Positions 1 through 64,000 of a stretch of DNA of 64,000 bases are shown here, piece by piece. Positions within the stretch are counted from its first letter, which is position 1. The number at the start of each line of letters is the position of its first letter. The notes below the pieces were generated by a model, which made no database searches, was not told where the DNA came from, and worked only from the letters and a program-made list of their open reading frames with translations. The position numbers were made by a program, and so were the translations under genes. This DNA comes from Candidatus Hydrogenedentes bacterium ADurb.Bin170 (GTDB taxonomy: Bacteria; Hydrogenedentota; Hydrogenedentia; Hydrogenedentales; CAITNO01): the NCBI GenBank assembly GCA_002070275.1, contig MWCY01000002.1, positions 75,820-139,819 of the forward strand, given 5' to 3'.

Positions 1-1
1 T

Positions 2-61
2 GACAACAGAGACGGTGTTTCCACAGTGTGGGTCACCATGCCGGAGAATGACTTATGGTAA
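2..61 (+). CDS. C-terminal fragment of a probable sensor histidine kinase (partial, 5' end outside the window)
   Basis: An open frame enters from the left edge and stops at the TAA at 59-61. Its last 19 residues end in STVWVTMPENDLW. This resembles the end of an HATPase_c domain, where a G-(S/T)-T-x-(F/V)-x-V-x-(L/M)-P strand closes the kinase core of two-component sensors. The stop overlaps the ATG of the next gene (55) by a few bases, so the two are probably translationally coupled. Only 19 residues are visible, so the family call is tentative; the evidence that it is a gene end is the in-frame overlap with a well-placed downstream start. Confidence 0.4.
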   Translation, partial: DNRDGVSTVWVTMPENDLW

Positions 62-504
62 GCTCCGTGGTGCTCTGTGTTCTTCTCTCGTCCCTGTGCG
101 CCGGAAAAGATGCCCCTGATTTATCGCTGCGCCTGCGTGAAGTCGAAGCTGTAAAAGAAGACAGTTCCGAGAAAACCTACGACCGGGACTGTTCAACCAT
201 TAAAGATGCACTGGACGACCTTCCCTTCAACCGGTTTTCCATGCTGTCGGATAAAAAACTGACACTGACAGCGGATAAAGAAAGCCGTGTGCCTCTGGCT
301 GCCGCCTATGTATTGTCCTTAAACTATGAGGGGGTCGATGAATCGGGTCGTGCCAGACTTCAGGTCGGTGTTGAACTTGCGGGATCTGCTCCGGCAAAAA
401 AAGTGGTGGAAACTGTCCTGCTGCTTGCGCCCAATAAAAAGGCACGGATCTGCGGATTGCGTCAGGACAAGGGCGAATTGGTGCTCGTTTTTTCCACGCC
501 GTAA
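55..504 (+). CDS. small secreted protein with a domain shared with a Bat-operon protein
   Basis: A 149-residue protein of unknown function. Residues 1-16 are a short hydrophobic segment ending SSLCAG, consistent with a signal peptide or lipoprotein-like leader, so export is likely. A GGAG at 43-46 precedes the ATG, which overlaps the end of the upstream probable kinase gene. Residues 50-146 align without any gap to residues 116-212 of the 320-residue protein encoded at 45438-46400. I count 24 identical positions, including LPF (56-58), P80, Y85, LQ (102-103), VE (106-107), GL (134-135) and the final ELxLVF (141-146). The alternating hydrophobic pattern suggests a beta-rich domain. It ends convergently with the methyltransferase gene at 530. 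No known family recognised. Confidence 0.75.
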   Translation: MVSSVVLCVLLSSLCAGKDAPDLSLRLREVEAVKEDSSEKTYDRDCSTIKDALDDLPFNRFSMLSDKKLTLTADKESRVPLAAAYVLSLNYEGVDESGRARLQVGVELAGSAPAKKVVETVLLLAPNKKARICGLRQDKGELVLVFSTP

Positions 505-529
505 CTTTTCCGGAAGGTCTGTGCACCCG

Positions 530-1114
530 TTATTCCACACGCAGCATCCGCTCACGTTCCTCCTCCGGAAGAGATGTCTCCGGCATACCCCATCGTGAAA
601 GAATGTGGTAGAGGACTATGCCGAAAGCGGTGGCGACATTGATGCTTTTTTTATATCCCGCCATGGGAATTTGCACGGCACCATCGCAACGGGCAAGGAC
701 ACGGGCATTAATGCCATTCTCTTCATTGCCGAATACAATTGCCACAGGTCTCGGCCACTGAAAGTCAAAAAGTGAAGGGGCCCCTTCCACCGTCTCCACG
801 GCAATGACCGGAATACCTTCAGCTTTCAGCGCATCGATGCAGTCTCGGTTGCGCTCGTAGTATGTCCAGGGCACATAGTCAAAAGCGCCGAGTGCCGTTT
901 TCTCCAATTTTTTATGAGGCGGATGGGCTGTCATGCCACACAGATGCAGATGCGCAACGGCACCGGCGTCGGAAGTTCTGAAAATACTGCCCACATTAAA
1001 AGCACTCCGCAAATTGTCCAGCATCACATGAATAGGAAGACGGAGCAACGGACTGCGCTCTTCCGGAGGCACAGCGGCATACCAGGGCTCCCGTTGTGAT
1101 TGATTTCCGGACAT
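530..1114 (-). CDS. TrmH/SpoU-family RNA 2'-O-methyltransferase
   Basis: A 194-residue SPOUT-class methylase that would methylate a ribose 2'-OH in tRNA or rRNA using S-adenosylmethionine. The three SpoU motifs are visible: motif 1 NLRSAFNVGSIFRTSDA (N-x(5)-N-x-G-x-I-x-R), motif 2 VFGNEENGI (FGxExxG), and motif 3 around IPMAGYKKSINVATAFGI, which forms the trefoil knot and the cofactor site. The length fits the minimal catalytic domain without an N-terminal RNA-binding extension, so the exact target nucleotide cannot be inferred. The ATG at 1114 lies six bases past the stop of the upstream TPR gene (stop at 1120), so it is probably the last gene of a minus-strand operon with the two TPR genes. 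Confidence 0.88.
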   Translation of the reverse strand: MSGNQSQREPWYAAVPPEERSPLLRLPIHVMLDNLRSAFNVGSIFRTSDAGAVAHLHLCGMTAHPPHKKLEKTALGAFDYVPWTYYERNRDCIDALKAEGIPVIAVETVEGAPSLFDFQWPRPVAIVFGNEENGINARVLARCDGAVQIPMAGYKKSINVATAFGIVLYHILSRWGMPETSLPEEERERMLRVE

Positions 1115-1119
1115 GAAAC

Positions 1120-2574
1120 TCAGTGCTGCTCCAAACTTGCGGTACTTTGCATGGAGGCTTTAAGGCGCACCATTTCTTTCAAATAAGCCTGATTGAAAAA
1201 AGACAGGAGTGCTTCCTCTTCAATTCCTTCCGAGGCACCTTGAATCAACACTTTCATATCGGGTCCGAACGCTGAACCACTGAAAGCGGCGGTGTTGGAA
1301 AGAAGCAGCTGCCGGAATTCTGCTATCCGGGTGCGGTTATCTCTTTCTGCTCTGATACGATGCTGCATTTCCAGAGGGAACTCATCGCCCACGTCGGATA
1401 GAGCCGTCTGGCTTTGCTGAAGCAGCGCTATCGCCTCCGCATAGCGGCTCCTGGAAGCCTCATCCTCGGCAAGAGACCGCATCTCATCCGCCATGGCAAG
1501 CGATTCCTGATACTGGGCATGCAGGGCATCACGCTGGCGGATCATCGCCTCCACTTCAAGGCGTCGGCGCTCAGCTGTGGGATGCAGCCCGTACACGGCA
1601 AGTGCTTTTTCGAAGCCCGCCAGTGCATCTTCGAGAAGTCCTTTTTCAAGTGATTTCTCTGCCTGATCGCTGTAATAGTTCCCGATTTTCTCGACAATGT
1701 CGCGCTTTTCGGGAGCCCCTTCCAGAGCGATTTCATACTCCCGAATCGAGCGTTCAAGCATACCGGCGTTCTGAAAAAGATCGCCCAACTGCACCCGCAA
1801 ATCAGGAGAAAACTCGACCAGTTTTTCATAATTCTTTTCTGCCGATTCAAGTGCCGCCGTGCTCCCCTGATCCACGTAGTAAGTATAGGCCTGCAGAATG
1901 TACTGCTGCAGCTGACGCTGAGAAATATTGCCCTGCACAGCCCGGGACGTCACAATACTCCACCAAATATCAGCCACAACGTTCACGGAACGGCTCAGGT
2001 CTTCAGCAAGGCGCGCCTGAGCGGAAGCTTTAAATCCTCTGCCTGTTTTATAATCGTTTTCAATGAGGTCATTTCCGGAATTTGCTTCCCGCATCACTCT
2101 TTCCAGCGCCTGCATACTTTCATAAATTTTTCGCGGAGCAGGCTTCAGAGAGCCCGGATTCACTGAACCTTCGGCATCATTATAATACTGGCTGCGCAAC
2201 GTCGGGTCGGCAGTGTACATGGGCGCAGCATAATTACTGACCACTTTTCCCAGTGCTCCCAGACGAAAGGCATAATAAGAGTCTATTTTCGCGCCTCTGG
2301 CTGCCGTCAGCAACGCCATTTCATTCTCAATGGCACGGAGAGGATCAGAAAGCAGATCAGGATAGAGTGCCTCGATCATGGGAGGAGACAGAGCGGCGCC
2401 TGCCTGAATATCACTCTGCAGGCGGTTCAACGGCAAATTCTGTTCTCTGGAAACCAGCTGCAATGCCGTGGTAACGATAACCTGTTGTGATCTCGGACCC
2501 CAGGCAAAAGCAGGTGTCGCAAGAAGCAGGCAGATCAGCAGGGCGTTGCCGTAAAAGAAATTCCGATATTTCAT
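1120..2574 (-). CDS. secreted tetratricopeptide-repeat protein
   Basis: A 484-residue protein with a clear signal peptide (residues 1-24, ending TPAFA) followed by WGPRSQQ. The start was set at the ATG at 2574 because a GGGAG stands just upstream; the open frame extends further without a better start. The first third is helical and begins with a WG motif as in zinc-dependent phospholipase C/nuclease-like secreted proteins, but I do not see the His/Asp ligand set, so that relation is not claimed. The second half contains TPR-like repeats (around YEKLVEFSPDLRVQLGDLF and the following helices) and a long charged helical segment. It lies 31 bp downstream of the zinc-ribbon/TPR gene and is probably co-transcribed with it. 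Exact function unknown. Confidence 0.75.
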   Translation of the reverse strand: MKYRNFFYGNALLICLLLATPAFAWGPRSQQVIVTTALQLVSREQNLPLNRLQSDIQAGAALSPPMIEALYPDLLSDPLRAIENEMALLTAARGAKIDSYYAFRLGALGKVVSNYAAPMYTADPTLRSQYYNDAEGSVNPGSLKPAPRKIYESMQALERVMREANSGNDLIENDYKTGRGFKASAQARLAEDLSRSVNVVADIWWSIVTSRAVQGNISQRQLQQYILQAYTYYVDQGSTAALESAEKNYEKLVEFSPDLRVQLGDLFQNAGMLERSIREYEIALEGAPEKRDIVEKIGNYYSDQAEKSLEKGLLEDALAGFEKALAVYGLHPTAERRRLEVEAMIRQRDALHAQYQESLAMADEMRSLAEDEASRSRYAEAIALLQQSQTALSDVGDEFPLEMQHRIRAERDNRTRIAEFRQLLLSNTAAFSGSAFGPDMKVLIQGASEGIEEEALLSFFNQAYLKEMVRLKASMQSTASLEQH

Positions 2575-2605
2575 GGAAATGACTCCCTGTTGTTTACAGA
2601 TCTGT

Positions 2606-4159
2606 TTACTGAGACTGGCGAATTTGTGCAACAAGCAGCTCAATTTCGTTGGCATGCAGTCCCACCGGGTCGGACTGAGCAAGCTTCAGATACTGATCCA
2701 GCTGCGCCAGCCCTTCGTCCGTAGCGTTGCGTGCAATAAGGAGCAACCCCAGCTCAAGGAAAGCGGGGGCATAGTCCGATGACATGGACAGAGCACGGCG
2801 ATACGCCTGTTCCGCCTGCATGCTGTCTCCCTGCCTGGCAAAAATCATACCCTGAATTGCCGCCTGCCGTGCCGTATTCAAGCCCAGCTCAGCCGCTTCA
2901 CGCGCCATGGCTGCCGCGCGATCCAGATTGCCCTGATCCGACAGGATCTGCGCCAGCTGCAACGCCGCCTGCCCGGCATAATTTTTTCTGGCGCTCACAA
3001 GCTGGTCAAAAGCGGTAACGGCCTCTTCTGTCAGTTTATTCTCCTGCAGACAAAGGGCGTGGAGAAAAACAGCGCGCTCATTCTCTGGCTGCTGATGCTT
3101 GGCATCAGAAAGGAGCGGCAGCGCCTTCCCGTATTCACCTTTGCCCATATAAAGCGCACCGAGCTGGAGTTTCACCCAGCCGTCTACATGCGGCGAAACA
3201 GAGGGCAGTGTACTGAGCGTTGCAATGGCGGAATCGCTTTGACCTTCCTCCAGACGCATTATCCCGGCAGCCGCCAGAGCGTCAGCATTCAAGGTGCTGC
3301 CTGCCTGCTGCTGCCTCTCGACAAACTGCTCCAGTGCCGGAAGATCCCGATCCAGCGCATAGGCAAGGACAGGCAGAATATCGGCGGGTTTCGCACCGGA
3401 TGCCAGCGCCTTATCCATAACGCCTTTCTGGCGGGCAAAATCTCCTTCTTTTCCGAGTGTCAGTGCCAGCAGCAGCTGAACCTCTCCGTCACCGGCAAAG
3501 CGTGTTCCGGCAAGGTCGCTGAGAAGGCTCCGTTGTTTTTCCCGGTATTCTGGTTGTTTGTCGGCGATTTCTTCCGCCGCGAGCACTGCCAGCAGAAGCG
3601 CATCCCGCGCCGTACTCTCCCCTTTTTGCGCTACGAGAGCAAAAAGATCATATGCTTTGTCATACTCCTGCATCTTCCAGTAGAATTTGGCAAGCAGAAA
3701 CTGCGCATTGGTTTTGTCAGGGTTTTTCTGGATATAGTTTTTAAGGGTGCTGACGGCATGATCCCAATCTTCTGAACGGGCATATTTCAATGCCTCCCCT
3801 ACAGGATCGCGCAAGAGGTAAAGGGTAACAAATAAGGCAATTCCTATGGCGGCAAATACGAGCAGGGCGGCACTCACCCATTTCGCAGCGACAACCCATA
3901 AGCTTCTGCCTGATTCAGGGGAAGCCTGTGCTTTAGGAGCCGCCACTTTTTGCCCTGTCAGTAAATTGGTTCCGCAGGACATACAAAGAATATCGCCCGA
4001 AGAGACCGGGGTATTGCACTGAGGGCAATGCGTCACTTTCAGGGGATTGCTTCCTGCTCCCGCAGGCGCTTTTTTCAGCGGTCCCCCACATTGACCGCAG
4101 ACAGTGGCGTCCTGATTGACGGTGCCACCGCAATAGGGACAATTTTTGCTTCCAGCCAC
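2606..4159 (-). CDS. zinc-ribbon, membrane-anchored TPR protein
   Basis: A protein of about 517 residues. It starts with two zinc ribbons near the N-terminus (CPYCGG...CGQCGG and CPQCNT...CMSCGT), then a linker, one transmembrane helix (SAALLVFAAIGIALFVTLYLL), then a long array of TPR repeats. The topology would be cytoplasmic ribbons and periplasmic TPRs. I prefer the GTG at 4159, which has an AAAGGGA site at suitable spacing; an in-frame TTG at 4207 is possible but has no ribosome site. Double zinc-ribbon plus TPR proteins are common scaffolds in environmental bacteria, and no enzymatic role is implied. It is the first gene of a minus-strand group with the secreted TPR protein and the RNA methylase. 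Confidence 0.78.
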   Translation of the reverse strand: MAGSKNCPYCGGTVNQDATVCGQCGGPLKKAPAGAGSNPLKVTHCPQCNTPVSSGDILCMSCGTNLLTGQKVAAPKAQASPESGRSLWVVAAKWVSAALLVFAAIGIALFVTLYLLRDPVGEALKYARSEDWDHAVSTLKNYIQKNPDKTNAQFLLAKFYWKMQEYDKAYDLFALVAQKGESTARDALLLAVLAAEEIADKQPEYREKQRSLLSDLAGTRFAGDGEVQLLLALTLGKEGDFARQKGVMDKALASGAKPADILPVLAYALDRDLPALEQFVERQQQAGSTLNADALAAAGIMRLEEGQSDSAIATLSTLPSVSPHVDGWVKLQLGALYMGKGEYGKALPLLSDAKHQQPENERAVFLHALCLQENKLTEEAVTAFDQLVSARKNYAGQAALQLAQILSDQGNLDRAAAMAREAAELGLNTARQAAIQGMIFARQGDSMQAEQAYRRALSMSSDYAPAFLELGLLLIARNATDEGLAQLDQYLKLAQSDPVGLHANEIELLVAQIRQSQ

Positions 4160-4207
4160 AACAGTTTCCCTTTCATGGTTGATCGGGCTACACTCAGTTC
4201 CTGTCAA

Positions 4208-4365
4208 CTATTTACTCAAGTGTACCATAGAACACGTCTGAGGACAGTATAATATTCCGGAAAAGCGACTGCCTTTCGGGGCGCTGCAGGCGCCACAGAG
4301 ATTATACCTCAGACAAGTGATTTGCAGAGATCTTTCTGTTCCGCTTCCGGTGCAATCCAACAAGA
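4208..4365. other. intergenic region with a possible promoter for the TPR operon
   Basis: About 150 bp between two minus-strand genes. On the minus strand a TATACT-like -10 element is present around 4245-4250, roughly 85 bp upstream of the GTG at 4159. No convincing -35 box was found, so the promoter is only suggested. No terminator hairpin or RNA gene is visible. Confidence 0.25.
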
Positions 4366-4896
4366 TCACTTTTTCTTTTTATGGGCGGCAGATGATGCCG
4401 CAGGCACATGATACTGTTTAGGCACGCCCCAGTTATCATCCGCAGCGTTCGGCTTCGGCGGCGGCGGCGGCACATAGGCTCTTCTTCGTCTTTTTGTGGG
4501 GCGGAAGGGCCGAAACCTGATCATAAGCCCTGCTACCACGATCAAAAAAAACAGTTCCATCCAAGGAATCCACTCCGGATCGTAATACTCCCAGTTCCAG
4601 AATTGTTTCCAGGGTGTTGTCCACGCCTCGGGATCTGCCCGGGTGCCGTCTGCCTGCAACGCATTCATTGAAGAGTTGTTCTTGAACCAGCAGAAGAGAC
4701 GTACCAGCACATGCACCACCGTGTGCATAATCCCGGCATAAAGTGTATATTCCAGGACATAGAGGATCGTTGGCACCGAATACCATCTTGTGATATGGAT
4801 GAGAAGAAGAAGAACCGGGACACCAAAAATGTAATAATAACTGTACTCCTGAAAATGGGGAAAGAGCGGACGGAAAAGATCAATATAAAACTCCAT
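4366..4896 (-). CDS. small membrane protein with lysine-rich tail, unknown function
   Basis: A 176-residue protein. The ATG at 4896 (MEFYIDLF) was chosen because the frame upstream has no ribosome site, while AAAGG precedes this ATG. It has about three hydrophobic helices: IFGVPVLLLLIHI near residue 25, a helix ending IMHTVVHVLVRLFCWF near 60-75, and WMELFFLIVVAGLMI near 115. After the last helix comes a basic patch (RPFRPTKRRRR), a proline run, and a C-terminal KKKK. The aromatic loop rich in W, Y and P between helices 2 and 3 would lie on one face of the membrane. I do not recognise the family. The basic C-terminus is too far from the last helix to be an exosortase sorting signal. Confidence 0.65.
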   Translation of the reverse strand: MEFYIDLFRPLFPHFQEYSYYYIFGVPVLLLLIHITRWYSVPTILYVLEYTLYAGIMHTVVHVLVRLFCWFKNNSSMNALQADGTRADPEAWTTPWKQFWNWEYYDPEWIPWMELFFLIVVAGLMIRFRPFRPTKRRRRAYVPPPPPKPNAADDNWGVPKQYHVPAASSAAHKKKK

Positions 4897-5042
4897 ACCT
4901 GAACCTTTTATCCCTGAGTTTTCTTTGGTTACCACCAGAATCTATAATACTCCAAGCGGTCATAGTTTACAACACAGCACCGCATGCCTTTGTCGGGGTT
5001 GCCGCTGACTCCGATTCTTAACGGTTTGCGCAGGAAATGGTT

Positions 5043-6404
5043 ATGAAAAAAATACTGTTCAAAATCCTTGTCGTCACCATCGGTGCGCTTATTGTCCTTA
5101 TTGCGGGCACGCTGCTTTGGTTGAATCCGGGACGGGGCCCGGCAGAGGCAGTGGACCCCCACGCCAAAGGCTGGGCTGAAGAGGTGGAAGGCACACTTGT
5201 GCTGCATCTTGCCGGCACCCCCTATGAAATGGGTTATCAGCGCGGCTATTTTGCCAGGGAAAAAGTGCTGCTGACTCTGTCCCTTTTCGAAAATCTGCTG
5301 GAGCTCGCCCAGGAAGAAATGGGACTTCCGCGCTTTGCATCGCATTTGATTCTGGATCTGACCTATCAGCTGTGCTCGCCATATATTCCGGATCGCTTCA
5401 AACGCGAGCTGGAAGGCATTGCCGATGCGAGCGGATGCGATCTGAAAATGCTCCGGCGTGGTCATGTGATTTCTGTCCTGACGGAGCGGGGCTGCAGTGC
5501 CTTTGCCGTCTGGGGAAAAGCAACCAAAGAAGGAAAACTGTTTCACGGACGCAACTTCGACTGGATTCTGTCCGCCGGACTTGAAGACACAGCTGTGCTG
5601 TGCCTTTATGAGCCCGAGGGCTTTCACCGTTTCGCCTCTGCCGGGTATGCGGGTGTGATCGGTGTACTCAGCGGAATGAATATGGAAGGCATCTCCATCA
5701 GCCAGATCGGCGCCATTACCAAGGATAAATCACTGCGCGGCCTGCCTCTGGAGTTTGTGCTGCGCCGGATTCTTGAAGAAACATCCAATCTGGACGAAGC
5801 AGACGCACTCATGCATTCCGTCAAGCATACTGTCGGATTCAATTATGTGGTTGCCGACGGAGATGCCGGTGATGCCCGCGCCTTTGAGACGACTGCCCAT
5901 CATATCGCCACCTTCGGCCCGGGTGATCCGAAAGAAACAGTGGAATATGCTATCCCCATTGAAGACGCCGTCTTCCGCTCCGACGAGGCAATGGACCCTC
6001 TTATCCGCAGTCTTCAGGAATGCGCCAATGCGCCCGGCCTGCCCTACGGCTCCAACTCCTACGATCACCGCTACCTGGGAATCGCAAAAAGAGTACAGGA
6101 ACGTTACGGCACAATAGACGCGGACTATGCGCTTGAAATCCTGAAAGCGACGGCAATGGATAATGCAAACCTGCACAGCGTTCTCGCCAACAGCAGCGAC
6201 CGTGAATTATGGATTGCCCATGCGAAAAAAGGACAGCAGGCATCCCTGCAGCCCTATATTCATTATGATCTGAAACAATTATTTTTACGGCCGGAAGAAA
6301 GGAATCCTGTTGCGCCTCCTCCGGAAACACACTCGGAAACAGCGGCGGAAACAGACACTCCAACCGGAAACACAGAAGCGGCAACTGCAGAAGCCTCTTC
6401 ATAA
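5043..6404 (+). CDS. C45-family (acyl-CoA:6-APA acyltransferase-like) autoproteolytic hydrolase
   Basis: A 453-residue NTN-hydrolase-type protein. Start set at the second ATG (5043), which has AGGAA at 5032-5036 with 6-base spacing; an ATG at 5037 lies directly on that site. Residues 1-27 are a signal anchor, so the enzyme should act in the periplasm. The family signature begins with GTPYEMGYQRG and continues to ERGCSAF, where Cys151 would be the autoprocessing nucleophile, followed by GRNFDW. These motifs match C45 peptidases/acyltransferases that cleave amide bonds of acylated amino compounds or phospholipid-derived substrates. The last 50 residues (after FLRPEERN) are a low-complexity Pro/Glu/Thr tail. 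It stands alone behind a short upstream region; the substrate is unknown. Confidence 0.8.
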   Translation: MKKILFKILVVTIGALIVLIAGTLLWLNPGRGPAEAVDPHAKGWAEEVEGTLVLHLAGTPYEMGYQRGYFAREKVLLTLSLFENLLELAQEEMGLPRFASHLILDLTYQLCSPYIPDRFKRELEGIADASGCDLKMLRRGHVISVLTERGCSAFAVWGKATKEGKLFHGRNFDWILSAGLEDTAVLCLYEPEGFHRFASAGYAGVIGVLSGMNMEGISISQIGAITKDKSLRGLPLEFVLRRILEETSNLDEADALMHSVKHTVGFNYVVADGDAGDARAFETTAHHIATFGPGDPKETVEYAIPIEDAVFRSDEAMDPLIRSLQECANAPGLPYGSNSYDHRYLGIAKRVQERYGTIDADYALEILKATAMDNANLHSVLANSSDRELWIAHAKKGQQASLQPYIHYDLKQLFLRPEERNPVAPPPETHSETAAETDTPTGNTEAATAEASS

Positions 6405-6494
6405 CAGGCGTTTTATGTAGAAACTGCAAGAAGTTCCTGCGAAAAGAAGCAGGTTCAACCAGCCGGACTTCAGACGGCACAAAAAGGGAACACA

Positions 6495-6824
6495 ATGCTG
6501 AAAGGATTAGGTGATCTGGGCAAAATGGGCGGAATCATCAAACAGGCGCTCGAGATGAAAGGCAAGATCGAAGAATTAAAAGAGAAAATGGGGGATATGG
6601 AGATTCCCTATGCCATCGGCGGCGATATGGTCACCGTAGTCATGACAGGCAAACTGGAAGTGAAATCGCTGACTATTTCTCAGGAACTGCTTGAGCAGAA
6701 CGACCGTGAAATGCTGGAGAGTATGGTGCAGGCTGCCATGAGCGGCGCCATTGCAAAAGCCCAGGATGCGGTCAAAGAGAAAATGACAGAATTAACCGGC
6801 GGTATCGATATTCCGGGATTATGA
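6495..6824 (+). CDS. ybaB: YbaB/EbfC-family nucleoid-associated protein
   Basis: A 109-residue protein matching the YbaB/EbfC family in length and layout: an N-terminal helix with GKMGGIIKQALEMKGKIEELKEKM, a central beta section (GGDMVTVVMTGKLEVKSLTIS), and a C-terminal helix (ESMVQAAMSGAIAKAQDAVKEKM). Family members are homodimeric DNA-binding proteins often encoded beside dnaX or recR; here the partner is fmt instead. An AAAAGGGAA ribosome site precedes the ATG. The stop overlaps the fmt start as ATGA (6821-6824), which indicates translational coupling. Confidence 0.88.
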   Translation: MLKGLGDLGKMGGIIKQALEMKGKIEELKEKMGDMEIPYAIGGDMVTVVMTGKLEVKSLTISQELLEQNDREMLESMVQAAMSGAIAKAQDAVKEKMTELTGGIDIPGL

Positions 6825-7762
6825 CTATGAGAATCGTTTTTTTCGGCACAGCAGAAATTGCAGTGCCCTGTCTGGCATCTTTATGCACGGCACATGAGAT
6901 TGCCGCTGTCGTCACTCAGCCGGATCGCCCTAAAGGTCGCAGTAAAAAACCTGAACCGCCGGAAGTGAAAGTTTGGGCTCTTGAACACGGGCTCGAAGTT
7001 GTTCAGCCTGAAAAACTGAACGACGGGAACTTCGAGAGGTGGCTCCGGGAAAAAAAACCGGAGCTGTGTGCTCTGGCGGCTTATGGCAGGCTGCTGAAAC
7101 AGCCCATTCTTGACGTGCCTCTGCGGGGGTGGCTCAACATGCATCCGAGCCTCCTTCCCCGATGGCGCGGTCCCTCACCGGTACAGACAGCGCTGCTCGC
7201 CGGTGATGACGTGACCGGTGTCACCATTATGCGCATTACGCTGGAAATGGATGCGGGCAATATTGTGCTGCAGGAAAAGCTGCCTGTCGGCAGAACAGAA
7301 ACGGCAGGCGAACTGTCTCGCCGGGCCGCCGATCTCGGCGGACGGCTCATGGCACAGGCTGTTGCCCAAATGGAAACGGGCAAACTGACGGAATATCCGC
7401 AGGAACACGATCAGGCAACTTTCAGCAGAATGCTTCAGAAAGAAGACGGCATCATCCGGTGGGATAGAGAAGCTGCTTCCATACACAACCAGATTCGCGC
7501 CTGCAACCCCTGGCCGGTTGCCCACTGTCTGTTCCGGGATCGCATGCTGCGGCTTCTGCGAAGCGATTACAGCGAAAAATCACACAGTGCGCTGCCGGGC
7601 ACGGTTATTCAGGCGGACAGGCAAGGTATCGTTGTTGCAACCGGTAAAGGATGCCTGACCATAACAGAATTGCAATGGGCGGGCAAAAACCCGCTGGCAG
7701 TCGACGCCTTTTTGCGTGGCACCCCGGTGCGGCCCGGCGACTGCTTTCAGGAGGTTACCTGA
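6821..7762 (+). CDS. fmt: methionyl-tRNA formyltransferase
   Basis: A 313-residue enzyme that formylates initiator Met-tRNA using 10-formyl-tetrahydrofolate. The N-terminal Rossmann part opens with RIVFFGTAEIAVPCL. The catalytic region contains MHPSLLPRWRGPSPVQ, the SLLPRWRG signature, and the downstream GVTIMRITLEMDAGNI strand. The C-terminal OB-like domain follows (IRACNPWPVAHCLF). Length is typical. The start overlaps the ybaB stop (ATGA); a second ATG at 6827 is equally compatible. The stop TGA shares its last A with the ATG of rsmB (7762), so ybaB-fmt-rsmB form a coupled operon. Confidence 0.96.
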   Translation: MTMRIVFFGTAEIAVPCLASLCTAHEIAAVVTQPDRPKGRSKKPEPPEVKVWALEHGLEVVQPEKLNDGNFERWLREKKPELCALAAYGRLLKQPILDVPLRGWLNMHPSLLPRWRGPSPVQTALLAGDDVTGVTIMRITLEMDAGNIVLQEKLPVGRTETAGELSRRAADLGGRLMAQAVAQMETGKLTEYPQEHDQATFSRMLQKEDGIIRWDREAASIHNQIRACNPWPVAHCLFRDRMLRLLRSDYSEKSHSALPGTVIQADRQGIVVATGKGCLTITELQWAGKNPLAVDAFLRGTPVRPGDCFQEVT

Positions 7763-9096
7763 TGGCAGTGGATCCGGTTCGTGATGCTGCAGTGTCTGTG
7801 CTGCTTCGTGTCTTTCAGACAGAAGCGCACAACGATGTATCCATAGACAGAACCCTCCGGCGCACAAATCTGTCGCCACGGGGCGCACGCTTTATGACCC
7901 ATCTTGTGTACGGTGTAGTACGCCACCGTCTTTTGTGCGACCATGTACTGCAGCCCCTTTGCGATCAGCCGCTGGATCAACTGCCGCTGTCCGTATTAAT
8001 CGTTCTGCGGATGGGTGTTTTTCAGTCATTTTTCTGCAGCAATGTCACCCGGCCCGCACTGGTGCACACAGGAGTGGATCTGGCGAAAAAGCGCGGTCAT
8101 TCCGGACTCGCCAAGGTAGCGAATGCCGTGCTGCGCCGCCTCCCCTCTTCACTTGATGAAATCACACTGCCCGACCGGACGACACAGCTGATGGAGCACC
8201 TGCGCATACGCTATTCCATGCCGCGATGGCTTGTGCGCCTGTGGTGCGAACTGTATGGAGAGGACGGTGCTGAAGCCTATTGTGCCGCATGTGATTCCGC
8301 TGCGCTCCCGTCAGTACGCATCAACACGCTTCTCGCACAGACAGACGATGTGCTGCAGCAGATGCAGAAAGCAGGCATCGCCGCTGAAAGAATCACGGAA
8401 GCACTGGATGCGCTGCTGCTGCACGACGGCACCAACCCGCAGGCAACCCGCTGGTTCCGTCAGGGGCAACTGATGCAGCAGGATCCGGCATCCATTCTGG
8501 CAGGTGCTCTTGTCGACCCGAAGCCGGGCGAAAAGATTCTGGACATGTGTGCGGCACCGGGCGGAAAAACGCTGCACCTCTGCGCACTCAGCCGGGATGC
8601 GGCGCCCATCTTTGCGCTGGAGCGTTATGCCGGACGGGTGGCACGAATTGTAGAAAACCGCGAACGTCTGGGAGGGACACAGGTACTCCCCCTGTGCGGT
8701 GACGGACTTCAGCCGCCTTTTCAGGATGGCACTTTCGACCGCGTTCTTGTGGATGCGCCCTGTTCGGGTCTGGGCACTTTGCGCCGCCATCCTGAAATCA
8801 AATGGCGCATCCAGCCGGAAACACCGTCACTTTTAGCGGCAACACAGAAAGCCATGTTGCGAAAGGCACTGCAACTTTGTAAGAATGGTGGACTTGTCGT
8901 TTATTCCGTTTGTACCCCCACCCCGCAGGAAACTACAGAAGTGACCGCAGCTATTCTTGCCGAAGGGGGTTGTATGCCCGAAGACGGGCCGGAGCAATTT
9001 GATTCGTGGAAAACAGCCCTGGGACAATACCAAACAAGCCCGAAAAACGGAGCGTGGGACGCTTTTTACTTGATGCGTTTTCGAAAACAATCCTGA
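7762..9096 (+). CDS. rsmB: 16S rRNA (cytosine-967-C5)-methyltransferase
   Basis: A 444-residue enzyme. The start at 7762 is fixed by the strong CAGGAGG upstream and the TGATG overlap with fmt; the frame reads further back but has no ribosome site. The N-terminal half is the NusB-like RNA-binding domain (RDAAVSVLLRVFQTEAHNDVSIDRTL, then GARFMTHLVYGVVRHR). The C-terminal half is the SAM-dependent methylase with DMCAAPGGKTLHLC for cofactor binding and VDAPCSGLGTLRRHPEIKW, which carries the catalytic cysteine. The fmt-rsmB arrangement is widespread. Its last 91 bases overlap the start of the PASTA gene in another frame. Confidence 0.95.
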   Translation: MAVDPVRDAAVSVLLRVFQTEAHNDVSIDRTLRRTNLSPRGARFMTHLVYGVVRHRLLCDHVLQPLCDQPLDQLPLSVLIVLRMGVFQSFFCSNVTRPALVHTGVDLAKKRGHSGLAKVANAVLRRLPSSLDEITLPDRTTQLMEHLRIRYSMPRWLVRLWCELYGEDGAEAYCAACDSAALPSVRINTLLAQTDDVLQQMQKAGIAAERITEALDALLLHDGTNPQATRWFRQGQLMQQDPASILAGALVDPKPGEKILDMCAAPGGKTLHLCALSRDAAPIFALERYAGRVARIVENRERLGGTQVLPLCGDGLQPPFQDGTFDRVLVDAPCSGLGTLRRHPEIKWRIQPETPSLLAATQKAMLRKALQLCKNGGLVVYSVCTPTPQETTEVTAAILAEGGCMPEDGPEQFDSWKTALGQYQTSPKNGAWDAFYLMRFRKQS

Positions 9097-10127
9097 GTTC
9101 GGTCTTTTTTATTATCCGCTTTTTCGTCTGGACGCTGCAGTGGTCCTTTGCAGTTGTGCTGTTTCTGCTGGTCATGGCGGGTACAGGCTACTATGTATAC
9201 AATGTCACCCTGAAAGGGCGTGCCCATGTGGTCGTGCCCAATATCGTTGACCGACCTATCTCTGAAGCTGCCTTTCTGCTTTCTGAAAAACATCTGGAAA
9301 TCGGCAAGCAGGTGCAGGCAACCCACCCGAGCATCCCAAAATATTATGTGATTGCCCAGCGCCCCGCAGCGGGTCGTGTCGCACGGGAAAGCAGGCGGGT
9401 GAATGTTATCGTCAGTATGGGCGAAGATTACATGCGTGCGCCGGATCTCACCGGGAAGAACCTCGAAGAGGCACGCCGGGAAATTCTTGCCTCCCGCTTC
9501 CGCGTGGGCAGTCTCGCCCGTATTCCCGAAGAGCAGCCCCGGGACACCGTACTATCGCAGGATCCCCCCGCCGGAGCGCGGCTGCCCGAACAGGGCGAGA
9601 TCCATCTGCTGGTAAGTGCGGGAAGCGGGCGACCCAGTGCGCTTATGCCCGATCTGCGTGGCCTTGCCATTTCCGATATCGCAAGAGCGATGGAAGGCTT
9701 TGATGTAGTGCTTGTTGCCAATGCGGTGGATATTCCCGGAGCCGTTCCGGACATTGTTCTGGCACAGTCACCCCCTCCCGACACCTTGATCTATCAGAAT
9801 CAGGTGGTCACCTATGATTACCTGCGTTCCTCCGGCGAAAAAGCGCCTACACAGCAATATGAGGACACAGTACGCCATCAGATGTTCTATGACTGGTACA
9901 GCCGTGATGTCCGGGTGGATGTCGTCGACCGTCTGGGTAATCGTCAGACGATTTGGACAAAAAAGCCGCTATTTGATGAAGAAGCGCTGAGAACCTATGT
10001 CACCGGCACTGTGATTCGGGTTCCTGTGACCTACATTGATGAAGTTTCTGTGGAAGTCTATATTGACAATGAACTTGAGGCTTCTTATACACTGAAAGAA
10101 GGTCGCCCTCCGGTGAAAATCCGGTGA
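9006..10127 (+). CDS. membrane-anchored PASTA-domain protein without a kinase domain
   Basis: A 373-residue protein with a short cytoplasmic tail, one long transmembrane helix (about residues 30-65) and three PASTA-type repeats in the periplasm, beginning at VPNIVDRPISEAAFLLSEK, APDLTGKNLEEARREIL and MPDLRGLAISDIARAME. Each ends with the usual Q-x-P-x-x-G/D-type segment. PASTA domains bind muropeptides or peptidoglycan in Ser/Thr kinases and PBPs; here there is no catalytic domain. A conserved C-terminal segment of about 100 residues follows the repeats. The start is a GTG inside the end of rsmB (GGAG 11 bases upstream); no later start would keep the membrane helix intact. Spirochaetes have a similar fmt/PASTA neighbourhood, to my recollection. 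Probably co-transcribed with rsmB and rpe. Confidence 0.85.
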   Translation: MENSPGTIPNKPEKRSVGRFLLDAFSKTILSSVFFIIRFFVWTLQWSFAVVLFLLVMAGTGYYVYNVTLKGRAHVVVPNIVDRPISEAAFLLSEKHLEIGKQVQATHPSIPKYYVIAQRPAAGRVARESRRVNVIVSMGEDYMRAPDLTGKNLEEARREILASRFRVGSLARIPEEQPRDTVLSQDPPAGARLPEQGEIHLLVSAGSGRPSALMPDLRGLAISDIARAMEGFDVVLVANAVDIPGAVPDIVLAQSPPPDTLIYQNQVVTYDYLRSSGEKAPTQQYEDTVRHQMFYDWYSRDVRVDVVDRLGNRQTIWTKKPLFDEEALRTYVTGTVIRVPVTYIDEVSVEVYIDNELEASYTLKEGRPPVKIR

Positions 10128-10224
10128 TGGCCCCTGTGTTCAAAAGTTAAGAGCAGGAAGCGACGGGGATGCAGCAAGAGATTCTCCGCGTACTCTGAAT
10201 GAAACTAACTGGAATCAGAAAACG

Positions 10225-10881
10225 ATGTCAGCCAACACAATTAAAATATCCCCTTCTCTCCTCTCCTGTGATTTCAGCCGTCTGGGCGAAGAAATTCAGG
10301 CAATTACCGATGCCGGTGCCGACATGATTCACTGCGACATTATGGACGGCCATTTTGTGCCCAATATCACTTTTGGCCCGCCCGTTCTGGCAAGTTTGCG
10401 GGCACATTGCCGCCTGCCTCTGGATGTGCATCTGATGATAGAAGAGCCTGAAAATTATGTACAGGCTTTCGTGGAAGCGGGTGCGGACATTCTTACCATT
10501 CAGGTGGAATCGACCCGGCACCCGCACCGGCTGATCCGGCGCATTCAGGATCTGGGCTGCAAAGCGGGAATCGTACTGAACCCGGGCACCCCGGAAGACA
10601 GCATCAAATATCTGGCGGATATGGTGGATATGGTGCTGGTTATGTCGGTGAACCCGGGCTTCGGCGGACAATCTTTTATCCGGGAAATGCTGCCGAAAAT
10701 CAGCCGTATCCGTGATATGATCGGCGACTGCGACCTGCAGGTAGACGGGGGAATTGATGAACATGTGGCGGCGGACGTCATTGCTGCCGGTGCGAATGTG
10801 CTTGTGGCGGGCTCCTATATCTTCAATCATCATTCCTATGCGAAGGCAATCCGGCTGCTGAAGACTGCCCGCCACACCTGA
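10225..10881 (+). CDS. rpe: ribulose-phosphate 3-epimerase
   Basis: A 218-residue TIM-barrel enzyme interconverting ribulose 5-phosphate and xylulose 5-phosphate. Diagnostic motifs are ISPSLLSCDFSRLGEEI, the metal-binding HCDIMDGHFVPNITFGP, LDVHLMIEEPENY, VMSVNPGFGGQSFI and LQVDGGIDEHVAADVIAAGANVLV read as separate blocks along the barrel strands. Length and order of motifs are canonical. It follows the PASTA gene by 97 bp and converges on the epimerase gene at 10890, leaving only eight bases between the stops. Confidence 0.97.
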   Translation: MSANTIKISPSLLSCDFSRLGEEIQAITDAGADMIHCDIMDGHFVPNITFGPPVLASLRAHCRLPLDVHLMIEEPENYVQAFVEAGADILTIQVESTRHPHRLIRRIQDLGCKAGIVLNPGTPEDSIKYLADMVDMVLVMSVNPGFGGQSFIREMLPKISRIRDMIGDCDLQVDGGIDEHVAADVIAAGANVLVAGSYIFNHHSYAKAIRLLKTARHT

Positions 10882-10889
10882 TTCCGGGC

Positions 10890-12167
10890 TCAGCTTCCCA
10901 TTTTTTTCAGAATGGCGGACAACCGCTGCTCGCACTGGATGGCGGCACGCACGGTATGATAATTGATCTTCCAGGCATGTCCCATATAATCCCAGAGCAG
11001 GTTGTTGTGCTCATCAAAGAGCGGGTACCACTCACCTACCTCGTGATTGATCACACGATCCATCACAAAGCGGTGCACATTTTCGTAGGCATTCCAGTAT
11101 TTCTCTTCACCGAAAAGCAGAAATGCATCCAGCATGCCGACCAGCGTCTCCGCCTGCTGCCAGAATTCCTTATTCCTTTCCCGGGCAGGCCCGTCGCCGG
11201 GGCCCTCGCAAAAGACACCTCCCCGCTCCCAGTCAATACCATAGCTGTGGCAATGGTCGTACAGCTTTCGCATACGCTCTTTAAAGGGGTCAACGTCAAG
11301 ACCCAGAATGCGCAATGAATGCATGAGCAGCCAGGCAAACTCCACATTGTGCCCGAAGCTGGTATTGTTCATGGGACGTCCCACATCATCCTCCACATCC
11401 CGATCCGAGCCCCATACATTTTTGAAAAGGATAGCGCGGAGCGGCGTCCAGTCAAAAGAAAACTGAGCAATGCCGGTACCGTACACGGGATGAATCATGC
11501 GCTCGAAAATGAGTTCGATGACCCGTACCGTATCCCTTTTGTGGCGGTGGTTCCTCGTTGCCTCATACAGGTTGGTGAACGCTTCCATGAGGTGCATATG
11601 CACGTCCAGCGACTTGCGGTCTCCGCCATAAACGCCGGGTTTCTTCGGCGACCAGTCTTCCTCGAAAAACTCACCGAAGCCGCCATACTGAAGATCGGCG
11701 GAGCGGGTTTTAATAATGTCATAAGCGTCCACGGCATGCTGCAGCACAGCGGAATCCTGAGCTGCCATGGCATATTCGCTCAGCGCATAAACGGCAAAGC
11801 TGTGGCCGTACATGATTTTGGCACGATCAAGAGGGGTACCATCGCGCTCACTTGTCCAATACCAGCCACCATTCTCACGATCTTTGAAATGCTTCAGCAG
11901 GAAATCAACGCCCTGTTTTGCCAGAGGAAGAAATGTTCCGTTATCCAGCCCGGCACGAGAAATGGAGGAAAAGGTATAGATCATGCGTGTCTGACAGACC
12001 AGCGTTTTTACGCCTTCTCCCGTAGGATCGCCGTTTTTATCCAGATACGTTAAAAAGCCGCCGTATTCTTTATCCACGCCCCGGGTTGACCAGAACGGAA
12101 GCAGTTCTTCTGTAAGATGATGCTTCATTTCGCTGTGGGCTTTTTCTACACGTTCTTTCAAAGACAT
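10890..12167 (-). CDS. AGE-family sugar 2-epimerase (N-acylglucosamine/cellobiose 2-epimerase type)
   Basis: A 425-residue protein of the AGE (N-acylglucosamine 2-epimerase) (alpha/alpha)6-barrel family. Motifs are FWSTRGVDKEYGGFLTYLD near the N-terminus, QTRMIYTFS, GHSFAVYALSEYA, LDVHMHLMEAFTNLYEAT, and the C-terminal DYMGHAWKINYHTVRA. The last block resembles the D-x(6)-KxWKxxYHxxRA end of cellobiose 2-epimerases, so a glycan epimerase is more likely than renin-binding protein. The ATG at 12167 has AAGGAA upstream and was preferred over a TTG at 12200. It sits 29 bp behind the exosortase partner gene on the same strand, which suggests one transcript. The substrate is not deducible. Confidence 0.85.
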   Translation of the reverse strand: MSLKERVEKAHSEMKHHLTEELLPFWSTRGVDKEYGGFLTYLDKNGDPTGEGVKTLVCQTRMIYTFSSISRAGLDNGTFLPLAKQGVDFLLKHFKDRENGGWYWTSERDGTPLDRAKIMYGHSFAVYALSEYAMAAQDSAVLQHAVDAYDIIKTRSADLQYGGFGEFFEEDWSPKKPGVYGGDRKSLDVHMHLMEAFTNLYEATRNHRHKRDTVRVIELIFERMIHPVYGTGIAQFSFDWTPLRAILFKNVWGSDRDVEDDVGRPMNNTSFGHNVEFAWLLMHSLRILGLDVDPFKERMRKLYDHCHSYGIDWERGGVFCEGPGDGPARERNKEFWQQAETLVGMLDAFLLFGEEKYWNAYENVHRFVMDRVINHEVGEWYPLFDEHNNLLWDYMGHAWKINYHTVRAAIQCEQRLSAILKKMGS

Positions 12168-12196
12168 AACAAAATTCCTTTCTTCCTGATCGGTAT

Positions 12197-12775
12197 TCAA
12201 GACTGTTCTTTTTCAGAAGGGAGCTGCTTCTCCGTTCCGGAAGCCTTGTCCTGAAACAGCGTCATTAACTTTTCCCAATATGCAAATACTATCCAAAGCA
12301 TGAAAGGCAGGGTCAGGAAAAATTGCACCAGTGCCGTCGGCACTTCGCTGATCAGCATGAGTTTATCCTGAAAACGCATGGCAATGATGATAAAGAAAGC
12401 ATGAAAAAAGCAAAGAATGCCGCAGCCGTAGAGCAGGATAAGCCCGCGCCGTCGCCAGGTCAATCCGGCTGTAGCAAGAACCAGCGCAATATACGGAGGG
12501 ACATTGGTGGCAAGCAGTGCTATTTTCATGCGGCGCTCATGACCGGAAACAGAAAAAACAAGACTGCTTTCCGTATTGAGTTTGCCCTGCACGTCGATGA
12601 ATCCGGAGTCGATAGGAACACCCAGAGCATATTTCAGCGGCAATCCCGTTATCTGCAGCAATGCCTGTCCGTAATACGGAAGGCACTCCCACCACACCAC
12701 AACAAAAAAAACGACAAACACCATAAATTTCAGTGCAAAGAATGGCAGAGCAAAACGTTGTCCCTTAGTGGTCAT
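12197..12775 (-). CDS. exosortase H-associated-type membrane protein
   Basis: A 192-residue integral membrane protein with four hydrophobic helices: FMVFVVFFVVVWWECLPYY near residue 20, IALLATNVPPYIALVLATAG near 95, LILLYGCGILCFFHAFFIII near 120, and a last one around FFLTLPFMLWIVFAYW. Between helices 1 and 2 lies a hydrophilic loop of about 60 residues. The ATG at 12775 overlaps the upstream exosortase stop as ATGA, so the two are translationally coupled. XrtH-type exosortases are known to be accompanied by a small membrane protein of this general layout; I infer the same pairing from position and topology, not from a strong sequence motif. The C-terminus is acidic and soluble. Confidence 0.55.
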   Translation of the reverse strand: MTTKGQRFALPFFALKFMVFVVFFVVVWWECLPYYGQALLQITGLPLKYALGVPIDSGFIDVQGKLNTESSLVFSVSGHERRMKIALLATNVPPYIALVLATAGLTWRRRGLILLYGCGILCFFHAFFIIIAMRFQDKLMLISEVPTALVQFFLTLPFMLWIVFAYWEKLMTLFQDKASGTEKQLPSEKEQS

Positions 12776-13680
12776 GAGCGCACCCTTTTCACCACGTACT
12801 CGACCCAGACCAGCCAAACGGCAACGACAAAAATAATGTAGACTGCCTGCCAGACATACTCGTGGGCGAGATTGAACCAGACGCGGCTCTGGTCTACCGC
12901 CCCGATAATGGCGAGCACGGTAAGCCGGAAAATATTCACGCCATACATGACGGGAATTCCCGCCGCCAGACCGATGACACGCTTACGCCAACAGGTTGGA
13001 AAGGCAAGTATGGCAGCGACAAAAATCGCCATGATTTCTATGGCACCACATTCGGGCACTAAAATAAAGGGGAAAACAAGAGAAAGATCTTCTTTTCCCT
13101 CCTGCTGCTCCTGCCGAAGCGCCTGCACATCGTTTTTCAGGTGCTCGAGCTCCGACTGCAGCGCAGGCGCATCCGAATCAGGCTGGGCTTCCAACTGATT
13201 AATTTTGCCGGAAAGGCTATTGATCCTGGACGAGATACCTTCCCTAAACACGAAATAAACGCGCGGGCCGTTTACACGCCGGGCATCCTGCTTTCTGGTT
13301 GTGACAGCACGCCATGACCAGCGTTCCCAGGCGGAAAGCGGTTCGTCGGAAAGCAGAGCCGTTTCCTCGGAAGAAAGGGATTCTTTGCCTTTTTTCCACG
13401 CCTGCAGGGCGGCGCGGGTTCCCTTAATATCCAGGCGGGAATAATGCAGCGGCTCCACTTCTCCGTGCCCGATACGGTCAAGAACCCAGGCGGTATGACG
13501 GGCAGCCTGAAAAAGGTACCAGTCATTGATGCGGGTAGGGATCAGATACCGGTAGGAAGTGAGCAGCACAAGGGTCGTAATAACAAAAACAGCAACAAAA
13601 AGAAAAATCCGTTTCCGGTTCTCTCTGGATTGTTGCTTTTTTTCTGAAAGTGTCTCACTTGATTCCTGGTTCTGTGTCAT
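12772..13680 (-). CDS. xrtH: exosortase-family protein (XrtH-like) with inserted periplasmic coiled-coil domain
   Basis: A 302-residue protein. The start at 13680 follows an AAGGAG and precedes MTQNQESSET. One helix lies near residues 24-42, then a hydrophilic region of about 150 residues with a predicted coiled coil (roughly 150-197, heptads such as INSLSGKINQLE and LEHLKNDVQALR). From residue 200 on it matches the exosortase/archaeosortase core: PECGAIEIM (Cys211), ILAFPTCWRKRVIG, GVNIFRLTVLAIIG (Arg252) and FNLAHEYVWQAV (His273), the Cys-Arg-His triad of these transpeptidases that cleave CTERM sorting signals. Ordinary XrtH proteins are about 170-190 residues with only a short segment before the Cys, so this one is clearly enlarged. 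No protein in the window carries a recognisable CTERM signal. Confidence 0.8.
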   Translation of the reverse strand: MTQNQESSETLSEKKQQSRENRKRIFLFVAVFVITTLVLLTSYRYLIPTRINDWYLFQAARHTAWVLDRIGHGEVEPLHYSRLDIKGTRAALQAWKKGKESLSSEETALLSDEPLSAWERWSWRAVTTRKQDARRVNGPRVYFVFREGISSRINSLSGKINQLEAQPDSDAPALQSELEHLKNDVQALRQEQQEGKEDLSLVFPFILVPECGAIEIMAIFVAAILAFPTCWRKRVIGLAAGIPVMYGVNIFRLTVLAIIGAVDQSRVWFNLAHEYVWQAVYIIFVVAVWLVWVEYVVKRVRS

Positions 13681-13885
13681 CCCCGGGCAGGCTCCTTGAA
13701 AGGTGGAATATGAATAGAGAAAGTATGCCACAAAAAAGGAGAACACAACAAAAATATGTGATCCAACATTGCAGCAAGGGCTCGGGTCATTCAGAATGCC
13801 TGCCGGAGTGAGAGGTTTATTCCTGTGCCTGAATCATATAGTATAAACAGCCGGATCGACCGATTTTTGATAAGGAAGCGGCGCA

Positions 13886-15073
13886 ATGAGAAAAAATGAT
13901 ATATGGGCTGTACTGGACATAGAAACGTCCCGTTCAATACCGCCCGCTGCCATCGTGCAGATTTCCTGTCAGCGCATGCGCGGCTGGCGGGCTGACGGTG
14001 CGCCGTTCCGCATGCTGCTGAATCAAAGGGTGGTGATCGATCCGGATGCGGAAGCAAAGCACGGATTTTCCCGGGAGTATCTGGAAGAATACGGTTTTGC
14101 GCCCGGGTATGCTTACCGAAAACTCAGGGACTATGCGGAAGACTGCCCAACGGTTATGAGCGAGCTCGCATTGAACTGGAAGCACTTTCTCGAACCGGAC
14201 ATGGCAAGAACAGGCTTTTCAGAGCTGCCGCCTCCGCGCTTTTGCCTGACGGCTCTTGCGGAACGGCTAATCCCCGAAACGGGAGAACACAAGGCTGAAA
14301 CGCTACTCGCACTTTTTCAAACCGAAACAGACCTGGAAAAAACGCAGCTTTCCCCTGACACACCGCTATGGGTAATTCTGCTCCGGGCTGTATTGCGGAA
14401 AAGGTTGAATGCCCTTGGGATCACAGGATTTGAACAGATAGAAACTTTTTCCAAATCCTTTCCCGTAGAGGACAGCAAAAAAGCAGTTAGGGAAGCACTG
14501 GAAGCGCCGGAACAATGGTATGTGCTGACTTCAGGGCAGCTACCGAAAGGTCCTTATCGCCTTCGCCATATTGTCGCTATGTCAAAAGGCGACAACTGGC
14601 TTGTCGCCCGTAAAGGAGCAGAACAGTGGACACCACTCCGGCATTTGCCTGAATTTCGTCAGGCACAGGAAGCCAACGAGTACATTCAGGCAATATCAGG
14701 AAAGGGAGACAAGCCAGCCACGAAACCGATTCTTCTGGGAAGCCGGGAAGCGGTGTCATCCGCCCCTCTTTTCCCGTCGCTGAAAGCAGCGCTCAAGAAA
14801 AGCACCGCATCGGAGGATATCACTGACTCCGCTCAAGATGCTGTAAAAGTTTTAGTGGATATACTTAGGGAAATCGATTCTCTGAATGAGGCAGGAGAAG
14901 CGGCAGTGCAGTCTCTGCGCCTTCAACTGGCACAATGTCCCGATCCGCACCTCTTTCCCCTTCCCTATCTATCCAAAGTACTGGAGTCATTTCCACATGA
15001 CAGGCAACTCCAACCGGAGGAAAGACAAGAACTGCTGGCTTCTATACGGGAAATTCTGCCTCTCCTGCCATGA
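13886..15073 (+). CDS. DnaQ-like exonuclease-fold protein fused to a GYF_2 domain, probably degenerate
   Basis: A 395-residue protein. Residues 7-150 look like a DnaQ/RNase T (DEDD) exonuclease: VLDIETS supplies the first Asp11 and Glu13, and HGFSREYLEEYG is the usual H-G-I-(S/T) block. The later catalytic blocks are altered: at the ExoII position (about 90-102, SELALNWKHFL) Asn97 appears where Asp is expected, and in the ExoIII-like HKAETL (135-140) Leu140 replaces Asp. Residues 211-257 (WYVLTSGQ...GPY...W.PLRHLPEF) fit a GYF_2 domain, a putative peptide-binding module, followed by a helical C-terminus. The gene stands alone between the divergent exosortase operon and the sigma-factor operon. 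Catalysis is doubtful. Confidence 0.7.
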   Translation: MRKNDIWAVLDIETSRSIPPAAIVQISCQRMRGWRADGAPFRMLLNQRVVIDPDAEAKHGFSREYLEEYGFAPGYAYRKLRDYAEDCPTVMSELALNWKHFLEPDMARTGFSELPPPRFCLTALAERLIPETGEHKAETLLALFQTETDLEKTQLSPDTPLWVILLRAVLRKRLNALGITGFEQIETFSKSFPVEDSKKAVREALEAPEQWYVLTSGQLPKGPYRLRHIVAMSKGDNWLVARKGAEQWTPLRHLPEFRQAQEANEYIQAISGKGDKPATKPILLGSREAVSSAPLFPSLKAALKKSTASEDITDSAQDAVKVLVDILREIDSLNEAGEAAVQSLRLQLAQCPDPHLFPLPYLSKVLESFPHDRQLQPEERQELLASIREILPLLP

Positions 15074-15247
15074 AAAAAATGACGGAAGCGCTGCTTTTCG
15101 CCTTTATATCCGGTTTTCTCCAAATTTAAGATGCACGGAATACGGATCTTCTGTTACACTTTAAGGAGATGGTCGGAACTTTTTGAGTCAAAAAAGGATA
15201 GTACTTGTAAAGACATTCAGTACTTATCCGGATAAGTCAGTGAATAC
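15074..15247. other. promoter region of the ECF sigma operon
   Basis: 174 bp without a gene. GGAACT at 15175-15180 is the consensus -35 element of many ECF sigma factors and would allow autoregulation, but a convincing GTC-type -10 box is not seen at the required spacing (a TAGTAC lies about 17 bases downstream). Regulation is therefore only suggested. No hairpin terminator for the upstream gene is visible. Confidence 0.25.
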
Positions 15248-15937
15248 ATGAATAATCAATCCAACACGCACAAAGAAGAGCGTGCATCTGCCTCACACCT
15301 GCGAATCGTCAGTCAAAATGGTTATCCGACGGACTGGTCGGCGCTGGACGATGACAGCCTGATGGCAAAACATCAGCAGGGAGAAGAGCGCGCCTTTGAA
15401 GAGTTGGTCAACAGATACCAGCGAAGTATATTTTCTTATGTCTACCGGATGCTGCAAAACAGACATATTGCGGAAGAAATCACGCAGGAAGTTTTTCTTG
15501 CCCTTGTCCGCAACAGCGACCGATACAAAGCGCAGGGACGCCTGTCGTCCTACCTTTTTGCCATTGCTTCCAACAAAGTATACAAAGAGTGGGAACAGCG
15601 GCGACGGCGCCCGCACTTTTTATCCCTGTCTTTCTGGAGCAGTGACAACGGGTTCTCCGACGGTGGCTTGACACCGCTGGACAAACTGGATGACAAACAG
15701 GCCCGCGTCGATAAGGCATGTGAACACATGGAAATTTCAGAGGCGATCAACGATGCGCTGCGACACCTTCCCGCCCATTACCGGGAAGCATTCATCCTGC
15801 GGCGTTTCCAGGATCTGCCCTATGACGAAATAGCAGAAATACTTGACTGCCCTGTGGGCACAGTCAAGTCCCGGGTAGCACGTGCGGAAAAGGCGCTGCG
15901 CCCGTATCTGGAAAAGTTCAGAGACTATATAGAGTAA
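15248..15937 (+). CDS. ECF (sigma-70 family) RNA polymerase sigma factor
   Basis: A 229-residue sigma factor with only regions 2 and 4. Region 2 includes AFEELVNRYQRSIFSYVYRML (2.1), AEEITQEVFLALVRN (2.2, core-binding) and SSYLFAIASNKVYKEWEQRRRR (2.3-2.4, -10 recognition). Region 4 includes ALRHLPAHYREAFILRRFQ, LPYDEIAEILDCPVGTVKSRVARAEKALR, the -35-binding helix-turn-helix. The N-terminal 40 residues are extra. Sixteen bases downstream begins a gene with a zinc-finger anti-sigma motif, so this is a classical sigma/anti-sigma pair, with the following DUF4097 protein as a likely target or sensor. Confidence 0.93.
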   Translation: MNNQSNTHKEERASASHLRIVSQNGYPTDWSALDDDSLMAKHQQGEERAFEELVNRYQRSIFSYVYRMLQNRHIAEEITQEVFLALVRNSDRYKAQGRLSSYLFAIASNKVYKEWEQRRRRPHFLSLSFWSSDNGFSDGGLTPLDKLDDKQARVDKACEHMEISEAINDALRHLPAHYREAFILRRFQDLPYDEIAEILDCPVGTVKSRVARAEKALRPYLEKFRDYIE

Positions 15938-15953
15938 GTGCGGAGTTTGTGAA

Positions 15954-16640
15954 ATGTCGTTAGATTCCCCTATCCTGCGCCATCCCTCCTCAATCCAATT
16001 GATGGAGTATGCGGAATCATTGGTGGATAACGACGCTCCCGTCTGTGCGCTGATTGCATCACATGTGTCCCGCTGCCCGGAGTGTGCGGCGGAAGTTCGC
16101 GCCATCCGGCATACCCTCAAAGTATCGACGCTCTCACAGATACCGGAAGCTGAAAACAGCCTTGTGCAGGCGATTCTTCTTCAGGCGCGCAAAGAGGCGG
16201 CGGCAGACAGCGCAAAAACAGAGCGAAACCGCTGGTTTCCTGTTTTGCGCGGTGCCGCCTGCTTTGCCGGAATCATTCTTCTGGGAATGCTTTCTTTTTC
16301 AGCGGCATTGCATGAAGGCTCCAAAGCCCCCTCCATCGCACTTCAAGCTGAAGCACGCCCCATCCCTGCTCCGGAAAATGGCTGGAACCCCGTCAGACCC
16401 TTCCACGGCTCGGTGGTGCAGGCGCTCGCCGCCTCCGTAGCGGGTTCCGGGGATGGATTATCCAGAAGCGCAGACGCAGGCTATCGGCGTATGGTAGATT
16501 TTCTTGATCAGGATCTGGATGCGGCGACAGCGGCGTTGCAGCGTAATCCGGGCTGCGTCCGGGCAACACAAATTCTCGATGCCGAGGCAAAAAAAAGACT
16601 GGAGGGACTGCGCACCCTCTTTATAGACCGCACCCTCTGA
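15954..16640 (+). CDS. membrane-bound zinc-finger anti-sigma factor
   Basis: A 228-residue protein. Residues 16-50 contain an H-x3-C-x2-C zinc-binding anti-sigma motif (HVSRCPEC) with preceding helices; this ZAS-type domain sequesters ECF sigma factors. A transmembrane helix follows (VLRGAACFAGIILLGMLSF, near residue 100), then a periplasmic region of about 115 residues with no recognised domain. A GGAG lies upstream of the ATG at 15954, and it is the second gene of the sigma operon. Signal-induced proteolysis of the periplasmic part or a redox change at the zinc site would release the sigma factor. Confidence 0.82.
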   Translation: MSLDSPILRHPSSIQLMEYAESLVDNDAPVCALIASHVSRCPECAAEVRAIRHTLKVSTLSQIPEAENSLVQAILLQARKEAAADSAKTERNRWFPVLRGAACFAGIILLGMLSFSAALHEGSKAPSIALQAEARPIPAPENGWNPVRPFHGSVVQALAASVAGSGDGLSRSADAGYRRMVDFLDQDLDAATAALQRNPGCVRATQILDAEAKKRLEGLRTLFIDRTL

Positions 16641-16679
16641 GAGGCACCTTCTTTTGAGCAGTAAAAAGGCAGCATAGTC

Positions 16680-18572
16680 ATGGGGCGAATACTTCTATCA
16701 CTGTTGCTTCCTGGACTGCTCCTGACCGCTTCTCCTTCCTCTGCGCAGCTGATTCAGCATTTACAGTCCGGCATTGAAGAAGTCGCCCGGGGGATGGACT
16801 ATGTGGGACGCCGCGCCGGAACGCTATTCAGCGGCACAGAAGGGAAAAACACAGCCAATGACACGCTGCCTTCCGTGCAGCGGGAGGTGGAGGAACACTA
16901 CCCTGCCACACCCGCTTCCACTCTTTTTCTCGCCAACGAATTCGGTGATATCCGCATTCGCTGCTGGGACGAACGCCTGATTCAGATTAAGGCGGTTATT
17001 CAGGTGAGTGCACCCACAGAAGATCTGGCGGAACAGGTCTCATCGCTGATCGAGCTGCGTGTTGAACAGGAAGGGGACTACTGGGAATGCCGCACCTCTC
17101 TCCCGGAACTGAGAAGCGGAGATGCCGTGGCGATGAGTGTTCATTACGAGGCCGCTATTCCCAAAGATGCCACGCTGACAATCAACAACTATTTCGGAGA
17201 TGTCTATGTGAATGACCTTGGGGGAGCGCTCACCGCCGAGATCCAGTACGGCGCCCTGCACTTGTCCCACATCCAGGGGCTGGTGCGCGCCCGCATTCAG
17301 GGGGAGTTTCCTGTTCGCGCCAATTATCTGAATCAGGGCGGCACCTTTATCATGACAGGAACGGACGCGGAATTTTCAAATTTTCAGGGTAATCTCGACA
17401 TTACACAATTTCGCGGTTCCGTGACAGTACGCCATCCGGGTCCCGAGTCTACGGTTAACCTGATCAGCGAAAACGGGCGGACAGAAATCCTGCTGCCTCC
17501 TGATGCGAATCCTGATTTGACTGCCACCGTCGCACACGGGCGCTTTGAATCCGAGCTGGATGTAACCCGGGTCGTGCGGGGAAAGCAGCTGCTGGCAAGG
17601 CACCTCAATGCCGAAGCAAAACAACGCTTCATGGTGAATGCCTCTTTCAGTGATGTACTTGTCGGGATTGAAGGCGGCATGTCTCAGACAGTTTCACGGA
17701 TGAGTGCTGATCAGAAAGCCTTTACCGACACCACCACCACTCTGATTCCTTTTGAGTCGGGAAATACGATGGTTATTGATGCCATGCCCGGCAACATTCA
17801 TATCGAAGGTGTGGACGAAGATCAGCTTTCCGTTGAAATGACCCGCGTTGCCTGGACACCCTCCGCCGCTGCCGCCATGGATGCGCTGGATGCGCTGGAA
17901 ATCAAGACTGTGAAAACCCCCGGCTTCATCCATCTTACGACACGTGCCACACAGGACATGACCGCCTTCTCGTGCCAGTCCTATCGCGCCGATCTGCGCA
18001 TCAAATGCCCGCGCACATTACCGGTGACCCTGAATGCGGAGAAGGGAGCAACCGTTCTGCAGGGTGTGGGCGCGGACTGTGTTGTGAATCAGGAATCAGG
18101 CGAAGTACAGTTTGAACATATGCGGGGCATGCTTACTGTATCAGGAAACACGACCTCAGTCACAGCCAAATCCTGTATCGGCCCCCTCATCATAAACGTT
18201 GCATCCGGCGATATCACAGCCAAAGAGATTTTTGACAGCATCTCAATTAATAACGGGGAAGGGCGTGTTCTTGTGGATACACCGGGGAAGGACACCGAGG
18301 TTCGGCAGCGCAAAGGTGACGTGCATTTTCTAAGTTTAGCGCCCCTTGCCGGCAAAATGGATATCTTTACTGAAGCCGGTGATATCAATGTCTTCATCGC
18401 TCCTGAGTCAAGCGCTTCCATTACAGTGAAAACACAGGGCGGACAGATACGAAGTGCCTTGCCCCTGACAGGCAGTATCAACCTGGAAAGCCAGGAATTT
18501 TTCGGACGCATTAACACGGGCGAGCACACTGTGCTTCTTGAAACGGTGCAGGGCAGTATCTATTTAAATTAA
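16680..18572 (+). CDS. secreted DUF4097-type beta-repeat protein
   Basis: A 630-residue protein with a signal peptide (about residues 1-23, ending SSAQ). The body is built of short beta-strand repeats, such as ANEFGDIRIRCWDERLIQIK, INNYFGDVYVNDLGGALTAE and VNQESGEVQFEHMRGMLTV, the pattern of DUF4097 adhesin-like right-handed beta-helix proteins. Two such blocks are joined at about residue 345. Proteins of this class are often encoded next to ECF sigma and anti-sigma genes, as here. Presumably extracytoplasmic; no catalytic residues recognised. The gene lies 39 bp after the anti-sigma factor, so probably the same transcript. Confidence 0.78.
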   Translation: MGRILLSLLLPGLLLTASPSSAQLIQHLQSGIEEVARGMDYVGRRAGTLFSGTEGKNTANDTLPSVQREVEEHYPATPASTLFLANEFGDIRIRCWDERLIQIKAVIQVSAPTEDLAEQVSSLIELRVEQEGDYWECRTSLPELRSGDAVAMSVHYEAAIPKDATLTINNYFGDVYVNDLGGALTAEIQYGALHLSHIQGLVRARIQGEFPVRANYLNQGGTFIMTGTDAEFSNFQGNLDITQFRGSVTVRHPGPESTVNLISENGRTEILLPPDANPDLTATVAHGRFESELDVTRVVRGKQLLARHLNAEAKQRFMVNASFSDVLVGIEGGMSQTVSRMSADQKAFTDTTTTLIPFESGNTMVIDAMPGNIHIEGVDEDQLSVEMTRVAWTPSAAAAMDALDALEIKTVKTPGFIHLTTRATQDMTAFSCQSYRADLRIKCPRTLPVTLNAEKGATVLQGVGADCVVNQESGEVQFEHMRGMLTVSGNTTSVTAKSCIGPLIINVASGDITAKEIFDSISINNGEGRVLVDTPGKDTEVRQRKGDVHFLSLAPLAGKMDIFTEAGDINVFIAPESSASITVKTQGGQIRSALPLTGSINLESQEFFGRINTGEHTVLLETVQGSIYLN

Positions 18573-18612
18573 CGGACTGTACCTCTGATTGAACGTGAAG
18601 GAGTCTGGGCTG

Positions 18613-19068
18613 ATGGCGGGCAGGCGAATAGCCATGCGGATGTTTCTCTTCGGATGCATGGGACTCGTTTTCGAGATCTTCTACATAGCACTGCATGATG
18701 CCGTGTTTGGCGGCAACTGGAATCTGCGAGGACACTCATCACTTTGGATGATACCGGTCTATGCGCTTCCCGGTCTTCTCACCGGCCCTGTATCTCATCG
18801 GCTGAAAAACCGGCATATCCCGCTGCCGTTCCGTGCTTTCATTTATATGCTGATGATTTTTGCCGTGGAATACGTAAGCGGTGTTTTATTCACAGCCGCA
18901 GGGCTGGATATCTGGAACTACAGCAACCTGCGCTGGAACCTTCACGGGCATATCGCCCTGTCCTACGTTCCGGTCTGGTATTTTCTGGCATTGTGGCTGG
19001 AATATCTTTATCGCCTAATTGATGGCTGTGCCTGTGTTCTGGTTAAATCTCATAAAACTACTCAGTGA
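18613..19068 (+). CDS. TMEM229/putative ABC-transporter type IV-like small membrane protein
   Basis: A 151-residue membrane protein. The start was moved to the ATG at 18613, preceded by AAGGAG at 18598-18603, because the frame further upstream begins only at a TTG. It has four to five helices. Characteristic blocks are WNLRGHSSLWMIPVYALPG and VEYVSGVLFTAAGLDIWNYS followed by LRWNLHGHIALSYVPVW, which match the TMEM229 / PF06541 (CmpB) membrane family found in bacteria and animals. Function of the family is not established. It is the last gene of the sigma-factor operon, 40 bp after the beta-repeat protein. Confidence 0.75.
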   Translation: MAGRRIAMRMFLFGCMGLVFEIFYIALHDAVFGGNWNLRGHSSLWMIPVYALPGLLTGPVSHRLKNRHIPLPFRAFIYMLMIFAVEYVSGVLFTAAGLDIWNYSNLRWNLHGHIALSYVPVWYFLALWLEYLYRLIDGCACVLVKSHKTTQ

Positions 19069-19091
19069 TCAGATCTTTACAAAATAAATAA

Positions 19092-19121
19092 TTGTGCAAA
19101 AGCCGTGGTTTGTAGTATTAT
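19092..19121 (+). promoter_or_regulatory. candidate sigma-70-type promoter for the 19162 operon
   Basis: TTGTGC at 19092-19097 and TATTAT at 19116-19121 are separated by 18 bases, within the range of housekeeping promoters. Transcription would start near 19128, about 34 bases before the ATG at 19162, which has GGGAG upstream. The -35 box deviates from TTGACA at two positions. Confidence 0.4.
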
Positions 19122-19161
19122 ATTGATCAGGATAGTAACGGAACTGTAGCGGGAGCCTGAC

Positions 19162-19809
19162 ATGGAAGACATGCACTTGTTACTGGATAAGCTGGGCGAC
19201 AAAGAAGCCGCCTGGGTAGAACGCCGTGACGCAGCTGAATCAATCGGCAAAGAACTTCAGCAGATTCTGGGCCGCCTTACGAATCATCTCCACGACGAAG
19301 ACATGGACGTCAAGATGGCGGTAGAGCGCAGTCTGGATCCTGTGCATCTGCTGCTGCGCACTCGAGACAAGGGTAACAATGAATTCAGTTTGAGGGATCT
19401 TGCCTTTTTCTGTGAGAAGACAGGTGTGCGCTCTGTCAAACCATACAAGGCAGGTTTCGTTATTCGGGTACGCCTTCCTCATGGCAATCAGCAGAGTGTA
19501 TACCTCCTGCCACATCAGCTGCGGGACGGACGCCAGACCGTTCGGGTTCTTGCCATCTGCTGTGAAGCAAACAGCCATACTGTTCGGAAGGCTCTTCGCA
19601 CCAATTCCAAACTGGCGCACAGCGCCTTTTCCATGACCCGTTCTAAAAACAGTGTCTACATTTCCCTTCTCAGCAACGTTTTCCGTCAGGAAGCAACACC
19701 GGACAGGATTAAAAGAGCCGTGAAAGAGGTTGCTTATTATGCGGACTGGATGGCGCATCTCAATGCACCGTCTGAAAAAGATGAAGAAAGCGAATTCGAT
19801 CAGGACTAA
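19162..19809 (+). CDS. conserved-looking protein with YbjN-like C-terminal half, unknown function
   Basis: A 215-residue cytoplasmic protein without signal peptide or membrane helix. The N-terminal 60 residues are helical and charged (RDAAESIGKELQQILGRL), resembling a short HEAT-like segment. Residues 70-200 form an alpha/beta pattern; KLAHSAFSMTRSKNSVYISLLSN followed by DRIKRAVKEVAYYADWM resembles the last part of YbjN/type III chaperone-like folds, a comparison by pattern only. It ends with an acidic tail (EKDEESEFDQD). It is the first gene of a three-gene plus-strand operon with the pentapeptide-repeat and metallohydrolase genes. Confidence 0.6.
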   Translation: MEDMHLLLDKLGDKEAAWVERRDAAESIGKELQQILGRLTNHLHDEDMDVKMAVERSLDPVHLLLRTRDKGNNEFSLRDLAFFCEKTGVRSVKPYKAGFVIRVRLPHGNQQSVYLLPHQLRDGRQTVRVLAICCEANSHTVRKALRTNSKLAHSAFSMTRSKNSVYISLLSNVFRQEATPDRIKRAVKEVAYYADWMAHLNAPSEKDEESEFDQD

Positions 19810-19832
19810 CGGTTCCTGCTGAAAGAAGGTAA

Positions 19833-20351
19833 ATGATGAAGCCCCACGAAACCCCTGATGTGGTGGCAGGTGTTGGTGCATGCTGCGCTGGTGAAAGCAT
19901 CGGACCGGAAGATGCCTGGTCTTTGGATTTTCACGAAAAAGATCTTTCCGGGCAGTGCTTTTCCGATGCCTCTCTCGTAGGCGCCAATTTTCGCGGTGCA
20001 CTTCTGCGCGGCACCCGTTTTGACGGCGCAGATCTCAGCAATGCTGATTTTACCGGCGCGGATCTTGAACTGGCTGTACTGGGCGGCGCCATACTCCGAA
20101 ACGCTTCTTTTCACTCCGCCAATCTCGAGCGCGCCAACCTGGTCGGGGTAGATGCGGCAGGGGCTGATTTTTCCGGCGCACGCATGTATTTTTCAAGACC
20201 AGGAAACGGCAACTTCACCGGCGCCTCCTTTCAGGGCGCACAACTTGACCGTGCCATTTTCAGAAGGGCGACACTTGTAAATTGTGATCTTAGAGGTGCC
20301 ACCGGTGTGCCTAATTTTGAAAATGCACGGCTTGACGGTGTCATAAAATGA
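19833..20351 (+). CDS. pentapeptide-repeat protein
   Basis: A 172-residue protein. After a lead of about 25 residues, about 20 A(D/N)(L/F)xx pentapeptides run to the end, for example GADLSNADFTGADLELA and SANLERANLVGVDAAGADFS. They would fold as a right-handed quadrilateral beta-helix. Members range from gyrase-protecting proteins to inert scaffolds; nothing here selects among them. An ATG at 19833 and one at 19836 are both possible. Its stop overlaps the next start as ATGA (20348-20351). Confidence 0.85.
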   Translation: MMKPHETPDVVAGVGACCAGESIGPEDAWSLDFHEKDLSGQCFSDASLVGANFRGALLRGTRFDGADLSNADFTGADLELAVLGGAILRNASFHSANLERANLVGVDAAGADFSGARMYFSRPGNGNFTGASFQGAQLDRAIFRRATLVNCDLRGATGVPNFENARLDGVIK

Positions 20352-20908
20352 TTTTTGCCCACTTCCGTACAGAGATTAACGAGTCCAACCAGTTCGTCAT
20401 CGCCTGCAGTCAGGAAAAACAGGCGCTGCTCATTGACGCACCTGTTCTGGACAAACGGATTCCCGCCTTTTTTGAAGCACACGGTCTCTCGCTCGCCGGT
20501 ATTTTTATCACCCACACCCATTATGATCATGTTGAGGGACTGGCAGACATCCTCCAGTGGAGGCAGGCCCCGGTTTATGCAGGAAAAAGCAGCATAGCCG
20601 GAATACTGGCTGAAAAGAAAAAGCAGGATGACCCTCTTGATCTGGGCTGCTTAAAAGGCAGATTCATCGCATTGCCGGGGCACACTGCCTGCTCCCTCGG
20701 ACTTGTTATTGGAGAGCGGGTTTTTACCGGTGATGCTCTTTTCGCCGGAAGCATCGGCGGCACCCCGGATGACATTACAAAGCAGCAGGAGATTCAGGCA
20801 GTTCAGCAGCAGATATTTACGCTGCCTCATCACTACCAGGTGCATACGGGACACGGTCCCTCCTCCACCGTATGGATTGAGAAAACCTTCAATCCCTTCT
20901 TTGTGTAG
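20348..20908 (+). CDS. metallo-beta-lactamase-fold hydrolase (glyoxalase II-like)
   Basis: A 186-residue protein with the MBL-fold metal motif THTHYDH (HxHxDH), a following His in LPGHTACS, an Asp in VFTGDALFAGS, and a C-terminal His in VHTGHGP. The motif set fits glyoxalase II/YcbL-type hydrolases that act on thioesters or related esters, and the short length lacks the glyoxalase II C-terminal domain. It is coupled by a 4-base overlap to the pentapeptide gene. It ends convergently, two bases from the metF stop (20911). Confidence 0.88.
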   Translation: MIFAHFRTEINESNQFVIACSQEKQALLIDAPVLDKRIPAFFEAHGLSLAGIFITHTHYDHVEGLADILQWRQAPVYAGKSSIAGILAEKKKQDDPLDLGCLKGRFIALPGHTACSLGLVIGERVFTGDALFAGSIGGTPDDITKQQEIQAVQQQIFTLPHHYQVHTGHGPSSTVWIEKTFNPFFV

Positions 20909-20910
20909 CA

Positions 20911-21798
20911 TCAGTCGACAGGGGTAAAAAGTGCCAGCGCTCTGCAAATCTGCACAGTAGCCCGCGACTTGTTGAGCACATAGAAGTGAATCCCCGGCGC
21001 ACCCTGCTTGATCAGCTCTTCCGCCTGCCGTGCCGCATAGTACACGCCCACGGCATACTGCCCCTCATGGTCATCTTCATAAACCTCAAGCCGTTTCACC
21101 AGTTTGGATGTCAAATGCGCACCGCACATGTTGACAATGCGCCGGGTCTGAGTAAGATTGGTGACGGGCAGCACCCCGGGGATAATAGGCACCGTAATGC
21201 CTGCATCACTGCAGCGGTCTCTGAACCGAAAATAATCCGCATTATCAAAAAAGATCTGGGTCACAATGAAATCAGCGCCGGCATCAACCTTCCGCTTCAA
21301 ATTTTCTATATCGGCGGCGGTAGATGGCGCCTCGGGATGCGTTTCCGGGTATCCGGCAACACTGATCCCGAAAGCAGGAAACTCCGATCGGATGAGAGAA
21401 ACAAGTTCATTCGCATATCGGAGCCCGTCGGCAGGAGGCGTATATTCCGGATCCTCCTGGGGAAGATCGCCCCGGAGCGCAACAATATGGGTAATGCCGA
21501 TCTCCTGAGCCTGGCGTAAAAAAGCCCGCAGTTCGTCAACGCTGCTTCCTACACAGGTCAAATGCGATGCCAGAGGAATCTGCGGGTAGGTATCGTGAAT
21601 TTCTCTCAGGACACCAAGCGTCCGCTCCCGGGAACTGCCCCCTGCCCCGTAGGTGCAGGTAAAATATGCCGGCTTGCACGCCGCCAGTTCTTTCAGATGC
21701 AGAAAAAGATTTTCCAGACCTTCCTGTGTTTTCGGGGGAAAAAGTTCAAAGGAGATCACGGGCTGCCCCGTATCATAAAACGTTCTGAACTTTGTCAT
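20911..21798 (-). CDS. metF: 5,10-methylenetetrahydrofolate reductase
   Basis: A 295-residue FAD-dependent TIM-barrel enzyme reducing methylene-THF to methyl-THF for methionine synthesis. Signatures are SFELFPPKTQEG, FTCTYGAGGSSRERT, HLTCVG, ALRGDLPQ, DFIVTQIFFDN and IIPGVLPVT. The start at 21798 has AGGAG upstream; the open frame reads further but the extension has no ribosome site. Length typical. It follows the menD start by 53 bp in the same direction, so it may be on the men transcript, although no functional link is known. Confidence 0.95.
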   Translation of the reverse strand: MTKFRTFYDTGQPVISFELFPPKTQEGLENLFLHLKELAACKPAYFTCTYGAGGSSRERTLGVLREIHDTYPQIPLASHLTCVGSSVDELRAFLRQAQEIGITHIVALRGDLPQEDPEYTPPADGLRYANELVSLIRSEFPAFGISVAGYPETHPEAPSTAADIENLKRKVDAGADFIVTQIFFDNADYFRFRDRCSDAGITVPIIPGVLPVTNLTQTRRIVNMCGAHLTSKLVKRLEVYEDDHEGQYAVGVYYAARQAEELIKQGAPGIHFYVLNKSRATVQICRALALFTPVD

Positions 21799-21851
21799 GA
21801 AAGACTCCTGTTTACAAAACACAACATCATTGCGGAAAACATGCCTTGCTC

Positions 21852-23630
21852 TCAGCTTTCCGCTATTGTTTCACCCGGGGCGTACTCTTTTCGGATACCG
21901 TCAATCATACGGGAATACGCCTGCAGCGAAATTTCCTTGTCTACCTTGCATTCGATTATACATGACTCTCCGGCATCCTGCACAGCAGACCAGCATGTTT
22001 TAAATGCGCCCACAGTTTCGGGAGCATACCATGGCAGTCCGAACATGGCTGCAGCACCGCTGAATTCTCGCCGGTGAGGATGAACAAAACATGGTACGAG
22101 CACTTCGGGAAATGCAGCAATGGGAAGATGATGAAAAATGCCGCCACCTCCATTGTTCACGATCACAAGTATAACCGGGGTCGGCGAAGCCGCCACAAGT
22201 GCAAGTGAATTAAGATCATGGAGCGCAGTCATGTCACCAATACAGGCTACCGTCGGCCTTTCGCATCCGAAGGCGATCCCGGCGGCAGTGGCGATATTGC
22301 CGTCTATGCCGCTCACACCCCGATTGGCGTGAATGAGAAAAGCACAGCAGGGCTGATCCAGCATATCCATATAACGGATCGGCATGCTGTTACCGGAGAA
22401 AAAAGCGGTGCCTTCGGTGATCCGCTCATGCAGCAGAAGAAAAAGGGATAGCTCAGTAAGCGGTGCCGTGTCTGTCAAGTCATTCAGGATCTCCACGGCA
22501 CGAGAAAAGAGCCCTTCCGTCGGGAGTGTTTCTGCCTCAGCCCGAAGTCGGTCTATTTCAGGCATATTCAGCATGGAACGACATACAAAAGCGATGCTGC
22601 CCTGCAGATGACGGGTCACCAGGTGCGCAGGGTCTCTTCTGTCGGACCGGGGATGGACATGAACATAGAGTTCCGGGGGACTGGCCTGTAAAAACTCGTA
22701 GAGTGCTTTGGAAACGAAGGTGTCGCCCAAATGCAGGATTGCATCCGCCTGAAAAAAGTGCCCAAGGCATCCTGCCTTCGCCAGAAGATCATATCCTGAC
22801 AGAAAAGATAATCCCGTTTCATTTCTTCTGCAGTTTGAAAGGATGTCCGGCAGCACCCTCCAGCCGAGTCGCTTTGCAAGCCTGCATGCCATTTCCTGGT
22901 CTTCCTGCCTGTGCATCGCACCGAGCAAAAGAGCCTTATTCTTTTTGCCGGCAAAAGATTCCAGCACCGCCCTAATTTCCTCAGGATCAGGCTTTTTATC
23001 GCTATCGGCATGATCGCACCAGGGCACTGTACCGGCATGCCACTCTTTCAGTTCATCCAGATAATCTTCCTGCCCGGAAGCAGGAACAGAAACAGGGGCG
23101 AGTGGCTCCCGGAAGGGACAGTTAATGTGAACAGGACCGGGCGCTTGAGCGAAACAGTGCAACAACGCCTGATCAATACGACTCAGAAACAGCCCCGCAG
23201 GGATGCCCGCATCGGGACAGGGAAGAGAAAGAGATGCTCGAACATGGCTGCCGAAAAGCCCTGCCTGCTCCATGGTCTGATTTGCGCCGCATTGGTGCAT
23301 TTCAGGCGGACGATCGGCGCTCAGTATCACAAGCGGAAGCCCCGAAAGGTTCGCTTCGGCGACTGCAGGAAAACAATTGGCAACAGCTGTGCCTGATGTG
23401 CAGATCACTGCAGCAGGCACCCCCGCCCGGGCAGCACCCAAAGCAAAAAAGGCAGCACCTCTTTCGTCATAGTGAACCCGGGTTTTTACCGATGGATTAC
23501 GCCAGGCAGCCACTGCAAGAGGAGCGCTTCTCGACCCGGGGGCAATGACAAAGCACTTTATGCCCAGGCGCGTGACCTCCTCTATCAGAAGTGTCGCCCA
23601 AAGCATGTTCATGTTTCCGTTATGATTCAT
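21852..23630 (-). CDS. menD: 2-succinyl-5-enolpyruvyl-6-hydroxy-3-cyclohexene-1-carboxylate synthase
   Basis: A 592-residue ThDP- and Mg-dependent enzyme that condenses isochorismate with 2-oxoglutarate in menaquinone synthesis. N-terminal blocks GIKCFVIAPGSRSAPLAVAA, ICTSGTAVANCFPAVAEA and LSADRPPEMHQCGANQT are specific for MenD. The C-terminal ThDP-binding block runs from CIGDMTALHDLNSLA to VIVNNGGGGIFHHLP. The start overlaps the last 11 bases of menF, indicating tight coupling. MenF and MenD catalyse consecutive steps; menC, menB, menE and menA are not in the window. Confidence 0.96.
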   Translation of the reverse strand: MNHNGNMNMLWATLLIEEVTRLGIKCFVIAPGSRSAPLAVAAWRNPSVKTRVHYDERGAAFFALGAARAGVPAAVICTSGTAVANCFPAVAEANLSGLPLVILSADRPPEMHQCGANQTMEQAGLFGSHVRASLSLPCPDAGIPAGLFLSRIDQALLHCFAQAPGPVHINCPFREPLAPVSVPASGQEDYLDELKEWHAGTVPWCDHADSDKKPDPEEIRAVLESFAGKKNKALLLGAMHRQEDQEMACRLAKRLGWRVLPDILSNCRRNETGLSFLSGYDLLAKAGCLGHFFQADAILHLGDTFVSKALYEFLQASPPELYVHVHPRSDRRDPAHLVTRHLQGSIAFVCRSMLNMPEIDRLRAEAETLPTEGLFSRAVEILNDLTDTAPLTELSLFLLLHERITEGTAFFSGNSMPIRYMDMLDQPCCAFLIHANRGVSGIDGNIATAAGIAFGCERPTVACIGDMTALHDLNSLALVAASPTPVILVIVNNGGGGIFHHLPIAAFPEVLVPCFVHPHRREFSGAAAMFGLPWYAPETVGAFKTCWSAVQDAGESCIIECKVDKEISLQAYSRMIDGIRKEYAPGETIAES

Positions 23631-25008
23631 GCATGCGCCCTTCGATCACACCTGCGAACTGATGTATTTTTGCGTCCAGCTCCCTCCACTCCTCTTCCGC
23701 TACGGAGTCGGGAACAATGCCTGCACCGGCGTAAAGGCACAGACGGTTTCCCAAAACAGCAGCACTCCGGATCCCGACAAAAAAGTCAGCACTGTCCCGG
23801 GCAATCCAGCCTACGGGTGCGGCAAAAATACCCCGCTCAAAAGGCTCATGCTCACGCAGATACTGGAGCGCTTCTTTTTTAGGATAACCTCCTACGGCAG
23901 GCGTGGGATGCAGCTGCCGCAACAGAAAAGAATCAGAGACGCCCTGCTCCAGACGGACACGCACAGGCGTGTACAGATGCTGACAATGTGCCAGTTTTTT
24001 TATTGCCGGTTTCCCCGGATATTGGAGCTCAACAGCGAAATTATCCAGCGTTGTCAGCAGCGACTCTACAACAATGGCATGTTCCTGCTGCTCTTTTTTG
24101 CTGCAGACAAGTTCTTTTTCGAGCCGTGCGTCCTCTGCCGGATCCAGTCCTCTCGGGCGTGTTCCCGCCAAAGCCTCGGTCTGCATATGCACGCCTCTTC
24201 TGTGGTACAACCGTTCAGGGGATGCACCCAGAAAAGCACGGCAGGATGCCGGCTGAAAGCAAAACAATGTCGTATCAGGGGCTGTATCTGCCAAAAGGCA
24301 CATCAGGGCTATCGGATCGACGGCTGCAGATGCGTGAAAAGAACTTTCCCGTGCCAGCACCACTTTTGTCAATGGTCCGTCTTCAAATGCGTGCAGTGCG
24401 TCTTCGATCTGTTTTTTCCATCCGGAAAAATCCGGCAGATCACTGCGCCCGCTAAAAACAGGCAGCTCCGGAAGCACTGCCTGTTTTGCGCTGATCATTC
24501 TTTCTAAAAGGGCAATCAGTTTCCTGCGCCCTCCGTCATCCTTCACCGCAGCCGCAAACACCGCTTTTTCATTCTCACGGCAATATTCCAGAAGAGGAAT
24601 AACGAAGCGATGCGCCTGATAATCCCGCCAGAGCCCGTGGCGTGCAGGAGAGGAATGGAAACGAAAGCCGCCATAGTATCGGATCCCTTCGCTGCCGTTC
24701 TTGAGACGCTCCTGCATCAGCGCAAACACTTGCTCAATATCACGGCCGCCCTGCGCATCGAGAACGTCTGCTTCCCCAACACCTGCCATTTCAACCGTGC
24801 CGTTCCGGTCGCGCCAATAATAGCGGGGCACACCTGTCAGAGAACCGAGCCAGGTCAGAGCATCAAGATCAGGTGCTTCAATCTGCAGCCTCACTAAAGC
24901 TCCAGACGAAGAGAGGGGCGTTTCTTTGACTAGCGACAGAAAACGGCGCAAGCAGCTGCATGCGGTTTCCTGCTGTTTAAGTCGGTCAGTTTCCAATAAT
25001 TCAGACAT
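23620..25008 (-). CDS. menF: isochorismate synthase
   Basis: A 462-residue chorismate-binding enzyme. The C-terminal half carries the family signature: LAGTRPRGLDPAEDARLE, EQQEHAIVVESLLTTL, LHPTPAVGGYPK and FERGIFAAPVGWIARD; these bind chorismate and Mg2+. The N-terminal half is the usual variable sheet. Position directly before menD selects the menaquinone isozyme over a siderophore EntC. Anthranilate or aminodeoxychorismate synthase is unlikely because no glutamine amidotransferase partner is present and the motif PTPAVGG fits isochorismate synthases. Confidence 0.93.
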   Translation of the reverse strand: MSELLETDRLKQQETACSCLRRFLSLVKETPLSSSGALVRLQIEAPDLDALTWLGSLTGVPRYYWRDRNGTVEMAGVGEADVLDAQGGRDIEQVFALMQERLKNGSEGIRYYGGFRFHSSPARHGLWRDYQAHRFVIPLLEYCRENEKAVFAAAVKDDGGRRKLIALLERMISAKQAVLPELPVFSGRSDLPDFSGWKKQIEDALHAFEDGPLTKVVLARESSFHASAAVDPIALMCLLADTAPDTTLFCFQPASCRAFLGASPERLYHRRGVHMQTEALAGTRPRGLDPAEDARLEKELVCSKKEQQEHAIVVESLLTTLDNFAVELQYPGKPAIKKLAHCQHLYTPVRVRLEQGVSDSFLLRQLHPTPAVGGYPKKEALQYLREHEPFERGIFAAPVGWIARDSADFFVGIRSAAVLGNRLCLYAGAGIVPDSVAEEEWRELDAKIHQFAGVIEGRMHES

Positions 25009-25280
25009 AGATTCTCTGGTGTGTGTTAAAGAAAAGGAACGGCGGCATCGCTGAAATTGACGCAGCCTATAGGATAATCAAAAATGGCGGCGGTGCCCAA
25101 ATAATTTTTTGAAAGACTGTCTGCAGGCAGTTTTTTTCAGCGCTTGGAAACCTCGGCAGAGGATAAAGGCCGGTTCAGGTTGCAGTTGCGGGGATACATC
25201 GGTAAAATGACATTGCTTGTCTTCAGATTCTTTTTCGCAATTCCAATGGAACACCGTTTCCCCTTTTCACTGAAAGACGC

Positions 25281-27431
25281 ATGGCTCATACATTCTGCGC
25301 AACGCTGCGACACCACAAGCATATTCCTGTTCTGATGTTTCTTTTTCTGACAGGTCTGCTGCTGCGTGCCTCCTGGCTTATGGAGATTCAGAGAACTCCT
25401 GATTTCCAAATTCCCCTCCTTTATCAGGTAGACATGGGTTTCATCGACAACAGCGCTCTGGATTATGCACAGGCTCTGCGTGAATTCTTTCACCTGCCCG
25501 ACATAGAGCTGAAATTTGAACGTCAGATTGTGTGGAGGCACCATGCAGGCGATCCCTTGCTGCGACCGCCCGGATACACTTTTTTTCTCTCGCTGTTATA
25601 TTTTCTTTTCGGGGACAATCAGCTTCTGGTACGCATAGTTCAGATGGGTCTTGGCATGGCGGGCGGCTTGCTCGGCTTCCTTGCCGGGAGAAAACTGGCG
25701 GGCGTCCGGGCGGGCGTAATTGCCGCAGGCGCGCTGTGGCTTTACTGGCCTCTTATTCTTTATGAATCTGTGCTGCACGAGCCGGTACTGGTTGTTTTTG
25801 TTTCCCTTCTTTTTTTGAACAGCGCGCTGCAGTGGCTTAAAACAACAGGGCTGAAACAAGCTGCGAAAACCGGATTTTTGTGCGGCATCTTTACTGTTTG
25901 CGCTTCACAAATTATCCTCTTCCTTCCGGTCATGCTTCTCTGGTTCCTGTGGTTCGGCTGCAAACGTTTCAGGAATCTGCGTCGAAGTTTATCGCACGCC
26001 GGCTTGGCGGGACTCTTCTTCTTCCTCCCTCTGCTTCCGGTCTCCTGCCTGAATTATTATGAGTCAGGCATGTTTGTGCTCAACAGCCACGGTCATGGGA
26101 TTACACTTTACATCGGCAACCAGCCCGGTGCTGAGGGGCTTCTGATGCCGGGAAAGCCACTGGCTGAAGAGTTTCTGGGGCTTCAGGATTCAGGCTTAAG
26201 AGCAGATGAGATAGCAGACCTTATTCAGGACTGGACTGCCTGGTCTCATTTTTCTCAAAAGGCGGCAATCCGGACGATACTAAGTGCTCCCGGAGATTTT
26301 ATCAAAAGGTCCTTCCGGCGCACTTTCCTATTCTGGGCTCCATTCGAAATATCCCAGAACGTTCTTGAATATTGTGACCGCCTGTTTTCTTCATCGTTAT
26401 CTAAGATTCCGGGTAATTTTGGAATAGTACTCCCCTGTTTAATGCTCGGTGTATTTTATTTTCTGCTTCTTCTGCTGCGCCGATTCCGGAAAGAGCGCAC
26501 CGCGGAAGACTGGCAAGAGTATAGAACATTCGCAGGATTGTGCCTGATTTGCCTCCTGATTGTGGTCTGGTACCTTCCGATTACTGTGCTGTGGGTCTCT
26601 GCTCATTTTCGAATACCTCTTCTGCCTTCCTTCTTTTTGCTTGCGGCTTTCGGCATGACCAGATTCCTTGCTGACATCAAAGGAGCCCAGTGGCGCCGGG
26701 CCGCATTGAATGGTTTAGGCGCATCTGTTTTTATCCTGCCCGCCTTCCTTTTTCACTGGAATTACGATCAGGATATTCAAACCTGGCTTTACCACCATGT
26801 AAAGGTGTATGAAAACCAGGGCAATTCAGAAGCTGCAGCTGCTCTTGCTTTATTTGCTTCTGAAAAAGCACCCGACCATGCCTTTGTGCAGAAAACAGCC
26901 GGTGATCTTCTTCTTGATTCAGGACGTAAAGAAGAGGCAATGATCCATTACGCAAAAGCACGCAAATGTACGCAGGGCGTTATAGATCAGACAGAATTGC
27001 TGGCGCAAATGGGTATTATTCAGCGGGACTCCGGAAACAACGACGCTGCGGAACTGCTCTTTCAGGAAGTGCTGCAGCACAATCCTGAACATAGCACGGC
27101 ATTGCATTTTCTGGGTAATATTGCCTATGAAAAAGGGGCATATGAAACAGCAGAAACACTGCTGAAAAAAGCGGTGGCGCTGGGGACAACACAGGGAAAC
27201 ACTTTTTTTCTGCTGGGCTTGACACAGCGGGCACAGGGAAAAACCGAAGAGGCGGAACGGGCATTTCGACAGGGACTTTTTTTTGACCCGGACAATCTCT
27301 GGCTGCAGCTTGAACTTGCCGATGTTCTGACTCTCCTCGGTCACAAAGAGGAGGCCTGTGCGTTGTATCAGAAAGTACTTGAAAACAATCCGGGAAATGA
27401 ACGGGCGCAAAATGCACTTTCCGCACCTTAG
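25281..27431 (+). CDS. GT-C-type (PMT/ArnT-like) membrane glycosyltransferase with C-terminal TPR array
   Basis: A 716-residue protein. The first ~490 residues hold about ten transmembrane helices with the family's large first periplasmic loop. LLRPPGYTFFLSLLYFLFGDNQ and LAGVRAGVIAAGALWLYWPLILYESVLHEP are the regions typical of dolichyl/polyprenyl-phosphate-sugar-using GT-C enzymes of the PMT/GT83 type. Residues 520-710 are four to five TPR units (for example IIQRDSGNNDAAELLFQEVLQH and FLGNIAYEKGAYETAETLLKKA). It is oriented away from menF and begins the surface-glycan segment. The donor and acceptor are unknown. Confidence 0.78.
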   Translation: MAHTFCATLRHHKHIPVLMFLFLTGLLLRASWLMEIQRTPDFQIPLLYQVDMGFIDNSALDYAQALREFFHLPDIELKFERQIVWRHHAGDPLLRPPGYTFFLSLLYFLFGDNQLLVRIVQMGLGMAGGLLGFLAGRKLAGVRAGVIAAGALWLYWPLILYESVLHEPVLVVFVSLLFLNSALQWLKTTGLKQAAKTGFLCGIFTVCASQIILFLPVMLLWFLWFGCKRFRNLRRSLSHAGLAGLFFFLPLLPVSCLNYYESGMFVLNSHGHGITLYIGNQPGAEGLLMPGKPLAEEFLGLQDSGLRADEIADLIQDWTAWSHFSQKAAIRTILSAPGDFIKRSFRRTFLFWAPFEISQNVLEYCDRLFSSSLSKIPGNFGIVLPCLMLGVFYFLLLLLRRFRKERTAEDWQEYRTFAGLCLICLLIVVWYLPITVLWVSAHFRIPLLPSFFLLAAFGMTRFLADIKGAQWRRAALNGLGASVFILPAFLFHWNYDQDIQTWLYHHVKVYENQGNSEAAAALALFASEKAPDHAFVQKTAGDLLLDSGRKEEAMIHYAKARKCTQGVIDQTELLAQMGIIQRDSGNNDAAELLFQEVLQHNPEHSTALHFLGNIAYEKGAYETAETLLKKAVALGTTQGNTFFLLGLTQRAQGKTEEAERAFRQGLFFDPDNLWLQLELADVLTLLGHKEEACALYQKVLENNPGNERAQNALSAP

Positions 27432-27750
27432 TGCGAAGATCAGAAAAAATAACATCGGGGTGGATCATGAATCAGAAGATAAAAACCTCGACCACAGACA
27501 ATTCTTTCTGTTTTTTATGCGCTGAGTACTATTGTGCTAGAATCGCTTGTTAGATTCCGTTCTCAACACGCAACGTAGCGAAGAAGTTTATCGTCCGATC
27601 TTAAATTTGAAGAAGCCCTCTCCTGTCTTCCGACGGCTGCGGGCATTCCCTTTGTGTTTTTCCAAACCGCATTGTGAAATAATTACTTGCCGCCAAATCG
27701 TTTATTTGAAGAAACATGCGTCTGATCTGCCCCCACATGGAAAGACTTTT
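27432..27750. other. intergenic region, no gene recognised
   Basis: 319 bp upstream of the radical-SAM gene. The frame of the radical-SAM ORF continues back to 27547 but has no ribosome site or plausible protein composition there. A TAGAAT at 27538-27543 could be a -10 element; its -35 partner is not clear. A tiny ORF at 27467-27553 is discussed among the rejected items. No RNA gene or terminator seen. Confidence 0.4.
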
Positions 27751-29202
27751 ATGCGTATCCTTTTCGTGCTGAACATTCCCTATGCCATAGAACCCCATGG
27801 GGTCATGCTGCTCTCGTCCATCTGCAAAAACGCAGGTCATGAAGTGCAGCTCATACTGCTTAAAAAAGACAGTTTGATAAAACGGGTTCAGGAATTTAAC
27901 CCTCATGTAGTTGCCTACAGCGTTATCGGCAGTGAAATTGATATTTTCGCAGCCGCCGATGAAAAACTCCGCCGTTACTGTGAGGAAAGCGGCACCCGGA
28001 TATTTCGGATCATGGGAGGCCCGCACCCCACCTTTTCACCTGGGATACTGGATCAGATGTCACTCGATGCCATCTGTCAGGGCGATGGCGAAAAAGCGCT
28101 GCCTGCTTTACTGGAATGTCTTGAAAAGAACGAGCCGCTTGATGACATACCGAATATAGCGCTTACCAGTGCCGGAGCCAGGCTGAGAGAAAAACTGAGC
28201 AGCGAGGAACTGGACGCCCAGCCCTTTGCTGACCGTGACTTGTATTATGCGGCAGTACCCTATATCCCCAGAACAGGACTCAGGTCCTTTGTTGCATCCA
28301 GAGGCTGTCCTTTTCACTGCACTTTCTGTTATAACCACGTCTACAACAAAATGTTTGAAGGCTGCGGACCGATCCTGCGGCGGCGTTCCGTCAACAGCCT
28401 TCTCACTGAAATAGAACAGGTTATTGCCCAGTACCCGCCGGTGCGGTTTATTCGCTTTTTTGATGATACTTTTTCCCTGACCGTTGATGACTGGCTGCGG
28501 GAATTTGCCGAAGAATATCCCAAACGAATCGGTATCCCCTTCTACTGTCTCATGCGGCCGAACACCTTTTCTGAAGAAGCGGCTGTGCTTCTGAAAAAAG
28601 CTGGATGCTATTCCCTTTCCATGGCAGTGGAAGCCGGTTCCGAGCCCATACGCAATACCATTCTGAAACGCGGTCTTTCCGATAAAGATATGCGGACCGC
28701 TTTTGAAAGAGCACGCAGGCTGGGCATTAACACCTATGGGAATACCATGGTCGCCGTGCCGGGCACAACGATTGAAGATGATTTTCACTCCATGGAATTC
28801 ACGCGCAGCCTGAAGCTGACCGTGCCCACCTTTTCGGTCTGCAGTCCCTCAAGAGGCACCGAACTCGCCGACTTTGCCATGGAACAGGGACTCATGCCTG
28901 CCGATGCGGATATGATTACCCGCTTTTCCGCTGAAAGCCCCCTCAACTCCTATACGGAAAAGGAAAAGAAGATACAGGCACGCATCGCCTGTCTGGGCAC
29001 TCTGTACTGTACAGTACCCGGTTTTCTGAAACCGCTGGTAAAACTGATGATTACAAGCCCCTTCCCCATCGGGCTTGCCCGCAAAATTGGCTTCTCCTTC
29101 GCCATTTTCCGGATCGCAACCCGCCTGTTCCCCCATGCCATCCCCAAAAACCCGATCACGATCGTACGCGTTGCCATAGACGGCATCCGCTATTTCTGGT
29201 AA
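27751..29202 (+). CDS. cobalamin-binding radical SAM enzyme
   Basis: A 483-residue protein. The ATG at 27751 follows GGAAAG at good spacing and begins RILFVLNIPYAIEPHG, the start of a B12-binding domain (about residues 1-140, including VAYSVIGSEIDIFAAA and IMGGPHPTFSP). The radical-SAM Cys motif is CPFHCTFC (Cys186, Cys190, Cys193), preceded by FVASRG. Later blocks MAVEAGSEPIRNTILKRG and NTMVAVPGTTIEDD are typical of the B12-dependent class B group, which includes methyltransferases, BchE-like cyclases and hopanoid-modifying enzymes. The substrate is unknown; the neighbourhood of glycosyltransferase genes suggests a lipid or glycan modification. The C-terminus carries a hydrophobic segment. 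Confidence 0.85.
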   Translation: MRILFVLNIPYAIEPHGVMLLSSICKNAGHEVQLILLKKDSLIKRVQEFNPHVVAYSVIGSEIDIFAAADEKLRRYCEESGTRIFRIMGGPHPTFSPGILDQMSLDAICQGDGEKALPALLECLEKNEPLDDIPNIALTSAGARLREKLSSEELDAQPFADRDLYYAAVPYIPRTGLRSFVASRGCPFHCTFCYNHVYNKMFEGCGPILRRRSVNSLLTEIEQVIAQYPPVRFIRFFDDTFSLTVDDWLREFAEEYPKRIGIPFYCLMRPNTFSEEAAVLLKKAGCYSLSMAVEAGSEPIRNTILKRGLSDKDMRTAFERARRLGINTYGNTMVAVPGTTIEDDFHSMEFTRSLKLTVPTFSVCSPSRGTELADFAMEQGLMPADADMITRFSAESPLNSYTEKEKKIQARIACLGTLYCTVPGFLKPLVKLMITSPFPIGLARKIGFSFAIFRIATRLFPHAIPKNPITIVRVAIDGIRYFW

Positions 29203-29220
29203 ACACGTGAAGAAAACAGG

Positions 29221-31503
29221 CTAGTTTAAATAGACAGGGCAGCTTTGCCATTTTTTAAAATAGCGCATCCCTTCCCGGCTCTCGGGTACCTGCAGGAAAG
29301 GTAGATACGTCAGCCTGTCATCCGGATCAACCCTGTAAAGACCTGCAAAAGAGTCTTTAAACCGTTTATCAAAAGAGAGCCCCAGATACTTCCCGCTTTT
29401 CCACAGATCCTGATCCTTAAAGGGCTTGGAGGGATCTATCTTCTCACGCCAGAAATCCACTTTGATTTCGTGAAGGTATTGCTCCAGCAGCCCGGGCGAA
29501 TGAACAGTTCCGATTTCATAAACGGGATAAAAAAGTGTGACAGTGCCCCTGCCTGCATCCGATACCCCACGGATCAGCACTGTCTGAGTGGAATCATGAA
29601 TAAACCTGTTGTGATCATATTCAATAGTAACGGGAATGTCTGCTCCATCCGTATAAAAAACGGCAGCCAGGTATTCCCAGGAGGCTTCTCCGGGAGCATG
29701 GAAGTCTTCATCGGGGAGACCGGGTAACGGTTCTGACGGTCGCACAAGCATGCTGCTTTCATTTCCCTGAACATCTTCTGCTGTAACAGGAACCGGATAC
29801 CGCTTCAGACTTTCTGCAATATCCAGCAAAGAATGCACCTGCTGTTTCTGCCAGAGACGCAGCGGTACCAGAGGCACTACTACGGCAAGACATAGGGTCA
29901 GGCTGAACAGCAGTATTTTTTTCAACATTTCACCGCTGCCAAATATACAGCGGGCTTCAGAACATGGGAAATGATTATGAATCTGATCCGGATGCTGCTT
30001 TTTCCGGAGTGCCTGCCAGCCCGATACAGCACAATTATGTACCCACTCGAGGCCTGCCAGCAAAACAAGAAACGGCACAAAAGACAAATACGCCATATGA
30101 CGTGTATCAAAACACACGCTGACATAGCCTGTGCACCATAAAATCAAAAAGGCGAGTCCGTAGGCTATTTTCAAATTCCGCGCGCTCAGCACAAGTAAAG
30201 AAAGAAGAACCAGACACAATCCTCCATATCGAATGACATGTGCTGCCAGAGTGTGCCCGGTAAATATTTTCTGAATCAGCAATGGAAAAGAAGCACGAAC
30301 CTGCTTCGTCATCATACAGACTTCCAGGGGCATGGAATAAAAGGCACTTGTGGAAACCCAGGCGCGGTAAACAATATCGGCGGGAAAATGTTTTAAATAA
30401 TCTAAAAACAGAATCTGCCCATATTCGCCATATTTTGCACTGGTGTAGTACAAGTTGGGATCAATCATTCGTGGAGCATCTTTTTCGCGCTGCTCCTGCC
30501 TGTATTCCGCCGTATAAACATTTGCCATGGAGGAGGTATCTCCCCGACGCCTCGCCAGTACATTTGCCTGTGCATACAGCCCGGCATCTGTCCAGAAGAG
30601 GGCATCATAAGAGGCACATCCGAAAGACATCTTTTCTTCTATATCAGGGGACACTCCCGTAAAAAAACTATGCGTGAATGCCTGGTTTCCTTCAAGAGCC
30701 GCTCCATATCGGGCAGGCGCAGAAAGCAGATAAAAAGGCACAACAAATAACAAGCCTGCGGCTAATCGCCAGAAAAAACTGTGATTACTTTTGAACTTCG
30801 TGCCGACCAGAAAAAGAAGAGCCAGGGGCGGAACAATCATTGCTACATCCTGACGGATTCCCATCGCCATTCCCAGCACAATCCCTAGGCCTAAAGAAAA
30901 AAACAGGTACTTTCGGAGGCCTGCCGGTTTTAAAAACAAAAACAATGCCATCCATAAAGCCAGCAGCACAAAGGGTGTCTTTGCAAAATCCCTGAGGTTA
31001 TTGCTTGTATATAAAAAAACAGGCGATGACACGACCAGAAACACTCCTGCCAGACTGTAGCCACGGCGCAGTCCCAGACGAAAAATACCGAACAGGGCAA
31101 CACCGGCAAGAGCACTTAAAAAGGCGGAGCACAAAAGCATGGAGTGCACTGATATGCCGAAGAACCGCCAGAACCAGCCAACAAGGTACAAAGTGTAGAG
31201 GTGCGTCAGTTCAAAGGGGCTGGATACAGGAAGGGCTCTTGTCTCTGACGGTATATTTTGAATATCAAAATGATCAGTGTTCCTAAGCAGGAAATCTTCC
31301 AGACCGGGGATGTCACTCGCATCAGCCGTTCCAAGTCCATGTCCTGCCGCAAAAAAAACAGAGGGAAAAAAAAGATTCATCGCCATCGGGGCCGCATGAT
31401 CAAGCGGGTCTTCCAGAGAAACTCCATAAACATAGCAGATGAAAAAAGAAAGAATGCATGCAACCAGTACCAAAAGTGCTTCAAAGCAATACTTCTTTTT
31501 CAA
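29221..31503 (-). CDS. GT-C-like polytopic membrane protein A with C-terminal periplasmic domain
   Basis: A 760-residue protein read from a TTG start (the only start matching the N-terminus of its paralog). About 12 helices occupy residues 5-560; FFPSVFFAAGHGLGTADA and SPFELTHLYTLYLVGWFWRFFG lie in the first long loop and helix. After the last helix (about 535-555) comes a soluble domain of about 200 residues. It contains EASWEYLAAVFYTDGADIPVT and TVTLFYPVYEIG, which recur in the neighbour at 31562. The topology and position suggest a GT-C-type glycosyl transferase of the PMT class, but no catalytic DE/DD motif could be confirmed. Stop lies 18 bp from the convergent radical-SAM gene. Confidence 0.6.
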   Translation of the reverse strand: MKKKYCFEALLVLVACILSFFICYVYGVSLEDPLDHAAPMAMNLFFPSVFFAAGHGLGTADASDIPGLEDFLLRNTDHFDIQNIPSETRALPVSSPFELTHLYTLYLVGWFWRFFGISVHSMLLCSAFLSALAGVALFGIFRLGLRRGYSLAGVFLVVSSPVFLYTSNNLRDFAKTPFVLLALWMALFLFLKPAGLRKYLFFSLGLGIVLGMAMGIRQDVAMIVPPLALLFLVGTKFKSNHSFFWRLAAGLLFVVPFYLLSAPARYGAALEGNQAFTHSFFTGVSPDIEEKMSFGCASYDALFWTDAGLYAQANVLARRRGDTSSMANVYTAEYRQEQREKDAPRMIDPNLYYTSAKYGEYGQILFLDYLKHFPADIVYRAWVSTSAFYSMPLEVCMMTKQVRASFPLLIQKIFTGHTLAAHVIRYGGLCLVLLSLLVLSARNLKIAYGLAFLILWCTGYVSVCFDTRHMAYLSFVPFLVLLAGLEWVHNCAVSGWQALRKKQHPDQIHNHFPCSEARCIFGSGEMLKKILLFSLTLCLAVVVPLVPLRLWQKQQVHSLLDIAESLKRYPVPVTAEDVQGNESSMLVRPSEPLPGLPDEDFHAPGEASWEYLAAVFYTDGADIPVTIEYDHNRFIHDSTQTVLIRGVSDAGRGTVTLFYPVYEIGTVHSPGLLEQYLHEIKVDFWREKIDPSKPFKDQDLWKSGKYLGLSFDKRFKDSFAGLYRVDPDDRLTYLPFLQVPESREGMRYFKKWQSCPVYLN

Positions 31504-31561
31504 CGTTTGACGCTTTCATCCGGAATAAATTTGCAGCAGTTCACTATCGGCCTCTGTTTTT

Positions 31562-33820
31562 CTAAGTACTTTTTAAGGTTTTCAGCCATCGACTGAAAGT
31601 TTTTTTCAAAGAGCCTGTTTTATAACAGCGGAGGTAGCGGCTATCCTCGGGAAGCTGAAAAATGGGAAGCCAGCAAAAGCCTTCGTCAGGCGACACAATA
31701 TACATTTTTCGGATATGCTGCCGGTACTCTTCCGGTACGGCTATGCCTTCAAATTTACCGCGACGCCACCATTGCTGCTCCTCGATCGGAACATCAGAGT
31801 CCACTATGTCTTTCACATGGGGATATATATCCAGAATTTCGCTCGGCATCAACGTTCCGCCGTAATTCATATCCACTTCGTAAACAGGAAAGAAAAAGAG
31901 GAGCGAGCCTTTTTTACCGTCCGGAATTCCGAAAAGAGTTACTGTTTGTGAAAAATCATACATGATCTGACGCGAGTTATAGCGAATAGTCAGAGGAATG
32001 TCTTTCCCGCACGTATCCACTTCCACCGCAACATACTGCCAGGCGGTCTCCCCGGCGGGCAATGATGATGCGTTTACAAGACCGGGAAGCGTTTCTTTAG
32101 GAGAAACGAGGCACGCCCCCCCGCTCAGCGATGAAACCGTTTCCACTTCCTGCAGGGAAGCCCCCGCGAGTTCTCTTGCAATACTGCTTATGGCATGCAC
32201 CTGCCAACTTCTGAGCGCAAGAACAGGAGCAATAACAGCCAACAGGATGAACGATGTGAAAATCAGAGGACGTTTCAGTGCTGCCACGCCCTCTTTAAAT
32301 AAAACCCTGAAATGTTTTTCTTTAATTTTTAAATCAAACAGCTTCGCACACTGCACAATTCTGCTGGTTGCCAGAAAAAGTATAAGAATAGGGACAAATG
32401 AAAGAAAGTAATAATTTCTAAACTCATATTGAAGGCTGGGATATCCGAAAAACCAGGCAAGCATGGCAAACCAGAAAAAGGCCTGTTTATAACTTATAAC
32501 ACTGCAACACAAAAGCAAAAATAACGAGCAGATCATGCCACTCTTACATAGAATCAGACTGAATATGTAATGGAATTTTACAATTTTCTGAAGCCATTCG
32601 GGAAAGTTTTTTATTTCCAGACTGGACAGTACCTGATAGGGCATTCCGGGCAGATAAAAAACACTGTACCAGGCTCGGGCCACAAGATCCGCAGGAGTAC
32701 TGCCGATTACTTGCCGCATCAACGCAAATGTTTGTTCGCGATAATGTTCTCCGTTAAAAAATAGAGAAGGATCCCATAGAAGCGGGGCATTTTTATCCCC
32801 TTGGGCACGCGCGTATTCTGACGACTTCTCATTCACCATGGATTCACGGTCGCCACGACACTTCGCAAAAGCACTGACCATGGCATAAACAGCGGCATCA
32901 GAAGAAGGAAGGCTTTCATAACCTGCTTCTCCGAAAGGTATAGTCTGCTCAATATCCGGGGCAATGCCGACAAAATACGTGTGTGCATGGGCACTATCCA
33001 TCGTTTGCCTCAGAGGGATCAAACAAAGACTAAGCGAAAGTAAAAACACACTTAAAGCAGCAAGACGTATTTTAACGGAAAAGCCCGATATTGCATTAGG
33101 GAAAAAATACAGCGCCACCAGAAGAGGCGGACAATAAAGCGGTATTTCTCCTCTGAAGCCCTGACCGATGCCAATAAAAGCGCCTGACATAAAGGCAACA
33201 AAAAAATAAGATCTGCGCGTTTTGCATTTTCGTGCGACGAAAACAATCCCCCATAAAATCCACAACATGAAAGGCACACTACCCTGCTCACGCAACCCAA
33301 TCAGCGGATGAAAATGAAAAGGCAAGGTCAAAAACAAAACAGCGCCCGCAAAAGACGGGAAAGGCTTGAAAAAACACAAAAATATTGCATACACAGCCAC
33401 TACGCCGGCGATATACCACAACATCGTAAAGAAAGCCAGTGCGTTCTGTGATATTCCGAAGAGACGCCAGATCCAGCCAACGGCATAGAGATAGTAAAGA
33501 TGGCGCAATTCCAACTCGGTTGTCAGAGGTTGAACGACTGTGTCAGCGGGAATATTCTTCCCATCAAAATACTCTTTTTCTTTCAGAATAAAAGGCTTCA
33601 GACCGGGAATATCGTCTATATCAGCCGTTCCCATTCCCATGCCCGCAGCAAAAAAAACTGCCGGGACTAATAGATTTGTCTGGAGAAATACCGGGTGCTC
33701 CTGCGGGATTCTATAGAGAAAAACGAAAGAAAAAGAAAAAGCCAAAACGAGAAGGCTAGACAACCAAAACAATTCCAGCACTTTTTTTGAGCCACGCTTC
33801 TGCTCGTTAAGCAATCCCAT
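31562..33820 (-). CDS. GT-C-like polytopic membrane protein B (paralog of A)
   Basis: A 752-residue protein; ATG at 33820 (MGLLNEQKR) with AGGAT upstream was preferred over a GTG at 33850. It is colinear with the 29221 protein over its whole length: VPAVFFAAGMGMGTADIDDIPGL, ELELRHLYYLYAVGWIWRLFG, GIAPDIEQTIPFGEAGYESL, and the C-terminal GETAWQYVAVEVDTCGKDIPL and FFFPVYEVDMN all have counterparts. Tandem duplication followed by divergence is the likely origin. It probably transfers a sugar from a lipid carrier at the outer face of the inner membrane; the donor is unknown. Transcribed divergently from the carbamoyltransferase gene. Confidence 0.6.
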   Translation of the reverse strand: MGLLNEQKRGSKKVLELFWLSSLLVLAFSFSFVFLYRIPQEHPVFLQTNLLVPAVFFAAGMGMGTADIDDIPGLKPFILKEKEYFDGKNIPADTVVQPLTTELELRHLYYLYAVGWIWRLFGISQNALAFFTMLWYIAGVVAVYAIFLCFFKPFPSFAGAVLFLTLPFHFHPLIGLREQGSVPFMLWILWGIVFVARKCKTRRSYFFVAFMSGAFIGIGQGFRGEIPLYCPPLLVALYFFPNAISGFSVKIRLAALSVFLLSLSLCLIPLRQTMDSAHAHTYFVGIAPDIEQTIPFGEAGYESLPSSDAAVYAMVSAFAKCRGDRESMVNEKSSEYARAQGDKNAPLLWDPSLFFNGEHYREQTFALMRQVIGSTPADLVARAWYSVFYLPGMPYQVLSSLEIKNFPEWLQKIVKFHYIFSLILCKSGMICSLFLLLCCSVISYKQAFFWFAMLAWFFGYPSLQYEFRNYYFLSFVPILILFLATSRIVQCAKLFDLKIKEKHFRVLFKEGVAALKRPLIFTSFILLAVIAPVLALRSWQVHAISSIARELAGASLQEVETVSSLSGGACLVSPKETLPGLVNASSLPAGETAWQYVAVEVDTCGKDIPLTIRYNSRQIMYDFSQTVTLFGIPDGKKGSLLFFFPVYEVDMNYGGTLMPSEILDIYPHVKDIVDSDVPIEEQQWWRRGKFEGIAVPEEYRQHIRKMYIVSPDEGFCWLPIFQLPEDSRYLRCYKTGSLKKTFSRWLKTLKST

Positions 33821-34016
33821 AAATAAATCCTGATAGGACCGAGGGGACACCTGAAGAATGTATCTGTTGTTCCCTTCGGACGGCGGTCAAGGCAGTAAAG
33901 GAGCACTTCTAAATGGTATACTATAAATACTTTATAAATCTACCGCCATGCTTTTAAATGGTGCCATACAGGCACAATCAATTTATAGGCAAAGCCTCAC
34001 CATCCAGGAAGCCCAC

Positions 34017-35729
34017 ATGCTGTATCTTGGCATCAGTGAAGACATGTACGATTCCGGTGTAACGCTTATGGAGGATAACACCATTTTGTTCGCCTCCAAC
34101 GAAGAGCGGTATACGCGCCGGAAAAATGAAGGAGGCTTCCCTCATCAGGCCCTTGCGGCACTGCTGAAGGAAACCGGAATTAATCCTGCAGATTTAGATC
34201 GCATTTGCGTTTGCGGTCATATGACCCCTCCTCTGCCCGTTCGTTTTTTTCCTTTTTTGCAAAAAGCAGTCTATTCCGTTTATCGGTCCAAAAAAGACGG
34301 TCTTTCCAAGCGGCTTCTGGATTTTGTTCTTTTCCATACCCCTATTTCACACACCAAGGGCGATTCTCCTGCCCGCAAACTTACACGCCCGCTTCTTGCC
34401 CCTGTTGTACGCCGCAAACTGCCGAAAGCACTTCGAGCCCTGCCCATCGGATTTACAGAGCACCATACAGCACATGCCGCTGCGGCGTGGTTCGCATCCG
34501 GATTTGATACCTGTCTATGCATCACTGCGGACGGCATGGGCGATGCATTGTCCATGACTGTTTCAAAAGCCGACAGGGAAGGCGGCGTTCAACGGCTCTG
34601 GAGCGCGCCAGCTGAAAGTTCTTTCGGGCTTTTTTTCGAAATGCTGTCTCAGGCCTTCGGATTTACACCCTGCCGGGATGAAGGAAAAATAACAGGCCTC
34701 GCCGCTCATGGCGACCCGGGAAAAATCGATATTCCGTCTCCCTTTTCTCTGGAAGAGGGTCAGCTGATCTACACCGGCCCCCGGGGTTTGGCCGGTGTTA
34801 AATGGATTCGTAAAAAACTCCTGACCCGGTATGACCGCAACGATATCAGCGCCTGGGCACAGCACCTCCTGGAACACTTTGTTCTCGAAATCGCGGCACA
34901 GTGGATTGAGCAGACGGGATTACGAAAAGTCGCTGTATCGGGCGGCATTTTCGCAAATGTTAAGCTGAACCAGAGATTACACGAGCTGAGCCAGGTAGAA
35001 GAATTTTTTGTACTGCCCAACATGGGAGATGGCGGCCTGTCTTTGGGTGCTATCTGCGAAGAGGCAGGACTTTCCCCGGAAAAAATTCAACATGTTTTTC
35101 TGGGGGACTCTTTTGATGACGACGCGACGGAAAAAGCGTTGGGAGAAGCCGGGCTCCCCTATACAAAAGTTGAAGACCCCGAAGAAACAATAGCGGAACT
35201 TCTGGCGGATAACAAGATAGTTGCCCGTTTTCATGGCGCCATGGAATGGGGACCCCGTGCGCTCGGCAACCGCTCCATTCTTGCCCGGGCAGTTGATCCG
35301 GAAATCACTTCACGCCTCAACACCATGCTGTCCAGAAGTGACTTTATGCCTTTCGCCCCTGCACTGCTTCTGGAAGATGCTGCGTTATACTGCACACATA
35401 CGGAAAAAGCACAGCATGCGGCAGAGTTTATGACTGTCTGCTTCCGATGTACCGAAAAAATGGCCAGAGAGCACGCTCCCGTTGTTCATGTGGACGGAAC
35501 CGCCCGTGCACAGTTTGTCTCACAGGACAGCAATCCGTCATTCCATCGAATTCTTCACTCCTTAAAAGAAAAAACAGGGAGCAGTGTAGTACTGAATACC
35601 AGTTTCAACTACCATGAAGAACCTATCACACGAACGCCACAACATGCCATAGGAGCCTTTCTGCGCGCCGGACTGGATGCACTGATGCTTGGCACTTTTC
35701 TGGTTACGAACAACAATGAGAAAGAATAA
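34017..35729 (+). CDS. NodU/CmcH-family O-carbamoyltransferase
   Basis: A 570-residue enzyme transferring a carbamoyl group from carbamoyl phosphate (through carbamoyl-AMP) to a hydroxyl. The ATG at 34017 has AGGAAG upstream. The N-terminal Kae1-like domain begins LYLGISEDMYDSGVTLMEDN and contains the metal-binding TEHHTAHAAAAWFASGF. AVSGGIFANVKLNQRL is the ASKHA nucleotide region. The C-terminal YrdC-like domain has FHGAMEWGPRALGNRSILA and VVLNTSFNYHEEPI. NodU acts on Nod factors and CmcH on cephamycin; in this context a surface polysaccharide or glycolipid is the more likely acceptor. Confidence 0.93.
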   Translation: MLYLGISEDMYDSGVTLMEDNTILFASNEERYTRRKNEGGFPHQALAALLKETGINPADLDRICVCGHMTPPLPVRFFPFLQKAVYSVYRSKKDGLSKRLLDFVLFHTPISHTKGDSPARKLTRPLLAPVVRRKLPKALRALPIGFTEHHTAHAAAAWFASGFDTCLCITADGMGDALSMTVSKADREGGVQRLWSAPAESSFGLFFEMLSQAFGFTPCRDEGKITGLAAHGDPGKIDIPSPFSLEEGQLIYTGPRGLAGVKWIRKKLLTRYDRNDISAWAQHLLEHFVLEIAAQWIEQTGLRKVAVSGGIFANVKLNQRLHELSQVEEFFVLPNMGDGGLSLGAICEEAGLSPEKIQHVFLGDSFDDDATEKALGEAGLPYTKVEDPEETIAELLADNKIVARFHGAMEWGPRALGNRSILARAVDPEITSRLNTMLSRSDFMPFAPALLLEDAALYCTHTEKAQHAAEFMTVCFRCTEKMAREHAPVVHVDGTARAQFVSQDSNPSFHRILHSLKEKTGSSVVLNTSFNYHEEPITRTPQHAIGAFLRAGLDALMLGTFLVTNNNEKE

Positions 35730-35948
35730 TCAGAAAATTAGCGGTATAATTCGTGCCCCCTGGTCGTGTAAATTCGTATGAACACACAGGACTTTATTTC
35801 CTGATCCAGTTTGCAGCCAAAACGATCTGTACACTATCTTTACTAATGCTATGAGCATTCTTTCTGCCCATAAACTCTGATTATCATGAATAACTCTCTT
35901 TTCCAGAGGTATTAAAGCTCCGCCCTATACCGGCAAAGGAGTTCTATT

Positions 35949-37646
35949 TCATTGCCCGTCTGCCAGAATAAAAGATCGGGCAGTAAATGCGCCAAGTGGC
36001 GTATCCCCGAAATGCGCGAGGATTTTCTGCGCTTCCTGATGCATCTCCTTCGCTCTTCCGGCATCCCAAAGAATTTCACAGCGAAGCCGGCGCAGCTGTA
36101 AATCCTCGCCCCGAATTTCCAGAGCGCTGTCAATCGCCTCCAGCGCATCATCAACCGCACTTTCGGGCAATGCTGCCTCTGCCTCCTTTTTTAACTGCGT
36201 AAAACGCCCGGGAAGATAATCCGGAAACAGTTCTCTCAAATGCTCCTGATCATCCAGTATGGCATTGACACATCTTACATACAATAAAGGGCTCATTCCC
36301 AGCGATCGGCAACAGTGCTCGTAATCAAGTTTTTCTTTTTGCCGCATCTGCCCGGTGCGAAGTGCAACAGCATCAGCAACGGCATCAAACATGACGGAAG
36401 CAATCCGATAATTTCCCTCAATGCATTGATGCACAAAGTCATAGCAGAATTCCTGTCCGGCGATGCCTATGGGTGAAGCTGCTGCAAAAGCAGCCTCCAC
36501 ATCTGCCAGCCAAACAGTCGCGCCATCTTTCTCCTGCGCTTTTTGCCTTATGGCCGCATTAATATGCGAGTCTGCACGAACAGGATAAATATCCCTGTCA
36601 CAGGCCTCCTGAAAAGCACTTTTTGCCTCTGCCAGTCTGTTCAGTGCGGCAAACGCCTCGCCCATATGGAAGTGAAGTTTTGCCGGATCCGGATCTATTT
36701 CCATCGCTTTCTGAAATTGATCAAGGGCCTGCTGGGGCTCCTGCGGGAGCAATGCACATCCGGCGGCAAAGTACTGCTCCCAACGGACTCTCTCTTCTTC
36801 GGCTAAACCTTCACGATGCGCCGACCCCATGGGCGGCAAGGCAGCAATATTGGTACCGACCGTAGACAAGAGGACATCTGCACCGCCACGCCGGGCACTC
36901 CTGCACATATCCTGAAGATTTTTTTCATAATTCCGATACATGCGCTCACGCCCGGCTGTACCGGCTTTTAATTTAAATGCGTTCGTGTAAAAATCATCCC
37001 AGTCTTTAGGTGCAGGGCTTTCTTTTTCCGGAAAAAAAGACTGCACAAGCTGAACAAGCCGGTACTGCTGCGCCCGATAATAGCAGCGAACCAGCCACGC
37101 CTTATGTGGCATTCCGTTTCGATGCCACTGGCTCAGCATCGTGCCCAGATATTCGTTATTACCCATGTAAATAAGATAGAGGTCGGGAGAAAAACAGGAT
37201 GCCTGCTCCGCTGCATCACTCATCACAGCTGAACCGAGCGCAAAGCACGCCAGGTTGCAGATTTCGAAGTGCACTTCAGGAAATGCTTCCTGCAACATGA
37301 CCTCCAGAAAGCGGGGAATATTAAAGGCTTTGTCCGGATCTTCACCCATAGCAACGGAGCCGCCAAACATAAAAATCCGAAAGACATCTTCCTTTTTCTT
37401 TTTTTGGAGCACTGTTCCCCAGCGCGCTGTTTCTTCAATATTTTTTTTCAATTCAGTATAAAAATTGCGCGCATAAAAGTGACTGTTGACCGTGTATGTC
37501 CCGCTCCCTTTATCCGGGCAGGGAATAAAGAGTGAGTAATCCTGCCCGTAGCCGATGGCGCGAAGGGCAACCTCGGCTCCTGCGAGCGCGATAAATGGCA
37601 GCAGGCAAAGAAAAAATAAAAGGAACCACGATTTTCTTATTGGCAT
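35949..37646 (-). CDS. SGNH/GDSL-type hydrolase or acyltransferase with TPR segment (copy 1)
   Basis: A 565-residue membrane-anchored protein (signal anchor at residues 8-24, LFFLCLLPFIALAGAEVAL). SGNH blocks are in order: GGS with Ser97 in FMFGGSVAMGE (block I), Gly138 in NLACFALGSAV (block II), GNNE (162-165, block III), and DFVH in CYDFVHQCIEGN (block V, Asp and His). Between blocks III and V two TPR-like repeats are inserted (AFAALNRLAEAKSAFQEACD). It resembles periplasmic SGNH proteins used to O-acetylate or deacylate surface polysaccharides. The next gene (37724) is a paralog with the same organisation and almost identical C-terminal 70 residues. Confidence 0.78.
   Translation of the reverse strand: MPIRKSWFLLFFLCLLPFIALAGAEVALRAIGYGQDYSLFIPCPDKGSGTYTVNSHFYARNFYTELKKNIEETARWGTVLQKKKKEDVFRIFMFGGSVAMGEDPDKAFNIPRFLEVMLQEAFPEVHFEICNLACFALGSAVMSDAAEQASCFSPDLYLIYMGNNEYLGTMLSQWHRNGMPHKAWLVRCYYRAQQYRLVQLVQSFFPEKESPAPKDWDDFYTNAFKLKAGTAGRERMYRNYEKNLQDMCRSARRGGADVLLSTVGTNIAALPPMGSAHREGLAEEERVRWEQYFAAGCALLPQEPQQALDQFQKAMEIDPDPAKLHFHMGEAFAALNRLAEAKSAFQEACDRDIYPVRADSHINAAIRQKAQEKDGATVWLADVEAAFAAASPIGIAGQEFCYDFVHQCIEGNYRIASVMFDAVADAVALRTGQMRQKEKLDYEHCCRSLGMSPLLYVRCVNAILDDQEHLRELFPDYLPGRFTQLKKEAEAALPESAVDDALEAIDSALEIRGEDLQLRRLRCEILWDAGRAKEMHQEAQKILAHFGDTPLGAFTARSFILADGQ
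35981..36184 (-). repeat. 204-bp direct repeat, copy 1 (SGNH C-terminus)
   Basis: Identical to 37780-37983 apart from one base (C at 36168 versus T at 37967) at a constant offset of 1799 bp. It encodes most of the C-terminal segment of both SGNH proteins. The rest of the paralogs is much less alike, which suggests recent gene conversion. Confidence 0.95.
37498..37587 (-). repeat. 90-bp direct repeat, copy 1 (SGNH N-terminus)
   Basis: Matches 39297-39386 with three mismatches and the same 1799-bp offset as the 204-bp repeat. It encodes the start of the mature region, including AEVALRxIGYGQDYxLFIPC in both proteins. Confidence 0.9.
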
Positions 37647-37723
37647 ATTTTTAAAATACCCAGTTGATGATTATAGTAATGCCAGAATCAAAAAAAGGGA
37701 CAGCAGAGTTTCAACTCAAGACT

Positions 37724-39451
37724 TTAATGTGTGTTTTCTATATCTTCTTCCTGATTTTCTGCACTTATAAACAGGCGACCAGTAAATGCGCCAAGTGGCG
37801 TATCCCCGAAATGCGCGAGGATTTTCTGCGCTTCCTGATGCATCTCCTTCGCTCTTCCGGCATCCCAAAGAATTTCACAGCGAAGCCGGCGCAGCTGTAA
37901 ATCCTCGCCCCGAATTTCCAGAGCGCTGTCAATCGCCTCCAGCGCATCATCAACCGCACTTTCGGGTAATGCTGCCTCTGCCTTTTGTTTTACCAATGCA
38001 TAGCGTCCGGGAAGATAATCCGGGAACAACACTCTGAAACGTTCCTGTTCTTCGAGCATGGCGTCAATGCACTTGAGCTCAAGAAGGGGGCTGAGTCCCA
38101 GATACCGGGAAGCCGTCGGATAATCCAGTTTTTCTTTCACCGGCGACCGACCGGTTTTTTGTGCGACAAAGTCCTTTATTGCATCAAAAATCATTGAGGC
38201 GACCTGATAATTCCCCTCCAGATTCAGGTGAACATAATCATAACAGTATTCCTGCCCGATTACCCCGGATTCTGCGGCATCGGAAAAGTTTTTTTCCACA
38301 TCTGCAAAAAGAATGCCGGATTCCCGCTCCATCTTTACCAATTGACGGATAACTGCATTGATTCGGGAATCGGCGCGTACCGGATGCGCATCAAAATCAC
38401 AGGCACATTGAAACGACTTCTTCGCTTCCGCAAACTGCTTCAGCAGGAGAAAGCATTCGCCCATATGAAAATGCAGCAACGCAAAAGTGTCATCAATTTC
38501 CAGCGCCTCGCGAAAATGTTCCAGTGCCAGAGCCGGCTGCTCCGGCATAAGGGCACAGGCAGTACTGAAATAATGATCCCACTGTTCTTTTTCTGATTCG
38601 GTCAAATCCGTGCGATGAACAGAACCCAGAGGCGGCATGGCAGCGATATTTGCCGCAACAGAGCAAACGAGCATTCCGGTTCCTGCACGTTGGGCAGAGG
38701 CATAAATGTCATGCAGATTGGAGGCATAGTTCCAGTACATCTGCTCACGCCCGGAAGAATTCGGTGCCAGAGGAAAAGCATTTTTAAAATAACTTGACCA
38801 GCTTGCTAAAAGCGGATCTTCAAATTCGGGATAAAAAGACTGTGCCAGTTGAAGCAGACGGCATTGCTGCAATTTAAAAAGAAGGCGCATTTCAGCGGCA
38901 CTTCTCAGCCTGCTCCCCTGAAACCACCGGGAAAGAAAATTACCTACATATTCATTATTGCCCATGTACACGCAGAAGAGATCAGGCGAAAACGCGGCCG
39001 CCTGCTCTGCCGCATCGCGCATGACAGGTGACCCGAGAGCAAAACAGGCAAGATTATGTATCTCGAAGTGCGTACCAGGAAATGAAGCCTGAAGCATCAC
39101 CTCCAGATAGCGGGGAATATTAAACGCCTGCTCGGGCACATCGCCCAATGCCACCGACCCTCCCAGCACAAAAATTCGGAAAGTTCCTTCTTTTTTCTTC
39201 TGCTGCAACGGCATCCCCCAGGCAGGCGCATTTTCAACAGATTTTTTTATTTCGCCACTGAAATTACGTGCATAAAAACGGCTATTAATTATATAAGTCC
39301 CGCTCTCTTTATCCGGGCAGGGAATAAAGAGTGCGTAATCCTGCCCGTAGCCGATGGTGCGAAGGGCAACCTCGGCTCCTGCGAGCAACAGAAAAGGAAT
39401 TCCGCACAGAAGGAGGAACAGAATACCGGATTTTATTCTCATAAATTGCAT
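37724..39451 (-). CDS. SGNH/GDSL-type hydrolase or acyltransferase with TPR segment (copy 2)
   Basis: A 575-residue paralog of the 35949 protein. SGNH blocks: GGS with Ser99 in FVLGGSVALGD, NLACFALGSPV, GNNE, and DYVH in CYDYVHLNLEGN. The insertion of TPR-like helices between blocks is also present. The C-terminal 70 residues (EAALPESAVDDALEAIDSAL onwards) are nearly identical to copy 1 except for the last 20, which extend to ENTH. Start at ATG 39451 with GGAAG upstream; ATG 39442 is the alternative. Copies 1 and 2 are 77 bp apart in the same direction and probably co-transcribed. Confidence 0.78.
   Translation of the reverse strand: MQFMRIKSGILFLLLCGIPFLLLAGAEVALRTIGYGQDYALFIPCPDKESGTYIINSRFYARNFSGEIKKSVENAPAWGMPLQQKKKEGTFRIFVLGGSVALGDVPEQAFNIPRYLEVMLQASFPGTHFEIHNLACFALGSPVMRDAAEQAAAFSPDLFCVYMGNNEYVGNFLSRWFQGSRLRSAAEMRLLFKLQQCRLLQLAQSFYPEFEDPLLASWSSYFKNAFPLAPNSSGREQMYWNYASNLHDIYASAQRAGTGMLVCSVAANIAAMPPLGSVHRTDLTESEKEQWDHYFSTACALMPEQPALALEHFREALEIDDTFALLHFHMGECFLLLKQFAEAKKSFQCACDFDAHPVRADSRINAVIRQLVKMERESGILFADVEKNFSDAAESGVIGQEYCYDYVHLNLEGNYQVASMIFDAIKDFVAQKTGRSPVKEKLDYPTASRYLGLSPLLELKCIDAMLEEQERFRVLFPDYLPGRYALVKQKAEAALPESAVDDALEAIDSALEIRGEDLQLRRLRCEILWDAGRAKEMHQEAQKILAHFGDTPLGAFTGRLFISAENQEEDIENTH
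37780..37983 (-). repeat. 204-bp direct repeat, copy 2
   Basis: Second copy of the sequence at 35981-36184, one mismatch in 204 bases, inside the paralogous SGNH gene. Confidence 0.95.
39297..39386 (-). repeat. 90-bp direct repeat, copy 2
   Basis: Second copy of 37498-37587 with three mismatches, at the 5' end of the paralogous SGNH gene. Confidence 0.9.
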
Positions 39452-39650
39452 GAGAAGAATTCTTCCAGGGAAAAATAAGCACCATTACGGGCGACAGTGC
39501 TTTGCATGGTAACACAGCGCTTTTATCCTGCTCAATTGCCTTTCCTTCCCTGCAGTGCAAATGAATAGAGCCGGGCTGACATCGTCTTTATTCGTATAGA
39601 ATGCAGGTTTTCAGGTAATGACGCGTTCACAACAAATAAGGAGCACACCC

Positions 39651-40277
39651 ATGAAACCAACACGCTGGCTCTCTCTTGCGCTGGCTGCAAGTCTTATCCT
39701 TCTGGTATCGCCGGGATCATATGCCGACCGAAATCCCGGGAAAGCACTGAGAGGCATTCGCAATGCGGTGCGTTCCGGTGCCCGGCGTCCGCCCACTCCT
39801 TTCTCCCGTGGAATTTTGTCCCAGCAAATGCGTGGTCACAACAGCAACCCGCTCAGGAGCCTTTCAGACCTGAGCAGATCGCATGGTGATTTTCGTTCAC
39901 CCTTCCATTCAGGAAGAAGAGCATACCGCCAGGAAGATTCCATGGCAAAGGCTTACCGCGACGTAGGCATCGCCAATGCCATGGTCGGTCTGGTCGGCGT
40001 GCTTGCGACGCTGTCACAGGAGCCGGTTTATGCGCCCGTCTGTGCCCCCGCACCCGCTCCCGCAGCTGTTCCACTGGCAGCGCCTGCAGCTCCGAGTGGA
40101 CATTGGGAACGGCGACCGGTAGCGGTACATCCTGAACACTATGAGCAGTATCAGGTCTGGATTCCGGCGATTGTTGATGCCCGCACTGGCGCAACGACGG
40201 GCGGCGGCTATTACGAAACCCGTTCACGGCTGGTCCCGGAACAGATCGAATATCAGGATGTGTGGGTATCTTACTGA
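39651..40277 (+). CDS. secreted protein with Ala/Pro-rich linker, unknown function
   Basis: A 208-residue protein. The ATG at 39651 is preceded by AAGGAG and starts a clear signal peptide (LALAASLILLVSPGSYA). The mature part has an Arg- and Ser-rich N-terminal section, a moderately hydrophobic stretch (GIANAMVGLVGVLATLSQE), an Ala/Pro-rich linker, then a C-terminal block of YEQYQVWIPAIVDARTGA and YYETRSRLVPEQIEYQDVWV. The last block looks like the WxxxxYxxxx(V/I)WVP repeat seen in small cell-envelope proteins that bind nothing known. I do not recognise the family. Confidence 0.65.
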   Translation: MKPTRWLSLALAASLILLVSPGSYADRNPGKALRGIRNAVRSGARRPPTPFSRGILSQQMRGHNSNPLRSLSDLSRSHGDFRSPFHSGRRAYRQEDSMAKAYRDVGIANAMVGLVGVLATLSQEPVYAPVCAPAPAPAAVPLAAPAAPSGHWERRPVAVHPEHYEQYQVWIPAIVDARTGATTGGGYYETRSRLVPEQIEYQDVWVSY

Positions 40278-40351
40278 CTTCTTTTTTAAGGAAGCAAAAA
40301 ACGTAATAGCAAAATTCGCAACAGTCGGACATTTCGTCATATTATAGTCCG

Positions 40352-41356
40352 ATGGATAACAGCGATATAACCAGGCAGCTCAAAGCCCGGGCATTGGATC
40401 TGGGCTTTGATGATTGCGGAATTGCCGATCCGTCGCTAGAGTCGGATGACGGTCTGGATGCCTGGCTTGCGCAGGGGAAGCACAACGGACTTCAGTGGCT
40501 TAAAAAAAGCAGAGATAAACGCCAGCACATCGATCTGGTTCTTCCCGGTGTCCGGTCAGTGATAGTCACGGCGAGCAACTATTACCATCCCGGCTCAAAA
40601 GCGCAATACGGTCATGCACGCATTGCCCGTTATGCCTGGCGCCGGGATTATCACCGGGTGATTCTGCCCAGGCTTAAATGTCTTGCCGCCTGGATCGAGC
40701 ACACACTTCCGGGCACGAAATGCTACTGCAGCACGGATACAGGTCCTGTACGTGAACGTCCCTGGGCAGCCCGGGCAGGTCTGGGCTGGATCGGAAGGAA
40801 CAGCCTCCTTATCCACCCGATCTACGGCTCCTGGATGCATCTGGGCATTATTCTGTGCACTGCCGAACTGGTGCCGGACAAGCCTATGCCCGACCATTGC
40901 GGCAGCTGCAAGCGCTGTCTGATTTTTTGTCCCACCGATGCCATTGAGCCCGGACGGGTTATCGACACAAGAAAATGTATTGCCTGTCAGACTATTGAGT
41001 CCAGGAGCTGCGAAACCACCCTTCCTTCTCATAATTGGGTTTTCGGCTGTGATCTGTGTCAGGAAGCGTGTCCGGTAAATCTGCAGCTTCAGCGTGAAGA
41101 CACCACGCTGGAAGCGCCGCGTCAGTCTTTCGCGAATCTGACACTGGAGGAACTCTCTTCAATTTCAGAAGAGGAATATCTCACCTACTTTGCGGGTACT
41201 CCTATCATGCGTGCGGGACATGCCGCTATGCAGCGTTTTGCCCGGCACGCCCTGACTGCTCTGCCGCAAACAGAGGGTACACTTCAGCATAAAAAGGAGG
41301 GCGCGATCTCCACGGAAACCGCGCCCTTTTTTCAAAAAGACTCAGAATCGATCTGA
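40352..41356 (+). CDS. queG: epoxyqueuosine reductase
   Basis: A 334-residue cobalamin- and 4Fe-4S-dependent enzyme that makes queuosine from epoxyqueuosine in tRNA. Motifs are LDLGFDDCGIADPS, TDTGPVRERPWAARAGLGWIG, the first ferredoxin cluster CGSCKRCLIFCPTDAI and the second CDLCQEACPVN with the CIACQT Cys between them. It is slightly short: the C-terminal HEAT region of longer QueG is truncated. The last codons include a strong terminator hairpin (41299-41332), so the coding end and the transcription stop overlap. Confidence 0.93.
   Translation: MDNSDITRQLKARALDLGFDDCGIADPSLESDDGLDAWLAQGKHNGLQWLKKSRDKRQHIDLVLPGVRSVIVTASNYYHPGSKAQYGHARIARYAWRRDYHRVILPRLKCLAAWIEHTLPGTKCYCSTDTGPVRERPWAARAGLGWIGRNSLLIHPIYGSWMHLGIILCTAELVPDKPMPDHCGSCKRCLIFCPTDAIEPGRVIDTRKCIACQTIESRSCETTLPSHNWVFGCDLCQEACPVNLQLQREDTTLEAPRQSFANLTLEELSSISEEEYLTYFAGTPIMRAGHAAMQRFARHALTALPQTEGTLQHKKEGAISTETAPFFQKDSESI
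41299..41332. terminator. Rho-independent, apparently bidirectional terminator inside the queG 3' end
   Basis: A 7-bp GC stem (GGGCGCG at 41299-41305 and CGCGCCC at 41320-41326) with a 14-base loop is followed by six T on the plus strand and preceded by a run of five A (41291-41295), which gives a T tract on the minus strand. It lies between the convergent queG and degP genes, within the last 60 bases of queG. Confidence 0.8.
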
Positions 41357-41363
41357 AGCGTGT

Positions 41364-42800
41364 CTAGTGTTTCGGCACCCGGATGATGGTGATATCCGGA
41401 TCACGGTCACCGCGAACAAAGCGTACCAGCAGCCCTTTTCCGGGCTCGGCGTGCTTATCCACCAGTTTGAAGAATTCGCTTGCGGAGCTTACGGCTTCCT
41501 GCCCCACTTCAATAATGATGTCGCCTTCCATGAGGCGTGCTTCCTGGGCAGGGCTACCGGGCTCCACCGCGCTGACGATCACACCTTTAATGGCGGATTT
41601 AATTTCCAGACGCTGCAATATTTCGGGTGTAATCTCTGTCACTTTCATACCCAGCACGGACTTTTCCACCGCCTTACGATCAGCGACAACGGTTCTCTCT
41701 GTCAGATTCACGTCCACAGAAATCTGCTGGCGGTCGCGCCAGATTTCCAGAGTAACGGTAGTACCGGGCGAAAAAGCGGAGATTTTGCGAACCAGTTCGC
41801 TGGCATTCGATATCTCTTCACCGTTCACTTTGCGGATCACGTCATAGGTTTTCAGGCCGGCTTTGTCGGCGGGCGTATCGGGCTGTACCTGCCGCACAAC
41901 AGCACCCCGGTCATCAGGAAGCCCAAGACTGTCCACATCTTTGTATGTATTGGCATCATCAATGGATACGCCAAGATACCCGCGCGTCACTTTGCCCTGA
42001 GAAATCAGCACAGGCACCGTCTGCTTTGCGGTATTGATAGGAATGGCAAATCCGATCGAGTTGGCACCGTAGACGATAGCGGTGTTGATACCGACCACTT
42101 CGCCGTCAATATTGCAGAGGGGACCGCCGCTGTTTCCCAGATTAATGGCGGCATCCGTCTGAATGAGATTCTGGAAAGTCAGTCCCTGCATGGCAAGACC
42201 TACAAGCCCTTCTCTGCCCAGGGCGCTGATGTGCCCGAAGGACACAGAGCCTTCAAAGCCACGGGGACTTCCGATGGCAATGGCGAACTCACCCACTTTC
42301 ACCCGGTCGGAATCGCCCAAAGGCAGGGGGGTCAGATGCTCGCTCGCCTCGATTTTTATGACTGCCAGATCTGTTTCCGGATCAGTGCCGATTATCTGCG
42401 CTTCGAATTCATGACCGTTATACAGGCGGACCGTAATGTCTTCCGCATCTTCCACGACATGGTTATTGGTAATAATATAGCCCTGTGCATCATAAATGAA
42501 GCCGGAGCCGGTACCTCTCGGCCGCTGCATCTGCTGGCGCGGGCGTTGACGTTCCTGCGGTTCGGGCACATTGAAAAAGCGGAAGAAATCTTCCATGGGT
42601 CCGAAGGGAGTCATTGCCTCCGCCTCCGCTTTGCCCTGTACGTCAATATTGACAACTGCCGGGCGCAGCCGTTCGTGAAGCTGGACAAAATTGTCCTGGA
42701 TCTGGCGCAGCAATTCCACGCCTTGACCTTGCTGTGCATAAGCGGTACTGAAAGTTGCCGCCATCACTGCTAAAGCAAGCATCAGTGTTTTCGTTTTCAT
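41364..42800 (-). CDS. degP: DegP/HtrA-type periplasmic serine protease (Do family)
   Basis: A 478-residue protein. The ATG at 42800 follows AAGGAG and opens a signal peptide (residues 1-22, ending STAYA). The trypsin-like catalytic triad is His114 (IITNNHVVED), Asp144 (DPETDLAVIK) and Ser224 (LGNSGGP). Two PDZ domains follow, around GYLGVSIDD to ISAFSPG and VLGMKVTEITPEIL to the end. Length and order match DegP/DegQ quality-control proteases that cleave unfolded envelope proteins. It is 110 bp downstream of the Bat operon end, so it may have its own promoter; it converges with queG on the shared terminator. Confidence 0.95.
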   Translation of the reverse strand: MKTKTLMLALAVMAATFSTAYAQQGQGVELLRQIQDNFVQLHERLRPAVVNIDVQGKAEAEAMTPFGPMEDFFRFFNVPEPQERQRPRQQMQRPRGTGSGFIYDAQGYIITNNHVVEDAEDITVRLYNGHEFEAQIIGTDPETDLAVIKIEASEHLTPLPLGDSDRVKVGEFAIAIGSPRGFEGSVSFGHISALGREGLVGLAMQGLTFQNLIQTDAAINLGNSGGPLCNIDGEVVGINTAIVYGANSIGFAIPINTAKQTVPVLISQGKVTRGYLGVSIDDANTYKDVDSLGLPDDRGAVVRQVQPDTPADKAGLKTYDVIRKVNGEEISNASELVRKISAFSPGTTVTLEIWRDRQQISVDVNLTERTVVADRKAVEKSVLGMKVTEITPEILQRLEIKSAIKGVIVSAVEPGSPAQEARLMEGDIIIEVGQEAVSSASEFFKLVDKHAEPGKGLLVRFVRGDRDPDITIIRVPKH

Positions 42801-42910
42801 ACTCAGGTTCTCCTTAATTTTCTGGGAGGTGATCGATCCGCACTCCATTATGCGTATCGGCATCTCCTCTTCTTTCCAAAGACACAAAGCCTTTACAGGC
42901 TATTTTGCTC

Positions 42911-43666
42911 TCAATGAAACACGCTTTCAACCACCCCTATCAGGTCTTTTTTCGCCCAGCCTTTCTCCCCGCCCTGCACACAAACACGCAGCCACTCCCC
43001 TTCCGTGCGATCCACAAACACACGATCTCCTTCATATAACACGAAACGCGGAGTATCGGATTCCCTGGTACTGAAGTAGACAGGCACTTCTTCGCTGCAG
43101 GCTACTGCCAGCTGCGGCAGTGACCGGCTCGCCTGATTCGCGGCCAGCGTCCAGCCGAAAAGAAGGAGCGCCGCCAGCACGCAAACAACCGCAAGAACAA
43201 GATATCTCCGATGGCTTTTCCAATACAGCAGAAGAGCGAAAACGAAAGCCACAAGAAAGAGTGCGTGCGTGAGGTACAGCCCGTGCAGCGGCTTCAAAGG
43301 CATATACCGCAGCACGGGACTTTCCAGCATGCGTCTGTCCGGCAGGGGCAGATTTCTTCTGGATTTTTCAAGGGCAAGAGCCAGATTCTGACGGGCAGGG
43401 GCAAACCCCGGATCCAGCATCAGCGCCGCTTCATAATAAAGAATGGCGCGCCCGGAAGAGCCTTCATGCTGCCAGGCATTGCCGAGATTAAAAAAGAGTG
43501 CCGGGTTGCATACTCCTTGCTCGGCATGGGCACGGCTAAAAAGATCGGCTGCCTCTTTATAGTTTCCCTGCTGAAAACAATGCTCTCCTTCCGCAAGCAA
43601 AGCTGCCGCTACATCGGGAGCCGCCTGTGAAAAACCCAGCAGAACAATAAGGATCGCCGTTGTCAT
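42911..43666 (-). CDS. batE: BatE-like TPR/SH3 membrane protein
   Basis: A 251-residue protein. A signal sequence (residues 1-16) is followed by TPR units (ALLAEGEHCFQQGNYKEAADLFSRA, NLGNAWQHEGSSGRAILYYEAAL), two transmembrane helices around 125-175 (ALFLVAFVFALLLYW and YLVLAVVCVLAALLLFGWTLA) and a C-terminal bacterial SH3-type domain ending EGEWLRVCVQGGEKGWAKK. This layout is that of BatE in the MoxR-Bat loci. Its start overlaps the BatD stop by 4 bases. It is the last gene of the operon. Confidence 0.8.
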   Translation of the reverse strand: MTTAILIVLLGFSQAAPDVAAALLAEGEHCFQQGNYKEAADLFSRAHAEQGVCNPALFFNLGNAWQHEGSSGRAILYYEAALMLDPGFAPARQNLALALEKSRRNLPLPDRRMLESPVLRYMPLKPLHGLYLTHALFLVAFVFALLLYWKSHRRYLVLAVVCVLAALLLFGWTLAANQASRSLPQLAVACSEEVPVYFSTRESDTPRFVLYEGDRVFVDRTEGEWLRVCVQGGEKGWAKKDLIGVVESVFH

Positions 43667-45444
43667 TTCCCTTCCTCCAGAAACGCCGCATGAAGCGCAT
43701 CAAGAGCATGCAGTGCGGAATCCATAAGCACCGTAAGCTCTTCTTCAGAACCTTTCCCGCCGCCATAGGCAGCGCGCTCACAGGCACGGAGAACACGGAC
43801 AGTCATGTCTATGCTCTCCTGATTCAACCGGGCTTCCTGCAGAAGATGCTGAATTTCCCCGGAAGTGAGACCCGAGCCGTTTATATGAAGCATGTCTGCG
43901 ACAAAAGCGGACAGTGCCTGATAAATACCTGCGCTTTTATCGCCCTTTTCCTTTGCATCCTGCAGCAGGGCAAGGCATTTGCCACGGGCCTGGATGCGAC
44001 GGGCATATCTGGTATCCGTAGCAAGGCGTTTTCTGCGCAGAAGAAACAGCACAGCTGAAACAAGCATAACAGCGCTGATTACGGGACTCAGCAAAGCAGG
44101 CATTGAAAGAATATGTGCCGGAGGGCGGACTGTAAGCGCAGTCAGTCTGCTGTCGGTAATGAGGGGCAATTCGCCCGAACTGTTGATTTCTATTTTCTGT
44201 CTTGCTGTATCGGAAGAACCGCCGACTGCCACGATGCGTCCCGTTTCGCCTGTGGCGCTGACAGTCAGTTTTAATTCCTGAGAAGTCTCTGTTTTGTAAT
44301 TTTTCAGAATAGGCGCGAAATAACTGAAGCTGACAGCCGGGATGACATGCTCGCCTGCTTCCAGCGGTGTGATAAGGTAACTGTAGTTTTTAGTAACTTC
44401 CAGGCTGCCTTCGGTCTGCTTCACTTCAGATTCAGGCTCTGAGACATGAGCCCACGAAGGTTTTTCAAAAAGAGGCATGCCTATAGCCTGAGGATTTCCC
44501 TCACCGGTTATGCTCACAGTCAGGCGCACAGGCGTGCCCTGTGCCACTGAAGCACTGGACAAATAAGCCTGCATACGGAACTTGCCCACCGCCCCGCTGA
44601 AACCGGCAGGCGCACCCTCGGGCAGCGGCAGCACGGTCACAGGAATCGGATGAGTACTGAAAAGCCGCGTGGCACCCTGCGGACGGAACCGCCCTTCCTG
44701 CCAGCGCACGACTCCCTGCCAGGTCCAGGAAGCAATTTGGAGATCCCCGGGCATCGCCGGAAAAAGCACCTGATTAAATTCGGTGATCCGGTAAGCGGCG
44801 CTGTTGTATTCCCCGTTGTACGTATTCTGCCACTGCGGCCCGGAGAAAAAACCCTCTGTTTCGGGAAGAGGCAGCTGACGCGGTGTATCAAGGCTGACAA
44901 AACGTCCGTCCAGCACATAAATAAGCAGCCGCAGCAGTATGGGTTCTCCCTGATACACCGTTGTCTTATCGGCAATGGCACGGACAAAAACAAGATCATC
45001 TACGGCGACTTCCTGCGCAGGGGTTCCGTCTCTGCCTTCAGGGGATACAGAAACCTTTTCGCTGATTTCAAGCGTAAGAGACCGGGTCATCTGCTGCACG
45101 CCATCCACCGTGACAGCCAAGGGTGGCAGCGTATGTGTGCCCGGGGAACCGGCAGCAACAGGATAACGCCAACTCCGGGATTGAACCACCGTTGTGTTGC
45201 CGTTGATGCTTTGGATACTGGTGGAAGACTGGGTGGCGGGCGCTCCGGTTTTGAAACCGAGGCGATGCCAGGGACTGAGATCCGGCTCCTTTACCTCTGA
45301 ACCGCTCGCTGAAATCGTAATATAAAAACTCTCATTGACAGCAGCCTTCAAGGTGGACGCCGAAATGGATACGCCCCCCTGCGCCACAGCAATTCGTGCG
45401 GCCAACAAAAAGATAAGACTGTAACAGAACAGACGGTTCACCAC
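43663..45444 (-). CDS. batD: BatD-family membrane protein
   Basis: A 593-residue protein with a signal peptide (FCYSLIFLLAARIAVAQ) and the BatD (oxygen-tolerance) arrangement: VSISASTLKAAVNESFYITISASG, immunoglobulin-like strands, and PLEAGEHVIPAVSFSYF. A single helix (ILSMPALLSPVISAVMLVSAVLFLL, about 440-465) is followed by a cytoplasmic tail. Bat proteins are thought to act as an envelope complex with VWA proteins and MoxR. The start is a GTG at 45444, with seven bases of overlap with the upstream gene. Confidence 0.85.
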   Translation of the reverse strand: MVNRLFCYSLIFLLAARIAVAQGGVSISASTLKAAVNESFYITISASGSEVKEPDLSPWHRLGFKTGAPATQSSTSIQSINGNTTVVQSRSWRYPVAAGSPGTHTLPPLAVTVDGVQQMTRSLTLEISEKVSVSPEGRDGTPAQEVAVDDLVFVRAIADKTTVYQGEPILLRLLIYVLDGRFVSLDTPRQLPLPETEGFFSGPQWQNTYNGEYNSAAYRITEFNQVLFPAMPGDLQIASWTWQGVVRWQEGRFRPQGATRLFSTHPIPVTVLPLPEGAPAGFSGAVGKFRMQAYLSSASVAQGTPVRLTVSITGEGNPQAIGMPLFEKPSWAHVSEPESEVKQTEGSLEVTKNYSYLITPLEAGEHVIPAVSFSYFAPILKNYKTETSQELKLTVSATGETGRIVAVGGSSDTARQKIEINSSGELPLITDSRLTALTVRPPAHILSMPALLSPVISAVMLVSAVLFLLRRKRLATDTRYARRIQARGKCLALLQDAKEKGDKSAGIYQALSAFVADMLHINGSGLTSGEIQHLLQEARLNQESIDMTVRVLRACERAAYGGGKGSEEELTVLMDSALHALDALHAAFLEEGK

Positions 45445-46400
45445 CAGTTTCCTTTGATTTCAACACTTCGCCGCTTATTGCGTTCTTCCACTTGCTCCCG
45501 GCGATCGGTTTCTTCCAGAGACTGAAGCAAAGCCTCCAGATTTTCATTATTTTCCTCTTTTGTTTCCTCATTCTCTTCGGCATCGGAAAGGTCAGTTGTC
45601 TCAGGAGATTCTTCTTCTCCTTCTCGCGCAGCCGGATCCTCGGCATCCGATGTTTCACCTTCCTGATCCTGATCCTGATCCTGATCCTGATCCTGTTGAT
45701 CCTGCTGATCCTGTTGATCCTGTTGATCCTGTTGATTCTGATCATCGGAGGGCATCGTCACTATAAAGACAAGAAGCAGTTCATCTGCCCCAGCAGGCAG
45801 CCCTCTAAAAAGCAGCGCCTGGTTCATGTGTGCTTCCGCCAGCGTATTCAGGGCATTTACATAAGTGCCATCCTGAAGCATTTCCACACGCGCCTGCAGA
45901 GCAACCGCCCCTTCCTGGCTCATGCTCAACGGCATGACTTTCAATGTATAAACGGCATTGACAGGAAAGAGTGTTTCCTCTCCCCAGGGCAATTCTTTAT
46001 CGTGCACAGCGACTGCTTCATAGCTTGTGAAAGGCAGAGAGGAAAACAGCGGTTTTAAAGACTTGAGTCTTTTATCAATTTTTAATTTCTGCGGGATACC
46101 GCCGGAGGCATGGACGGCATAAAGCCTGCCTGAAACAACGGGCGGTGTCTGGGGCTGCACCATCATACCCGGAGAAGGCACCGCATTCACCGGTGCCGTG
46201 CCAGGTGGCACGGCTCCAGTCCCAGAAGGTGAAGAAGCATGCCCTGATGTGGCTGCTGGTGGCTGAGGCGGCGTGCCTGCCGTGGCGGAGGGAGGCAGCA
46301 TAAAAGACACCTCCGACGGCGGCGTAGGGGCGTTGTCCTGTGCCACGGCTGCCAACGACATCAGCAAGAACTGGAGAACGATCAAGGCAGTGCGTTTCAT
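45438..46400 (-). CDS. Bat-operon secreted protein with repeat-containing acidic tail, unknown domain
   Basis: A 320-residue protein. Signal peptide at residues 1-20 (ending AAVA); then a Pro/Ala/Gly-rich linker to about residue 105; a compact domain at about 108-215; then a low-complexity acidic tail that begins with QQD/QD repeats. The compact domain is homologous to the 149-residue protein at 55-504, without a gap from residue 116 to 212. The tail ends with charged coil RREQVEERNKRR. It overlaps neighbours by 4 and 7 bases, so it is an integral operon member. The position between BatC-like and BatD suggests a role in the Bat complex. Confidence 0.75.
   Translation of the reverse strand: MKRTALIVLQFLLMSLAAVAQDNAPTPPSEVSFMLPPSATAGTPPQPPAATSGHASSPSGTGAVPPGTAPVNAVPSPGMMVQPQTPPVVSGRLYAVHASGGIPQKLKIDKRLKSLKPLFSSLPFTSYEAVAVHDKELPWGEETLFPVNAVYTLKVMPLSMSQEGAVALQARVEMLQDGTYVNALNTLAEAHMNQALLFRGLPAGADELLLVFIVTMPSDDQNQQDQQDQQDQQDQQDQDQDQDQDQEGETSDAEDPAAREGEEESPETTDLSDAEENEETKEENNENLEALLQSLEETDRREQVEERNKRRSVEIKGNWW
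45660..45745 (-). repeat. in-frame 6-bp and 9-bp tandem repeat encoding QD/QQD
   Basis: About five copies of CTGATC run into about five copies of CTGTTGATC (plus-strand reading). Both unit lengths are multiples of three, so slippage changes the length of the QD/QQD tail without breaking the frame. Confidence 0.9.
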
Positions 46401-47101
46401 GATTCGCCCTCCTTTGCTTCGGGCGTTATCAGTTGTACTGTGTTGTCTGTCATTTCCGCACGGGCACCGGGAATATCAGTGGATGCCTGTCCGAAACGGG
46501 ACAGAATCGGCGGCTGCTCTTCTTTCTCCGGCTTTTCTTCCTCTTGTTGCTCTTCGTCCGGCTGCTGCTTAAGCAATTCTTTCAGCTTGAGGCGCAGATG
46601 CTCCAGATTCCTGTAAATTTTAGAAGAATCGGGATAACGTTTCGCCGCTTCTTCGAAAGCTGCGACAGCACGCTGCAGGGCAGCCACAGCGGTCTTAAAG
46701 TCTGCGGCGGGATCAAGGCGCATTGCTTCCTGTGCCAGCAGGGTCGCACGGTTAAAAGCAGCTTCCTGCGCAATATTTTTTTGCGGATCATAAAGCAGAC
46801 CGTCAAAAAAAGCGAGCGCTTCCGCCACCGCACTTTTTTGCTTTTCCGCATCACCGCTTTGTGCGAGTCTCTGCGCCTGCACTGCCCAGGCGTATCCAAG
46901 CGCAAAGCGAAGTTCCGATGACAGCGGGTGTTCCACCTGCAGTTCCTGCAGCTGTGCCAGCGCTCCGTCTGCGTCTCCCGTGTCAAGATGGTTCATCGCT
47001 TCCCGGATGGCATCCTGCAGCCCCGCCGCCTGAGCAATGCCGGTCATCAAAAGGAAAACGACACAGAGGACGCCCGGAATCTGATACCGTTTGTCAGCCA
47101 T
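46397..47101 (-). CDS. BatC-like TPR protein
   Basis: A 234-residue protein with a signal peptide (VLCVVFLLMTGIAQA), TPR-like helices (LDTGDADGALAQLQELQVEHPLS, FEEAAKRYPDSSKIYRNLEHL) and a Glu-rich C-terminal tail. This fits BatC, which often ends in a low-complexity acidic region. It overlaps BatB by 8 bases and the next gene by 4. No catalytic residues. Confidence 0.72.
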   Translation of the reverse strand: MADKRYQIPGVLCVVFLLMTGIAQAAGLQDAIREAMNHLDTGDADGALAQLQELQVEHPLSSELRFALGYAWAVQAQRLAQSGDAEKQKSAVAEALAFFDGLLYDPQKNIAQEAAFNRATLLAQEAMRLDPAADFKTAVAALQRAVAAFEEAAKRYPDSSKIYRNLEHLRLKLKELLKQQPDEEQQEEEKPEKEEQPPILSRFGQASTDIPGARAEMTDNTVQLITPEAKEGES

Positions 47102-48167
47102 GATTCTGTGCCTCCAGACGCATGCGCCGTTTTCGCATGGGTGCCAGCATCAGCATCCAGACACCTTCCAGGAAAAAGAAAAACCAGGCAAGTATCAAAG
47201 GCCACTGATACCTCTCCGTCATTTGAAAGCGCACTTCTCCTGCTGTAACCCGGCTTCTCAGCTGCTTCAGCTCCTGCTGGATAAAGTCAACGTCGCTGTT
47301 GTCCGGCGTTATCCGGACATAGGCGCCGCCGCTTTGCACAGCAATCCTGGACAGGTTCTCTTCATCCAGTTTTGAAAGACGGGTGAGTTTATCTTCGGGA
47401 ATACGCACATACTGACGCAGCCAGGCGGGATAGGTAACGACGGCTCCCTGCGGATCTCCAATACCAATAACATAAATACGCGCATAGCGTCCGATTTGCT
47501 CTGCCAGCGCCAGGGCATCCCCTGCTGTTTCTTCGCCATCACTGAGCAGCAGCACCACGCGGTCGCCGCTATTGTCTTCGCCAAAGCGCTGCGCATCTTC
47601 CTGAAAGACATCGAGCGCCTCTTTCAATGCAGCACTGATATCTGATCCGTCCGTGCTGAGCGTGTTGGTATTAATTGCATCCAGCACAGACCGGAAATAA
47701 CCATGATCCAGCGTGAGGGGACACAGCGTAGCCGCCTCACCGGAAAAAGCCACCAGACCGAAACGGTCAGCCGGCGAACGCTCCAGCAGTGATTCTATTT
47801 TCTGGCGTGCACGAACCAGACGCGTCGGCGGCGGATTTTCCGCATCCATGCTAAGCGAAACATCCAGCACTACCAGCACATCCCGGCTTACCCGGGTAAC
47901 AGGAGCCCATTTTTTGCCCCAGCGCGGTCCGGCCTCCGCCAGAAGCACAAAAAGTATGCCCAGCAGAAAAATCCAGGCGAGCGGCCTGCGCCGCTCAGGC
48001 GACCAGCCGGGCATCAATTGCGCAGCAAGTCCGGACTCAACGAAGCAGTTAAGCCGTGCACCCCGTCTTTTTTCCAGCATGTACAGCAGCACAGCACACA
48101 CTGCCAGAATAAGAACGGCCAGTGCTGTCCAAAGCGGCCATTGATGGAGCGGAAAAGAGAATTGCAT
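47094..48167 (-). CDS. batB: BatB-type von Willebrand factor A membrane protein
   Basis: A 357-residue protein. An N-terminal helix (LAVLILAVCAVLLYMLEKR) and a second at 55-75 bracket a short loop. A VWA domain follows with the MIDAS motif DVSLSMD (DxSxS) in VLVVLDVSLSMDAENPPPTR, and later TDGSDISAALKEAL and VLLLSDGEET. A C-terminal helix (WPLILAWFFFFLEGVWMLML) anchors it. BatB and BatA are the paired VWA subunits of the Bat complex. Spaced 69 bp from BatA. Confidence 0.88.
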   Translation of the reverse strand: MQFSFPLHQWPLWTALAVLILAVCAVLLYMLEKRRGARLNCFVESGLAAQLMPGWSPERRRPLAWIFLLGILFVLLAEAGPRWGKKWAPVTRVSRDVLVVLDVSLSMDAENPPPTRLVRARQKIESLLERSPADRFGLVAFSGEAATLCPLTLDHGYFRSVLDAINTNTLSTDGSDISAALKEALDVFQEDAQRFGEDNSGDRVVLLLSDGEETAGDALALAEQIGRYARIYVIGIGDPQGAVVTYPAWLRQYVRIPEDKLTRLSKLDEENLSRIAVQSGGAYVRITPDNSDVDFIQQELKQLRSRVTAGEVRFQMTERYQWPLILAWFFFFLEGVWMLMLAPMRKRRMRLEAQNHG

Positions 48168-48236
48168 ATACTTACCGCTTCCGTTTCCGCCCGGGTGAAT
48201 ATTTTTTTATTTCAGCAAAAAACCACATAGTGTGCC

Positions 48237-49271
48237 TCATGGAATTTGTTCGAACCAATGGCGCCGCGCCAGTCCTGAAAAAACCAGCACCAGTGCGCCT
48301 GCCGTCAGAAAAGGCAAATACATCACACCTGCTTCTTTGTAGTCACCGATCTCGATTTCCGTTGCTTCCATTTCGCTGATCTCATCATAGGCATTCATGA
48401 GAGAGCGTGTATCCGAGGCAAGATAATATTTTCCTCCGGTCATGGAAGCAATCCCGCTCAGCATTTTTCCGTCGATGGCTTCTGTCCGCCGCGAGAAAAA
48501 GCCCTGCCCGACAATTTTTTCTTCTTCTGATCCGGCACCGATGGTATAAACGCGTATCCCGTATTCTTTGGCGAGCCGCGCCGCCGTCATAGGATCAAGA
48601 TCGCCCCGGTTGTTCTGGCCGTCCGTCAGCAGAATGACGACCTTTGATTTTGCCTCTGATTTGCTGAGACGGCGCACTGCCAGGCCCAATGCTGAACCGA
48701 TGGCAGTACCCTGCTTCCGTTCGTCTGCTATCTCAGCGCGATCCAGTTCGTGCTCCAGAACATCATAATCAAGCGTCAGGGGACACTGTGTCCACGCCAG
48801 TCCTGAAAAAAGAACCAGCCCCACACGATCCAGACCGTAGCGTGAGCCCGCCGTTTCCCGGCGACTGTCAATAAAGCTCCGTGCGGCTTCCCGGGCAACA
48901 TACATACGATCCCGCGGGCGTCCGCCGACGAGAAAGTCCGTTTCACGCATACTGCCTGACACGTCCAGACATAAAACAATGTCAATAATGCCGGCACGTT
49001 CTTTATTCAACTGCCAGCCTTCCAACGGGCCCGCCAGCGCAACAGTCAGCAAGGCAAGTCCAAGGGCACGCCCCAAAGCTGTCAGCCGGGAAAGAACGCC
49101 TGAGTGATACCGGTAAAGCGAACGGATCCGCTCTCCTGTGGAGATATGAATCACGCCGGAGGCGGCCGGGAAACATTCCCAAATGAACAACGCCAGCACA
49201 GGCAGAAGCAGCCAGAGCATTTCCGGTGATGAAAATCCGGGTGAAGCCAGAAGTCGGGACAGCCAGTTCAT
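48237..49271 (-). CDS. batA: BatA-type von Willebrand factor A membrane protein
   Basis: A 344-residue protein with two N-terminal helices (MLWLLLPVLALFIWE and ALGLALLTVALAGPLEGW), a VWA domain with an intact MIDAS motif in IIDIVLCLDVSGSMRE, plus GTAIGSALGLAVRRL and VVILLTDGQNNRG, and one C-terminal helix (YLPFLTAGALVLVFSGLAR). This is the classical BatA layout. The start overlaps the upstream gene by 4 bases, and it precedes BatB in the same operon. Confidence 0.88.
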   Translation of the reverse strand: MNWLSRLLASPGFSSPEMLWLLLPVLALFIWECFPAASGVIHISTGERIRSLYRYHSGVLSRLTALGRALGLALLTVALAGPLEGWQLNKERAGIIDIVLCLDVSGSMRETDFLVGGRPRDRMYVAREAARSFIDSRRETAGSRYGLDRVGLVLFSGLAWTQCPLTLDYDVLEHELDRAEIADERKQGTAIGSALGLAVRRLSKSEAKSKVVILLTDGQNNRGDLDPMTAARLAKEYGIRVYTIGAGSEEEKIVGQGFFSRRTEAIDGKMLSGIASMTGGKYYLASDTRSLMNAYDEISEMEATEIEIGDYKEAGVMYLPFLTAGALVLVFSGLARRHWFEQIP

Positions 49272-50209
49272 AAGCGGTCATCCCCTTCTGTTCGGAATAC
49301 TGTATCCGGAATGGTCTGCTGTACAAGCGTTTTAACGCCGGTGAAATGCTCCTCCATTTCCGCAATGCCGGGGTTATACCGGGCAAACTTGACCCGATCA
49401 CATTGACAGAGAAAGGACTTGAGAAACAGATGCTGGTCGTCTCGGAGTTCCGTTTCTTTCTGAGCCGCTTCCAGCAGTTCCGGCGTGGTCTGCTCGGGAG
49501 CAGGAATCTGAAACCGGTCTTCAAAGTAATACCGCATAATGGCACTGAGATCGACGTAATAAAGATCCGATCGCCCCTGCCCCGGCAAATCTCTGGTCTG
49601 CAGCTCACGGAGCCGGTTCAGTGCCATCGTCCACGGCGGCAACGGAGGCGGCGCGGGCTGATATGCCCGACGGCGCTTCCACCACAATGCGAGCAGGACA
49701 CAGACCGCTGCTGCAGCCAGCACCGGAAACAAATACAGCCATCTGTAATTCCGTCTTTCTTTCAGGAAAAACGACGGCGAAGTAAGCCCTTCAAAATGCG
49801 AGGCGAACTCCTTTTCTTCGGGAGTCAGTTCTCGGGCGGTAAATGCAAGCGGTGCGCTTTCCAGAACACCTGTGTTTTCTCCGTCCGCCCAGCCAATATT
49901 CAGAGGCGGGAAAAGCCAGTTGCCCGCAGACAAGGGATCAATCACATACTGCTGCCGGTGCCGGAGCGTGCCATCATCCAAATGCTCCACGTTTTTTTCA
50001 GACTTCCGAACCTGAACCTGTCCTTTTTTTTCAGCAACATCAGGAAAAGTAATCTGCGCCGATGCCGGTGCCTGCACAGACAACTCCACGGCAATGGAGC
50101 GATGCCAGGGGGCTTCAGGCGGTTCAAGCAGCGCATCGATGGGAAAATCCGACGCGGCAGGCAGTACCGCCAGAAAAGAAAGGATCAGAATCCGGACACT
50201 TCGCATCAC
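49268..50209 (-). CDS. DUF4381-like membrane protein of the Bat operon
   Basis: A 313-residue protein with a signal peptide, an extracytoplasmic beta-rich N-terminal region (VELSVQAPASAQITFPDVAE), one helix (LYLFPVLAAAAVCVLLALWW) and a cytoplasmic helical part (YYVDLSAIMRYYFEDRFQIPAPEQTTPELL). The last block, with an R-Y-Y-x-E-x-R-F-x-(I/L)-P pattern, resembles DUF4381 proteins that accompany MoxR/DUF58 genes. Four-base overlaps on both sides show coupling. Confidence 0.7.
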   Translation of the reverse strand: MMRSVRILILSFLAVLPAASDFPIDALLEPPEAPWHRSIAVELSVQAPASAQITFPDVAEKKGQVQVRKSEKNVEHLDDGTLRHRQQYVIDPLSAGNWLFPPLNIGWADGENTGVLESAPLAFTARELTPEEKEFASHFEGLTSPSFFLKERRNYRWLYLFPVLAAAAVCVLLALWWKRRRAYQPAPPPLPPWTMALNRLRELQTRDLPGQGRSDLYYVDLSAIMRYYFEDRFQIPAPEQTTPELLEAAQKETELRDDQHLFLKSFLCQCDRVKFARYNPGIAEMEEHFTGVKTLVQQTIPDTVFRTEGDDRL

Positions 50210-51099
50210 AGGGCTGCCCTCCCTGCCCGGCGACGTTCACGGAGTTTAAAAAAGCGGTACAGCTCATCCACATAGGATTTGTCCGTTGAAAGGCGGAGGC
50301 TGTCAATCCGGTTACGCCGGAAAATTTCTTCCCGTGCCGCAGTCTCTTCCCGCGCTTTTTGCGCATAGGCTTCCCTGAGTTTTCTGTCGCCTGTATTGAT
50401 CAGTATTTCTCTCCCTGTTTCAGCATCAGCAACAGCGACCCGCCCCACATCAGGCAAACTCATTTCTCTGGGATCGGAAACAGAGACCGCAATAACGTCA
50501 TGCCGTTTCGCTGTCACCCGCAAAGCATCTTCATAACCCTGATCCATGAAATCTGAAACAAGAAAGACCACAGCTTTTCTGGAGATGACCCTGTTCAGAT
50601 AATTCAGAGCACGCGTAATATTCGTTGCCCTGCCTTTGGGCTGAAAGTAAAGGACTTCCCTAATGATACGCAGTACATGGCGGCTCCCTTTCTGCGGCGG
50701 GACATAAAGCTCCAGATCATCGGTAAAGATCAGAAGGCTGACTTTATCGTTATTGTTGATCGCTGAAAGCGCCAGCACGGCACAAAGTTCCGCTGCGAGC
50801 TCGTTTTTCAGACGGGACACGCTTCCAAACCGGCCGGAACCGCTCATATCCACCAAAAGCGCCACCGTCAGCTCCCGTTCTTCCGCCATTACTTTCACAT
50901 GAGGCTCGCCCGTTCGCGCTGTGACATTCCAGTCAATCGAGCGGATATCGTCGCCCGGCACATAGGAACACACTTCACGGAATTCCATGCCCTGCCCTTT
51001 GAAGGCGCTCTGATACTGCCCCGCCAGAATCTCATTAACTGTCCGGCGGGTGCGGATCTGAATGCGCCTTATTTTTTTGATGGCATCCTGTGAAATCAT
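50206..51099 (-). CDS. DUF58 domain protein (MoxR partner)
   Basis: A 297-residue soluble protein. The start (ATG 51099) has an AGGA site. Typical DUF58 blocks are GQYQSAFKGQGMEFREVCSYVPGDDIRSIDWNVTARTGEPHVKV read in pieces: the R-E-(V/Y)-x-x-Y-x-x-G-D-D-(I/V)-R-x-I-D-W motif, followed by a VWA-like domain with VALLVDMSGSGRFGS. DUF58 proteins are regularly paired with MoxR ATPases. One gene, the GxxExxY-like protein, lies between it and moxR, which is unusual. Confidence 0.9.
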   Translation of the reverse strand: MISQDAIKKIRRIQIRTRRTVNEILAGQYQSAFKGQGMEFREVCSYVPGDDIRSIDWNVTARTGEPHVKVMAEERELTVALLVDMSGSGRFGSVSRLKNELAAELCAVLALSAINNNDKVSLLIFTDDLELYVPPQKGSRHVLRIIREVLYFQPKGRATNITRALNYLNRVISRKAVVFLVSDFMDQGYEDALRVTAKRHDVIAVSVSDPREMSLPDVGRVAVADAETGREILINTGDRKLREAYAQKAREETAAREEIFRRNRIDSLRLSTDKSYVDELYRFFKLRERRRAGRAAL

Positions 51100-51123
51100 G
51101 GAATCCTGTCTCCTGCCCGGAGT

Positions 51124-51618
51124 CTATTTTTTGCCTTGTTCTCGAAGAATATTCTGGCTCTGTTCAGGAACTCTCAGCCAGCTTCCGGTAATTGTGTTGT
51201 ACTCGAAAGGGATGCATCGGAATTTTTTTCCGAAGTTCAACATTACGCAGGCTTCAAAATTGTGGTTGTCTGTGCAAAAACCGAGTTCCTCTTCAACAAC
51301 GGATTTCGGTTTTTCCGGACTGGCAATCATGACGGCAAGCCGCTTATCCAGAAGAAAGTCGACAGCAAAGCCACAGTTCAGCTTCATGCCGTCCAGATAT
51401 TCGGGAAACCAGACATCGGATTTGGAGGGAACCCCTGCTTTGCTCCAGGCTTTTTCAAGCAATGCAAAGAGGGTGTTCCGATCCGGCGGCGCTTCAGCCT
51501 GTGCGGCAATATCCGCACCCGTTGCTTCGGCAAGGGCAATCAGCGCCTTGGAACTGAATTCTTTCTTTTTTGCTGCCATAACTGCGGTACTTTCATTTTT
51601 ACGGTAGTTCGGAATCAT
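51124..51618 (-). CDS. GxxExxY-like protein (probably degenerate nuclease fold)
   Basis: A 164-residue protein coupled to moxR by a TGATG overlap at 51618. Residues 80-140 read KLNCGFAVDFLLDKRLAVMIAS, then NHNFEACVMLNFGKKFRCIPF. This order (D in a VDFL strand, then a strand with an E-x-K expected, then (L/M)NFG) resembles the PF13366 GxxExxY family of PD-(D/E)XK-like proteins. Asp87 is present, but at the E-x-K position MIAS (97-100) is found, so a nuclease is unlikely to be active. The N-terminal 60 residues, Lys- and Ala-rich, look like an added tail. The assignment rests on pattern and is uncertain; a second ATG at 51579 is possible. Confidence 0.5.
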   Translation of the reverse strand: MIPNYRKNESTAVMAAKKKEFSSKALIALAEATGADIAAQAEAPPDRNTLFALLEKAWSKAGVPSKSDVWFPEYLDGMKLNCGFAVDFLLDKRLAVMIASPEKPKSVVEEELGFCTDNHNFEACVMLNFGKKFRCIPFEYNTITGSWLRVPEQSQNILREQGKK

Positions 51619-52604
51619 CAGGGCACAGGCACATTTTCAAGAATCCGGCGGATAATATCTTCGCTGGTAATATTTTCCGCTTCCGCCTCGTAACTCACTT
51701 TGATGCGGTGCCTGAGTACATCCATGGCAACCTGCTTGACATCATTGGGAAAGACATTCCCTTCGCCCTGAAGAAATGCCATGGCGCGGGATGCCTGCTG
51801 CAGATAAATGGACGCCCGGGGAGAGGCACCGTATTCAATGAGATTCCGGATGGGAATATCAAAGGCCTCAGGCTCCCGGGTAGCATAGACCAGATCAACA
51901 ATGTAATTTTTTGCCTTGTCATCGACATAAATGCGGTTCACCACTTCCCGCGCCTGCAGCAGCTGCTCTTTGGTGACGACGGTGGAAACACCAGCCGGAT
52001 GCAGCAAATCCACGCGGTCCATAATTTCCCGCTCTTCCTGACGGCTGGGATAGGTTACCCGAAGCTTCAGCATAAAACGGTCCACCTGTGCTTCCGGGAG
52101 CGGGTAGGTGCCTTCCTGCTCTATGGGATTCTGCGTTGCCAGAACCATAAAGGGCTCATCCAGCGCATAGGTATTTTCGCCTATAGTCACCTGACGTTCC
52201 TGCATGGCTTCAAGAAGGGCGCTCTGGACTTTTGCCGGTGCTCTGTTGATTTCATCGGCAAGGATAATATTGCCGAAAACAGGCCCTTTGCGGGTGACAA
52301 ATTCACCGGTCTTAGGCGTATATATCAAAGTACCGATGAGATCCGCAGGCAGAAGATCCGGCGTAAATTGGATCCGGCGGAAACTGCAGTCCATGGCATG
52401 CGCCAACGTGGTGACGGCAGTTGTTTTTGCAAGGCCGGGCACACCTTCGATCAGCACATGGCCGTTGGCAAGCATCGCCGTCAGCAGACGATCTATCATA
52501 TACTGCTGCCCCACAATAATGCGGCCGATCTCTTCACGCAGGCGGTTTACGAAAGCAGCGTGTTCTTCCACACTGCGGCGGACTGCATCTACATTCACCG
52601 ACAT
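51618..52604 (-). CDS. moxR: MoxR-family AAA+ ATPase
   Basis: A 328-residue AAA+ protein. Walker A is GVPGLAKTT (residues 54-62), Walker B lies in IILADEINRAPAKVQSALLEAMQERQVT, sensor and arginine motifs follow in VLATQNPIEQEGTYPLPEAQVDRFMLKL, and the C-terminal helical lid contains EYGASPRASIYLQQASRAMAFLQG. MoxR ATPases are thought to act as chaperones that load or activate VWA/DUF58 partners, here probably the Bat complex. It is separated from the preceding gene (52611) by 6 bases. Confidence 0.95.
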   Translation of the reverse strand: MSVNVDAVRRSVEEHAAFVNRLREEIGRIIVGQQYMIDRLLTAMLANGHVLIEGVPGLAKTTAVTTLAHAMDCSFRRIQFTPDLLPADLIGTLIYTPKTGEFVTRKGPVFGNIILADEINRAPAKVQSALLEAMQERQVTIGENTYALDEPFMVLATQNPIEQEGTYPLPEAQVDRFMLKLRVTYPSRQEEREIMDRVDLLHPAGVSTVVTKEQLLQAREVVNRIYVDDKAKNYIVDLVYATREPEAFDIPIRNLIEYGASPRASIYLQQASRAMAFLQGEGNVFPNDVKQVAMDVLRHRIKVSYEAEAENITSEDIIRRILENVPVP

Positions 52605-52610
52605 GGCTTA

Positions 52611-53441
52611 TCAGACTCCTTGTGTTTCATGTGCCCGGGAGAGGGCACACACTTGTTCGACATCCTTAAAGTCGCCCTCAAGATCGGTCCCGGAGGGGCG
52701 CTTACCACGGTATCCCGTGTCATTCATCCCTTTTTCCAGACGGGAAAGAAGGGCAGGCGGTACAGTACGACCGTTGTCATTGCATTGCAGTGCGATGCTG
52801 TGCAGCAAACGGTAGCATTCGTAGTAACTGCCGTCCAGGCGCAGGCGTCGTGCCTGATGCAACAGGCTGCTCAGCCTTTCATCCAATGTCGGTTCAGCCA
52901 CGGCAGAACTGCTCCGCTTTTTTGCTCTGCGCCGCAAATACAGGAGAAAACAGGCGAGAAACAGCGCTGAACCGCCCAGTCCCGCAGGGAAAAGAAAGGG
53001 TGTCTTTCCCCCCGCATGAATATCCAGCGCTTCAGTTATCACGCTTTCAGATGCAGCAGGCAGCAACTCAGTTACGCTCTGTTCTCCCTTGTCTTTTTCT
53101 TCAAGGGGAAAGAATTGAAAAGTCAAGGCAGGCAACACATGATTGCCCGGCTGCACAGGCGTTATACCAAGAACAGTCACAGCTTTCATCTGAGCGCCAT
53201 TTTTGTGGATCCTGGCTGACAGTACTCTCAGTCTGCCCCATTCAATTTCCGGAAGTACCGGGGGCAGAAGCGCGCGAGATGCATCCGCATCCGTCCAGGA
53301 AAAAGTCCAGCTGATCCGGCTTTCAATATTCAAAGGAAAATCACGGGGCAAAGGGTTCACTTCAACGGTTACGTCTGCACCGAAGGTATTCAGCATTGGC
53401 AGAAGCGCCAGGATAGCAAAATATAGGAAGATTTTTTTCAT
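52611..53441 (-). CDS. first Bat-operon gene: secreted BatD-like short protein
   Basis: A 276-residue protein with a signal peptide (LYFAILALLPMLNTFGA), a beta-rich periplasmic domain (VTVEVNPLPRDFPLNIESRI to ITPVQPGNHVLPALTFQFFP), one helix (FPAGLGGSALFLACFLLYLRRR) and a cytoplasmic helical domain (LRLDGSYYECYRLLHSIAL). The periplasmic part has the Ig-like feel of BatD and its tail resembles the one in the BatD gene downstream, so it may be a shortened relative. It leads the operon; its promoter must lie in 53442-53932. Confidence 0.65.
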   Translation of the reverse strand: MKKIFLYFAILALLPMLNTFGADVTVEVNPLPRDFPLNIESRISWTFSWTDADASRALLPPVLPEIEWGRLRVLSARIHKNGAQMKAVTVLGITPVQPGNHVLPALTFQFFPLEEKDKGEQSVTELLPAASESVITEALDIHAGGKTPFLFPAGLGGSALFLACFLLYLRRRAKKRSSSAVAEPTLDERLSSLLHQARRLRLDGSYYECYRLLHSIALQCNDNGRTVPPALLSRLEKGMNDTGYRGKRPSGTDLEGDFKDVEQVCALSRAHETQGV

Positions 53442-53932
53442 ACACTTCTAGGAGCAACTAACGTGCCATAATTTTTATCCCGTATCTTGCTGTTTTATAA
53501 GCACTTAGGTTTACTTTAAAGGAAAGCGTTTCCTCAAATCAGGTTTAAGCAGTGTTGCTGCACTGTTTCGGGGTATTTCGGACTTTTTTTGCGTGCATCC
53601 TGCCCTGGCTGTTCTCTATCAAGTGGATGTCTGAATCTTTTTTTTCTTTTTATCAATCTAACATAAGTCGTAACCATGTAATTCTAAAACAGCAATAGAA
53701 TGTGAAGGGATTGTATCTCATTGCACAATACTAATAATATTGACATTCATTATAGAACTTCCGAATTCCTTTTGAATCCACTAAAAGCACTATGTTATAA
53801 ATATTCAGATTTTGCTTAAAATCGGACAGTCTTCCCATCCGGTTAAATTATGCCAGAGCCGAGCATTATAGCAGCGGGCTTCATCCTATTATTATTTAAT
53901 CTTTTTATACTTTTAATCCAAGGAGCGCTCTC
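53442..53932. other. AT-rich divergent regulatory region between the Bat operon and fadL-like gene
   Basis: 491 bp, clearly richer in A/T than the flanking genes. It holds a candidate promoter for the plus-strand gene (53772-53801) and must also carry the minus-strand promoter of the Bat operon, for which I see AT-rich stretches (TATAAAA around 53490) but no clear box pair. There is a perfect TTGACA at 53740-53745 without a matching -10. No ORF, RNA gene or strong hairpin was recognised. Confidence 0.5.
53772..53801 (+). promoter_or_regulatory. candidate sigma-70 promoter for the fadL-like gene
   Basis: TTGAAT at 53772-53777 and TATAAA at 53796-53801 with an 18-base spacer. Transcription would start near 53808, giving a leader of about 125 bases before the ATG at 53933. 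AAGGAG precedes that ATG. Confidence 0.45.
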
Positions 53933-55156
53933 ATGAGCCATTCTCAAAATGCCCTTTTCCGGGCAGCCCTTGCGGGCTTACTCTTTTTCCTCACTTTTAC
54001 AGGGATTACGCTTAGCTCCCATGCGGGAGAAGGCGTTTTTCTTCTGGGCAACGATGCTTTGCAGCTAGGGCGAGCTTCCAGTGGCGTGGCAAGCCCGCGC
54101 AGTGCGTACTGGAGTTATATGAACCCGGCTTCCATGGTTGATCTGGAACGCCGGCTGGATGTGAACTGGTACAGCGTGCTTGCCACCTCCCGCATGACCG
54201 CCCGCGGCTTAATCAGCAATCCTTTCGACGGCACGCAAGAATCTGAGAACCTTTTCAATATTGTATCGACGGGCTTTATCCTCCCTTTGAAAACGGGCAC
54301 GCTGGGCGGTGGTCTTTTTATCCCAAGCGGCGCCGGTGTGGATTATCCTCATTCCAGAACCATCATGGGCCGGCTTTTGGGCAATACCGATCGGCGGCTG
54401 TCGTATCAGCACATTCGCGGCGTGCTCAGTTATGCCTATCGTTTTGATAATGGGTGGTCTGTGGGTCTGGGGCTTCATCTTTCATTGAACCGCTTCAGGA
54501 CAGATCACATCACTCTGGGACTTTCCGGCGCCGAGTACAACAATAAATGGGACAGCGCTTTAGGTGCAGGGCTGGGCTTCGGTGTCTATCGCGCCTGGGA
54601 CAAGCTTTCAGTAGGATTAAACTACAGTTCGCGTCACTGGACGGAGGCAATGAGCAAATATGCTGATTTGCTGAGTGCTCCTCTGGATACTCCCCGAACG
54701 CTTCAAGTCGGTTTTGCATATCGCTTCACCCCTAAATTTGAAGTGACGGCTGATTACAAATGGCTGCATTGGCGACGCATCCGCACGTACGGCTCCCCCA
54801 TGTTCCGCTCCGGCGGGTTCGGCTGGACAAATCAAAACGGCATAAAACTCGGCGCAGAATGGAAAGTGCATCCGAAATGGACACTTGCCGCCGGCTACGC
54901 CTACAGCAACACACCTGTACAGAAGGATGCTGTTTTCCTTTCAGCACTCGTTCCGGTCGTCGTAGAGCACCACGCCACTTTGGGTGTATCTCATGCCATT
55001 AATGAGAAGAATGAGATTCATTTATCGGGGGTCTATGCGTTCAGGAATCGGGAACGGGAAGCAGGATGCGGCGATTTGCTTTCCATTTTGGGACGCAACA
55101 CGACTATAGAATCAAAAGCGGTGTCGGCAGCATTGGGGTATACCTATAAGTGGTAA
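53933..55156 (+). CDS. FadL/OmpP1-family outer membrane beta-barrel
   Basis: A 407-residue protein with a signal peptide (about residues 1-30, ending SHAGEG). The N-terminal segment LLGNDALQLGRASSGVASP and SYMNPASMVDL is the FadL plug-like start (GxAxAGxA...NPA pattern). The rest alternates amphipathic strands rich in Tyr, Trp and Gly and ends in ALGYTYKW, a C-terminal aromatic as required by BAM-dependent barrels. FadL proteins take up hydrophobic compounds such as fatty acids or aromatics; the substrate here is not known. Followed by a hairpin terminator. Confidence 0.85.
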   Translation: MSHSQNALFRAALAGLLFFLTFTGITLSSHAGEGVFLLGNDALQLGRASSGVASPRSAYWSYMNPASMVDLERRLDVNWYSVLATSRMTARGLISNPFDGTQESENLFNIVSTGFILPLKTGTLGGGLFIPSGAGVDYPHSRTIMGRLLGNTDRRLSYQHIRGVLSYAYRFDNGWSVGLGLHLSLNRFRTDHITLGLSGAEYNNKWDSALGAGLGFGVYRAWDKLSVGLNYSSRHWTEAMSKYADLLSAPLDTPRTLQVGFAYRFTPKFEVTADYKWLHWRRIRTYGSPMFRSGGFGWTNQNGIKLGAEWKVHPKWTLAAGYAYSNTPVQKDAVFLSALVPVVVEHHATLGVSHAINEKNEIHLSGVYAFRNREREAGCGDLLSILGRNTTIESKAVSAALGYTYKW

Positions 55157-55157
55157 C

Positions 55158-55178
55158 CGGGTGCGGGATCTGCACCCG
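55158..55178 (+). terminator. putative intrinsic terminator after the FadL-like gene
   Basis: A 7-bp stem (CGGGTGC at 55158-55164, GCACCCG at 55172-55178) with a 7-base loop directly after the stop codon at 55156. The T tract that follows is weak (CTTCTTCAATTT), so termination may be inefficient. Confidence 0.5.
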
Positions 55179-55353
55179 CACTTCTTCAATTTACCTTTAT
55201 GCTTCTTCCGGAAGTTCGGGCAGCCTGCTTTATTTCCGAATTATTTGTGCACGCCTTGTTTCTGGAACTCTTCCAAATCAATGTGCTATTCTCAAACCGG
55301 TCTTTTTCAGGCCTGCAGGATCTGTTCCGATTCAGCATGAGGAAGGAAAAAAG

Positions 55354-57102
55354 ATGTCATCCTCTTCCAGTAAACCGCCTGTCAGCTTTTCAGTAAACAC
55401 CACCATTGAGCGTGACCGGGCGCTTCTCAACACGGCGCGTGCCAAAGGCAGACTTCCTTTTCTCGGCGTTCTAATACGCCTCTCCGGCCCCGGCTGGCTG
55501 CAAAGCGCCATCACACTGGGCGGTGGCACCTTATCGAACAGCCTGTATCTGGCAGTGCTCACCGGCTTTACTTTTCTCTGGCTTCAGCCGGTAGCAATGG
55601 CTGTAGGGATCATCATGCTCAGCGCCATCTCCTATGTCACCCTGTCGACCGGAGAGCGACCGCTGCGGATGATTAACCGCCACATTAATCCTGTACTGGG
55701 CTGGAGCTGGCTTTTTGCTTCCATGGTCGCCAATCTGGTGTGGAGCATGCCTCAGTTCGGACTGGCACTTGCCTCTTTGACCAAACTCCTTTTTCCGCAA
55801 GTCCTGGGCCAGGCAGGTCTCTTCGGCTCTCACGGCCGACTGGCCGCAGCCCTCTGCATTCTGGTCCTGAACATCCTTTTTTTAAGCCTTTACAGCTCCG
55901 GCGGCAAAGGCATGAAAATCTTCGAGACAATCATGAAATGCATGGTGGGTCTTACGGTTTTCTGTTTTTTCGGTGTGGTCTTTGTCATTACCCGGGACGG
56001 ACTTGCCGACTGGCGTGAATATATGGGCGGGTTTATTCCCCGGGTAAATATGATGTTTGAGCCCGGTCCTAAACTGGCCCCCTACCTGTCTGAAGTTCCG
56101 GAACAGTTCCGCGCTTTCTGGACGGGAAAGATTCTGAGCGACCAGCGCGATTTCATCATCGCCGCCTTTGCCACAGCCGTCGGCATCAACATGACGATCA
56201 TGTTCCCCTATTCCATGCTGCGCAAAGGGTGGGATCGCGATTTCCGGGGGCTTGCCATATTTGATTTGTCCACGGGGCTTTTCATTCCTTTTATGCTCGC
56301 CACATCCTGTGTGGTAATTGCGGCTTCCACGCAGCTGCACGCCAAAGTACCGGCGGGACTTATCTCGCCTGTGGATGCGTCCGGCAAGAAAATCACTGTA
56401 GACGCAAGTCTTCAAAAAAGCTATGACGGGCTGCTGACTGAGCGAATTCAATGGGAGCGTGCGCAGGCAGGCGGTGCGTCGCCGGAAAACGAGGCATTGG
56501 CAGATCGGATTTCTACGCTGGATATCTCTGAAAAGACTCTTGCCGCCATGCTTGCGCGACGGGATGCCCCGCAGCTTGCGGCATCGCTAGAGCCTCTGAC
56601 CGGATCGCTTATCGCCCGGTATATTTTTGGTCTGGGTATTCTGGGAATGGGCATTTCAGCGGCAACGATGCTGATGGTAATCAACAGCCTCTGCTTCTGC
56701 GAACTTCTGAACCGTCCTGCCAGAGGATGGCCGCAGTTTGTGGGTGGGGCCATGACTTCTATTTCCCTCTTTGTCATGCTCTCCTGGGATGGAGCGCTCA
56801 TGGCGGTTGCAACCCCGACTTCTGTCTTCTGTATGACCTTGCTTCCTCTTGCCTATCTGACTTTCTTCCTGCTGATGAATCAGAAAAAGGTGCTGAAAGA
56901 TGCCATGCCCCGGGGCGGAAAAAGAATCCTGTGGAATTCGCTCATGTCCCTTTCCCTCTTTTGCGCCTTTTTCGGAAGCCTCTGGGGCATTTACGGCAAG
57001 ATCGGCGGTCGCTGGACTGCTGTAGTCATGACTGTTTTTACTTTGCTTGTTGCGGCAGGCCACATTTATCGCAAAACGATCAGCCCCGCCGCAGAGGAAT
57101 AA
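55354..57102 (+). CDS. NRAMP-related divalent-metal-type transporter with atypical ligand motifs
   Basis: A 582-residue inner-membrane protein; start at the ATG 55354 (MSSSSSKPP) after GAGGAAGG. The N-terminal segment LSGPGWLQSAITLGGGTLSNS matches the start of NRAMP-like carriers (GPGxx...). About 11-12 helices follow. In classical NRAMP, TM1 holds DPGN and TM6 holds MPH; here the TM1 region reads LGGGTLSN and the TM6 counterpart IMFPYSM, so neither Asp/Asn nor Met/His ligands are in place. A hydrophilic insertion of about 50 residues (GGASPENEALADR) lies in the second half. It is best called NRAMP-related; the cargo may not be a transition metal. Confidence 0.7.
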   Translation: MSSSSSKPPVSFSVNTTIERDRALLNTARAKGRLPFLGVLIRLSGPGWLQSAITLGGGTLSNSLYLAVLTGFTFLWLQPVAMAVGIIMLSAISYVTLSTGERPLRMINRHINPVLGWSWLFASMVANLVWSMPQFGLALASLTKLLFPQVLGQAGLFGSHGRLAAALCILVLNILFLSLYSSGGKGMKIFETIMKCMVGLTVFCFFGVVFVITRDGLADWREYMGGFIPRVNMMFEPGPKLAPYLSEVPEQFRAFWTGKILSDQRDFIIAAFATAVGINMTIMFPYSMLRKGWDRDFRGLAIFDLSTGLFIPFMLATSCVVIAASTQLHAKVPAGLISPVDASGKKITVDASLQKSYDGLLTERIQWERAQAGGASPENEALADRISTLDISEKTLAAMLARRDAPQLAASLEPLTGSLIARYIFGLGILGMGISAATMLMVINSLCFCELLNRPARGWPQFVGGAMTSISLFVMLSWDGALMAVATPTSVFCMTLLPLAYLTFFLLMNQKKVLKDAMPRGGKRILWNSLMSLSLFCAFFGSLWGIYGKIGGRWTAVVMTVFTLLVAAGHIYRKTISPAAEE

Positions 57103-57151
57103 TGACATTGGGTTTGTGCGTGTTGGATGCGCCTTTAACCTGGAGCATGCA

Positions 57152-58225
57152 ATGGGTCAAAGTTCACAACCATCGGCGGATTATCAGGCCCTGCTGGACG
57201 CTTACACAGCACCGGCGGACAGGCTGCTGGTCGAGAAACTACCCGACAAGGCAGTAAGATGCCTTGCCTGTGCCCACCGCTGCACACTGTCACCCGGGCA
57301 GCGCGGCATCTGCCGTCTTCGCTTTAACCAGGACGGAGAACTGCGGGTTCCTTATGGATATCTCGCCGGGCTTGCCGTTGATCCTGTCGAAAAAAAGCCT
57401 TTTTTCCATGTGCTTCCCGGACGCTCTTCTCTCTCTTTCGGTATGCTGGGCTGCAATTTTCGCTGCGATTTCTGCCAGAACTGGCAGAGCAGTCAGGCGC
57501 TCCGTGATCACGATGCCTGCACAGGTTTGACGCCGAATACCCCGGAGCAAGTTCTGGCACTTGCACAGAAAAACGGGCTTCCCGCTCTCATAAGTACCTA
57601 TAACGAACCGCTGATTACGAGCGACTGGGCACTCGCCCTTTTTGAAGAGGCACACGCTGCCGGGATTAAATGCGGTTTTGTGAGCAATGGCTTTGCCACG
57701 CCGGAGCTCCTCTCCCGACTGCTTCCTTTTATGGATATGTTCAAGGTGGATCTGAAGTGCTTTACCGCTGAAGGCTACCGCAAACTGGGCGGACGGCTTG
57801 CACCTGTGCTGGACACGATAACCCGATTGGCGGCATCGGATGTTTGGCTGGAAGTAGTCACTTTAATCGTACCCGGATTTAACGACGATGAAAAAGAACT
57901 CTCCGCCATAGCGGCATTTCTCGCCTCACTCAGCCCGGACATTCCCTGGCATATCACCGGCTTCCGCCCGCAATACAGATATCAGGATGCAGATGCCACC
58001 TCCGCTGATGTACTGACCCGGGCGTGGAATATCGGGCGTGATGAAGGGCTGCACTTTGTTTACACCGGAAATACCGGGTTGTGCAGGCAGGCACGTGAAC
58101 ATACCCTCTGCCCCGGCTGTGGCATACTGCTGATCGAAAGGCAGGGATTTTTTGTGGTGCGCAACAGACTTCATCAGGGCAGATGTCCGGACTGCAGCAC
58201 CTCCATCCCCGGGCTGTGGCACTGA
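57152..58225 (+). CDS. amrS: AmmeMemoRadiSam-system radical SAM enzyme
   Basis: A 357-residue radical SAM protein. The start at 57152 has TGGAG six bases upstream. N-terminal CLACAHRCTLSPGQRGICRLR is the AmrS-specific first cysteine block; the cluster motif is CNFRCDFC (Cys101, Cys105, Cys108) in GMLGCNFRCDFCQNW. Later blocks are STYNEPLITSDWALALFEEAH, CGFVSNGFATPELL, DMFKVDLKCF and VVTLIVPGFNDDEKEL. In other genomes it is often next to AMMECR1 and MEMO1 homologs (hence the name), which are not in this window. A C-terminal CPGCG/CPDC pair could bind metal. It converges with the DUF3810 gene (stop at 58234). Confidence 0.9.
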   Translation: MGQSSQPSADYQALLDAYTAPADRLLVEKLPDKAVRCLACAHRCTLSPGQRGICRLRFNQDGELRVPYGYLAGLAVDPVEKKPFFHVLPGRSSLSFGMLGCNFRCDFCQNWQSSQALRDHDACTGLTPNTPEQVLALAQKNGLPALISTYNEPLITSDWALALFEEAHAAGIKCGFVSNGFATPELLSRLLPFMDMFKVDLKCFTAEGYRKLGGRLAPVLDTITRLAASDVWLEVVTLIVPGFNDDEKELSAIAAFLASLSPDIPWHITGFRPQYRYQDADATSADVLTRAWNIGRDEGLHFVYTGNTGLCRQAREHTLCPGCGILLIERQGFFVVRNRLHQGRCPDCSTSIPGLWH

Positions 58226-58233
58226 TTTGTCAG

Positions 58234-59343
58234 TCAGCCCGCAAGAGGAAGCATACCGGCACGCCACGCTTTTACCACGAGTTGCACCCCGCGACCATAG
58301 CTGCGCACCCCGTCTTTCACTCCCTGCGACTTCAGGTAATGGTTGTACATGCGCCAGCTCCACTTGTGAAAAAATTCGATACGATACCGGCGGCTCGCCT
58401 CTCCGGCTTTCCGGATATCATCCAGAGCGCTTTGAGGAAGGCGTGCCATAGCCGCCTGGCGCAATTCAGGGCTTAACTGGCGGGCGACATCAACGTAAAG
58501 ATCCAGCGCAACGCAGTACCGCGCATAACTGTTTTCCGCCTGAAGACCGGCAGCATAGCCTATCAGATTGGTTTCGCCTTCATCGCATACTCCGGCGATA
58601 TGTCCCAGTTCGTGCGCAGCGACAGCCACAAAAAAGGTGTCGGGCAGTGCGCCATCCACATGCGCCTCCAATGTATAAGGAGAACAGATGCCTGAAGTTC
58701 CGTTTAACAGCAGAAGCCCGGGCGGGGTCGCCTTGACACGGCGGGGTACAGCGGCACTTCGTCCTTCCCAGCGCAGAACAACCCGCTGCATGGCATACGA
58801 AATGGATCGAACTGCACGGCTAATATTACGTTCTTCCGCATCCCGGGGGAGATCCCGGGTAAGAACACCGTAAAGCGTGTCGGCAATCTGCAACAGTTCG
58901 CTCTCCGCTACAGCTTCATTGTCCATATGCAGCCGGGTTTCCATCGGGTCCCTGCCATATCCGATGCCCCAGAAAAGCAGAAACCAGCACCAGAGAAAAG
59001 GAAGGAGGAAAAGCAGAATTTTTATTCCGCGGGAAAGGACGCGTATTGTCACTTTTTCTTTTTGGCGGAGAGCGGAAATCACTTCAGCGACAAAAACACC
59101 CGCCAGCACCAGAGGGAAGGCAACAAGCAATGTTATTGCCAGAGAAAAGGGAAGGCTGTCTGTTAAAGGCACAATCAGAAAAGCCAGGCTTTTGAAAAGC
59201 CCCCGGGAATACCACAGTTCCACCTGCCCGGACTGCCGGGGAAGAAAATACCAGACGCCGCATAAAAGCCAGAGCAAAGCTGTTGTCAGCCAAAAGCCCG
59301 TCCGGGCAAAAAAACGGCCACCTTTCGCCCCGTCATCTGTCAT
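58234..59343 (-). CDS. DUF3810 membrane metallopeptidase-like protein
   Basis: A 369-residue protein with three N-terminal helices (FWLTTALLWLLCGVWYFL, LAITLLVAFPLVLAGVFVAEV, LLFLLPFLWCWFLLFWGIG) and a cytoplasmic or periplasmic C-terminal domain. It contains VAVAAHELGHIAGVCDEGETNLIGY, read as HELGH (HExxH) followed by an E in DEGETN, the zinc-binding set of DUF3810. The metallopeptidase reading is likely but the target is unknown. It is 12 bases downstream of the ankyrin gene on the same strand. Confidence 0.8.
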   Translation of the reverse strand: MTDDGAKGGRFFARTGFWLTTALLWLLCGVWYFLPRQSGQVELWYSRGLFKSLAFLIVPLTDSLPFSLAITLLVAFPLVLAGVFVAEVISALRQKEKVTIRVLSRGIKILLFLLPFLWCWFLLFWGIGYGRDPMETRLHMDNEAVAESELLQIADTLYGVLTRDLPRDAEERNISRAVRSISYAMQRVVLRWEGRSAAVPRRVKATPPGLLLLNGTSGICSPYTLEAHVDGALPDTFFVAVAAHELGHIAGVCDEGETNLIGYAAGLQAENSYARYCVALDLYVDVARQLSPELRQAAMARLPQSALDDIRKAGEASRRYRIEFFHKWSWRMYNHYLKSQGVKDGVRSYGRGVQLVVKAWRAGMLPLAG

Positions 59344-59355
59344 AACAAACCCACC

Positions 59356-62022
59356 TTATTTCTGTTCTGCAGCGGCGCCCTCCTGCAGCGTTTTTCCCTG
59401 TTTACCGGAGAATTCGCTCATGCGGTCTATTATATCAGTACGACCAATACGCCGGGCAACCGCAAGAGGTGTCACGCCGGTGGCATCGGGCTGATCGACA
59501 TCAGCCCCCGCTTTCAGCAGCAGCTCAATCAATTCTTTGTTACTGCGCTCGGCGGCAAGATGCAGCGGCGTCGATTTGTTTTTAGTGACGGCAGGCACAT
59601 TCGGATCTGCACCGCGTTCCAGCAGAAGTGTTACCACGGGTACATCACCCCCTGTGACGGCACGGTACAGGACCGACCGGCCGAAAAGTGACCCGTTCAC
59701 CAATTCAGGATAAGAATCGAGGAAGCTCTGGAGAAATGCTTTGTCTTTTCTCTCGACCGCATTGCTCAATTCGTCGAGCAGCACCGCCTGAAAGAAAACC
59801 TGTGTCTGGGCGAGGGCTACACGGGTCGCCTTTTCCAGAGAACTCAGGTCGTTTCTGGCTTCATAATCCTCCCTGGCTTTCTTAATCAGATCCATGGGCG
59901 TTTCGCCCGCGGCATTCCTGGCGGTAAAATCCGCACCCCGGGTCAGCAAAAGCGAGGCTGTGCGGTGAAAGCCTCCCTGAACGATCAGATGAAGCGCTGT
60001 ATTGCCGTCATTAGCAGGCTCATTGACAGGGATCCCTCGAAGTATAAAAAGCTGCAGCGGCCCCCAATGCCCTTTTGCGGCACTGTAGTGCAGCGGCAGC
60101 CATCCCTGATGATCCCGGGCACGCATGTCAGCCCCTTTATCGAGCAATGCGTTGATATTCATCATGTGCCCGCGGGCCGCCGCCAGATGCAGCGGGGTGC
60201 ATCCATCCTTATCTGCCGCATTTACACTGGCACCTTGCGCAACAAGAAATTTGATGGAATCCTCACATCCAAACCGGGCGGCAACATGCAGCGGGGCAGT
60301 ACCTTTTTCGTCCACAGCATTAACATCCAATTGCTGTCCGACCAGCCAGCGTACAGCGGAATCGTTCTCATTGGAGGCAGCCGGAAACAGCAGCGTAGCC
60401 CCTTCGTTGTCTTTGATCCCCAGTGAAGCGCCTGCTTCAGCCAGCATGCGCGCCAGTTCATAATGATCCTCTTCCAGCGCAACAAAAAGAGGTGTTTTGC
60501 CGGTCACATCCGTACTGTCCACGATTGCATTGGAATCCAGAAGCGTTTTTGAAAGCTGCATATCACCCAGAGCGGCGGCACGGTGCAGCGGTGTTTGCTC
60601 CTTCTGATCCGACAAATCCGGATCGGTTCCCGATTCCAGAAGCAAGGCGGCAATGGCGTGGTTTCCTTTAGCTGTCGCCAGATTCAAAGGGGTACGCCCC
60701 TGCTTATCCTGCGCATTTACATCGGCATTGTTGGCAAGCAAAAGACGGATCATCGCTTCGTTTCCGGCATCGGCCGCTATATGAAGCGGTGTCCATCGTC
60801 GTTTGTCTGTCGCCTGTATTTTGGCGCCATTGGCAAGAAGCAGTTCTGCGAAAACGGTATTGTTTTTCTCAGCCGCCAGATGCAGTGGCGTCTGCGCCGC
60901 GCCACTACGTGTATCCACAATAGCACCTCGTTCCAGCAGAAAACGCAGCGCAGATTCTAAATTGCGAGCCGCCGCCACATGAATCGGTGCTTCACCTTTC
61001 GCTGAAAGGTATCCGATGTGGGCACCATTTCTGAGCAGAAAATCCATCATCTCAAGATCCTCTGTCATAGTGGCATGACCTAGTAAAGTCCATCCGTAAA
61101 ACCCACCGTCCCGACCGTCCGGGCTTGCTCCGTACTTAAAAAAAAGAGCCAGGTAATCCTGACGTCCCGCTTTTACAGCCAGAACAGCGGGTGTCTCCCC
61201 TTCCAGATTGGAGGTCTGACGGATGCCCGTTTTCAGGATAATTTCGACTGCCTCAGGGCTGTTCGAAGCCATCGATGCGATGAGAGGAGTCAGCCCCGTC
61301 CTGGAGACCAGCGAAAATTGCGCCGGATCCTCATCCGCATACTTTTGCAGGCGAGGTAAATCACCCAAAGCCGCATCCTGAAAAACGTCGGGACGGTAGC
61401 CCATCTCGCGAAACAGTGCCGTAACATCCCAGCGATGATTTTTTGCTGCCGCATGAAAAGCCGAAAAATAAGTTTCTTCATCATAACTCGTCAGAGGGCT
61501 TTCCCCTTTTTCCACAAGAAATCTGCATGTGTCCAGGCTTCCAGCATCTGCAGCTTCCAGAAGAGGTGCATAAATACGCTCGTTAAGGCTCTCTATGGGA
61601 ATTCCCTTATCAAGCAGCATCGCCGTGGTATACACATCATTTGCCCGTGCCGCCAGATGGAGTGCCGTGTTTCCCAGCGCATCCTTCGCCAGCAGATCGT
61701 CGCCCTTTTCTATCAGCAGATCGACAACAGCAGGCATGTTCGACCCGGCAGCAAGAAGCAGCGCATTTTTACCTGTTTCGTCAGTCTCATTATCTGCGGC
61801 TCCCTTTTCAATCAACACAAGAGAAGCATAAATATTTTTCGCAGCTACTGCCTGAAGGAGACTTGTAAATACAGGCGCCTGCTCCTGACCCGGCTGAACC
61901 TCTGCACTTGTCGGGATATCAGTCAAAACTGCAGGCGGCTCCGCGCCTTCCTCTGTCTGTGCAAAAAGACACGGAACAGCTATCAGGCACAGTAATGCAA
62001 TATAAAGCTGCGGGTACCGCAT
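59356..62022 (-). CDS. large secreted ankyrin-repeat protein
   Basis: An 888-residue protein. A signal peptide (residues 1-21, ending PCLFAQ) directs it out of the cytoplasm. It then consists of about 20 ankyrin repeats such as GNTALHLAARANDVYTTAMLL, RTPLNLATAKGNHAIAALLL and CTPLHLAAARGHMMNINALL, with a non-repeat helical insertion near residues 725-770. The repeat array mediates protein-protein contact. Secreted ankyrin proteins are unusual outside host-associated bacteria, so the partner, possibly the DUF3810 protein next door, is of interest. No enzymatic domain. Confidence 0.88.
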   Translation of the reverse strand: MRYPQLYIALLCLIAVPCLFAQTEEGAEPPAVLTDIPTSAEVQPGQEQAPVFTSLLQAVAAKNIYASLVLIEKGAADNETDETGKNALLLAAGSNMPAVVDLLIEKGDDLLAKDALGNTALHLAARANDVYTTAMLLDKGIPIESLNERIYAPLLEAADAGSLDTCRFLVEKGESPLTSYDEETYFSAFHAAAKNHRWDVTALFREMGYRPDVFQDAALGDLPRLQKYADEDPAQFSLVSRTGLTPLIASMASNSPEAVEIILKTGIRQTSNLEGETPAVLAVKAGRQDYLALFFKYGASPDGRDGGFYGWTLLGHATMTEDLEMMDFLLRNGAHIGYLSAKGEAPIHVAAARNLESALRFLLERGAIVDTRSGAAQTPLHLAAEKNNTVFAELLLANGAKIQATDKRRWTPLHIAADAGNEAMIRLLLANNADVNAQDKQGRTPLNLATAKGNHAIAALLLESGTDPDLSDQKEQTPLHRAAALGDMQLSKTLLDSNAIVDSTDVTGKTPLFVALEEDHYELARMLAEAGASLGIKDNEGATLLFPAASNENDSAVRWLVGQQLDVNAVDEKGTAPLHVAARFGCEDSIKFLVAQGASVNAADKDGCTPLHLAAARGHMMNINALLDKGADMRARDHQGWLPLHYSAAKGHWGPLQLFILRGIPVNEPANDGNTALHLIVQGGFHRTASLLLTRGADFTARNAAGETPMDLIKKAREDYEARNDLSSLEKATRVALAQTQVFFQAVLLDELSNAVERKDKAFLQSFLDSYPELVNGSLFGRSVLYRAVTGGDVPVVTLLLERGADPNVPAVTKNKSTPLHLAAERSNKELIELLLKAGADVDQPDATGVTPLAVARRIGRTDIIDRMSEFSGKQGKTLQEGAAAEQK

Positions 62023-62384
62023 AAGGGATCTCTCCAGGGTTTTGGGTGTTTAAAAGGACGGTATTGACATGACTCTCCATCGACTGGCCAGGAGAGGTTC
62101 CTTTATAACGATCAGAATCCGCTGCGGGCATACAGGCGGAATACTTCAGTATAATAGCCCTGCACCGCTGTTTCAATTTTATCAGCAAAACCCTGTCACC
62201 GTATTGCCTTTTCACCGGAAGCGGCTGATCCATTCCTGCAATGATTTTCCCGATGGCACCGCTATGAAAGCGCCCGGCAGCAGTCCTCGTGCAGTCCGGA
62301 AAGTTTGGAATTCATTTTGATTTGTGACACACTATGAACATACTGTATTCTACTTGCAGTCAATAAGAGGATCCCCATTTTATT
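62023..62384. other. intergenic region between ankyrin and SbcD-like genes
   Basis: 362 bp without a supported gene. It holds the divergent promoters; a plus-strand candidate is listed separately. An 83-codon frame at 62069-62320 has no ribosome site and no recognisable composition. No RNA gene or terminator found. Confidence 0.4.
62322..62351 (+). promoter_or_regulatory. candidate sigma-70 promoter for the SbcD-like operon
   Basis: TTGTGA at 62322-62327 and TATTCT at 62346-62351, 18 bases apart, place a start near 62358, 27 bases before the ATG at 62385. Confidence 0.4.
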
Positions 62385-63521
62385 ATGAAACATGTCAGAC
62401 TTCTGCATGCCGGGGCCTTGCGTCTCAACAACACTTTTGAGGCTTTGGGTGTATCTCCGGAAACCGGCGATGCACTTCGGGCGGCTCAGAAGGATGTGCT
62501 TGAAAAGCTCGCACAGCAGGCGCAAAGCTTGCCCGCTGATATGATCATTCTCAGCGGCGGACTCTTTGCGACCCTTCCTGTCCGCGCTGATTTGCTGCTG
62601 CGGGTTCTCGAGTGCCTGGAACAGGTCGCCCCCACTCCTGTTTATATTTTTCCGGGGGCACATGAAGGACTTCATGATCTTTCCCCCTGGGACTTTGCTC
62701 TGGTGCCTGACAACGTAACTGTTTTTTCCGGCACTGCATGGTCAAGTGTTGATCATCCGCACCTGCCCGTAACGATACATGGCAGGACGGACGCAGCCAC
62801 GCCTCTTGATTTCAGGAATCTGCATTTCCCTGAAGACGGGCGGATCCATATTGCCGGTATCGATTGCGGCAATACATCCCTGGACGAACTGCAGGAAGTC
62901 CCTTCCCGATTGGCCTATCTGGCGCTTGGAACCTGCCAGATAACCGCTGATCTTAAAGAAAAGGCAGGCGTATGCGGGTGTGCTGCAGCTGCACCGCAGG
63001 CACTCTCTTTCGATGAATGCGGAGAGAAGCATTTCTTCAAAGTGAATATAACACTGGACGACCACGCTTCCATACATACAACTGTGGAAACACTGCCTTC
63101 CTCCTCCTTGCTTTTTGAAAAGCGCAGCCTCGATATCGCTGATCTTCCTTCACCGGATGAAAACGCGGCGCAGCTGCTCGCACTGCCAGAACAGCATCTC
63201 AAACGAGTTCTTTTAAAACTTGTCATCACAGGGACTAAAAACGGGTGTATGATCGATCACCTGCACAGTTTTATCAAACACTTACGTCCAAAACTTCAAC
63301 ATCTGGAAGTGGAAGACACCTCCCGGCTGAATCCTGATTCTCTTTCGGCGGCAGGAACAGAAATCCTGACACGGGATATTGCAGCACAGATTTTGCAGCG
63401 CCTCCGGGACTGTACCGATTATGAAGAAAAACAGCGGCTGGAAATGAGTCTTCGTCTTCTGTTTAAGGCAGTTTATGACACTCATGCCGGCCTGAATGCT
63501 GAGGGATTGAGCGAGCCATGA
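62385..63521 (+). CDS. SbcD/YhaO-like calcineurin phosphoesterase with lost metal ligands
   Basis: A 378-residue protein that follows the SbcD/YhaO plan: VRLLHAGALRLNN, ADMIILSGGLFAT, TPVYIFPGAHEGL, LAYLALGTCQI and QALSFDECGEKHFF correspond in order to the blocks with DxH, GDLF, GNHD, GHxH and the (P)LxFxExGEKG end of the nuclease domain. The residues needed for the two metals are mostly missing: the DxH position reads A11-L12-R13, GD reads G58-G59, GNHD reads G-A-H-E with only His93 kept, and GHxH reads G-T-C-Q. The fold is probably intact but nuclease activity is unlikely. It is coupled to the next gene by an ATGA overlap. Confidence 0.72.
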   Translation: MKHVRLLHAGALRLNNTFEALGVSPETGDALRAAQKDVLEKLAQQAQSLPADMIILSGGLFATLPVRADLLLRVLECLEQVAPTPVYIFPGAHEGLHDLSPWDFALVPDNVTVFSGTAWSSVDHPHLPVTIHGRTDAATPLDFRNLHFPEDGRIHIAGIDCGNTSLDELQEVPSRLAYLALGTCQITADLKEKAGVCGCAAAAPQALSFDECGEKHFFKVNITLDDHASIHTTVETLPSSSLLFEKRSLDIADLPSPDENAAQLLALPEQHLKRVLLKLVITGTKNGCMIDHLHSFIKHLRPKLQHLEVEDTSRLNPDSLSAAGTEILTRDIAAQILQRLRDCTDYEEKQRLEMSLRLLFKAVYDTHAGLNAEGLSEP

Positions 63522-64000
63522 TTCTCACGACTCTTTCATATCTGCATCCGGAAACGCGCGAATCTGTCGTCCGGGCTTTGGGTACCGAGCGATGCCTGCT
63601 GTATTGTCCTGCTTCTGAAACTGCCCGTTTCCTCAGCACAGAAATCCATCAGCAGCAGCCCGCCCCCCTGGAAACTGCCAATGAAGCATCTCAAGTTTTC
63701 TCTTTGCCCGGTTACTCCAGCGTTCGACTGGACTACCGGAAAAGAATTACTGCAGGTCTTCAGGACAGCCTTTTTGCTGAAGTTTCGGACAGCAATCCCG
63801 CTCCGGATGATCCGGACAGTGACGCTTTTTTTCGGGGTCAGCAGGATTTGTTTCACCTGTCATTAGGAGATGCACTGCAGGCAGAACATGAAAAAGAAGC
63901 CCTGCTGGTGACACAGCTCGCTCCGCTCATTGAAAGCGGCAGCTCTGCCAAAGGGCTCACTGAAGCCATGAGGATGTTGGATGAACTGGCAGTGTCGCTG
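63518..64000 (+). CDS. partial unidentified protein, downstream partner of the SbcD-like gene
   Basis: An open frame of 161 codons that starts within the stop of the SbcD-like gene (ATGA) and runs past the right edge of the window, so the 3' end is missing. It starts MILTTLSYLHPETRESVV and contains a helical, acidic C-terminal part (EHEKEALLVTQLAPLIESGSS read in two pieces). No Walker A motif or other known signature is visible in these residues. In SbcD/YhaO operons an SMC-like ATPase usually follows; the visible start does not look like one. Confidence 0.65.
   Translation, partial: MILTTLSYLHPETRESVVRALGTERCLLYCPASETARFLSTEIHQQQPAPLETANEASQVFSLPGYSSVRLDYRKRITAGLQDSLFAEVSDSNPAPDDPDSDAFFRGQQDLFHLSLGDALQAEHEKEALLVTQLAPLIESGSSAKGLTEAMRMLDELAVSL

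Follow-up and report, generated by a model that had tools for sequence, protein, structure and literature searches.

An XrtH-like exosortase of Hydrogenedentota with an apparently phylum-specific periplasmic insert

Exosortases target secreted proteins that carry a C-terminal motif, a helix and a basic cluster, and PEP-CTERM proteins have been tied to extracellular polysaccharide and biofilm (PMC12188702). The classical system consists of an eight-helix EpsH enzyme, an EpsI-type partner and PEP-CTERM substrates. In the XrtH system (TIGR04177), the enzyme is a short protein with a short loop before the catalytic cysteine and is accompanied by a membrane protein of the NF041730 (XrtH_assoc) family; IPTL-CTERM (TIGR04174) is the tag of XrtH. 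A search of the available literature collection for exosortases in Hydrogenedentota found nothing, and PDB searches returned no solved relative of an exosortase or of the XrtH partner. The locus described here lies in a 64,000-nucleotide stretch of a Hydrogenedentota genome, the whole of which is called the window. It encodes Hydrogenedentota's own version of an XrtH-like exosortase system, distinguished by a domain that appears to be confined to the phylum.

The exosortase operon

The exosortase gene occupies positions 12772-13680 of the minus strand and encodes 302 residues. The residue numbers used here are counted from the ATG at 13680, the reading frame being open from 13746 (12772-13746, minus strand). 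Profile searches with the exosortase models placed the core inside the superfamily: the exosortase/archaeosortase signature TIGR04178 reached 53.6 bits, its cut-off being 23, and XrtH was the best specific model with 70.8 bits, although this is under its own cut-off of 86. All 28 members of the exosortase family match the XrtH model. PF09721 scored 21.3 bits, under its gathering score of 25.7; this is a model of the eight-helix type, TIGR04178 being the broader test. Cys211 of the PECGAIE motif (13048-13050), Arg252 (12925-12927) and His273 (12862-12864), all on the minus strand, are invariant in 28 of 28 homologues. Membership of the superfamily and the Cys/Arg/His triad, both proposed in the initial annotation, are established by these computations, and the layout is as it was described there, a single N-terminal transmembrane helix followed by some 150 mostly hydrophilic positions and the transmembrane core.

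Among named genomes, Candidatus Hydrogenedentota supplies nearly all of the closest loci. The exosortase signature was found in 60 of 68 Hydrogenedentota genomes, and its single match in the window's genome is the sole exosortase there. The profile of the insert-type enzyme matched 50 of the 68 genomes (33 of the 38 best assemblies), with one gene per genome, second profile rows being mostly fragments of the same gene. A search of a plasmid collection yielded distant XrtM only.

The next gene (12197-12775, minus strand) encodes a divergent exosortase H-associated membrane protein, whose start lies inside the exosortase stop codon in an ATGA overlap (12775-12772). NF041730 matches six of nine members of the partner family (best E 7.4e-6), the window's own partner sequence being below detection. 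The partner is adjacent to or fused with the exosortase in 31/31 loci, and in 13 of them the two share one open frame; one such natural fusion (L003/G008) has 500 aa. In a tree of 28 exosortases the fused or separate state changes four times, and at least three of these changes are forced by well-supported branches. Thus, the operon with a partner protein that had been proposed is found throughout, the partner is obligate and its fusion with the exosortase is recurrent. The recurrent fusion supports a direct complex of the two proteins. AlphaFold2 (AF2) modelled a natural exosortase-partner fusion with a pLDDT of 88.7 and a pTM of 0.84.

The third gene (10890-12167, minus strand), whose ATG at 12167 is 29 bp past the partner stop, encodes a sugar 2-epimerase of the AGE superfamily (PF07221, 171 bits) that is closest to the mannose 2-epimerase type. 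Among solved structures its nearest relative is 8h1k (454 bits), apparently the free-mannose 2-epimerase of Runella; several N-acylglucosamine epimerase entries scored 57-100 bits. An identity as GlcNAc epimerase was rejected, the specific models being far below cut-off (NF052547, N-acylglucosamine 2-epimerase, 124 bits against 600). The enzyme probably acts on free mannose. An epimerase gene follows the exosortase-partner pair in 15 of the 29 loci with enough sequence, over six families (f1, f2, f4, f7, f8 and f10), and it therefore looks like an old operon member that was lost several times. In one genome (L197 2890-5880, G003:C20) exosortase, partner and epimerase form a single open frame of 996 aa.

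The association of the epimerase with the operon thus proved real across the phylum. The further proposal, that the sorted protein is glycosylated with a sugar which it supplies, is unproven, and the link to glycosylation is weak because a free-sugar epimerase does not feed glycosylation directly. Attachment of the sorted protein to a mannose-type sugar, or its decoration with one, would fit the spread of the gene over six families and the one genome where it shares the open frame, but this is very improbable: the closest solved relative is apparently not a nucleotide-sugar enzyme, the operon is without a glycosyltransferase, and 14 of the 29 loci have the same exosortase with no epimerase.

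Elsewhere in the window, an ankyrin-repeat protein of 888 aa is encoded at 59356-62022, and a Bat-type locus with a trypsin-like/PDZ protease, a BatD-like protein and a VWA protein occupies 41364-53441 on the minus strand.

The periplasmic insert

The window enzyme and its Hydrogenedentota homologues carry an inserted periplasmic region of roughly 125 residues (about 77-200; 13081-13452, minus strand), placed after the first short strand and before the strand that leads to Cys211. In nearly all Hydrogenedentota carriers the match to the family profile extends over the insert. Among 223 genomes from outside the phylum the same profile had matches in 7, limited to the core, and the XrtH-like proteins of these seven genomes are without the insert. 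Those read are mostly of 182-192 aa with the catalytic cysteine at 84-102, versus 211 in the window enzyme; for one of them, in G150, the open frame reaches further in the 5' direction. Since the 223 outside genomes yield only core matches, the insert appears to be a trait of Hydrogenedentota. Chance, an annotation artefact and a frameshift were ruled out as its origin, the region being homologous across dozens of genomes, phylum-wide. The insertion noted initially is in this respect real, and relatives of ordinary length outside the phylum are without it.

The structure of the window exosortase was predicted with AF2 (pLDDT 86.7, pTM 0.81). The region of residues 43-200, for which a prediction had been suggested, was modelled as helices and strands, and the insert mostly with good confidence. 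A long helix including the transmembrane segment is followed by a helix (50-70), a strand (72-75), small helices (85-96, 104-108 and 117-131), a strand with the sequence GPRVYFV (140-146), two helices (149-163 and 171-194), a strand (201-206) and the core helices. From the order of these elements, strand 140-146 would pair with strand 201-206, and the two helices would pack as an antiparallel hairpin. Foldseek of the insert against the PDB gave no match with E below 0.5, a sequence search for a solved relative of the insert found none, and a Pfam scan found no family there that members have in common.

Conservation is unevenly distributed over the insert. Residues 114-148 (13237-13341, minus strand), just before the active site, form a conserved block, L(T/S)xWExWxxRA...GPRVxF, which in the model comprises helix 117-131 and strand 140-146. 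The mean frequency of the commonest residue is 0.62 in this block and 0.67 at residues 46-76, and reaches the lowest value of the insert, 0.37, at 150-197. The latter stretch had been described as a heptad coiled coil. It is helical, but it is not one continuous coil, the helices 149-163 and 171-194 being split by a loop to give a variable hairpin (149-194; 13099-13236, minus strand). The earlier suggestion that the insertion recruits a substrate or partner does not hold as worded, the coiled coil being the least conserved part; given this variability, recruitment would more plausibly rest on the LTxWExW...GPRVxF block near the active site.

From conservation and the model, two readings of the insert's role were weighed. 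The insert may serve structure or assembly, as a docking site for the partner, for peptidoglycan or for an export machine, and make no contact with the substrate. This alternative is the less likely one. In its favour, the partner is obligate and was fused more than once, the hairpin is variable, the insert is longer in family f11 and no fold match was obtained for it. Outside the phylum, however, a relative of the partner adjoins XrtH-like genes in six of the loci read, and these enzymes are without the insert; pairing with the partner is thus independent of the insert. The position of the conserved strand, directly before the hairpin and the strand to Cys211, also speaks against a purely structural element. 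The reading preferred here is that the insert, with its conserved strand just ahead of the strand to Cys211, would act as a lid or as a surface for docking, and would select the tag or present the acceptor; the helical hairpin may serve as a spacer or contact arm.

Candidate substrates and their tag

The initial annotation placed the substrate outside the window and called for a search of the genome for proteins that end in a motif, a helix and a basic cluster. A search of the window's genome for PEP-CTERM gave no match, and PEP-CTERM proteins were thereby ruled out as substrates there. A de novo scan for proteins that are soluble but for a helix at the C-terminus, followed by a basic tail, covered 1.25 Mb, about 36% of the window's genome, while the profile search covered the whole genome. 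Tails from the scan include TTVPAAGAVALVALSAALAGIGLARSRRK and REMPATGGLGLAILLALGTVGGTAVLRKKQK. Independently, TIGR04174 (IPTL-CTERM) matched GVPALSRLGVLLASAAALAAGAAALRKKRD at G000:C35 with 24.9 bits against a cut-off of 20.5, the one protein over cut-off in this genome. A custom tag profile (A4), built from 23 tails, all of Hydrogenedentota, located six candidate proteins in the same genome, and the substrate is thus encoded outside the window, as expected. The candidate tag consists of a VPAxG-like motif ([VILM]P[AV]xG/S), a hydrophobic helix and RRRK, and is related to IPTL-CTERM. In the window's genome it is carried by, among others, secreted proteins that have Ig, Bact_surface_Ig-like, PASTA (G000:C11) and GDSL (G000:C15) domains.

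The custom profile matched 46 of the 68 Hydrogenedentota genomes, including 17/17 of the window's family. Of the 29 genomes that have the insert-type enzyme and no other exosortase, 24 have the tag and 4 have PEP-CTERM; across Hydrogenedentota, PEP-CTERM counts track the other, non-insert exosortases (rho 0.75, p 1e-13). Among the 223 genomes outside the phylum, seven have the tag, seven the XrtH-like core and four both (hypergeometric p 1.2e-5). This control matters because the tag profile was trained within Hydrogenedentota and the outside set holds no training sequences. Two of the outside XrtH-like loci have IPTLSEWG or VPALTKWS proteins nearby. Within the phylum the association is not significant (tag in 37 of 50 genomes with the enzyme versus 9 of 18 without it, p 0.08), partly because of incomplete genomes. 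The f4 genomes and many of f11 have the enzyme and few or no detected tags.

One tagged protein of the window's genome, G000:C112 (L179 1506-2771), belongs to a secreted family of about 420 aa whose members have the tag as well as a C-terminal Ig domain and occur in f1, f5 and f8. It is probably a core substrate. That the enzyme serves mainly this one housekeeping substrate, the other tagged proteins being later recruits, is rather unlikely. Tagged homologues with 28-46% identity do occur in eight other genomes of the three families, and there are f5 genomes with only one or two tagged proteins, one of them of this family; yet f1 genomes have 4-17 tagged proteins of varied architecture, up to 1800 aa and more.

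A second C-terminal class is present in the window's genome, with GCxC or GCC, a spacer and a G[DE]-x-hydrophobic-GLS tail, which an acidic stretch precedes in two of three members (L085 2954-5086, L102 5177-11800 and L052 1213-1866, on G000:C1, C8 and C10).

We consider it probable, from the sequence comparisons and the models, that the XrtH-type exosortase of Hydrogenedentota, in a complex with its XrtH-associated partner, cleaves and probably re-attaches secreted proteins that carry a phylum variant of the IPTL-CTERM tag. The tag helix of the substrate would enter the membrane core of the enzyme, and Cys211 would attack close to the [VILM]P motif, on the periplasmic side. A bolder version, in which the insert is a new domain for selecting substrate or acceptor that has turned the XrtH core into a phylum-specific surface-anchoring transpeptidase, a single enzyme-partner machine (once in frame with a mannose-type epimerase) with a sugar-bearing lipid as acceptor, is improbable. 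The likely target tag of the Hydrogenedentota exosortase can now be named. Natural enzyme-partner fusions offer a construct in a single chain for which the model is confident. The window's genome, where about six tagged proteins face one exosortase and PEP-CTERM is absent, offers a simple substrate set; together these make tag recognition by an exosortase directly testable.

Comparison with known systems

Archaeosortase B (TIGR04144), XrtX (NF046081) and XrtF (TIGR04128) resemble the window core with 51-59 bits, but these scores are lower than that of XrtH and far under the models' own cut-offs, and the models (156-174 positions) are too short to hold such an insert. The classical EpsH system shares the superfamily core; it differs in having more transmembrane helices, no insert, another partner and another tag. 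Loci of other Hydrogenedentota (L013-L031) encode classical multi-helix exosortases with an EpsI-type partner, some of them fused to it (L021, L022 and L028). These constitute a separate, parallel system, and the non-insert exosortases are classical where read.

The XrtH system is the closest: XrtH is the best-scoring specific family and has the same Cys/Arg/His core, the adjacent partner belongs to the same family, and the C-terminal tags are related. The Hydrogenedentota enzyme, in contrast to the short XrtH, carries the periplasmic insert before its cysteine and falls under the XrtH cut-off, its partner is fused in many genomes, and its candidate tag is VPAxG-like, whereas that of XrtH is IPTLxxWG.

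Follow-up and report, generated by a model that had tools for sequence, protein, structure and literature searches.

What can be the function of a nuclease gene that keeps the architecture of its family and none of its metal ligands? The question is raised by an open reading frame close to the end of the window, the 64,000-nucleotide stretch of DNA analysed here (positions 75820–139819 of contig C2 of genome G000, Candidatus Hydrogenedentes bacterium ADurb.Bin170). A sequence-only reading had described an SbcD/YhaO-like pseudo-nuclease with the phosphoesterase blocks in preserved order, nearly all metal-binding residues lost, and a second gene that could not be recognised and ran off the window. 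The contig extends 2.8 kb beyond the window, and this part was read for the second gene (Table 1).

The former nuclease and its partner

The altered blocks read exactly as they had been described. Their order is ALR, SGG, GAHE, IDCGN and GTCQ, with IDCGN in place of a fifth block, HG..E. The seven ligand columns (D, H, D, N, H, H, H), which in Mre11 supply the metal ligands, were taken from an alignment of 59 family members. In the window's protein, pseudo-YhaO, the loss is complete, and A11, R13, G59, A92, D160, T183 and Q185 occupy these columns. The sole survivor is H93, the catalytic-type His of motif III. Conservation of at least 90% among 38 intact relatives marks out 66 columns. Of these, all seven ligands are changed, and the other 59 divide into 33 kept and 26 changed (Fisher p = 0.011); by this count of aligned columns, the ligand loss exceeds the general divergence of the protein. 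The columns invariant across dead and intact YhaO (H8, L14, R32, G58, S100, G182 and P204) include no ligand and are presumably structural.

Table 1. Features of the yhaO-yhaN locus, in window positions unless given as residues
Feature	Position	Strand	Remark
Pseudo-YhaO	62385..63521	+	378 aa, Mre11/SbcD fold, metal ligands replaced 7/7
Pseudo-YhaO C-terminal helices	residues ~317-367	+	where the Rad50-binding region would be
Motif I, D-x-H to A11-L12-R13	62415..62423	+	family alignment
Motif II, G-D to G58-G59	62556..62561	+	family alignment; block reads SGG
Motif III, G-N-H-D to G91-A92-H93-E94	62655..62666	+	family alignment
Motif IV, metal-binding His to D160	62862..62864	+	family alignment
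Motif V, G-H-x-H to G182-T183-C184-Q185	62928..62939	+	family alignment
Pseudo-YhaN, first 161 codons	63518..64000	+	whole protein 1006 aa, ends at window-equivalent 66538 (L009:1838-4858)
ATGA, yhaO stop / yhaN start overlap, 4 bp	63518..63521	+	

On sequence alone, the assignment to the SbcD/Mre11 family is weak. The sbcd model gives E = 0.012 and 15.5 bits with a cut-off of 77.65, Thermotoga maritima Mre11 gives E = 0.06, and Pfam returns nothing meaningful for the protein. About 20 Metallophos proteins are found in G000, a count that misses pseudo-YhaO since its sequence is now beyond the reach of the Pfam model. An AlphaFold2 model built on a 49-sequence alignment (pLDDT 84.9, pTM 0.81) predicts a calcineurin-like phosphoesterase fold with the Mre11-type cap and C-terminal helices. 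When this model was searched against the PDB with Foldseek, Mre11/SbcD accounted for 50 of the 50 matches listed, with a best E of 1.8e-12. Taken together, the series of homologues and the predicted fold make a firm case for Mre11/SbcD membership, in agreement with the family originally proposed.

The ATGA overlap of the two genes suggests that yhaO and yhaN are translationally coupled. The second gene does run off the window, but it is complete in the contig beyond and can be recognised there as YhaN/Rad50-like; its product matches the YhaN genes that lie directly 3' of yhaO in relatives. The SMC/Rad50-type ATPase gene that had been sought in the next position is present, though in an apparently ATPase-dead form that had not been foreseen. 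The protein contains long coiled coils and a hydrophobic membrane hairpin of two helices at residues ~459-506, with hydropathy up to 2.8. Nearly all YhaN examined in the order, intact or dead, have such a hairpin midway along the coiled coil. Foldseek matches the model of pseudo-YhaN to condensin, Smc5/6 and Rad50, a result that counts as support and not as proof, the model being of moderate quality (pLDDT 76.7, pTM 0.38).

Intact YhaN relatives carry GPNExGKST, LSKGTxDQ and LLDDPFxNYDD. Of seven positions scored in the Walker A, signature (LSxG) and Walker B motifs, one is kept in G000 and in its congener G001, namely the Walker B Asp, and in the C-terminal lobe of pseudo-YhaN the signature, the catalytic Walker B and the D-loop are destroyed. 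In a profile alignment with hhalign, the similarity to intact YhaN covers residues 105-249 (E 2e-14). No P-loop lobe is recognisable in the first ~100 residues, which precede this match and have a pLDDT below 50. The coiled coils, the C-lobe and the pairing with yhaO are thus present, and the N-lobe is not recognisable. Pfam finds no AAA family in pseudo-YhaN, and one intact relative tested matches AAA_27. From these motifs, both the nuclease half and the ATPase half of the pair appear to be catalytically dead; a degenerate nucleotide site is possible within the poorly predicted N-terminal 100 residues. A Walker A mutated residue by residue ('CPASETARF', a likeness seen by eye) was considered and dropped, since the placement of the N-terminus by MAFFT was misleading and homology to intact YhaN starts only at about residue 105.

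Relatives of the pair and selection

The congener G001 possesses the same doubly dead pair. Its YhaO is 51–52% identical and has 0/7 ligands; its YhaN is 54% identical and likewise of 1006 aa. Synteny is also shared, a divergent ankyrin-repeat gene and a 369-aa gene lying upstream of yhaO-yhaN in both genomes. The ankyrin-repeat gene of the window (59356-62022, minus strand) is transcribed away from the yhaO-yhaN operon; its protein has 888 aa and consists almost wholly of repeats, and a relative of 911 aa is found at the same place in G001. A closer YhaO, 88% identical and with 1/7 ligands, is encoded in LVAA01000226.1 of Syntrophobacterales bacterium Delta_02.

By the Nei–Gojobori method, the dN/dS of YhaO is 0.20 between G000 and Delta_02 (dS 0.30) and 0.24 between G000 and G001 (dS 1.7), and intact pairs give 0.11–0.20. 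For YhaN of G000 and G001, changes amount to 0.257 at second and 0.636 at third codon positions. No stops interrupt YhaO in G000, Delta_02 and G001 or YhaN in G000 and G001. Purifying selection acts on a YhaO without an active site. The identification of a pseudo-nuclease, as distinct from a freshly decayed gene, is supported by these comparisons, since the congener and the near relative also lack the ligands and are under purifying selection. The sequence-only reading had held that homologues with intact ligands in the same position would speak for decay; such homologues do exist, in more distant genera only, and the dN/dS values argue against the decay that they were to indicate.

Repeated loss of catalytic motifs in the order

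YhaO is found in 65 of the 68 genomes of the order, usually with intact motifs, and a long YhaN frame follows it on the 3' side at nearly all loci where the contig continues. No YhaO match was obtained in G019 (99% complete) and G067 (90% complete), so the complex is not indispensable and total loss is possible in the order.

A YhaO tree was built without the ligand columns, with proteins called dead when they keep four or fewer of seven ligands. Ligand loss requires six changes on this tree (the least number forced by the starred branches is four), and a single clade of dead YhaO is rejected (p-AU 7e-12). The affected lineages are genus g1 (that of the window), part of g3, g19 (family f11), family f7, G021 (f6) and g36 (f5); G021 and f7 have long branches, which makes their position on the tree uncertain. 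YhaN has died about three times (three changes), in the ancestor of g1, g3 and g4, in G029/G034 of f7 and in G021. In the sister genus g4, a dead YhaN stands beside a YhaO with 6–7 of the 7 ligands (clade support 100/100), and from this pattern of motifs it is concluded that the ATPase was lost before the nuclease ligands in the clade of g1, g3 and g4. The order is reversed in f11, in g36 of f5 and in part of f7, where YhaO died first. Catalysis is optional in more than one way, and the pair is retained. Genus g1 sits on a very long branch (1.6-1.7 changes per site), a length as compatible with relaxed constraint or a changed function as with conservation of an earlier structural role.

Two further observations concern the relatives. 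In the dead YhaN of G008 (L104), a TAG and a TAA each interrupt the matched frame once, owing to a frameshift, an error of assembly or genuine decay in the species. Many otherwise intact YhaO keep the seven ligands and have the catalytic-type His of motif III replaced (GNRDP, GNKDP, GNNDP, GNEDP), as in G002, G004-G007, G010, G011, G014, G015, G017 and G018 and likewise in G026, G032, G050 and G051; these motifs suggest an altered chemistry even in YhaO counted as intact.

A maintained pair and its possible role

The explanation that we find the more probable is that yhaO and yhaN have been inherited vertically and encode a complex now deprived of both catalytic activities, which is maintained as protein and has a structural core role. 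As the fold, the C-terminal helices, the coiled coils and the hairpin are kept and both active sites are dispensable, a structural complex is the simplest reading, and it would probably be membrane-tethered. A broader proposal, plausible and put forward more tentatively, is that in the whole order the core function of YhaO-YhaN is non-catalytic, membrane-tethered and structural, with the nuclease and the ATPase as options that were repeatedly and independently lost, the window representing the fully disarmed extreme. The hairpin midway along the coiled coil would anchor YhaN in the membrane, YhaO would dock close to the heads on the coiled coils of YhaN, and the tethered scaffold might bind or position DNA or a partner protein. 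The sensing of DNA ends, raised in the sequence-only reading, is a possible task for it. The structural role would be the core one in the order and older than the losses, nuclease action and ATP cycling forming a second, dispensable function. The ATPase would have disappeared first, in the ancestor of g1, g3 and g4; the nuclease ligands of g1, and some of those of g3, would have followed. DNA-end processing would probably be covered by AddAB-type enzymes, RecN and RecF.

It could instead be supposed that, with the ATPase gone, the pair became useless and is now slowly disappearing as a pseudogene operon. The long branch to g1, the stops in the YhaN of G008, the step-by-step erosion of motifs across g3 and g1 and the absence of YhaO from G019 and G067 agree with such slow decay, but the dN/dS of dead YhaO (0.20-0.24) is near that of intact pairs (0.11-0.20), open YhaN frames of 1006 aa persist in two species at 54% identity, synteny is conserved, and structural columns are retained where ligands are gone. 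Slow decay is largely refuted by this evidence and seems improbable. Somewhat better placed, though still unlikely, is the acquisition of a new active or ligand site on the old folds, for another metal or a nucleotide second messenger, which would make the pair a different enzyme or receptor. A long branch followed by constraint would be expected from such a change, and a partly conserved C-x-[DS] ... [AS]R-x-L[AS] near YhaN residues 29-41, present in most of g1, g3 and g4, might belong to a site of this kind. The former ligand positions, however, read A-R-G-A-D-T-Q in G000 and A-R-R-G-L-M-R in G001, so that no new conserved cluster occupies the old site.

A dead pair might also hybridise or compete with an active Mre11-Rad50 pair that shares its cell and act as a regulatory decoy or inhibitor. 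Genus g19 of f11, with a dead YhaO and a second, intact canonical YhaO-YhaN pair, offers a setting for this. Against it, searches of G000 family by family revealed no other YhaO/SbcD relative above background, and no second SbcD/YhaO pair was found in G001, which leaves nothing to inhibit; when the frames of the top AAA_23 matches in G000 were read, only SMC, RecF and RecN were identified. Such a decoy is unlikely in the window's genome, and as a general explanation of the pair we consider it highly improbable.

The window pair resembles known YhaO-YhaN systems in gene order, in lengths (~380 and 1000-1050 aa), in the Metallophos fold, in the SMC-type coiled-coil partner (an AAA_27-type ATPase) and in the transmembrane hairpin at mid-protein, and it is linked to them through a tree that includes intact relatives from its own order. 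It differs in that YhaO has no metal ligands and YhaN has no P-loop lobe, signature or D-loop. With SbcCD/Mre11-Rad50 it shares the Mre11 fold, including the cap and the C-terminal helices, and a predicted Rad50/SMC architecture of the partner, whereas YhaO falls short of the SbcD model (15.5 against 77.65 bits), the catalytic residues are missing and the coiled coil of the partner bears a membrane hairpin. Structural and signalling functions beyond the nuclease have been ascribed to eukaryotic Mre11–Rad50, and experiments can hardly separate them from it.

The open-access literature yielded no natural Mre11–Rad50-type complex dead in both ATPase and nuclease and no relevant precedent for an inactive Mre11/SbcD; the YhaO/YhaN pair appears almost unstudied there, and no relevant precedent for its function was met. 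The fungal Dis3L2/Ssd1 pseudonucleases have lost their active sites at least four times with the protein kept, and an older non-catalytic function has been proposed for them (PMC8097288). Repeated independent loss with retention of the protein is common to both cases, but Ssd1/Dis3L2 is a single RNA-binding enzyme of the RNase II family, and here both halves of a nuclease-ATPase pair appear to be dead. If the proposal is true, a lineage in which the complex outlived its ATPase and then its nuclease would offer the non-catalytic function in isolation, and the order of events would be testable in sister genera standing at each step (intact, ATPase-dead and both dead). The disarmed pair also hints at what YhaO–YhaN may do.

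Other nucleases and double sets were noted in these genomes. G000 also encodes PDDEXK_1 proteins, in open frames 1051 and 1137 aa long, and these suggest end processing of the AddAB type. A metallophosphoesterase beside an SMC gene on contig C42 was considered as a second Mre11-type nuclease and set aside, as by eye it looks like a YmdB-type phosphodiesterase. In genus g19, the dead YhaO lies in the order-wide operon and the canonical intact YhaO-YhaN operon is located elsewhere; the double set was seen at L098, L100 and L101 (genomes G046, G030 and G048) and also in G040.
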